Source: an uncultured Clostridia bacterium
GTDB lineage: Bacteria > Bacillota > Clostridia > Christensenellales > Borkfalkiaceae
DNA length: 32,842 bases
Reading direction: 5' to 3'
NCBI GenBank assembly: GCA_947625065.1
Contig: CANQNB010000005.1
Coordinates: forward strand, 1 to 32,842
Shown here: positions 1 to 32,842 of the stretch, one piece after another
Layout: the number at the start of each line of letters is the position of its first letter
Numbering within the stretch: the stretch's first letter is position 1
Notes under the pieces: generated by a model
The model's input: the letters and a program-made list of their open reading frames with translations, nothing else
The model's database searches: none
What the model was told of the DNA's origin: nothing
Program-made: the position numbers and the translations under genes

Positions 1-1548
1 GATGTTCGTCTTGATCGTGAAGTGGAGGCAGCCCTCGTACGTCCATGTGTTCATGGTGTAGCCGCGCGCGAGGTAGTCCTTTGCGTAGGTGTTCGTGGAG
101 CCGCTCAGGGTGCCTTTCCCTTCTCCGTTGTCGAATTCCATTTCATCGAGCCCGATGCCGCACTTGCGCAGGAAGTTGATCTTGTCGCCGACCTTGCTCA
201 GCGAGACATGTCCGCCCGCATAGCCCCAGCCCTTTTCGCCCTTTTCGGCTTCCAGAGTGGACTGTGCGCCGCCGAGATAGCAGCAGGGGATCTCGGGGAG
301 AATCCTTCTCATATCCTGTGCGTACGGGGCATAGAAGGAGATCGTGATCCAATGCCCCTTCATGCCGGGGTATTTGTCCATGACCGTTTTGAGCGTCTCG
401 ATCGCCTTGAGCTCCTCGACCGCCTTCCGCGAACCGCCGTCGAGTTTGAGTTCGACGATCAGAATGACGTCCGTCTTTTGCAGGACTTCGCAGATGTCTT
501 CGAGCGTCGCAAACGTTTCGTTGTAGCGTTCGCTGTAATTGTTGAGTTTGAACTTTTGCAGCTGGCTCAACGTCTCGTTGATGATGTATCTGCTCGGGAA
601 GCCCGTCACCGCGGTAATATCGGTGTTGTGGCAGCTGACGAGACGCCCGTCCTTGGTGATCTGGATGTCGATCTCGACGTGCGTCGCGCCCTCGTTGTGG
701 GACGCCATGATGCCCGTGAGAGACTGTTCGTTGGCGTACTTGGTGATGCCGCGGTGCGCCGCGATGTACTGCGCGCGTGCAAATCCGCTGTCCGAGAACT
801 TGCCGGCCGCCTCGCCGAGTTCCTCTACGGAGGCGGAGACGACGCCGTAGCAGCCCGCCGCGATCGCAAAGACCGCCTCTTCGGTGCCCTCCGTGTACGC
901 CCAGCACACCTTGGTCATCGCCTCGACATACTCGGCGGCAACGGGCAGATTCGCGTCCGAGCCGTCGTACATGAGGATGTTGCAGCCCGCCTTGTTCGCC
1001 TCCGCGATGTGCTCCCATTCGGCATAGCGGTCGGAGGAGAGGGTGTGCGACGTGAGGTCGTAGACGGTGTTCACGAGGTAGCCCGCGTCGTCCGCATACA
1101 GCTCTTCGAGGACGGCGATGTCGTCGGAGACCGCCATCATGTCGGAGATGGCGTAGGTGTTCTTCAGCCATGTGAGGAAGGGATCGACCGTCGCCGCATC
1201 GAGGCGGACGATGGGGATGAATTGCCCCTTGATCTTCAGGTCGAAGTAGGTGGAGAGGTTATACGACGTGCCGTCCATCTCGACGCGCATGCTCGCGTCG
1301 GGCGTGAGGATGACGGAGGCAGGCTTGGGTTTGGACGAAGCCGCCTTCGTGATCTCGCTGCCCGAGCCCGGCTCGATGACGAGGGTCGGCTCGATGACGA
1401 GCCCCGATCCGAGCGCCGGGACCGTCGTGTACTGCGTATGCGTTTTGGGGGCGGCGTTGACTTCCTTGACCTCTTGCATGCCACCCATGCCCGCGACTGC
1501 CGCGACGGAAAGCGCTGCGGCGAGCACGATCGAAAGATACTTTTTCAT
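1..1548 (-). CDS. Secreted glycerophosphodiester phosphodiesterase (GDPD)-like protein, C-terminus cut by the left window edge
   Basis: Manual minus-strand translation from ATG at 1548 (MKKYLSIVLAAALSVAAVAG..., signal peptide) preceded by AGGAGGTGA. Contains AAHRGITKYANEQSLTGIMASHNEGATHVEIDIQITKDGRLVSCHNTDI, a GDPD-type HRG...E.DI..TKDG..V..H pattern. No stop before position 1, which explains its absence from the ORF track. Confidence 0.8.
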   Translation of the reverse strand, partial: MKKYLSIVLAAALSVAAVAGMGGMQEVKEVNAAPKTHTQYTTVPALGSGLVIEPTLVIEPGSGSEITKAASSKPKPASVILTPDASMRVEMDGTSYNLSTYFDLKIKGQFIPIVRLDAATVDPFLTWLKNTYAISDMMAVSDDIAVLEELYADDAGYLVNTVYDLTSHTLSSDRYAEWEHIAEANKAGCNILMYDGSDANLPVAAEYVEAMTKVCWAYTEGTEEAVFAIAAGCYGVVSASVEELGEAAGKFSDSGFARAQYIAAHRGITKYANEQSLTGIMASHNEGATHVEIDIQITKDGRLVSCHNTDITAVTGFPSRYIINETLSQLQKFKLNNYSERYNETFATLEDICEVLQKTDVILIVELKLDGGSRKAVEELKAIETLKTVMDKYPGMKGHWITISFYAPYAQDMRRILPEIPCCYLGGAQSTLEAEKGEKGWGYAGGHVSLSKVGDKINFLRKCGIGLDEMEFDNGEGKGTLSGSTNTYAKDYLARGYTMNTWTYEGCLHFTIKTNI

Positions 1549-1564
1549 GCTGTCACCTCCTGAC

Positions 1565-2152
1565 TTAGTGCCCGCTCGTTCCCACGGTGAGCGGGAAGCT
1601 GGCGACATATCCGCCGGCGCGCACGGTGATAAAACAGGTACCGCGGGCAACGCCCTTGACGATGGCGGTGAGCCCCTGCCATTCCACCGTCCCGATCGCC
1701 TCGTCCGAGCTCTCCCAGACGACTTCGCCCGAGATCTGTTCGGTGCAGATCGCCTTGACCGACGCGGTCATGTTGGTTTTGAGGACAAGCCCCGCCTCGG
1801 GAAGGAAGATGGAGAGCGGAGATGCCGCAACGGTGACGGTGCACTCTGCGGTGAGTTCTCCGACGGTGACGGTGACCGTCGCCGAGCCCGTGCCGACCGC
1901 CCTGACGACGGCTTGTTCGCCGCTTTCGCCGGGGATGACGGCGACGACCGTCTCATCGGAAGAGGTCCACGCGGGTGCGTCCTCCTCCGCAGCTTTCCAC
2001 GTCGCCGTGAGGGTGACGACATCCCCCTTCATGAGGGAGAGGGAGGTCTTGTCGAGTTCGACCGTATTCCGGTCTGTTACACAGCCGCACACCGCGAGCA
2101 GGAGCCCGAGGAGAACGGCAAACAGCGGAACGGCGCGTATGATCTTTTTCAT
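1565..2152 (-). CDS. Putative lipoprotein with two bacterial Ig-like (BIG2-type) domains
   Basis: 195-aa ORF with N-terminal MKKIIRAVPLFAVLLGLLLAVCGC and repeated beta-rich modules (TVELDKTSLSLMKGDVVTLTATW...WTSSDETVVAV...GTGSATVTVTVGELTAECTVTV and ...VVWESSDEAIGTVEWQGLTAIVKGVARGTCFITVRAGG). Confidence 0.8.
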   Translation of the reverse strand: MKKIIRAVPLFAVLLGLLLAVCGCVTDRNTVELDKTSLSLMKGDVVTLTATWKAAEEDAPAWTSSDETVVAVIPGESGEQAVVRAVGTGSATVTVTVGELTAECTVTVAASPLSIFLPEAGLVLKTNMTASVKAICTEQISGEVVWESSDEAIGTVEWQGLTAIVKGVARGTCFITVRAGGYVASFPLTVGTSGH

Positions 2153-2161
2153 AGTTCCTCC

Positions 2162-4135
2162 TTATTTTCCGTAGACCCTGTCCTTGCCGATGCGAAGCAC
2201 CTTGAAGGGGATCTGGGTCTTGTTTTTCTTTGCATAGCACTCACGCAGGTTCCAGACGAGAAGGATGCTGTTGCCGAGGTCGTCAGAAAATTCGTACTTC
2301 CCCTCCCCGCTGATGAGGAAGGTGAGCTCGCAATAGCCGTCCAACCGGTTGCCGACGTCCGAACACAGCTTTCCGCCCTTGAGGTTGAGGGGAACGCAGC
2401 CGTTCTCCCGCATGAAGACGGGGATGTGCCGTTCGTCGAGGCGGATCTCGTTCCAGCCACCGCCGTAGATGGCGCCCGTGTAGAGGTCAAACCATCTGCC
2501 ACGGGGGAGATAGACCTTCCGCACTGCCGTGTAGTCCCTGAGCACGGGCGCGACGAGCAGGGAACTGCCGAGCATGAACTCGTCCTCGATGCCGTAGGTC
2601 GCATCGTCCTCGGGGAATTCGAGGGAGAGGTGGCGGAGAATGGGGATGCCCGTCTTCGACGCCTCGCGCAAGAGATCGTAGAAACAGGGCATGAGGTTGT
2701 AGTGCAAAAAGAACTGCTCTCGGAGAAGGTCCAAAAGCCCTTCGTCTTTGAGGTACGCCGCCATGTTCCACGGGCTGCGGTCGTTGGTCTTCCACGCGCC
2801 CGTAAAGTCGCAGCGGTTGTTGGAGACGGGGTCGCTGTGCCACTGCATGACGGGGACGAACGCCGCCGTCTGCACCGACCGCAGGTAGAGTTCGCGGCTC
2901 GGCAGATACCCCGAGAAGCCCGAAATATCGAATCCCCATGCGGAAAAGCCCGAGAGCCCAGCGGAGAGCCCCGCTTTGAGCACGGAGCCGAACTCCGACC
3001 AGGTGGATTCCTGATCTCCCGCCCAAAGGACGGTGTGGGTGGGGCTGCGCTGCCCTCCCGCGCGGGAGAAGACGATCCCCTCTTCCCCCATGAAGTCGGC
3101 AAATGCCTGCGTATACAGTTCGGCGTAGCGGTTCTGCCCTTCGAGCCCCGTCGTGCCGTCGGAGAAGGTGACCGTGCGGTCGTGGATGAACTCCCCTCCG
3201 TCCGTCTTGAACCCGTCGATGCCGACCGTGTCTTTGAGATAGCGGAAATGGTTGAACCAGTGTTCGGTCGAGATCGCGTTCGTGAAGTCGGGCACCATGC
3301 TCCCGATCATCCACGTGTGCGGGATCTCGTAGGGGGTGCCGTCGGCATTGAGCACGCACTCCCGGTGCTGTTTGACGTATTCGTTGTCGCGCAGCGCCTG
3401 TTCCACGTTGCAGCGCGTCTCGAGGTTTCCCCCCTGCGCATACACGGGGACCACCCAAAGGAGGACGCGGATGCCGTCGGCATGCAGCGCGTCGACGAGG
3501 GCGCGGGGATCCTGCCATGGCTCGGAGAAGTGCATCTCGGCATAGGTCGCCGCCTCATTCCCCTCCTTGGGGGGAATGGAGCAGTTGTTGAAGAGATAGT
3601 GGGTGGTGAGGTCGCTCCACGGCTCGATGACGAGTACGTTGTGGGGGAAGTTGAGCTTTTTGGTGAGCATGCGCTGCTCCTCGACCTCCTCCTGCGTGTG
3701 CCAGCGGTTGGCGCTCATCCACGCGCCGAGCACCCATTTGGGGAAGAGCCGCGGGAGCCCGACGAGGGTGCGGTACTGCGTCAAGATCTCCTTGGGCGTC
3801 CCTTCGAAGTACCAGATGTTCGCCTCTTCGCCGTGGCTGCCTGCGGGGAAGGAGATGGTGAGTTCCCCCTCCTTGCGGAAATCGAAGTCCACTTCGACGT
3901 AGGTATCCACATAGATGCCGAAGCCGTCGGGCGTGAGGAAGAAGGGCATCGAGCAATAGGTGTATTCGCCCTGATAGAAACACTTCTCCCTGACGCAGGC
4001 ACGGACGAACTTCCCCTTTTGGTTGACGCTGTCGAACTTCTCGCCGAAGCCGAACACGGCGCGGTATTCCCTCGCAAGGGTGAGCGCGTATCCTTCCGCC
4101 GTCTTCTTGATGTGTCTGAAATTGATTTTTTTCAT
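2162..4135 (-). CDS. Glycoside hydrolase family 31 protein (alpha-glucosidase/xylosidase-like)
   Basis: 657-aa ORF with GFGEKFDSVNQKGKFV, ILTQYRTLVGLPRLFPKWVLGAWMSANRW, DGFKTDGGEF (nucleophile region) and VLWAGDQESTWSEF...SAWGFDISGFSG (acid/base region), as in GH31. Confidence 0.9.
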   Translation of the reverse strand: MKKINFRHIKKTAEGYALTLAREYRAVFGFGEKFDSVNQKGKFVRACVREKCFYQGEYTYCSMPFFLTPDGFGIYVDTYVEVDFDFRKEGELTISFPAGSHGEEANIWYFEGTPKEILTQYRTLVGLPRLFPKWVLGAWMSANRWHTQEEVEEQRMLTKKLNFPHNVLVIEPWSDLTTHYLFNNCSIPPKEGNEAATYAEMHFSEPWQDPRALVDALHADGIRVLLWVVPVYAQGGNLETRCNVEQALRDNEYVKQHRECVLNADGTPYEIPHTWMIGSMVPDFTNAISTEHWFNHFRYLKDTVGIDGFKTDGGEFIHDRTVTFSDGTTGLEGQNRYAELYTQAFADFMGEEGIVFSRAGGQRSPTHTVLWAGDQESTWSEFGSVLKAGLSAGLSGFSAWGFDISGFSGYLPSRELYLRSVQTAAFVPVMQWHSDPVSNNRCDFTGAWKTNDRSPWNMAAYLKDEGLLDLLREQFFLHYNLMPCFYDLLREASKTGIPILRHLSLEFPEDDATYGIEDEFMLGSSLLVAPVLRDYTAVRKVYLPRGRWFDLYTGAIYGGGWNEIRLDERHIPVFMRENGCVPLNLKGGKLCSDVGNRLDGYCELTFLISGEGKYEFSDDLGNSILLVWNLRECYAKKNKTQIPFKVLRIGKDRVYGK

Positions 4136-4142
4136 ATTTTCG

Positions 4143-5648
4143 CTATTTTAATTTGAGCACGAAGTCCATCTCGAACGTTCTGTTCCACGGGCTCGTGACC
4201 TCAACGTCCGCTACCATGTCCGAAAGCTCGGGGTAATTTTCTGCCATGTACCGCAGAAGTTCTTCCCTCGCCGCCTCCGTGCACTTGCCACGTTCCCCGT
4301 CCAATAAAAAGACGGTGCAGCCGTTTTGTTCGACGACGTTGACGTCGATCCATGTGCGCGAGTGGGAGCAGTAACCGACGTCGTCGTAGTAGCGGTGCAA
4401 GAGAAAGTAGCGGTTGCCCTCGTCATCCTTCCCCGCAAGATAGAGCGAGGTCTCGCAGATGACCGTCCCCAGCGTGTTGGAGGAGGTGTTCCACCCCGCA
4501 TAGCCGTGGATCTTGAGCAGCAGACCCTCGTCGCGGAGGAGCTCCGCGAGTTCGAGGTCGTTGTGGGTGGGATAGGCGACGTCTGCCACCGCGACCAGCT
4601 TGCCCTTTTCAAGGGCGTATTTGATGTATGCAATGTATTCGGGGAGGCTGCGCTCGACGTCGTAGGCGGCGGTGAGCTGCTCGAAGGTCCCCTCATAATA
4701 CATCTCGCTCCCGATGTTGACGGCGAGGACGATGTCGCACTCTTCGAGGCTGTACACCCTGCGGCAGCCCGCCGCGAGGATCTGGCTCTTGACGGTCGCG
4801 TCGATCGTCCTGTCCTCAAAGCTCGGGACGACGAAGGGTCCCCTCGCAGACGCGTAGTAGACGTAGATCGCGGGCATGGTACCCCTCGATTCGTTCACCG
4901 CGCGCGCGAGCATGGTCATTCCCGTGTCGTCGGCGGCGGGGTAGACGGGCACCTTGAGCCACAGTCTGTGTTCCTTTAAGAACTTGCGCACCTTCTGCTG
5001 GTCGAGGGAAGTGAAGCCGTAGGGCGCGCTGTCGTCCTGCGGGACGATGAACCCGTCGATCAGCCCCTCTTCGGCGAGGGTGAGGGTGTGGAAGAGGACG
5101 CCGAGGTTGACGTCGCGGCGCCCCGTGTAGTCGGCGAGCACGTCGACGGGCACCCGCCCTTTGATGCGCGCAAAGTCCGCCGCCTCTTCCTCCGTGAGGA
5201 TGCCAAGCTGCTCTCTGTGCAGGTATTTGCCGTAGCGGTGGATGTCCGCGCCGTACGTCCAGTAGTACTCGGGTTCCTCGTCCCCGTTGGAGAAGCGCGG
5301 GCACCGCATGATCGTTTGGAAGGCGTAGATCTTCAGCGCGGGATGCGCCTCTTTGAGCTCGCGGATGAGATCGGCGCGGGCGCAGAGGGTCTCCGCCGTC
5401 TCGCTGTGCAGGCGCGACGGAATGAGCCCGCCGTAGATGAGGGTATCCATCGAGAGGATGAGAATGTCTGCACCTGACGCGTTACGGCGTACCCATGCCG
5501 CAAGCCGGGCGGTATCTGCGGGCTTTTTCTTGCGCCCCATCATCTCGTAAGGAGGGAGCAAGAGCTCGTAGTCCGCCCGCGGCATGATCTGCGGGAACCG
5601 GTAGTTACAGGGCCGCTCGTCGAGCGGGATCATGAGGATGCGCTTCAT
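4143..5648 (-). CDS. DUF4127 family protein (copy 1)
   Basis: 501-aa ORF starting MKRILMIPLDERPCNYRFPQ with DTLIYGGLIPSRLH, PQDDSAPYG, PAADDTG and GYAGWNTSSNTLGT. Full-length paralog of the ORF at 21779..23281. Confidence 0.85.
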   Translation of the reverse strand: MKRILMIPLDERPCNYRFPQIMPRADYELLLPPYEMMGRKKKPADTARLAAWVRRNASGADILILSMDTLIYGGLIPSRLHSETAETLCARADLIRELKEAHPALKIYAFQTIMRCPRFSNGDEEPEYYWTYGADIHRYGKYLHREQLGILTEEEAADFARIKGRVPVDVLADYTGRRDVNLGVLFHTLTLAEEGLIDGFIVPQDDSAPYGFTSLDQQKVRKFLKEHRLWLKVPVYPAADDTGMTMLARAVNESRGTMPAIYVYYASARGPFVVPSFEDRTIDATVKSQILAAGCRRVYSLEECDIVLAVNIGSEMYYEGTFEQLTAAYDVERSLPEYIAYIKYALEKGKLVAVADVAYPTHNDLELAELLRDEGLLLKIHGYAGWNTSSNTLGTVICETSLYLAGKDDEGNRYFLLHRYYDDVGYCSHSRTWIDVNVVEQNGCTVFLLDGERGKCTEAAREELLRYMAENYPELSDMVADVEVTSPWNRTFEMDFVLKLK

Positions 5649-5649
5649 A

Positions 5650-6675
5650 TCAACCCTTGACCGACCCGATCTGCAATCCGCTCTTGATGTAGCGGACGAC
5701 GTAGGGATACATCATGACGATGGGGACGATGCTCAGGAGCATCATCGCCGCCTGGATGTTGGCGCTGTTCATCGTGAACTCGAAGTCCGTCTGATCCTTT
5801 GCGGCTTTGTTCATGAAGTAATAGATGTAGTAGGCGAGGGGCATCACCCCGACGTTCTTGGGGGTGTCGGTGATGAAGAGGAGCGCGGAGCCGTAGCCGT
5901 TCCACGTGCCGACGATGGTGAAGAAGCAGCAGCTGCCGATGATGGGCAGGGACATGGGGATGACGATGAGGAAGAAGAGCTGCAATTCGCTCGCGCCGTC
6001 CAGCCGCGCCGCCTCTTCGATGTCGGTCGGGATCCCCTCGAAGAAGGTCTTGAAGTACAACAGGTGGGTGACGTTGCTGATGGAGATGAGCACCACCGAC
6101 CAGATCGTGTCGTTGAGGTTGAGCATCGTCATGAGCAGACGGATGGGGACGATACCCGCCGAGAAGAGCATCGTGATGATGAAGAACATCATGATGCCGC
6201 TGCGGAAGGGACAGTCCTTTTTGGAGAGGACGTACGCCGCCATCGCCTCGACGAGATTGGAGACGACGGTGACGATGAGGGTGATGATCACCGAGTTCCC
6301 GAAGGACGTCCAGAAGTCCACCGCCCCGTCTCCGCGGAAGATATACTCAAAGGGAAAGAGGGAGAACTTGGTGGGCCAGAGGACGACTTCGAGGTTGTGG
6401 TACCCGTCGTTGAAGGCGAGGGAGAAGTAGTTGAGCAGCGGCAAAATGATGATGACCGTGCCCACAAGGAGGAGCACGACGTTGACGACGGCAAGGATGA
6501 CGTCGAGAACGCTTTCGCGGATGCGGTTCGCCTTGCGGAGCGCCTTCTTCTCCTTTTTGCTCAGGGAGACATAGGGAACTGCCGCGACTGCCGCGGCGCC
6601 CTCCGTTGCGAGCTGCTGCGTTGCAACTTCGGCTTCCGTCATTTCGGCTTCTATCATCTGTGGATTTCTATCCAT
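5650..6675 (-). CDS. Carbohydrate ABC transporter permease (LplC/CUT1-type)
   Basis: Multi-span membrane protein with EEAARLDGASELQLFFLIVIPMSLPIIGSCCFFTIVGTWNGYG (permease EAA loop). Start set at MDRNPQM (6675), preceded by AAGGAGGTGCAGCAT; the ORF track extends to 6738. Confidence 0.9.
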   Translation of the reverse strand: MDRNPQMIEAEMTEAEVATQQLATEGAAAVAAVPYVSLSKKEKKALRKANRIRESVLDVILAVVNVVLLLVGTVIIILPLLNYFSLAFNDGYHNLEVVLWPTKFSLFPFEYIFRGDGAVDFWTSFGNSVIITLIVTVVSNLVEAMAAYVLSKKDCPFRSGIMMFFIITMLFSAGIVPIRLLMTMLNLNDTIWSVVLISISNVTHLLYFKTFFEGIPTDIEEAARLDGASELQLFFLIVIPMSLPIIGSCCFFTIVGTWNGYGSALLFITDTPKNVGVMPLAYYIYYFMNKAAKDQTDFEFTMNSANIQAAMMLLSIVPIVMMYPYVVRYIKSGLQIGSVKG

Positions 6676-6688
6676 ATGCTGCACCTCC

Positions 6689-7756
6689 TTACCAAAGTCC
6701 CCGTTTGAGGGTCTTGGTGGTGATCGCGTTGCCGACAAGCATCAGAACGAGACCGATGATCCCGTTGAAGACGCCGAGCGCCGTCGCGAAGGGCACGTTG
6801 TTCGAGGCGTCGAGGTTGGAGATCCGGTAGATATAGGTGTCGAGGGTGATCTGCGAGTTGATGAGGGAGGCATCGGCTTGCATCATCGTCCACACCTGCT
6901 CGAAGCCGACCGCCATCATCCCCGCGATGTTGAGCACGAGCATGAGCGCGATGGTGGGCAGGATGGAGGGAAGGGTGAGATACCACATCTTCTGTAGCTT
7001 GTTGGCGCCCTCGAGCGTCGCAGACTCATAGTAGGTCTTGTCGATGCTCATGATCGCCGAGTAGAAGAGGATGCACCCCCAGCCCGCGCCCTTCCACGCC
7101 GAGAGGAAGATGACGAGCGGTTTGAACCAGCTCTCCTGCGCCATGATGTTGACGATGCCGATCTCGGTGAGCGCCTTGCCGAAGAAGCCCGTGTCGGGGT
7201 GCAAAAAGCCCGACCAGATACCGATGACGATCGCCCACGAGAGGAAGTTCGGAATGGTGATGATGATGAGGATGACCTTGGAGAAGGTCTGGTTTTTGAG
7301 CTCGGAGAGCATGACCGCGATGACGATGGACAGCGGGAAACAGAGCGCGAGACGGATGACGTTGATGAGCAGCGTGTTTCCGACCGCATGAAACATCGTC
7401 GTATCCACAAAGATGTCGAGATAGTTCTGGATGGTCCAATCGCCGTGGGTCAGGTTGAAGAGGATGTCGCCGCGCGTGAGGTCGAACCCCGCCCCCTTGA
7501 AGGAGAACAGGATGCCGAGCATGGGGACATAAGAAAAGACCAGCGTGAACGCAGCGGCAGGGATGAGAAACCACAAGAGCTTCCGATACTTCTTGATGCG
7601 TTTCCACTGGTCGTGCCAGAAGCCGTGCTTTTCACCGGCGGTCTTTGCCTTGGGGGTGGGGGGCGGCGGGAGCGCGCTGCTGCGCTCGACCTCCGCGGGG
7701 TCCCCTGCCGCTGTCGCGGCAGGGGTCTGTTGCGTGTATTGCAGGTTATTTTCCAT
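6689..7756 (-). CDS. Sugar ABC transporter permease (LplB-type)
   Basis: Hydrophobic ORF with KLLWFLIPAAAFTLVFSYVPMLGILFSFK and YESATLEGANKLQKMWYLTLPSILPTIALMLVLNIAGMM (EAA-like loop). Internal ATG at 7756 has GAGGTG upstream; the ORF track start at 7765 is a GTG. Confidence 0.9.
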   Translation of the reverse strand: MENNLQYTQQTPAATAAGDPAEVERSSALPPPPTPKAKTAGEKHGFWHDQWKRIKKYRKLLWFLIPAAAFTLVFSYVPMLGILFSFKGAGFDLTRGDILFNLTHGDWTIQNYLDIFVDTTMFHAVGNTLLINVIRLALCFPLSIVIAVMLSELKNQTFSKVILIIITIPNFLSWAIVIGIWSGFLHPDTGFFGKALTEIGIVNIMAQESWFKPLVIFLSAWKGAGWGCILFYSAIMSIDKTYYESATLEGANKLQKMWYLTLPSILPTIALMLVLNIAGMMAVGFEQVWTMMQADASLINSQITLDTYIYRISNLDASNNVPFATALGVFNGIIGLVLMLVGNAITTKTLKRGLW

Positions 7757-7811
7757 AAAATTCACCTCGCTGTCTGTGCTTCCGCACGTGCCACGGTTTT
7801 TCCGCCCTATC

Positions 7812-9806
7812 TCAATCCCTGTTGAGTTTGACGTCGTTGTACCAAGCGGTCATCTCGTCGCTGATCACGTCGGACCAATACGGGTACTTCACGCCGAGCA
7901 CCTTCTTCGCGGAGGAAGTGCGGGCAGCGGTGCGCGCATTGTCGAGGACGGTGACGGGGTCGAGCCCCTTTGCGGGTGCGTCGATCGCCTGCGAGATCGC
8001 ATTCTTGAGGTCGGTGCGGCAGAGGATGGACACGGGCGCCCAATGCTCGAATGCGGGGCACATCGCCATGGGGTTGGTGATGAGGGTATCGTCGGTGGGG
8101 ATGATGACCCGCCATGCGCCGAAGCCCGTCTCACGGAGGTGGAAGAGAACGCGCGCGGAGCGGGCATTCGTGCCGTTGCAGTACTGCGAATTGTTGTTGA
8201 TCTGGCTGACGTAGCGCTCGGTGAGCTTGACCCACATGCCGTCCTGCGAGGAGGTGATCACCTCTTCCTCTGTGTTCTCGGGGTCGAGACGGTTGCCCGC
8301 GGAGGCATCCTTGTTGTAGTAACGGGTGTAGCTGAACTCGTAGGGCGCGAGGAAGACGATGCGGTTATCGAGGTCTTCGTAGGGGTTGAACTTGTTCTCG
8401 ATGGAGACGGTGATCTCCTCAAAGCTCTTGCCTGCCGCCTTGCCCTCTTCGACGAGCTTCTTGCAGTCCTCCTTGGTGGGAGCGCCCTCGGGCGCCTCGA
8501 CTTCGTACCAGTGGGTGTCTGCGGGGAAATTCTCGACGCTGCCGTACTGCTTCTGCTCCTCGAGGGTGAGCCCGTTGCCGCCGTAGAATTCGGCGAAGTA
8601 GATCATCTTCTTCGCGAGGAAGTCGATGGTATAGAGTGCGGTGGGCGCCATGTAGTTGGGGATGACGGTGTAATAGGACACGCCCGCCGCCCCGCCTTCG
8701 ATGCGCGCGACCTTTTGGTCGACGGAGCCGCCCGTGCCGTCGCCGCGGACGCGGAGCTGCCAGCCGAGGATCTGCTCTTTCACCGTCTTGAAGCTGTTGA
8801 AATCGTCCTTATACAGCCCCGTGAGCCCGAGCTTTTCGGGGATCTTGCCGATGCTGATGATGGAGTTGTAGAGCGGGATCATGTGCCAATAGGGCATGAA
8901 GACGCAGGAGTAGAGCTCGTTCGCAAACTTTTGGTTGAGGGTGCTCTGCTGTTCGTTCTGCCAAGCCGAGGAGAGCACGTCCGCCTTGCGGAGCTCGCTC
9001 ATGTACACGGCGTATTTGGTGGTGTTCTCGCTGAAAACGTACTGCTGGATCTTGCCGTTTTCATCCACATAGAACTGGATGGGCACCTCGAACGCGCCTT
9101 TGAGCTGGACGACCTCGTTGGAGTTGTTGCCGGGAAGCCCGAGGGCGTGGTAGGAACTGTTGCTGCCGAAGTGCTCCTGCAGGGTGTTGAGCGCCCACGT
9201 GACCTGCTCCACCGTCTCGGGGAGCCCGTTCTCGGTGTCCGGGTACTTCTCTTCGAAGCCGATCTCTTTGAGGTGGTCCCTGTTCCAGATCATCGCGGAG
9301 TCGGTCATGGAGACGTAGCCGAAGTCGGGGATGCCATAGATGTGGCTCACGCCGTCGGAATCGACATAGGTGACGGGCTCCCAGCCGTAGTCCATGAGGT
9401 CGATGAGCTGATAGAGGATCTTGCCCGCCTCGGTATTCTGTAAGATCTCGGTGAGGTCGAGGAAGGTCCCGCCCGCAAGATAGGGGTGGTACTGCGCCTC
9501 GGTGAGCTTCATGAAGTGATAGGGCTCACGGTTGATGAGGAAGCCGTTGACCTCGTTATCGGCGTTGGCGCCCAGTTCGTCGTATTCGACGTCGTAACCT
9601 GTTTTTTCTTTGATGATCTTCGCCGTATCGTCCTTGCCGAAGCCCTTGATGCCCGTTTCGGGGTAGCACCCCTTGAGCTTGATGGGCTTGGAGAGATCGA
9701 CGTTCCAATCTACTTCCTGCTTATATTCTGTTCCGCAGCCTGCGAATGCCGCGATCCCCGAGAGGAGCAGCACGCCCGCAACTGCGACAGAGACGATCTT
9801 TTTCAT
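7812..9806 (-). CDS. Extracellular solute-binding lipoprotein of an ABC sugar transporter
   Basis: MKKIVSVAVAGVLLLSGIAAFAGCGTEYKQEVDWN... (lipobox) at 9806 with GGAGGAAATTTCTCT upstream. Adjacent to two permease genes; long extracytoplasmic protein. Confidence 0.88.
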   Translation of the reverse strand: MKKIVSVAVAGVLLLSGIAAFAGCGTEYKQEVDWNVDLSKPIKLKGCYPETGIKGFGKDDTAKIIKEKTGYDVEYDELGANADNEVNGFLINREPYHFMKLTEAQYHPYLAGGTFLDLTEILQNTEAGKILYQLIDLMDYGWEPVTYVDSDGVSHIYGIPDFGYVSMTDSAMIWNRDHLKEIGFEEKYPDTENGLPETVEQVTWALNTLQEHFGSNSSYHALGLPGNNSNEVVQLKGAFEVPIQFYVDENGKIQQYVFSENTTKYAVYMSELRKADVLSSAWQNEQQSTLNQKFANELYSCVFMPYWHMIPLYNSIISIGKIPEKLGLTGLYKDDFNSFKTVKEQILGWQLRVRGDGTGGSVDQKVARIEGGAAGVSYYTVIPNYMAPTALYTIDFLAKKMIYFAEFYGGNGLTLEEQKQYGSVENFPADTHWYEVEAPEGAPTKEDCKKLVEEGKAAGKSFEEITVSIENKFNPYEDLDNRIVFLAPYEFSYTRYYNKDASAGNRLDPENTEEEVITSSQDGMWVKLTERYVSQINNNSQYCNGTNARSARVLFHLRETGFGAWRVIIPTDDTLITNPMAMCPAFEHWAPVSILCRTDLKNAISQAIDAPAKGLDPVTVLDNARTAARTSSAKKVLGVKYPYWSDVISDEMTAWYNDVKLNRD

Positions 9807-9845
9807 AGAGAAATTTCCTCCGATACGAATTTCCCCTCCTAAGAG

Positions 9846-9894
9846 CCCGATTTCCTTCCCTTGCTCCAAGGGGGGCAGCAAGGGAAAGATCGGG
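9846..9894 (-). other. Intergenic stem-loop between large lipoprotein and solute-binding protein genes
   Basis: CCCGAT-ttcc-TTCCCTTGCT...AGCAAGGGAA-ag-ATCGGG: 6 + 10 paired bases with a small internal loop, read by eye. Confidence 0.6.
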
Positions 9895-10096
9895 AAACCC
9901 TTGCCCTCTTCCGTCTTAGGGGGGGAGGTGCGGAAAAGAGCGGGCTGTTGAAGGTTTGCCCTCCGCGCGGAAGGCGCCTGCGGGCAGCTGCCTGCCGCAG
10001 ATTGGAGAATTCCCCCACCGAGCCCCCTCCCGGGGTGCGGGAGAGGGCAGTATGGAGGAATTTCACTCACTTTTCAGTGAGCAAGGGGGCATGAAC

Positions 10097-12955
10097 TCAT
10101 TCGGGCACAACAATATCTTCTTCGATACCCATGTAGCTGTCTTCGGGAGCGTCCTTTGCGTCGTAAGTGAGCGCTTTTGCATTGTAATTCTTCACAAGGT
10201 ATTCGATGACGAGCTTCTGATAGACGTTGAGATAGTGTTCTGCGTCTGCTGTAAGTCCATAGTAGAGTTTGTAATCCTTGGTGCGCGCGGTGAGATCGCT
10301 AAACGCGGGGTCAGATCCCCAACGATTGGCGGTGGTATAGTTCCAATTCATGCCGCTCTCGTCGAACTTGTTCTTGCCGACAAGCAAATCGATGTAGCCG
10401 AGAACATCTTCGGTGAGGTCGAGTTTCGCACTCTCTTCAAGTGCCTGGATCTTGCTCGCGAGCATCAGAACGGCGTCGAGATAGAGGAGGTCGCCCGTGA
10501 ACTGCTGCGCGTTGTCGTCACCCGTGGTGACAGCCGTGAAGGTCTCCGAAACGTACTTGGGAAGGGTAACGCCGTTTTCTTCGAGTCTGAGCTTGAAGAA
10601 CATCATGCGGAACGCGGCGTTGAAGCAACCGTCGGAGCTGATCGTCTTCCCTGCGCCGATTTCGGCAAACGCGTTGAGGATCTGACCAAGCGCGTCTTTC
10701 CCGCTGTAAGTCGTGGGGGTCTTCAAACCCTTATCGACCGCGGCGATTTGGAGCGCGCCGAAAGCTTCGTTGGCGTTGAGCGCCTTGATGTCTGCCGCAA
10801 ACTGCTTCCAGTTCGCATAGCCGCCCTGCGTGTAGCCGTCTGCGGCCGCCTGATCGTCAGGAGTGAGCGCGGTGTAAGCGGGAGCGACGGTCTCATCGAA
10901 GTAGAGAGCTTCGCTGTACAGGTAGCCCTTGATCGGGGTCTCGCCGGGAGCTTCCCAACCGAGGTAGTTATAAGCGCCGAGGTCGCTGAGTGCGCTGTAC
11001 TTGTCGATAAATGCGAGCACGTCTGCACTGTAAGTGATGGGCTCGATCTTGGTCGCAGTGACGCCCCAGTTATGGGTCGACGCATTCAGGATATAGCCGC
11101 TCTTCGTAAGGAAGTCGTTGAGGATGTCTGCATAGTCGTTCGGGCGCGCCTTTCCTGCGAGCGTGCCGCCGAGCATTGCGGTGAACTGCGCTTCCATCTT
11201 CCAGCCGATCCAGCCGAAGTAGCCATTGTTTGCATACCAATGCTGTTTCAGAAGTCCCTGCATTTCGTAGGTGGAGACCCAGTACGTGTTGAGGAAATCC
11301 ATTTCTTCGTCGGTGAGCTCTTCGATCTTTGCGACGGGCGCAGTTTGGATGCGCACCGCGAGTTTCACCATTTTAGCGAGGGGATAGAAGAAGTTGTTGT
11401 AGTATGCGGGAACTCCGAGTTCATCCGTCAAGTCGGTGACGAATGCGGGAAGTTCTGCTTCGTTTTCCATGAAGAAGTCATAGAAGGAGACAAGGCGGGC
11501 AGCGGAATTGAAGTTATCGTCCACGCTCAATGCTCCGACCTTTGCAACTTCACTATCGCCTGCATCTTCCGTCTTTCCTTCGGTCTTGATCTTGAATGCG
11601 ACATGAAGGAGTTCGGCAAATGCCTCTTCTGCGGTGTAGGACTTGGTCGTTTTACCCGTCGCCTTTTCAAAGGTCTCAAAGGTCTTGCTCCAAGCCTCGC
11701 TCTCTTCGAGCGTCTTCATCTCTGCGGAGAAGGTCTCCCAAGCCTCGTAATTCGCCTTGTAGGCTGCGTTCTCTTCCTTCGCGAGCTGTGCATTGACGTA
11801 CGCCTGATCCTTGGTTTCAAGCGCGGTGCGTTCTTCGGCAAGGGCGCGGAAGCTCGTGAGATCGTTGTAGAGGTAGCCTTCTGCGTCCTCTTCCGTCTTC
11901 CAACCGACGAAGTTGTAATCTGCAAGTGCGACGAACTCCTGGATCTTGGTCACCATTGCCACTGCGTCTTCGGAGCCGTTTTCGGTCGGGTCCTCGGTAA
12001 GAGGAGTGACGTCTGCATCGAAGCCCAATCCGCTCGCGCTGACGGTGGCGGTGGGATCGCACTCGGCGACGACGTCGAAGATGTATTTGAGGCTTGCCTT
12101 GAAGTTCTTCTCCTCATCGGGCAGACCGAAGTAGTGCTCGTAGTCGGTGTTCCCGTCGCGAAGGTCGTTGTTGTTGGTGATGTTCCATGCGAAGCCGCCT
12201 TCGGTGAAGCCGTCCACGCCAATCATGTGGGCGTTGATGACCTCGGCGATGTCCTCATCGAGCCAGACATATTCGCCCTTCTGCTGCCTTGCATAGATTT
12301 CGCCCGCAAGGGTGAGCACGGGATAGATATAGTTGTTGAAGTCGTCGAGGAATGCCTTGCCGTTGGTGCTTTCCGTGGCATACCCGAGCATGGTCTGAAC
12401 GAAATCGGGGATCTTGACGCCCGCTTCCTCCATCTTCTTCATGAGGAAGAGAAGGTGGAACTCATACTTGAAGCCGTTCGTGTCGTTCGAGTTGAAGGTG
12501 TAGACCGGTTTCTGCGAATCGTCCTTGAAGAACCCTGTTCTCACGCGGAAGAGGATGGCGACCATCTTCTGCATCGCCGTTTCACCCGTGTATTCCGCAT
12601 CCGGTTGGGCGCTGTTCATGGTCATGTTGGCGAGCTTGTAGCTCTTCGCCACGTAGTCGGCGTTGTCGAAGTACTCTTTGAGACTGTCGTAAGCCTCTTC
12701 CCAATCGTAGAAGTTCTGCTCTTTGGCTTCGCCGAGGAGACGCAACACGCTCGCCTGCTGGTCTGCCGAGAGCTTTTTATAATCTTCGCGGATGGTGTTG
12801 AAGTACTCTGCTTCATCCCAGAAGTAACCGGTAATGCCCTCTTCCGTGCTGTCCGCAGGCTTCTTCCAATCCTTGTAGGGATAGCTCGTATCGGTGAGAG
12901 CGCCGAGCGTTTCGAACTTCGTGATGAACGCCTTCGCCTCTTCGGTCAGGTTAAA
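10097..12955 (-). repeat. Three degenerate protein-level repeats of ~310-325 aa in the large lipoprotein (approx. 12955-11976, 11975-11034, 11033-10097)
   Basis: Aligned openings: 'AKAFITKFETLGALTDTSYPYKDWKKPADSTEEGITGYFWDEAEYFNTIREDYKKL', 'AVAMVTKIQEFVALADYNFVGWKTEEDAEGYLYNDLTSFRALAEERTAL', 'SADVLAFIDKYSALSDLGAYNYLGWEAPGETPIKGYLYSEALYFDETVAPAYTAL'. Boundaries are approximate. Confidence 0.75.
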
Positions 12956-14587
12956 CGACTTCTCATATTCGGGCTTCGCCTTCTCGAAACCTGCAAAGTC
13001 GAGGAGGTTGAGGTACTGCTGTGCCATCCCGGAGCTTTGGGCATGGCTCGCGTCGCTGCCGTACCACTTCGCAACTTCGTCGTAGTCATCGAGATAGTCG
13101 CTGATGTTCTCGGCGGTCATACCGGCAAGGCGGTCGATCTTTGCCTGGTACTCTGCGAGCTTGCCGCCGATCTCCTTCTCGGAGACGGGGGTGCCGTCAT
13201 AGCGGAAGGAGTAGTAGTCGACGCCGTCCTTCGCTTCGTACGTCGTGCAGGCGTAGGTCTGAAGGATGGTGTAGTCGTAGGTGCCGTTCGAATCGGTGTC
13301 GTTCGCAAGGAGCATGTCGAACCACTGCCCTCTGAGCGTGGGGTCGATGGAGACCTTGGCTTCAATGTCGTCGAGCTCTTCCTCCGTGGGGAAGTAGACC
13401 TGCGCCTCGGTGACGACGAGGTTGAGGAAGCGCGCACCGTTGAAGAAGTCAACGTTCTTGACGCTGACGCCCGTCTCGATGGGATTCTTGATGTCGAGAC
13501 CTGCGGTGAACACATAGCCGTTGTCCTGCGAGTAGGTGGCTCGCTGAAGCGCGTTGACCTTCTCTTCGTCGATCACGGTCTCAAAGGCGACCTCGCCGTC
13601 GAGCGTGAAGGTGTATTCGTCGACGAAGTAAACGGTGTCGTCGATCTCGTCGGTCTTTTTGACCGTCTTGATCTGGAGCTCCATCTCCTTGGCTTCCGGG
13701 GTCCAATAGCCGTCGCCGTTTCCGAGGGAGGTCCACTTGGAGGACATGATCTTCTTGCCGATGTTGTATTCCACATCGGAGAAGGAATTATCGCGGGAGG
13801 TACCCTGGTACTCGTACCAGTCGCCCGTCTCGGTGTCGCATGCGATACCGTCGGCAATGACGAAGTAATCCTGCCATGCGTACACGCCGATGAAGGCGTA
13901 CACCTTGTCCTCTATGCCCTTATAGGGAGGGGTGATCTGGATCTCAGAGAGGTCGAACTTGTATCTGAGACCGGCGACGCCCTGCTTGCGGACGGGGAAG
14001 GTGAGGACGCTCGCGTCCATCGCGCTGCCGAGCTCCCACGACTGTGCGATCGTGTCCGTGATCTCGGCGCCCTTTTCGTCGAGGAGACCGTAGCCGTTCC
14101 ACGACTGGATGCTGTTGACGCCCATGCCCGTGGTCTCGTGAGTGATGACCTTGCTGTTGGTGATCATGCCGAGCGAGTCCGCATCGGTACCCGTGTTGTC
14201 CCAGCAGTTGTAGCCCGTGAGCTCGGTGCCGTTCACGTAGTACCAGAAGTTGTCGGAGTTGCCCTCGGCAAAGCCCTTCTTGTTCTGGAAGATGCGGCGG
14301 GTGCTGCCCTTCTTCGTAACGTAGCCGCCTTGGGTGCCGTCTTCGACGTTCTCATCTTCCATGAAGTCGAGATCGGCTTCTACCGTTGCATTGATGGCGT
14401 CCGCGATCGTCTTATACGAACCGACGAGATTGCCCTCGTTGTTGTACGCCTCGTATGCATCGGCCTGGCGGGGATCGTCGCGGCGCTTGCCATTGCCGCC
14501 GCCTCCTCCCTTGTTACACGCTACCAGACCCACAACGCTCGTCGCGACCATTGCGGTGCCGAGTAAAAGTGCTACCAGTTTCTTCAT
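10097..14587 (-). CDS. Very large uncharacterised lipoprotein with three degenerate tandem repeats
   Basis: ~1,496 aa from MKKLVALLLGTAMVATSVVGLVACNKGGGGG (lipobox LVAC plus Gly linker), start at 14587 with CGGAGGAGAAAATTT. The internal repeats are recognisable at protein level. No enzyme motif recognised. Confidence 0.9.
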   Translation of the reverse strand: MKKLVALLLGTAMVATSVVGLVACNKGGGGGNGKRRDDPRQADAYEAYNNEGNLVGSYKTIADAINATVEADLDFMEDENVEDGTQGGYVTKKGSTRRIFQNKKGFAEGNSDNFWYYVNGTELTGYNCWDNTGTDADSLGMITNSKVITHETTGMGVNSIQSWNGYGLLDEKGAEITDTIAQSWELGSAMDASVLTFPVRKQGVAGLRYKFDLSEIQITPPYKGIEDKVYAFIGVYAWQDYFVIADGIACDTETGDWYEYQGTSRDNSFSDVEYNIGKKIMSSKWTSLGNGDGYWTPEAKEMELQIKTVKKTDEIDDTVYFVDEYTFTLDGEVAFETVIDEEKVNALQRATYSQDNGYVFTAGLDIKNPIETGVSVKNVDFFNGARFLNLVVTEAQVYFPTEEELDDIEAKVSIDPTLRGQWFDMLLANDTDSNGTYDYTILQTYACTTYEAKDGVDYYSFRYDGTPVSEKEIGGKLAEYQAKIDRLAGMTAENISDYLDDYDEVAKWYGSDASHAQSSGMAQQYLNLLDFAGFEKAKPEYEKSFNLTEEAKAFITKFETLGALTDTSYPYKDWKKPADSTEEGITGYFWDEAEYFNTIREDYKKLSADQQASVLRLLGEAKEQNFYDWEEAYDSLKEYFDNADYVAKSYKLANMTMNSAQPDAEYTGETAMQKMVAILFRVRTGFFKDDSQKPVYTFNSNDTNGFKYEFHLLFLMKKMEEAGVKIPDFVQTMLGYATESTNGKAFLDDFNNYIYPVLTLAGEIYARQQKGEYVWLDEDIAEVINAHMIGVDGFTEGGFAWNITNNNDLRDGNTDYEHYFGLPDEEKNFKASLKYIFDVVAECDPTATVSASGLGFDADVTPLTEDPTENGSEDAVAMVTKIQEFVALADYNFVGWKTEEDAEGYLYNDLTSFRALAEERTALETKDQAYVNAQLAKEENAAYKANYEAWETFSAEMKTLEESEAWSKTFETFEKATGKTTKSYTAEEAFAELLHVAFKIKTEGKTEDAGDSEVAKVGALSVDDNFNSAARLVSFYDFFMENEAELPAFVTDLTDELGVPAYYNNFFYPLAKMVKLAVRIQTAPVAKIEELTDEEMDFLNTYWVSTYEMQGLLKQHWYANNGYFGWIGWKMEAQFTAMLGGTLAGKARPNDYADILNDFLTKSGYILNASTHNWGVTATKIEPITYSADVLAFIDKYSALSDLGAYNYLGWEAPGETPIKGYLYSEALYFDETVAPAYTALTPDDQAAADGYTQGGYANWKQFAADIKALNANEAFGALQIAAVDKGLKTPTTYSGKDALGQILNAFAEIGAGKTISSDGCFNAAFRMMFFKLRLEENGVTLPKYVSETFTAVTTGDDNAQQFTGDLLYLDAVLMLASKIQALEESAKLDLTEDVLGYIDLLVGKNKFDESGMNWNYTTANRWGSDPAFSDLTARTKDYKLYYGLTADAEHYLNVYQKLVIEYLVKNYNAKALTYDAKDAPEDSYMGIEEDIVVPE

Positions 14588-14611
14588 AAATTTTCTCCTC
14601 CGATATTTTTT

Positions 14612-14626
14612 TCGCACTTTGTGCGA
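14612..14626 (-). other. Short leader hairpin TCGCAC-aaa-GTGCGA upstream of the large lipoprotein SD
   Basis: Perfect 6-bp inverted repeat tcgcac ttt gtgcga read on the + strand. Confidence 0.5.
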
Positions 14627-14677
14627 TTATCGCCTGTCCTGTTCCCCTGCGCCGCGGGTGCCCTGCTATCGTTTTTG

Positions 14678-14722
14678 GGGTATTTGTCTGCAAATACCCG
14701 CGCAAGAGGGCGCCCTCTTGCG
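14678..14722 (-). promoter_or_regulatory. Two adjacent perfect hairpins in the 5' leader of the large lipoprotein mRNA
   Basis: gggtatttg-tctg-caaataccc (14678-14699) and the perfect palindrome cgcaagagggcgccctcttgcg (14701-14722), between the promoter (-10 at 14783) and the start codon (14587). Confidence 0.65.
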
Positions 14723-14782
14723 CCGAAAAAGTTGCTCCCCTCCCGCCGCGGACCCACTGCGGGAAGATACTTTGGTACTGTC

Positions 14783-14811
14783 ATTGTACTCCCATTCCCT
14801 TCGTTTGTCAA
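14783..14811 (-). promoter_or_regulatory. Sigma-A-type promoter P1 for the large lipoprotein/ABC transporter operon
   Basis: Minus strand TTGACA (14811-14806), 17-nt spacer, TACAAT (14788-14783), with an A/T-rich upstream element. Confidence 0.85.
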
Positions 14812-15108
14812 TAGTTTTTGAAAAAAATTTTTATCTTTTCACAAAACATTTTGCTTTCTTCTCTTTTTTTGTGTACATACTTCGCAAATTTCGTGAAAAA
14901 TTCAATTTGTGCATGAAAAACTTTTTCCAATTCGTCCGCTCCCCCGCCCTTCCCGCGCGTACCTATATATACTGATAGTAGGGGCGCCCCCTCCCGAGGA
15001 GGGGGGCAGGAGGTGGGTACGAATTCTGAACTCGCCCCACCTCAGTCACTACGTGACAGCTCCTCCCACGGAGGAGCCATGGTCGCGCGCTCCCCTTCCC
15101 CACCCCAT

Positions 15109-15133
15109 AAAAAAAGCCGCGGGGAGCCGCGGC
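15109..15133 (-). terminator. Intrinsic terminator after the rpiR-like gene
   Basis: Minus strand GCCGCGG-CTCC-CCGCGGC followed by TTTTTTT (stem 15133-15116, T tract 15115-15109). Confidence 0.9.
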
Positions 15134-15192
15134 ATTCGTGTTTTCGTGTTACAATTCGTGTTACAATGAAAATTCGTTTTACCAAACAGGCA

Positions 15193-16023
15193 TCAGATGA
15201 GCTTGTTGGCTGTCGCACGGTTGCTGCGCGCGTAGAACGCGTCGAACCGCGGTCTGTCGGAGTTGTGCATGCCCGTGCAGAGGGTGTCGACCACAAACAG
15301 CTGCATGATCTTGCCCGTCATCGAGCCGGGGCGCATGGGCGATTCCATGGGCGCCGCGGAGATGACGAGGTCGGCATACTGCGAGAGGGGGGATTTTTCG
15401 TAACAGGTGATCACGAGCACCTTCATCCCGCTCGCGCGCGCAAGTTCCGCCGCCTCCACCGTGTCCTTCGAAGAACCCGAGATGGAGAAGATGATCATGA
15501 GGTCCTCTTCCCCGCGGGAGGAGAGCAGGACGTTTTGCAGGTGGCAGTCGCGCTCGCAGAAGGTGGCGATGCCCATCATCATGAGGCGGTTGTGCATTTC
15601 GAGGGCGGCGACGTAGGAGTGCCCCACGCCGAAGCAGCACACCGTGCGCGCCGAGAGGATCTGGTTGATCGCGCCGTAGAGCTGGTCCTCCCTGATACCG
15701 CGGCGGGCGTTTTCGATGGCGAGCTGGTACTGCGCCTCCATCTCCCCGATGAAGCCGACGCCCTCCTCGTCCTCGTCATCGTGCTGCGCCGCGCCCTGCG
15801 CGAGGGCGAGACGGAACTCCTGATACCCGTTGTAGCCGATGGATCTGCAAAAGCGCAGAACGGTCGCCTCGGCGACCCCCGTCGCCGAGGCGAGGTCGGT
15901 GATCGACATGTAAATGACCTGCTTTAAGTCGACCGACTCGAAATAGTCGATGAGCTTTTTCTGGCTCTTCGTGAGCTTGCCTTCCTTGAGGCGGGAAATT
16001 TTTCTTTTGATTCCGTTGGGCAT
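15193..16023 (-). CDS. MurR/RpiR family transcriptional regulator
   Basis: 276-aa ORF with N-terminal HTH (KSQKKLIDYFESVDLKQVIYMSITDLASATGVAEATVLRFCRSIGYNGYQEFRLALA) and SIS-like domain (CFGVGHSYVAALEMHNRLMMMGI, IIFSISGSSKDTVEAAELARASGMKVLVIT). Confidence 0.93.
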   Translation of the reverse strand: MPNGIKRKISRLKEGKLTKSQKKLIDYFESVDLKQVIYMSITDLASATGVAEATVLRFCRSIGYNGYQEFRLALAQGAAQHDDEDEEGVGFIGEMEAQYQLAIENARRGIREDQLYGAINQILSARTVCCFGVGHSYVAALEMHNRLMMMGIATFCERDCHLQNVLLSSRGEEDLMIIFSISGSSKDTVEAAELARASGMKVLVITCYEKSPLSQYADLVISAAPMESPMRPGSMTGKIMQLFVVDTLCTGMHNSDRPRFDAFYARSNRATANKLI

Positions 16024-16171
16024 ATCAAAGCCGCTCCTTTTGTTTTTCCCGAAGACAGATCGCGGACATGGGTATGCCCTTTCCTCTCTTCCTTGCGAAA
16101 TTCTCGCCTGTTTCTTGATCTTTCGGCTGCCCCTTCCGCCGCGAAATCTGCGCTTTGGAGGGGCCCTTGCA

Positions 16172-16972
16172 CTACTTGGGGAGACCCTTTAGCACGCCGT
16201 AAGCCGCGCCGACCTTCCCCCCGCCGAGGACATGCGCCTTCAATGCCCGCTGAAGGGTGGTGCCCTCAGCGAACTCCTCGGGGGCGATGTCCTGCCGCCC
16301 GAAGACGAAGAAGCGGTAGTCCTCGCTATCCCAAAAGATCTCCTTCCTGTCGAAGCGCGCCGCAAAGCGCAGGATGCGCGACGACGGGGGCAGGAGCTCT
16401 TCGAGCACGGGCGAGAGCAGCCACGAATGGCAGGTATAGGGCACGTCCGCGAATTGGGGAAAATACCGCCGCATGAACGCCTGCGCCTCAGTGAGCGACG
16501 CGTCGACGGCGTCATCCGAGAGGGGCATGTCCGAGGGAATGTGCACGGAAACGCTCCGCCGCCCCCCTTCCTCGCACAGCTCGTATTCGAGCAGACCGAT
16601 GCGGAAAAGTTTGAGACTGATCTGCCGCCCCGTCCACCACCAGCGGTCGAACGCCCAGTCGCCGTACCCCCGCCTGCGCTCGAGGACGAAGCGGGAGAAC
16701 GCCGCCATCGTGGCAAGATAGACGGTCGCGGGGATGGCGCGGCGCCTGTATTCCTCCTCGGATGCAGCCGCCTCGCGGAGCATGACGGAGAGGATCTTGC
16801 TGCCGTCGGTGTCGGGCGCGAGCGCGGCATGCAATTCGTTTGCCGCGTCCTCGAATGCCGCCACGTCGTGCAGACGGCGGGCGATGCCCTCTACCCCCTG
16901 CACATCGGTGATCTTTTCCCTCATTCCGGCAGGCATGCCGATGCGGGCAAGGAGCGCAAACGCGCCACCCAT
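16172..16972 (-). CDS. Acyltransferase domain-containing protein (GNAT-like N/C-domain type), tentative
   Basis: 266-aa ORF with ...RYFPQFADVPYTCHSWLLSPVLEELLPPSSRILRFAARF..., resembling GNAT-like C-terminal domain proteins found in sugar operons. Start lies immediately after the GH31 stop (TGACATG junction). Family call is from memory. Confidence 0.5.
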   Translation of the reverse strand: MGGAFALLARIGMPAGMREKITDVQGVEGIARRLHDVAAFEDAANELHAALAPDTDGSKILSVMLREAAASEEEYRRRAIPATVYLATMAAFSRFVLERRRGYGDWAFDRWWWTGRQISLKLFRIGLLEYELCEEGGRRSVSVHIPSDMPLSDDAVDASLTEAQAFMRRYFPQFADVPYTCHSWLLSPVLEELLPPSSRILRFAARFDRKEIFWDSEDYRFFVFGRQDIAPEEFAEGTTLQRALKAHVLGGGKVGAAYGVLKGLPK

Positions 16973-16973
16973 G

Positions 16974-18971
16974 TCAGGGTTCGACCTTTACTATTTCAAA
17001 ATTCTGTAAACTTGACTTGGTGAACCCGTCGTCGCGGCAGAGCGCATATTCGGTGGGCTCGGAGATGAATTTCAGCCAGCGCAGGTTGGTCTCGTCGAGG
17101 GAAGCGACGTTCTTTGCGGGCATCGCCAGCGGCATCACCGCCCCCTCTTTGAGGAAGAACACGACCTCGTCGAGCGGGATCTCGACGTAATAATCGCCCG
17201 GCTCCACGATGCGCTCGGAGAACTTGGTGCCGCCCTTTTTGAGGCGGATCATCTTCATGCGCGCGGGGACATAGATGTATCTCCCCTTGGCGTTTTGCTC
17301 CATGACGGGGGCGATCATGATGCTTTCCCCGATCATGAGCTGATCCTCGACGGTGCGGGCGCGCTTGTCTTCGGGGTAGTCGAACACGAGCGGGCGGGAG
17401 AGCATCTCCCCGCTCTGTGCGCACTTCACGAACTCGCTGTAGAGGTAGGGAAGGATGGCATAGCGCATGTTGAGGATGCTGCGGAAGGCGTCGAGGTCAT
17501 CGAAGGTGTAGCACTCCTGATCGCGCGCGGTTTGGGTCGCATGGTTGCGGAAGAGGGGGGCGAAGATGCCGAACGCGAGCCAGCGGAGCATGAGTTCTTC
17601 CGTCGTGTCGCCGCCGTGCCCGCCGAGGTCGGCGCCCGCGTACAAAAAGCCGCACATGTCGAGCCCGGGCATCATCGCAAGGTTGAGCCTGAGGTGGGAC
17701 CACCACGAGGCGTTGTCCCCCGTCCAGATGCCCGCATAGCGGTGCAATCCGATGTAGGAGGAGCGCGAGAAGAGCAGGTATCTGCGGTCGGGCTCGTAGA
17801 TGTCGAAGTATTCGCTCGCGCCGCGCGTCATCTGGTAGCCGAAGAGGTTGTGCACGTCGGCATGGACGTGCCGCCCGTCCACCGCATTGTGGTAGAAGGA
17901 AGCGTAGTCCTCCGCGCTGTTCGCGAGGCTGCCGAACTTGCCCGTGAGTTTGCCGTATGCCTCGGTGTCGAGGTTCTTGCCGATCTCCCCCGCCGCATAG
18001 GCGATCGCGTCGCGGAGGCGGTCCCTGCTGTAGAAGATCGCGGGCTCGTTCATGTCATTCCAGAAGCCCTCGATACCCTGGTCGAGCAGCGCCTTATACT
18101 GCGCGCCGAACCAAAGCCGCGCCGCGGGATTGAGCACGTCGGGCAAGACGCTCTCCCCGGGCCACACGGCGACGACGAAGGGCGCGCCCTCTGCATCCGT
18201 GCAGAAATATCCCTTTTCGACGCCTTCATCATAGACATGGTACCCCTCTTTGACCTTGACGGCGGCGTCGATGATGGGCACGAGGTAGACGCCGTCCGCC
18301 TTGAGTTCTGCGGCGAGGGCAGAAAGATCGGGGAAGCGCTCCTTGTTGACGGTGAAGTCCATATAGTCCTGCATGTAGTCGATGTCCATATAGACCATAT
18401 CGAGGGGAAGGTCGTGCTCGCGGTAGCCCTGCCACACGGCGCGGATGTCCGCCTCGTCCTTATACCCCCATTTGGACTGCGCAAAGCCGAACGCCCACTT
18501 GGGCGGGATGTAGCTCTGCCCGATGATGGTGCGGAACTCGCGGACGATCTCCCTTGCGGAATCCCCCTCGATGATGTAGAGGTCAACGTCCCCGCAGCTT
18601 ACCGTGAGCTCGTCGGGGTGGGTGTAACCGATGTCGAAGACGACGCGCGCGGGGCTGTCGAAGAAGGCGCCGAAGGTCCTCTCGCCGAAGACGACGATGA
18701 AGTTGTGTGACCCGTAGAGGGAGACCCGCCCCTCGGTGATGATGGGGTCGTCGGTGTTCCAGTTGTCGTAGATCCAGCCGCGCTTGTTGATGCCGCGCAT
18801 CTGTTCCCCGAGCCCGAACACGAGGTCGTCCTTCTTCATCGTGAAGGAGAAGACGCGCTTGCCTTCCTCCTCCATGACATCAAACGGGGTGGGCATGCCC
18901 GAGGCAGAGGGTTGCGGAACGACGACCGCCTCCGTGACGGGAGGGTTTCCGAATGTGTACTTTCTGATCAT
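16974..18971 (-). CDS. Glycoside hydrolase family 31 protein (alpha-glucosidase/alpha-xylosidase type)
   Basis: 665-aa ORF with VFGLGEQMRGINKRG, GFAQSKWGYKDEADIRAVWQGYREHDLPLDMVYMDIDYM, GFWNDMNEPAIF (GH31 nucleophile motif) and GIWTGDNASWWSHLR (acid/base region). Confidence 0.95.
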   Translation of the reverse strand: MIRKYTFGNPPVTEAVVVPQPSASGMPTPFDVMEEEGKRVFSFTMKKDDLVFGLGEQMRGINKRGWIYDNWNTDDPIITEGRVSLYGSHNFIVVFGERTFGAFFDSPARVVFDIGYTHPDELTVSCGDVDLYIIEGDSAREIVREFRTIIGQSYIPPKWAFGFAQSKWGYKDEADIRAVWQGYREHDLPLDMVYMDIDYMQDYMDFTVNKERFPDLSALAAELKADGVYLVPIIDAAVKVKEGYHVYDEGVEKGYFCTDAEGAPFVVAVWPGESVLPDVLNPAARLWFGAQYKALLDQGIEGFWNDMNEPAIFYSRDRLRDAIAYAAGEIGKNLDTEAYGKLTGKFGSLANSAEDYASFYHNAVDGRHVHADVHNLFGYQMTRGASEYFDIYEPDRRYLLFSRSSYIGLHRYAGIWTGDNASWWSHLRLNLAMMPGLDMCGFLYAGADLGGHGGDTTEELMLRWLAFGIFAPLFRNHATQTARDQECYTFDDLDAFRSILNMRYAILPYLYSEFVKCAQSGEMLSRPLVFDYPEDKRARTVEDQLMIGESIMIAPVMEQNAKGRYIYVPARMKMIRLKKGGTKFSERIVEPGDYYVEIPLDEVVFFLKEGAVMPLAMPAKNVASLDETNLRWLKFISEPTEYALCRDDGFTKSSLQNFEIVKVEP

Positions 18972-19037
18972 ATTTCGCTCCTTGATAGGTTTTTTCCGTA
19001 TTTCATTTGCCCGTCCGAATGGATTTTCGGAGGGCGG

Positions 19038-20882
19038 TCATTCGTTGACGTTGACGGAGGTCATGCGCCGCCAGCGCCATTCGCATTGGTCGGGGTCGGT
19101 CTCGAACTCCTTCCCGTGCGCCATGTGGTCGAGAAGCTCCTCCTCGAGCTCGGGGATGCAGTCCGTCTCGCCCGCAAGATATTGGGAGAGCTTGTTGCGC
19201 GCGACGTAGATCCTCTGCTTGAGGGCGCCGATGCGGATGTCCTGCACGTCGAAGCCGTTGACGCGGTTCTCCCTCTCCCATTGGCGGCGCAGGGCGCGGT
19301 AGAAGTTCTCGATCTCGGAGGGCAGAACTTTGAGGGTGCGGAGAAGTTTTATAAGCTCCGCCCTGTTCCCCTCGCGGTAGGCGCGGCGCAATTTGATGCC
19401 GAGGTCCGCCTTATAAGAGAGAACTCTGGCGAGCGCGTACTGCGTCTCGAAGAGGTAGCTCCACGCGCCCGTTCTGCCCTTTGCTGCACGCAGCTTGCGG
19501 GCATGGGTGCGGTACAATGCGCCGAGACCCTCGCACACCGTCGTGTCGAGCGTGCCGAGGAGAACGTCGTTAAAGAGGAGATATTTGTTCGCACTGTTCT
19601 TCTCTTCCACGTTGTCCCATGCGGTGACGCGGTTGCAGAGATCGACGGTGATAAAGTCGTCATAGGAGACGCCTGTAAGATTGGAAAAGGCGGCCTTGAA
19701 TCTTCCGTCGATGCCGAACATGCCGTAGTTGATGCGGGCGCAGTAGAGGAGGGCGGGGAGGGTCGCAAAGGGCGAGCATTCCGCGCCGTTGTCCCCCCAG
19801 CCCGTGACGATGTACCGCCTGATCCCCTCCTTGATGCACGCGCGTGCGGACATTTCGCAGGAGACGAAGGAGAAGCGGTTGTCGGGGGTGTAGCCCAGCC
19901 ACTTCCACGCGCCCCCCGCAAAGCCGAGCGGGCATGCCAGCGTGCGGTATTCTTTCAGGATCTTCGCGTAGTGAGATTCGTTGGTCTCGTAGTAGTCCCA
20001 ATAGATGAGCTCGACGCCCTCGGGGATCTTGCCTGCGGGGCTCTCCCCTTCGCGGATGCCCGCGATGAGCGAATAGAACATATCCGACCACATCATGGGC
20101 TTAAAGCCGTATTTTTTGCAGATGGCGAGCACTCTTTCGAGGTGCTCCTTCATGATGTCGAAGCGGGGACGGTAGCCGTTCCTGTCGAGATAGACCCCCC
20201 TGCCGAGCATGGCTGCCTCGTCCATGCCGATGTTGATGTCGCGCGAGGAGAAGCAGTCGGCGCACGTCGCGATGAGCGCTTCGAGGAATTTGTACGTCTC
20301 CTCCTCGCCGACGAGCAGGATGTCGCCCGTGTCGAAGAGGTGCCCCATCGCATAGTGGCGGGTGAGGGAGTTGAAGTGGGCGAGCGTCTGGATATAGGGC
20401 ACGAGACGGATGCCGAACTTCGCGCAATAGCTGTCGAGGCGAACGATGTCCTCCTTCGTATAGGGATCGCGCAGGTAGCCGAAGTAGGGATAGCCGGGCA
20501 GCACGAGGGTGTCCTCTAAATAGAGCCCGAGGCTGTCGTACCCCATCACCGCGAGATGGCGGATGAGGCTCTCCACCGTCTCAGGCTTGGGAACGGCGTT
20601 GCGCGAACAGTCGAGCATATAGGTGAGATCGTCGAAGGCGGGCTCCCCCTCATAGAAGAAGTCCCCACAGGGATCGGCGTCGGCGACGAGCTTGAGCGCA
20701 TAGAACGCCTGAACGCGTTTCGAGACCCCGATCGCGAGCATGCCCCCCTCCAATGAGATGCGCAGCCCCTTCTCTCCCTCGGTGATCCTCGTGGGGATGC
20801 CGCCCTTTCCCGTCTCGATGCCGACGGATGCGAGCTCCTCCGCCGCAGCGGAATACTCTTCGTTTTCAATAAAAAACCGCAT
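19038..20882 (-). CDS. Glycoside hydrolase family 20-like beta-N-acetylhexosaminidase
   Basis: 614-aa ORF with AVMGYDSLGLYLEDTLVLPGYPYFGYLRDPYTKEDIVRLDSYCAKFGIRLVPYIQTLAHFNSLTR, DINIGMDEAAMLGRG (Asp-Glu pair) and MMWSDMFYSL. Confidence 0.8.
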   Translation of the reverse strand: MRFFIENEEYSAAAEELASVGIETGKGGIPTRITEGEKGLRISLEGGMLAIGVSKRVQAFYALKLVADADPCGDFFYEGEPAFDDLTYMLDCSRNAVPKPETVESLIRHLAVMGYDSLGLYLEDTLVLPGYPYFGYLRDPYTKEDIVRLDSYCAKFGIRLVPYIQTLAHFNSLTRHYAMGHLFDTGDILLVGEEETYKFLEALIATCADCFSSRDINIGMDEAAMLGRGVYLDRNGYRPRFDIMKEHLERVLAICKKYGFKPMMWSDMFYSLIAGIREGESPAGKIPEGVELIYWDYYETNESHYAKILKEYRTLACPLGFAGGAWKWLGYTPDNRFSFVSCEMSARACIKEGIRRYIVTGWGDNGAECSPFATLPALLYCARINYGMFGIDGRFKAAFSNLTGVSYDDFITVDLCNRVTAWDNVEEKNSANKYLLFNDVLLGTLDTTVCEGLGALYRTHARKLRAAKGRTGAWSYLFETQYALARVLSYKADLGIKLRRAYREGNRAELIKLLRTLKVLPSEIENFYRALRRQWERENRVNGFDVQDIRIGALKQRIYVARNKLSQYLAGETDCIPELEEELLDHMAHGKEFETDPDQCEWRWRRMTSVNVNE

Positions 20883-20921
20883 AAATTCTCCTTTCCGCCG
20901 CCCCTTCCGGGCGGTTCATTT

Positions 20922-21782
20922 TCAGGACGGTAAGTATCTGTTTTTGAAGTTGGAGACGGCGCCGTAAGCCCCCGCAAGGTTGCCGAGACGGGCGAACACG
21001 ATGTCGTCGTTGTCCGCGATGAGTTCGCGCAGGATGGTCTCCGACTGGGCGATGCCGCCGCCCAAAATGATGAAGTCGGGGGAGAGGGTCGCGCGGATAT
21101 TGGTGAGGAGGACGTTGAGGTAGAAGCCGAACTTCTCGATGACGTCGCGCGCCTCCGGTTCCCCGCTGACATAGCGGTCGAAGATCTGCTTGGCGTTGAC
21201 GATACCGAGCATCTTCCTCTGCCCGTCCCTGATGAGCCCGCTCCCGCTCACATAGCACTCGGCGCAGCCGCGCTTGCCGCAGGTGCATTTGAGCCCCTTG
21301 GGGACGAGGATGAAGTGACCCCAGCGCGCCGCGTCGTAGTTCTTGCCGCGCAGAATCTTTCCGTCGACGAGGCTCGCCCCGCCCAATCCCGTGCCGAGGG
21401 TGAGCATGGTGACGTTCCTCGCAGTGGGGTAGAAGGCGAGCTCCCCCTTGAGGGCGCAGATCGCGTCGTTGTCGCACACGGTGCGGACCTGGTACTTCTT
21501 CTCGATCTGAGGGGCGATCTTCGCGCCCGTCCAGCCCCTGAGGTTCTCGGTGGCATAGACGCACACGCCGCGCAGGGGATCGATGTTCCCCGCCGAAGAG
21601 ATGCCGATCGTCGTGATCCCCTCCGTCCAGAGCGCGTCGATGGCGCAGTAGAGGGCGTGGAAGATGGCGCTTCTGCCCGCATGTGCGGGCGTGGGAATGG
21701 TAAAGTCCGCATCGAGCGAACCGTCGTCCGTGAGGCGGATCGCCTTGATGTCCGTTCCGCCCAGATCAATTCCGATTTTCAT
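20922..21782 (-). CDS. ROK family protein (sugar kinase type)
   Basis: MKIGIDLGGTDIKAIRL start at 21782, TLGTGLGGASLVDGKILRG, and the ROK zinc motif CTCGKRGCAECYVSG. 4-nt ATGA overlap with the upstream DUF4127 gene. Confidence 0.92.
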   Translation of the reverse strand: MKIGIDLGGTDIKAIRLTDDGSLDADFTIPTPAHAGRSAIFHALYCAIDALWTEGITTIGISSAGNIDPLRGVCVYATENLRGWTGAKIAPQIEKKYQVRTVCDNDAICALKGELAFYPTARNVTMLTLGTGLGGASLVDGKILRGKNYDAARWGHFILVPKGLKCTCGKRGCAECYVSGSGLIRDGQRKMLGIVNAKQIFDRYVSGEPEARDVIEKFGFYLNVLLTNIRATLSPDFIILGGGIAQSETILRELIADNDDIVFARLGNLAGAYGAVSNFKNRYLPS

Positions 21783-23281
21783 TTTTTCACCTTGAGACGG
21801 ACATCCGTCTCGAACATTCTGCTCCACGGCATCTCGGCGTACACTTCCTCCACCTCGGCGGCGAGGGAGGGGAATTCCCGCTTCATGTACTCCTCAATGC
21901 CTCTGCGGACGCGCTCCGCCACCTTCCCCCTCTTTCCGTCGGCGTGGAAATAGTCGAGCCCGAGGGCGGGGAGAAAATTTTCGGTCACGTCCTTGCGTAC
22001 AAAGTTCATATATCCGCAGTCCTCATAGTAGCGGTGGAGAAGAAAGGCTTTCCGCCCCTCCTCGTCCCTGCCGAAGAAGTAGAGGACCGCCTGGCACACT
22101 GCCGTGCCGAGGGTGTTCGACGAGGTGTTCCAGCCCGCATAGGCGTGCAGCCTGAGCAGGAGCCCCTCCCCGTCGAGCAGCCGCAAAAGTTCCCCGTCGC
22201 TGCCGTTGCAGGCGGCGACGTCGCCGAGAGAGACGACCTTGCCCCGTTCGAGCGCATAGCGGATGTAGGCGACGAACTCGGCGAGGTTGCGCTCGATGTC
22301 GTAGGCGGTGACGTACCCGCTCCCGTCCTCCTGCCACATCCCCGAGCCCATGTTGACGCACAGCACGATGTCCGCCTCCTCGAGGGAATACACCTGCTGC
22401 CCGTACACGGAGAGGATATGGTACTTGACCGTCTCGCCGAGGGGGCGATCCTCGAACCACGGCACGACCGCCTCCGCCTTGGTGGAGGCATAGTGCACAT
22501 AGATGCGGGGGCGGTAGCCGTTGAGCTCTGCGACCGCCCTCCCGAGGAGGATGAGCCCCGTGTCGTCGGCGGAGGGATACATCGCCGTCTTCATGTGCAG
22601 GGAATTGGATTTGAGAAAGCTGCGCACGGTGATCTGGTCCATCGACGTGAAGCCGTAGACCGCGGCATCGTCCTGCGGGACGATGAAATAATCCGCCGTG
22701 CCGTCCTTGATGTATTCGAGATCATAGAGGAGCGCCGCGAGGTTGGTCTGCCTGCGCCCGAGGAAGTCCTCGAGCACCTCCTGCGGGATGGTCCTTTTGA
22801 CCCGCTCAAAGTCTTCCCGCTCCTCCTCGGTGAGGATGCCGAGCTTCTCCTTGTGGGTGTACCTGCCGAACAGGTGCAGCTCCGCCCCGCAGAGATCGTA
22901 ATAGTCGGGCTCCTCGTCGGAGAGGGAATAGTCGGGGCACCGCATGATGAGCTGGAAGAGATAGAGCTTCATCGCGGGGTTGCGCCGCCGCAGTTCCCTT
23001 ACGACCCCCGCGCGTGCTTTGAGTTCCTCAAGGGAGAGGTGATGGAGGCGGGAGGGCACGATGCCGCCGTAGAGCAGGGTGTCGAGGGAGAGGATGCAGG
23101 CATCTGCGCCCCCGATGTTTTCGAGCAGCCACTCTGCGAGCCGCGCGGTGTCGGCAGGCGTCTTCTTGTCCCCCATGAACTCCTTGGGCGGAAGGATGAG
23201 CTCATCGTCCGCCGGCATCATCGCGGGGTAGGAATAGTTGCACGGCCTCTCGTCGAGGGGCAGCATGACGATCTTTTTCAT
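21779..23281 (-). CDS. DUF4127 family protein (copy 2)
   Basis: 500-aa ORF starting MKKIVMLPLDERPCNYSYPAMMP, with DTLLYGGIVPSRLH, PQDDAAVYG, SADDTG and YAGWNTSSNTLGT. Overlaps the SGNH gene stop by 4 nt. Confidence 0.85.
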   Translation of the reverse strand: MKKIVMLPLDERPCNYSYPAMMPADDELILPPKEFMGDKKTPADTARLAEWLLENIGGADACILSLDTLLYGGIVPSRLHHLSLEELKARAGVVRELRRRNPAMKLYLFQLIMRCPDYSLSDEEPDYYDLCGAELHLFGRYTHKEKLGILTEEEREDFERVKRTIPQEVLEDFLGRRQTNLAALLYDLEYIKDGTADYFIVPQDDAAVYGFTSMDQITVRSFLKSNSLHMKTAMYPSADDTGLILLGRAVAELNGYRPRIYVHYASTKAEAVVPWFEDRPLGETVKYHILSVYGQQVYSLEEADIVLCVNMGSGMWQEDGSGYVTAYDIERNLAEFVAYIRYALERGKVVSLGDVAACNGSDGELLRLLDGEGLLLRLHAYAGWNTSSNTLGTAVCQAVLYFFGRDEEGRKAFLLHRYYEDCGYMNFVRKDVTENFLPALGLDYFHADGKRGKVAERVRRGIEEYMKREFPSLAAEVEEVYAEMPWSRMFETDVRLKVKK

Positions 23282-24396
23282 CTTGTCTCCTCCCGGAAAC
23301 GCATCCTCTCCGCCGCCCGCACGGCGCGCTCATAGGCGCCGGCAATGGCATGCATGCCCACGTCGTTGGGGTGGATGCCGTCCGTCGTGTACTCGGTAAA
23401 GTTGCCCTTGAAGAGCTTGGAGCTGTCGAGGAAGGAGACAAGAGCTCCCCTCCTTCTGTACCGCCGCGCCGTCTCTTTGAGGAAGGTGCGGTAGTGCGCC
23501 GCGAGGCGGACGCGGTAGTCGTCATAAAGGTCGAGCGCAAAGGGCACGCGGGAGACGAGAATGACGGACGCCGCAGGGTTTCTCTCAAAGAAGGCATCCA
23601 GAAAGGGCGCCGTGTTGTTCCCGAGCCGCTCGTCGACGCCCGCATTGGGCTCGGTGTCGACGATGAGGGTATCGAGCCTGCGGCTGCCGAGGATCTCCCC
23701 CATCTCCCTCTCCATGAACGCCACCCCCGAAAAGCCGAAGTTGAGCACCTCTTCGTCGAGGGCGCGGGAGAGAAGATTGGTGGGCGCAAGCCCCGGGCGG
23801 GACGCCGCGCAGCCATGCACGATGCTCGTGCCATAAACGCCGACGCGGGTACCATGTCCGAAGGAGGCGGGTTCGACAGCCGCTCCCTCGTCCAATCCGA
23901 TCTCCATTTCTTCCACCGCCTGATAGAGGGGAAGGTGCAGGAGAAAGAGCCGCTTTTGGCGGGGCGCATCCACAAAGTGGGAGAGCGGAACTTCGTAATA
24001 GGTCGCGTCGAAATCGTAGCGGGCGACCTCGTGGAGAGCAAAGCCCCCCACCCGTTCGTCATGGACGTAGAGGTCCATGCCGCACTGCCCGATCTGGGTC
24101 ATGTTGGTCATGTTGAAGGGACCCGCGAGCTTCACCCGCACGCGCACATCGGCGGAGTCGGTGAAAAAGCGGATCTGGATGCCCGAGGAATGGGTGCCCG
24201 CCCACGCCTCACCGTCGTTGATGGGGCGGATGCGGTCGCGCTCGGCTTCCGTCAGGCGATAGTAGCCGTGCTCGGCGAGGGCGTCGGAGCCGAAGGTCCC
24301 GAAGACGGGATCCTTGGCGCTCCGCCAGACGAGGGGGCGAGCCCCTCCGCCCTGCGATGCCATGTTGCGGTCGAAGTCAAATACTGTCTTTGCCAT
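23278..24396 (-). CDS. SGNH/GDSL-type hydrolase (esterase/deacetylase-like)
   Basis: 372-aa ORF with RVGVYGTSIVHGCAASRPGLAPTNLLSRAL, FGFSGVAFMEREMGEIL, TLIVDTEPNAG and DGIHPNDVGMHAIAGAYERAV (GDSL blocks including the C-terminal D-x-x-H). Confidence 0.88.
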   Translation of the reverse strand: MAKTVFDFDRNMASQGGGARPLVWRSAKDPVFGTFGSDALAEHGYYRLTEAERDRIRPINDGEAWAGTHSSGIQIRFFTDSADVRVRVKLAGPFNMTNMTQIGQCGMDLYVHDERVGGFALHEVARYDFDATYYEVPLSHFVDAPRQKRLFLLHLPLYQAVEEMEIGLDEGAAVEPASFGHGTRVGVYGTSIVHGCAASRPGLAPTNLLSRALDEEVLNFGFSGVAFMEREMGEILGSRRLDTLIVDTEPNAGVDERLGNNTAPFLDAFFERNPAASVILVSRVPFALDLYDDYRVRLAAHYRTFLKETARRYRRRGALVSFLDSSKLFKGNFTEYTTDGIHPNDVGMHAIAGAYERAVRAAERMRFREETR

Positions 24397-24423
24397 GGGG
24401 TCTCTGTTCTTGCGCCGCGCGCC

Positions 24424-26010
24424 TTAGCTGTCCTTGCGGGAGGTGACGAGGAGGGAATTCATGACGGGGCGGGTGTCGTTCAGACCGCTCGTCCCCGTGT
24501 CGGCGGAACGGACGACCACTCTGCCGGTGTCCTCCCCGTCTGCGCGAACGACGAGCTGGGTGGAGCCGCCGCCGTCGAAGTTCGCCGCCTCGGTACAGCC
24601 GTAGTAGTAGATGAATTCGGCGAGCTGCGGAAGGTTCATGCCGTGGGGATCGGTCTTCTGCACATTCTGTCCGTAATAGTGCAGCGATTCGACGGCGAAG
24701 ACGACGACGGTGTGGTCGTTCTTGAGCCCGACCGCCGTGCGGGGAACATCGGGGCTCTGCGCGCCGTTGGAATTCTCCTTGGTGACGGTGGGCGCGATCT
24801 TGTCCCCCGTCACGAGCGCCTGACGGCAGCCGAGGATGGTCTTATAGCCGTCCCACGTTCCGTCGGGAGAGGAGACGGGGAAGGGAAGTTCGTCCCCCAC
24901 GTTCAACCCGGCGAGGAGGGAACCGGCGCTGTTGACCGTGCTCTGGCAGAGCAGCCAGCCGATGCCGTCGCCCGGCGTGAATTCCTGCCTCGACGTCGTC
25001 TTTTGGACTTCGAGCACCTTGAGGGTGTCGCCCGTAAGATCGACCTTGACGGCGACGCCGCGGCGCAGGGTGACCGGGTCCTCCATCGCGAAGAACACGT
25101 TGCTCGCGGGCACCCTCGAAAACTCCACGGGATAGCTCTCTCCGTCCACGACGAACTGGGCGGTGAGCTTCGCCTTGACGAGCTGCTCTTTGACCGCCGC
25201 CGTCTCGGGGTTGCCGTCCACCTTGATGATGGGAGCGATCTGCGCCTTCGTTCCGCTCACACCGAAGAGCATGGGCGCGGAGGCGGGCACGTCGGCTTCG
25301 AGATCCTTGTAGTCGTAGATATTTTTGTCGTTGTGACCGTTCTTGACGATGATGCCGTCCTTGACGAAGGCGTTGACGCATTGGGCGCCGAAGAAGTCGG
25401 CATTGACGGAGGCATAGACATGCCCGCCCGTGGCGTTCTCCCACGCCTGTGCGGTGGCATAGGGCGCCGCCTTTGCCCAGCCGAAGCCGGCAGCGGCGTT
25501 GTCCTTGGTCCCCGCGGCGATGTTCGCCTTGTTGAGGTCGACCTCCACCGCCCAGACGACGCTCGTCTGCCCGTTGGACTTCGTGACGGTGTTCTTGACG
25601 AGGTGCACCCCGTCGCCCAGTTCGGTGATCTCGTTCTGAACGTCTGCGGCGAACGCCGTGGGCGTGTAGCCTGCGCGGTAACTTACGGAGAAGGGCTCAT
25701 CGAGGGGCGGCGCAGGAATGTCCTCGCCGCACTCATCGCACTTTCCGTCGCTGTCTTCATCGACATGGGTGGTGTGCGGAGGCTTCGGAGTCTCCATCTG
25801 CGTGCCGCATTCGTCGCACTTGCCGTCGCTGTTTTTGTCGACATGGGTGGTGTGCGGAGGCTTGGGGGTCTCCATCTGCGTGCCGCATTCGTCGCACTTG
25901 CCGTCGCTGTTTTTGTCGACATGGGTGGTGTGCGGGGTCGTGCAGGCTGCGAGAGCGAGCATCGAGGAGAGGGCTAAACAGCCGACCACGGTCATCAGTT
26001 TCTTTTTCAT
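24424..26010 (-). CDS. Phosphodiester glycosidase (NAGPA domain) lipoprotein with N-terminal CxxC/DxNxDG repeats
   Basis: 528-aa ORF with lipobox MKKKLMTVVGCLALSSMLALAAC and NAGPA-type motifs (TAVGLKNDHTVVVFAVE, EFIYYYGCTEAANFDGGGSTQLVVR). Confidence 0.88.
   Translation of the reverse strand: MKKKLMTVVGCLALSSMLALAACTTPHTTHVDKNSDGKCDECGTQMETPKPPHTTHVDKNSDGKCDECGTQMETPKPPHTTHVDEDSDGKCDECGEDIPAPPLDEPFSVSYRAGYTPTAFAADVQNEITELGDGVHLVKNTVTKSNGQTSVVWAVEVDLNKANIAAGTKDNAAAGFGWAKAAPYATAQAWENATGGHVYASVNADFFGAQCVNAFVKDGIIVKNGHNDKNIYDYKDLEADVPASAPMLFGVSGTKAQIAPIIKVDGNPETAAVKEQLVKAKLTAQFVVDGESYPVEFSRVPASNVFFAMEDPVTLRRGVAVKVDLTGDTLKVLEVQKTTSRQEFTPGDGIGWLLCQSTVNSAGSLLAGLNVGDELPFPVSSPDGTWDGYKTILGCRQALVTGDKIAPTVTKENSNGAQSPDVPRTAVGLKNDHTVVVFAVESLHYYGQNVQKTDPHGMNLPQLAEFIYYYGCTEAANFDGGGSTQLVVRADGEDTGRVVVRSADTGTSGLNDTRPVMNSLLVTSRKDS
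25704..25935 (-). repeat. Three tandem 78-bp repeats encoding (P)HTTHVDKNSDGKCDECG...
   Basis: gacatgggtggtgtgcg recurs at 25762, 25840 and 25918, exactly 78 bp apart. Protein units PHTTHVDKNSDGKCDECGTQMETPKP x2 plus PHTTHVDEDSDGKCDECGEDIPAPP. Confidence 0.95.
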
Positions 26011-26035
26011 GCAATTTCTCCGGTTTTCGGTATTT

Positions 26036-26054
26036 GAAGAAATCCTATTTCTTC
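26036..26054. promoter_or_regulatory. Perfect dyad at the predicted transcription start of the phosphodiester glycosidase operon (candidate operator)
   Basis: gaagaaat-cct-atttcttc: 8-bp arms with 3-nt spacer, 8 nt downstream of the -10 element (26062-26067). Confidence 0.55.
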
Positions 26055-26061
26055 ACTTTGC

Positions 26062-26090
26062 ATTGTAAAGAAAAATTGTATATTTGTCAA
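26062..26090 (-). promoter_or_regulatory. Sigma-A-type promoter P2 for the phosphodiester glycosidase operon
   Basis: Minus strand TTGACA (26090-26085), 17-nt spacer, TACAAT (26067-26062). Upstream module nearly identical to P1. Confidence 0.88.
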
Positions 26091-26197
26091 CAGTTTCTGA
26101 AAAAAATTTTCGTCTTTTGGCGGAAAATTTCCCCTTTGCAGGGGTGACGGCGGGGGGATCCCCCCGTTTTTGCAAAATTTTTTCGGATACTTTGCCG

Positions 26198-27379
26198 TCA
26201 GCGGGCGTAGTCGTCCATGAGGGCGCGGAAGGCGGGCAGGCTGCGCTCGATCGTCCTTCTCGGGACGCAGTAGGAGATGCGGACGTACCCCCGGACGCCG
26301 AAGGAATCGGACGGGACGAGCAAAAGCTCATGCGCCTTGGCGCGCTCGGCGAACGCCTTTGCGTCCTCCTCGAGCGCCTTCACAAAGAGGTAGAACGCCC
26401 CCTCGGGGACGGTGCACGCGTACCCCATGTCCGAAAGAGAGGTGTACAGAAGATCCCGGTTGGCGCGGTAGACCTCCACGTCGCTCACCTCGCCGAGGCA
26501 GGCGGAGACCACCCGCTGGAAGAGGGTGGGAGCACAGACATAGCCGTGGGCGCGCCCCGCCCCGCAGACTGCGGCGAAGACTTCCTCCGCCCGCGCGCAC
26601 CGGGGCGAGACGGCGATGTAACCGATGCGTTCCCCCGCGAGGGAGAGCGACTTCGAGAAGGAGTAGAGCACGAGGGTGTTTTCGTACACCGCCATGGGAT
26701 AGACGGGCTTTGCGCCGTAGGTGAGTTCGCGGTAGGGCTCGTCGGCGACGAGATAGATGGGCGCACCGAACTGCGCGCTCTTACGCCTTAGAAGTTCGCC
26801 GAGGGCGCGCATCTCCCCCTCCCCGTACACCGCGCCCGTGGGGTTGTTGGGGGAATTGACGAGGACGGCGCGCGTCCTGCTGCCGATCGCCCTTTCGATC
26901 GCCGTAAGGTCGAGGTGGAAGGATTTATCGGTGGGAACGGGCAGGAGCTTTCCTCCCGCCGTGCGGACGAAGACGGCGTACTCGGGGAAGAAGGGCGCGG
27001 GGACGATGACCTCCTCCCCTTCCTGCAGAATGGCAGAGAGCGCGGCGACGAGGGAAGCCGAGGCTCCGCAGGTCATGTAGACGAGACTCGCGGACATGGG
27101 TACCCCGAACGCGGTCTCGATGTACTGTGCGACCGCCCTTCGCACCTCGGGGAGACCGGGCGCGGAGGAGTAGCCGTGCAGCGTCTCGGGCGGCATCTCT
27201 GTGAGGAGGCGGGCGATCTCCTCCCTGACGCAGGCGGGCGCGGGAACGGACGGGTTGCCGATGGAGAAGTCGAAGACGTTGTCCTCCCCGATCTCCCGCT
27301 TCCTCGCACTGCCGTATTCGAAGAGTTCACGGATCGCCGACCTCTCCTCTCCGAGTTTCAACATCAATGGATCGACCAT
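26198..27379 (-). CDS. Pyridoxal phosphate-dependent aminotransferase, class I/II
   Basis: FSIGNPSVPAPACVREEI, CGASASLVAALSAIL, NSPNNPTGAVYGEGEM, ADEPYRELTYG, SFSKSLSLAGERIGY. Start placed at MVDPLML (27379) with GGAGAAAATC upstream; the ORF track extends to 27412. Confidence 0.92.
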   Translation of the reverse strand: MVDPLMLKLGEERSAIRELFEYGSARKREIGEDNVFDFSIGNPSVPAPACVREEIARLLTEMPPETLHGYSSAPGLPEVRRAVAQYIETAFGVPMSASLVYMTCGASASLVAALSAILQEGEEVIVPAPFFPEYAVFVRTAGGKLLPVPTDKSFHLDLTAIERAIGSRTRAVLVNSPNNPTGAVYGEGEMRALGELLRRKSAQFGAPIYLVADEPYRELTYGAKPVYPMAVYENTLVLYSFSKSLSLAGERIGYIAVSPRCARAEEVFAAVCGAGRAHGYVCAPTLFQRVVSACLGEVSDVEVYRANRDLLYTSLSDMGYACTVPEGAFYLFVKALEEDAKAFAERAKAHELLLVPSDSFGVRGYVRISYCVPRRTIERSLPAFRALMDDYAR

Positions 27380-27408
27380 GATTTTCTCCTTCGGTGCTCC
27401 CCGCGGGG

Positions 27409-30222
27409 TCACAGCACCTTCTTCAAAAATTGCCCCGTGTAGCTTTCGGGGACGGCAGCGATCTCCTCGGGGGTCCCGACCGCCACGATCTCACCGCCGC
27501 CGTCGCCCCCCTCCGGTCCGAGGTCAATGATGTGGTCGGCGATCTTGATCACGTCGAGATTGTGCTCGATGACGACCACCGTGTTTCCCCCCTCGCGCAG
27601 CCGCAAAAGGATCTTGACGAGTTTGTCCACGTCGTAGCTGTGCAGCCCCGTCGTCGGCTCGTCGAGGATGTAGAAGGTCTTCCCCGTCGACCGCTTGGAG
27701 AGCTCCGTCGCGAGCTTCACGCGCTGTGCCTCCCCGCCCGAGAGGGTGGTCGAACTCTGCCCGAGCTTGATGTAGCCGAGCCCCACTTCCTGCAGGGTGG
27801 AGATCTTATTATAGATGGAGGGCTGGCTCCTGAAGAAGTCGCACGCCTCCTCCACCGTCATTTCGAGGACGTCGGAAATGGACTTGCCCTTGTAGCGCAC
27901 CTCGAGCGTCTCGCGGTTGTAGCGCTTGCCCCCGCACACTTCGCAGGGGACGTAGACGTCGGGCAAAAAGTGCATCTCGATCTTCATGATGCCGTCGCCC
28001 TGACAGTTTTCGCACCTGCCTCCCGCGACGTTGAAGGAGAACCGCCCCGCCTTGAAGCCCATCGTCTTGGCGTCCGTCGTCGCCGCGAACAGCTCGCGGA
28101 TGGCGGTGAAGACGCCCGTATACGTCGCAGGATTGGAGCGCGGCGTGCGTCCGATCGGAGACTGGTCGATGGCGATCACCTTGTCGAAATACTCGGTGCC
28201 CTCGATCTCTCCGCTCTCGCCCGTGGGGAGGCGGGAACCGTTCAGAAGGTTGGAGAGGGCGGGCAGGATGATCTCGTTCACGAGGGAGGATTTGCCCGAT
28301 CCGCTCACCCCCGTGACGACGGTGATGAGCCCCGCGGGGATCTCGATGTCGATGCCCTTCAGATTGTTTTGGCGGCACCCATGTACGCGAAGGACCCTTC
28401 CGTCCGGCTGTTTGCGCACGGCGGGGACCTCGATCTTCCGCCGCCCCGCGAGGTAGTCCCCCGTGATGGAGGCGGGATTGTTCATGATGTCCTGCGCCGT
28501 GCCGGTCGCGACGACTTCGCCGCCGTGGATGCCTGCCTTCGGACCGATGTCGACGATGTAATCGGCAGCGCGCATGGTGTCCTCGTCGTGCTCGACGACG
28601 ATGAGGGTGTTGCCGAGGTCGCGCAGCCCCTTGAGCGAGGCAAGCAGTTTCTCGTTGTCCCGCTGATGGAGCCCGATGCTCGGCTCGTCGAGGATGTACA
28701 AAACCCCCGAGAGGGCGCTGCCAATCTGGGTCGCGAGGCGGATGCGCTGGCTCTCCCCGCCCGAGAGGGTCACCGCGCTCCTCGAGAGGGTGAGATAGTC
28801 GAGCCCCACGCCGTTGAGGAACCCGATGCGCGAGCGGATCTCCTTGAGGATGACGTCGGCGATCGCGTGCTGGCTCTTGGAGAGGACGAGCCCGTCGAAG
28901 AAGGCGGGCAGGCTGCGCACGGGCATTTCGCACACCTCGGCGATGTTCTTGCCCCCCACCGTGACCGCGAGCGCCTCCCTTTTGAGGCGTTTCCCGCGGC
29001 AGTCGGGGCAGTCGCTCGTGCGCATGTAGCGCTCGATGTCCCACTTCACCCCCTGCGAGGCGGTCTGGGCGTATCTGCGCTCCAAATTGCAGACGAATCC
29101 CTCCCATGCCGCCATGTAGGTGGAGTGCATGGTGCGGGTCGTGTATTCCATCTCGATCTTTTCGCCGCCGTTGCCGTACATGAGCAGGTCGAAGACCCCT
29201 TCGGGGAGGTCGCGGACGGGCACGTCGAGGGAGAAGTGATAGCGGCGGGCGAGGGCGCCGAGGTACGCCTGCGTCACCGAGGAGGAGTCGAGGTTCCACC
29301 CGCTGATGCGGATCGCGCCCTCACGGAGGGTCTTGGTGCGGTCGGGGCAGATGAGGTCGGCGTCCACCTTCTGCGTGAAGCCGAGCCCCGAGCAGGTCGG
29401 ACATGCCCCCCATACCGTGTTGAAGGAGAAGAGGCGGGGCTCGATCTCCTCGATGGACACCCCGCAGTCGGGGCAGGAATAGCGGGAGGAGTAGAGGGTC
29501 TCCTCCCCGTTGCAGTCGATGACGACGAGCCCGTCTGCGAGTTTGAGCGCCGTTTCGAGCGACTCGGTGAGCCGCTTCAGCACCCCCTCCTTCACGACGA
29601 GACGGTCGACGACGACGGAGATGGTGTGCTTGATGTTCTTTTCGAGCGCGATCTCCTCCTGCAAGTCATAGATGATGCCGTCGATCTTGACGCGCGCAAA
29701 GCCGCTCTTGCGGTAACTTGCGAGTTCCTTTTTATACTCCCCCTTCTTGCCGCGGACGACGGGCGCGAGGACGTGGATGCGGCTCCCCTCGGGCAGTTCG
29801 GTAACGCGGTCGGCGATCTCGTCCACCGTCTGGCGGCGGATCTCCCTGCCGCATACGGGGCAGTGCGGGATGCCCACGCGCGCAAAAAGCAGACGGAGAT
29901 AGTCGTAGATCTCCGTCACGGTCCCCACGGTGGAACGCGGGTTGTGCGATGTCGTCTTCTGATCGATAGAGATGGCGGGGGAGAGCCCGTCGATCTGCTC
30001 CACGTCGGGCTTTTCCATCATGCCGAGGAACTGCCGCGCGTAGGAGGAGAGGCTCTCCATGTAGCGGCGCTGCCCTTCGGCGAAGATGGTGTCGAACGCG
30101 AGGGTGCTCTTGCCGCTCCCCGAGAGCCCCGTAAAGACGGTGAGGCTGTCCCGCGGGATGCGCACATCGATGTTTTTCAGGTTGTTCTCTTTTGCACCTT
30201 TGACGTAGATAAAGTCTTTCAT
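27409..30222 (-). CDS. uvrA: Excinuclease ABC subunit UvrA
   Basis: 937 aa: [101 protein letters not shown], two LSGGE(S/A)QR signatures and UvrA zinc fingers. Confidence 0.99.
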
Positions 30223-30237
30223 AGCGGAATATTCATG

Positions 30238-30275
30238 TTCACGACGTTTTGTTGCTTACAACAAAACGTCGTGAG
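30238..30275 (-). promoter_or_regulatory. Perfect 16-bp hairpin immediately upstream of uvrA
   Basis: tcacgacgttttgttg-ctta-caacaaaacgtcgtga (30239-30274), 16 nt from the uvrA ATG. Confidence 0.7.
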
Positions 30276-30282
30276 AAGTTGG

Positions 30283-30415
30283 CTCTTGGCTCCCCCTTGA
30301 GGGGGAGCTGTCACGCTGCCCTTGCGTGACGGAAGGGGTGTGATGACAAAAATTGCGACACCCCTTCCGTCACCTACGGTGACACCCACCCCTCGAGGGG
30401 TGGGCAAGGGGGCTG
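30283..30415. repeat. Composite imperfect palindromic intergenic element (MITE/REP-like)
   Basis: Nested inverted repeats: ggctcccccttgagggggagc; gtgacggaaggggtgt (30326-30341)/acaccccttccgtcac (30358-30373), perfect 16 bp; cccacccctcgaggggtggg (30385-30404), perfect 20-nt palindrome. Confidence 0.75.
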
Positions 30416-30482
30416 GTCTTCCCCTCTTTTTTCATTTTTGAGCCCGAGATTCGGACATGGGTGGCACGGATGAGGTCTTAGC

Positions 30483-31070
30483 TTACTCAAGCAGGGAGAT
30501 GAGGTGACGGACGACGGCGTCGATCTGCTTCCAGTTCGCCCCGCCGTAGCGCACTTCGCGGGCGCGGTGGATGTTATGCTTGCCTACGGCGAGCACGGCG
30601 CGCACTCCCTCTTCCTGCGCACGCAGACAGGCGGTCACGTCGTCATCGACGAGGATGGGGATCCCGTGTTCGGCGCAATAGCGTCCCTTCTCCTCGAAGG
30701 GAACGCCCGCCACGATCTCATCGTAGGGGATGCGCCGCTTTTCGAGCCAGTCGCGCGTGACCTTTTCGGGATTGACAAACCACTCCTCCGTGCGGGAGGT
30801 GAGGATGACGACCTCGTGCCCGTCCTCCCGCCAGCCGCGGAGGGTCTCGCGGGCATACCTGCGCGCCTCCGCATCGGTGAAGACGACGATGCCGCCGTCA
30901 CGGATGAATTCCAACACGTCGCTAAGCTCCCAATCGTAGACCTCCACGAACTTGTTGGAATACTCGCGCGCAAGGTGGAAGTCAAGATTTTTGCGCTCGA
31001 TATAGGCGCCCGCCTTGCCGACGCGGTCGATGATATTGAGGGTATCGTCGATGTCAACTGCGATTTTCAT
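30483..31070 (-). CDS. HAD-superfamily 5'(3')-deoxyribonucleotidase-like protein
   Basis: 195 aa: MKIAVDIDDTLNIIDRVG (DxDxT), VVILTSRTEEW, and ILVDDDVTACLRAQEEGVRAVLAV. Confidence 0.75.
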   Translation of the reverse strand: MKIAVDIDDTLNIIDRVGKAGAYIERKNLDFHLAREYSNKFVEVYDWELSDVLEFIRDGGIVVFTDAEARRYARETLRGWREDGHEVVILTSRTEEWFVNPEKVTRDWLEKRRIPYDEIVAGVPFEEKGRYCAEHGIPILVDDDVTACLRAQEEGVRAVLAVGKHNIHRAREVRYGGANWKQIDAVVRHLISLLE

Positions 31071-31095
31071 GAAGCACCTCGTGTATTACAAAATT

Positions 31096-31151
31096 TCGTA
31101 AATTTCTATCATATAGAAGCCCTTTGAGACTGAGGGCATAGAAATTTACGA
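31096..31151. repeat. Long stem-loop upstream of the nucleotidase gene
   Basis: tcgtaaatttctat (31096-31109)/atagaaatttacga (31138-31151): perfect 14-bp arms, with inner gccct (31119-31123)/agggc (31133-31137). Confidence 0.7.
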
Positions 31152-31289
31152 GGCGAATGAGCTTGTCTGCTTGAAAGGCTTGGTTCCGATTGTTCGTTCC
31201 ATCCGACAATAAGCGCAAGGGGTTGCGCAAATTGAGTGCGTTCCGCCGAAGTGAATTCGGCTGCACGCAGTTATTTGAGAATGGGGGTC

Positions 31290-31450
31290 GCGCGTCATCC
31301 TGAACGAATGTGAAGGATCCCGAAGTACGAAGTCCGACTCTTGGCTCCACCTCTGGGGGAGCTCCGCCGCAGGCGGTGAGGGGGTTCCGAACCCCTTTCC
31401 CCCGCTGTGCGGGTACTTTCTCCAAAGGGGACAGCAAGAGTGGGCGCGAT
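31290..31450. repeat. Intergenic repeat-like segment (GTCATCCTGAACGAATGTGAAGGATCC-type and GGCTCC..GGGGGAGCT-type sequences)
   Basis: gtcatcctgaacgaatgtgaaggatcc resembles widely dispersed GTCATTCTGAGCGAA-GCGAAGAATC-type bacterial repeats. ggctccacctctgggggagctccgccgcaggcggtgaggggg resembles the segments at 30288 and 15045. Confidence 0.45.
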
Positions 31451-31486
31451 GACAGACCAAAAAGACCGTACCCATGTCCGAGGTCA

Positions 31487-32842
31487 TCACTTGCGCATGC
31501 GCTTGCGGAGCTCGTTGATCGTCTCGCGGATCTCGATCGCCTTTTCAAAATCGAGGGCGTTGGAGGCGATCCGCATGAGCGTCTTGAGCTTCTCGATCTC
31601 CTCGGGAATGTCCTTTTGCGCGATCTCCGCCGACTTCTTCGTCTTGCCCGTGATGGCGATCGTCGACTTGACCTCCTTGATGATCGTCTTGGGCACGATG
31701 CCGTGCTCCTCGTTATACGCCTGCTGTTTCGCACGTCTGCGGTTGGTCTCGCCGATGGCGCGCTCCATGCTGTCCGTCATCACATCGGCATACATGATGA
31801 CCCGCCCCTCGGCATTGCGCGCGGCGCGCCCGATGGTCTGCACGAGAGAGGTCTCGCTGCGCAAGAACCCCTCCTTGTCCGCATCGAGGATGGCGACGAG
31901 TTTGACCTCGGGGAGGTCGAGCCCCTCGCGCAGGAGGTTGATGCCGCAGAGCACGTCGAACTCCCCGCTCCTCAGCCCGTTGATGATGTCGATGCGCTCG
32001 AGGGTGTCGATGTCCGAATGCATGTAGCGGACCTTCACGCCCGCCTCTTTGAAGTAATCGGTGAGGCTCTCCGCCATGCGCTTCGTGAGAGTGGTGATGA
32101 GCACGCGTCCCCCACCCATGACCGTGGTCCGCACCTCAGAGAGCAGATCGTCGATCTGTCCGCGGGTGGGTTTGACGGTGACGGGCGGGTCCAAGAGCCC
32201 GGTGGGTCGGATGAGCTGTTCGACGACCTGCCCCGCCTCGCCGAGTTCGTAGGGCGCGGGCGTCGCAGACACGCAGATGAGCTGTGGGATGCGCTCGTCG
32301 AACTCCGCAAAGGTGAGCGGGCGGTTGTCATACGCCGCCTTGACGCGGAAGCCGTAGTCGACGAGGCTGGTCTTGCGCGCGCGGTCGCCGTTGTACATCG
32401 CGCGGATCTGCGGGATGGTCATGTGGCTCTCGTCGATAAAGACGAGAAAGTGCTCGGGGAAATAGTCGAGCAAGGTAAAGGGCGGCTCTCCGGGAGAACG
32501 CCCGTCGAAGTAGCGGGAATAATTTTCGATGCCCGAGCAGTAGCCGATCTCGCGCATCATCTCGAGGTCATGCTCGGTGCGCTGCCTGAGCCGCTGCGCC
32601 TCGAGGAGCTTGCCCTCCTGCTCGAACGCCTGCACCTCCCCATCGAGGTCCTGCGCGATCATGGCGAGGGCGTAGGCGAGCCGTTCGCTCCCCACCGCAT
32701 AGTGGCTGGCGGGGAAGATGACGGTGTGTTTGAGCTCGGAGAGGATCTTGCCCGTCGTGACATCCTCCTCGCAGATGCGGTCGATCTCGTCGCCGAAGAA
32801 CTCGACGCGGATCGCCACCTCCGAATTGGAGGCGGGGAAGAT
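31487..32842 (-). CDS. uvrB: Excinuclease ABC subunit UvrB, 5' part beyond the right window edge
   Basis: [23 protein letters not shown]...[11 protein letters not shown]...[29 protein letters not shown]...[15 protein letters not shown]...[40 protein letters not shown], plus C-terminal UVR domain. Confidence 0.99.

Follow-up and report, generated by a model that had tools for sequence, protein, structure and literature searches.

A giant repeat-bearing lipoprotein encoded at the head of a putative glycan importer operon in an uncultured Clostridia bacterium

The stretch of DNA analyzed here (the window; 32,842 nucleotides) carries a gene for a giant lipoprotein, and our comparisons indicated that this protein belongs to a real and conserved family that has no name as yet, in a locus of a known kind. 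We see about an even chance that it serves a Gram-positive polysaccharide-utilization locus as an accessory lipoprotein for glycan capture, with outward repeats that bind or reach the glycan and an inner domain that works beside the solute-binding protein (SBP) of an ABC importer. The neighbors, the anchoring, and the architecture of the protein suggest such a role as a surface glycan-capture scaffold.

The lipoprotein gene and its helical repeats

The gene lies on the minus strand, from an ATG at 14587 to a stop codon at 10099-10097, and it encodes 1,496 amino acids. The interval 10097-14587 that an earlier note had marked was therefore the coding interval. Because a TCGGAGGAG ribosome-binding site lies 5' of ATG 14587, the longer GTG start (14617) is unlikely. 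A signal peptide with a lipobox ending in Cys, the mark of a bacterial lipoprotein, was present; as the earlier note had described, the lipobox is followed by a Gly5 linker (VGLVAC ending at Cys24, then NKGGGGGNG). Cys24 was invariant in alignment A2 (20 members). A 1,536-aa open frame on the plus strand (9956-14566) is antisense to the entire gene and is a shadow frame, and similar long shadow frames were seen over other genes of the window and of its relatives. The features of the window are listed in Table 1.

Table 1. Features of the lipoprotein gene, its protein product, and the surrounding locus
Feature	Coordinates	Strand	Basis
GH31 glycosidase, copy b	2162..4135	-	domain match
DUF4127 protein, copy a	4143..5648	-	domain match
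ABC permease 2 (BPD_transp_1)	5650..6738	-	Pfam
ABC permease 1 (BPD_transp_1)	6689..7765	-	Pfam
SBP, solute-binding lipoprotein of the importer, constant partner	7812..9806	-	locus comparison; no Pfam family
Helical repeat R3, aa 1188-1496	10100..11026	-	BLASTP, family HMM
Helical repeat R2, aa 873-1186	11030..11971	-	BLASTP, family HMM
Helical repeat R1, aa 549-867	11987..12943	-	BLASTP, family HMM, AlphaFold2
N-terminal region, aa 34-548: small alpha/beta unit, beta-sandwich, then helices	12944..14488	-	alignments A1, A3; AlphaFold2
Beta-sandwich core, aa ~186-403, YncM/glutamic-peptidase-like topology, no conserved Gln/Glu dyad	13379..14032	-	model, Foldseek, conservation
Gly5 linker, aa 27-31	14495..14509	-	sequence
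Signal peptide and lipobox, aa 1-24 (MKKLVALLLGTAMVATSVVGLVAC), Cys24 lipid anchor	14516..14587	-	sequence; A2 alignment
Promoter TTGACA-17-TACAAT ahead of the lipoprotein gene	14783..14811	-	sequence; relatives
AT-rich dyad GAAAAgATAAAAATTTTTTTC directly upstream of the -35 box; candidate operator	14820..14840	-	relatives comparison
Terminator after the RpiR gene, splitting two transcription units	15116..15133	-	sequence
RpiR-family regulator (HTH_6 + SIS)	15193..16023	-	domain match
Second promoter/dyad copy, 3 mismatches, before the NAGPA gene opening the other operon	26085..26112	-	0 expected in shuffles

The window protein matched no family in Pfam, NCBIfam, or PADLOC, and S-layer and other curated surface families were absent from its Pfam and NCBIfam results. 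PDB sequence searches likewise gave no significant match. Thus, the statement of the earlier note that no known family was recognizable held in all four collections. The note had named an S-layer or enzyme family as an outcome that would count against it, and neither was found by sequence; the closest enzyme likeness was structural only and was confined to the N-terminal beta-sandwich described below. Matches to IMP beta-lactamase (E 0.3-0.7), obtained in PDB profile searches with the N-region and full-length alignments, were attributed to chance. When 20 relatives were searched in Pfam, the matches were weak and scattered over one or two members each (YfbR-like, DUF7420, CBM53, and others), and the one weak PHROG match was confined to the signal peptide.

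The C-terminal part of the protein consists of three repeats. BLASTP comparisons of the separate segments gave E=1.3e-18 for R1-R3, E=4.9e-14 for R2-R3, and E=5.8e-7 for R1-R2, at 25-27% identity, and in each repeat the family HMM found a single complete domain (about 318 positions; 316, 244, and 224 bits). At the level of sequence, we regard the three repeats as diverged but certain, in agreement with the earlier note, and their length is about 318 aa. A lack of significant self-similarity, which the note had named as a second outcome that would count against it, was thus not observed. An AlphaFold2 model of the repeat, built from 86 sequences, was nearly all helical (pLDDT 95.5, pTM 0.93). 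A fold search of this model against the PDB gave no significant match (best E=1.2, probability 0.05), and entries of the SGBP-A and SusD-like types appeared only at E values of about 4-6 with probabilities of at most 0.05. The best match among viral models (E 0.53) was rejected. Judged against the PDB and viral models, the modeled repeat is possibly a new fold, and because the fold was unmatched, no ligand site could be transferred from solved structures.

As counted with the family HMM, relatives of the window protein carry one to four repeats, and most carry three. Single repeats were found in L065, L066, L067, L069, and L074, two repeats in L072, L073, L079, and L080, and four repeats in L052, L064, L070, and L076. 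In a FastTree tree, the R1, R2, and R3 sequences of the window's close relatives mostly clustered apart, which indicates that the triplication predates this group. Later duplications within single proteins were apparent in L052 (R3/R4), L070 (R1/R3 and R2/R4), and L078 (R2/R3). A class-wide search for the repeat gave a sole distant match (G333, E 3e-4) to the helical start of a UDP-sugar pyrophosphorylase-like protein, which we judged to be chance.

The conserved repeat positions G25, G39, L58, W81, and N237 look mostly structural, so a spacer role fits these residues too. On this view, the repeats would be no more than spacers, and the protein would be a structural component of the surface that varies in length, keeps the wall or a partner some way off, and leaves the imported glycan unbound. 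The range of copy numbers, the recent duplications, and the structural appearance of the conserved residues all suit such a protein. However, the anchor and the conserved domain are both N-terminal and nothing lies past the repeats, which leaves no head to project. In addition, the repeats share only 25-27% identity, whereas those of Periscope proteins are highly similar (PMC8201768), and the strict tie to one importer described below would be unexpected for a general wall protein. We consider the spacer explanation unlikely.

The same conservation pattern bears on whether the repeats could be an undescribed class of enzyme that acts on the glycan outside the cell. Each repeat is self-contained, compact, and modeled with high confidence, and W26, G39, Y40, W81, and N237 are strongly conserved. 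Against it, the 15 positions that were most conserved in 86 repeats included no acidic residue, and the fast divergence between copies argues against the retention of several active sites. An enzymatic function of the repeats therefore seems quite improbable.

The N-terminal region and its beta-sandwich

The lipid anchor at the N terminus would place the N-terminal region next to the membrane and the fast-diverging repeats on the outside. The two parts differed in conservation: the mean identity per 50-aa window was mostly 0.4-0.6 in the N-terminal region versus mostly 0.2-0.35 in the repeats. An AlphaFold2 model of the N-terminal region together with R1 (pLDDT 90.2, pTM 0.70) contained a beta-sandwich, which bore out the suggestion of the earlier note that this region includes a beta-rich domain.

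All eight Foldseek matches to the sandwich with E values below 0.001 were to YncM, CPAVM1, neprosin, or scytalidoglutamic peptidase (probability 1.00). The E values ranged from 8e-5, for YncM, to 1e-3; those for scytalidoglutamic peptidase (2ifw/2ifr) were 6e-4 to 1e-3 at a probability of 1.00, and the likeness was one of fold alone. Glucanase and laminin-G types followed as weaker matches. On the strength of these eight matches, the sandwich could be an active G1-like glutamic peptidase that processes a glycoprotein or peptide-linked substrate before import. However, family G1 peptidases are characterized by a Gln/Glu dyad (PMC3009609) and neprosin by two Glu residues (PMC9343461), and no Gln or Glu within aa 186-403 reached 80% conservation among 31 family members, which makes a glutamic peptidase mechanism unlikely. 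Q128, E371, and Q448 (A3 numbering) are conserved, yet they fall outside the sandwich. Furthermore, Peptidase_A4 (PF01828) had no match in the genome, and profile alignments of the N-terminal region with eqolisins and with YncM/CPAVM1, whose query sequences were confirmed against PDB sequences, were not significant. The window protein thus resembles the G1 (eqolisin) family in fold and lacks both the dyad and the Pfam match, and we regard an active peptidase as very improbable. The alpha/beta and helical parts that flank the sandwich are a further difference from YncM/CPAVM1, eqolisins, and neprosin.

The importer locus and its promoter

The lipoprotein gene is the first gene of the importer transcription unit. 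It directly precedes the SBP gene, as the earlier note had said, with a gap of 290 nt to the SBP ATG at 9806. The claim that it opens the operon was also upheld: the terminator of the RpiR gene (15133-15116) and a promoter (14811-14783) lie ahead of it, and no terminator-like site was found on the minus strand between the lipoprotein and SBP genes. In a profile search of the PDB, the SBP itself matched CbpB weakly (7x0i, E=0.0028). Other neighbors include GH20C, two GH31 glycosidases, an SGNH esterase, a phosphodiester glycosidase (NAGPA), a ROK kinase, an acyltransferase, and GDPD. As predicted from sequence, the GH20C, GH31, NAGPA, GDPD, esterase, and acyltransferase genes suggest a glycan that may contain N-acetylhexosamine, be acylated, or be phosphodiester linked. 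The locus has two DUF4127 genes (4143-5648 and 21779-23281, minus strand), both of which are widely kept in relatives.

A contig search with the single protein as the query gave no match, and a search with an alignment as the query identified 32 related loci. These came from uncultured Clostridia (rabbit gut, chicken gut, and other sources), Bacilli (yak and buffalo rumen), and one Erysipelotrichaceae bin. The lipoprotein gene was upstream of the same SBP-permease-permease set in 30 of the 32 loci and directly adjacent to it in 29, and the usual order after this set was DUF4127, GH31, a Big2 protein, and GDPD. The L056 contig stops at the lipoprotein gene. In L082, two ORFs (13177-15836; 465 and 441 aa) that encode lipoprotein-like proteins lie between the lipoprotein and SBP genes, and the first of them had no Pfam family.

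The tie to the importer that the earlier note had proposed also appeared at the level of whole genomes. The repeat model and the cognate SBP matched the identical 19 of 151 related genomes, and neither occurred alone; these 19 genomes are related and do not represent 19 independent events. All 66 repeat matches in the related genomes fell in ORFs of the giant-lipoprotein family. In the genomes G034 and G072, the lipoprotein-importer module is present twice, and every lipoprotein has its own SBP. Mirror-tree correlations (raw Pearson r, related loci) were 0.81 for lipoprotein-SBP, 0.84 for lipoprotein-RpiR, and 0.26 for lipoprotein-GH31b, values that are compatible with linked inheritance.

These data also bear on operon hitch-hiking, in which a surface protein with an unrelated job, such as adhesion or shielding from immunity or phage, merely shares the promoter. 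Two observations are in its favor. First, an orphan gene (L065/G059, 186-3692) encodes the N-terminal region and a single repeat with no importer adjoining. Second, distant N-region relatives in L083 and L084 adjoin other genes. Against it, the genes stay adjacent in distantly related Clostridia and Bacilli, the pairing is preserved in the duplicated modules, and 0 of 151 genomes had the importer SBP but not the repeat protein, or the reverse. Hitch-hiking accordingly strikes us as rather unlikely.

In the L065 orphan, an additional long linker with many GKDGxDG repeats precedes these two parts, and the neighboring gene is MgtE-like. The distant relatives in L083 (8044-10314) and L084 (8060-10183, minus strand) are about 700-757 aa and belong to another family of the order; by eye, their neighbors include PIG-L-like deacetylase and SIS-like genes. 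L083 also has a ROK-like neighbor, and an importer like that paired with the giant lipoprotein is absent from both loci.

Within 420 nt upstream of the gene, 25 of 33 loci had a promoter that agreed with the consensus at 11 or more of 12 positions, compared to 0.22 expected from shuffles, and the promoter-to-start distance was 80-90 nt in most loci. The dyad upstream of the -35 box reads GAAAAAATAAAAATTTTTTTC in many relatives. The combined promoter/dyad element, at two mismatches or fewer, had one match in the window's genome (1.46 Mb). Of the 19 genomes with the lipoprotein, the window's own among them, 17 had such a match immediately ahead of the gene; an exact match was found in 0 of 18 searched relatives without the lipoprotein. 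With its second copy before the NAGPA gene, the element is a candidate regulatory element connecting the locus's two operons. Given its adjacency and the presence of the dyad, the neighboring RpiR protein is perhaps the regulator that binds this site.

The leaders of the window and L051 are about 120-140 nt longer than those of other relatives. The window's leader contains a perfect palindrome of 24 nt, GCGCAAGAGGGCGCCCTCTTGCGC (14700-14723, minus strand), which was seen in the window only, and no Rfam family was found in the leader. The NAGPA protein has tandem 26-codon repeats (HTTHVDKNSDGKCDECGTQMETPKPP) after its lipobox (25726-25959, minus strand), and similar H-x-DGKCDxCG linkers follow the lipobox of giant-lipoprotein relatives L061, L063, L076, and L078.

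Proposed role and comparison with known systems

In the capture role that we favor, lipid at the N terminus would anchor the protein, the conserved beta-sandwich region would sit nearest the membrane, where the SBP and permeases are, and the C-terminal helical repeats would face outward. The repeats would bind glycan at several places or lengthen the reach toward it, and the inner domain would deliver captured oligosaccharide to the SBP. We infer that the ligand is a glycan, that it is captured and handed over in these steps, and that RpiR is the regulator. We counted in favor of capture the invariant lipobox Cys, the 30 of 32 loci, the shared 19 genomes, and the duplicated modules with their own SBPs, as well as the sugar-enzyme neighbors, the better-conserved N-terminal region, the variable repeat number, and the shared strict promoter element. 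We counted against it the lack of a carbohydrate-binding family match for the window protein, the unmatched repeat fold, the structural-looking conserved residues, the L065/G059 orphan, and the intervening ORFs of L082.

A bolder version is that the repeat represents both a novel fold and a novel carbohydrate-binding module. One to four copies of it would form the outward arms with which ABC glycan importers of gut Clostridia and Bacilli capture glycan, and it would be a separately evolved Gram-positive counterpart of the surface glycan-binding proteins of Bacteroidota. We offer this version tentatively and think it is more doubtful. If the capture role is correct, the family would add a domain with a confidently modeled and so far unmatched fold, and its natural relatives with one to four copies, each with its own importer, would make a simple test system.

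The minimum for a Gram-positive polysaccharide-utilization locus (gpPUL) is a polysaccharide-degrading enzyme, a transport system, and a regulator in one locus (PMC5320581). By annotation, GH20C, two GH31 enzymes, the SBP with two permeases, and RpiR appear to supply this minimum. The gpPUL definition does not provide for a giant accessory lipoprotein, whereas here it is the fixed first gene of the importer operon. In Periscope proteins, the tandem repeats are highly similar and form a stalk between the anchor and a distal functional head (PMC8201768). The giant lipoprotein likewise is anchored at the surface and has folded domains in tandem whose number varies, but it differs in both defining features because its repeats are diverged, its anchor is N-terminal, and it ends at the third repeat with no head. 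Sas20 and other amylosome starch-binding proteins belong to secreted amylosome complexes (PMC9112005); the likeness, several domains that bind glycan at the cell surface of a gut Firmicute, extends here to the proposed role only.

SusE/SusF and SGBP-A of Bacteroidota would share with the giant lipoprotein an N-terminal lipid anchor, outward tandem domains, and genes encoded with a glycan importer. The envelope and importer type differ, however, and no significant PDB sequence or repeat-fold match assigned the protein to the SusE/SusF/SGBP-like group. In our view the family is new, the fold may be new as well, and the locus belongs to a kind that is already known. If the capture role is correct, some importers of gut Firmicutes use a large multi-domain surface partner besides the SBP, as Bacteroidota do with SusE/SusF-type proteins.
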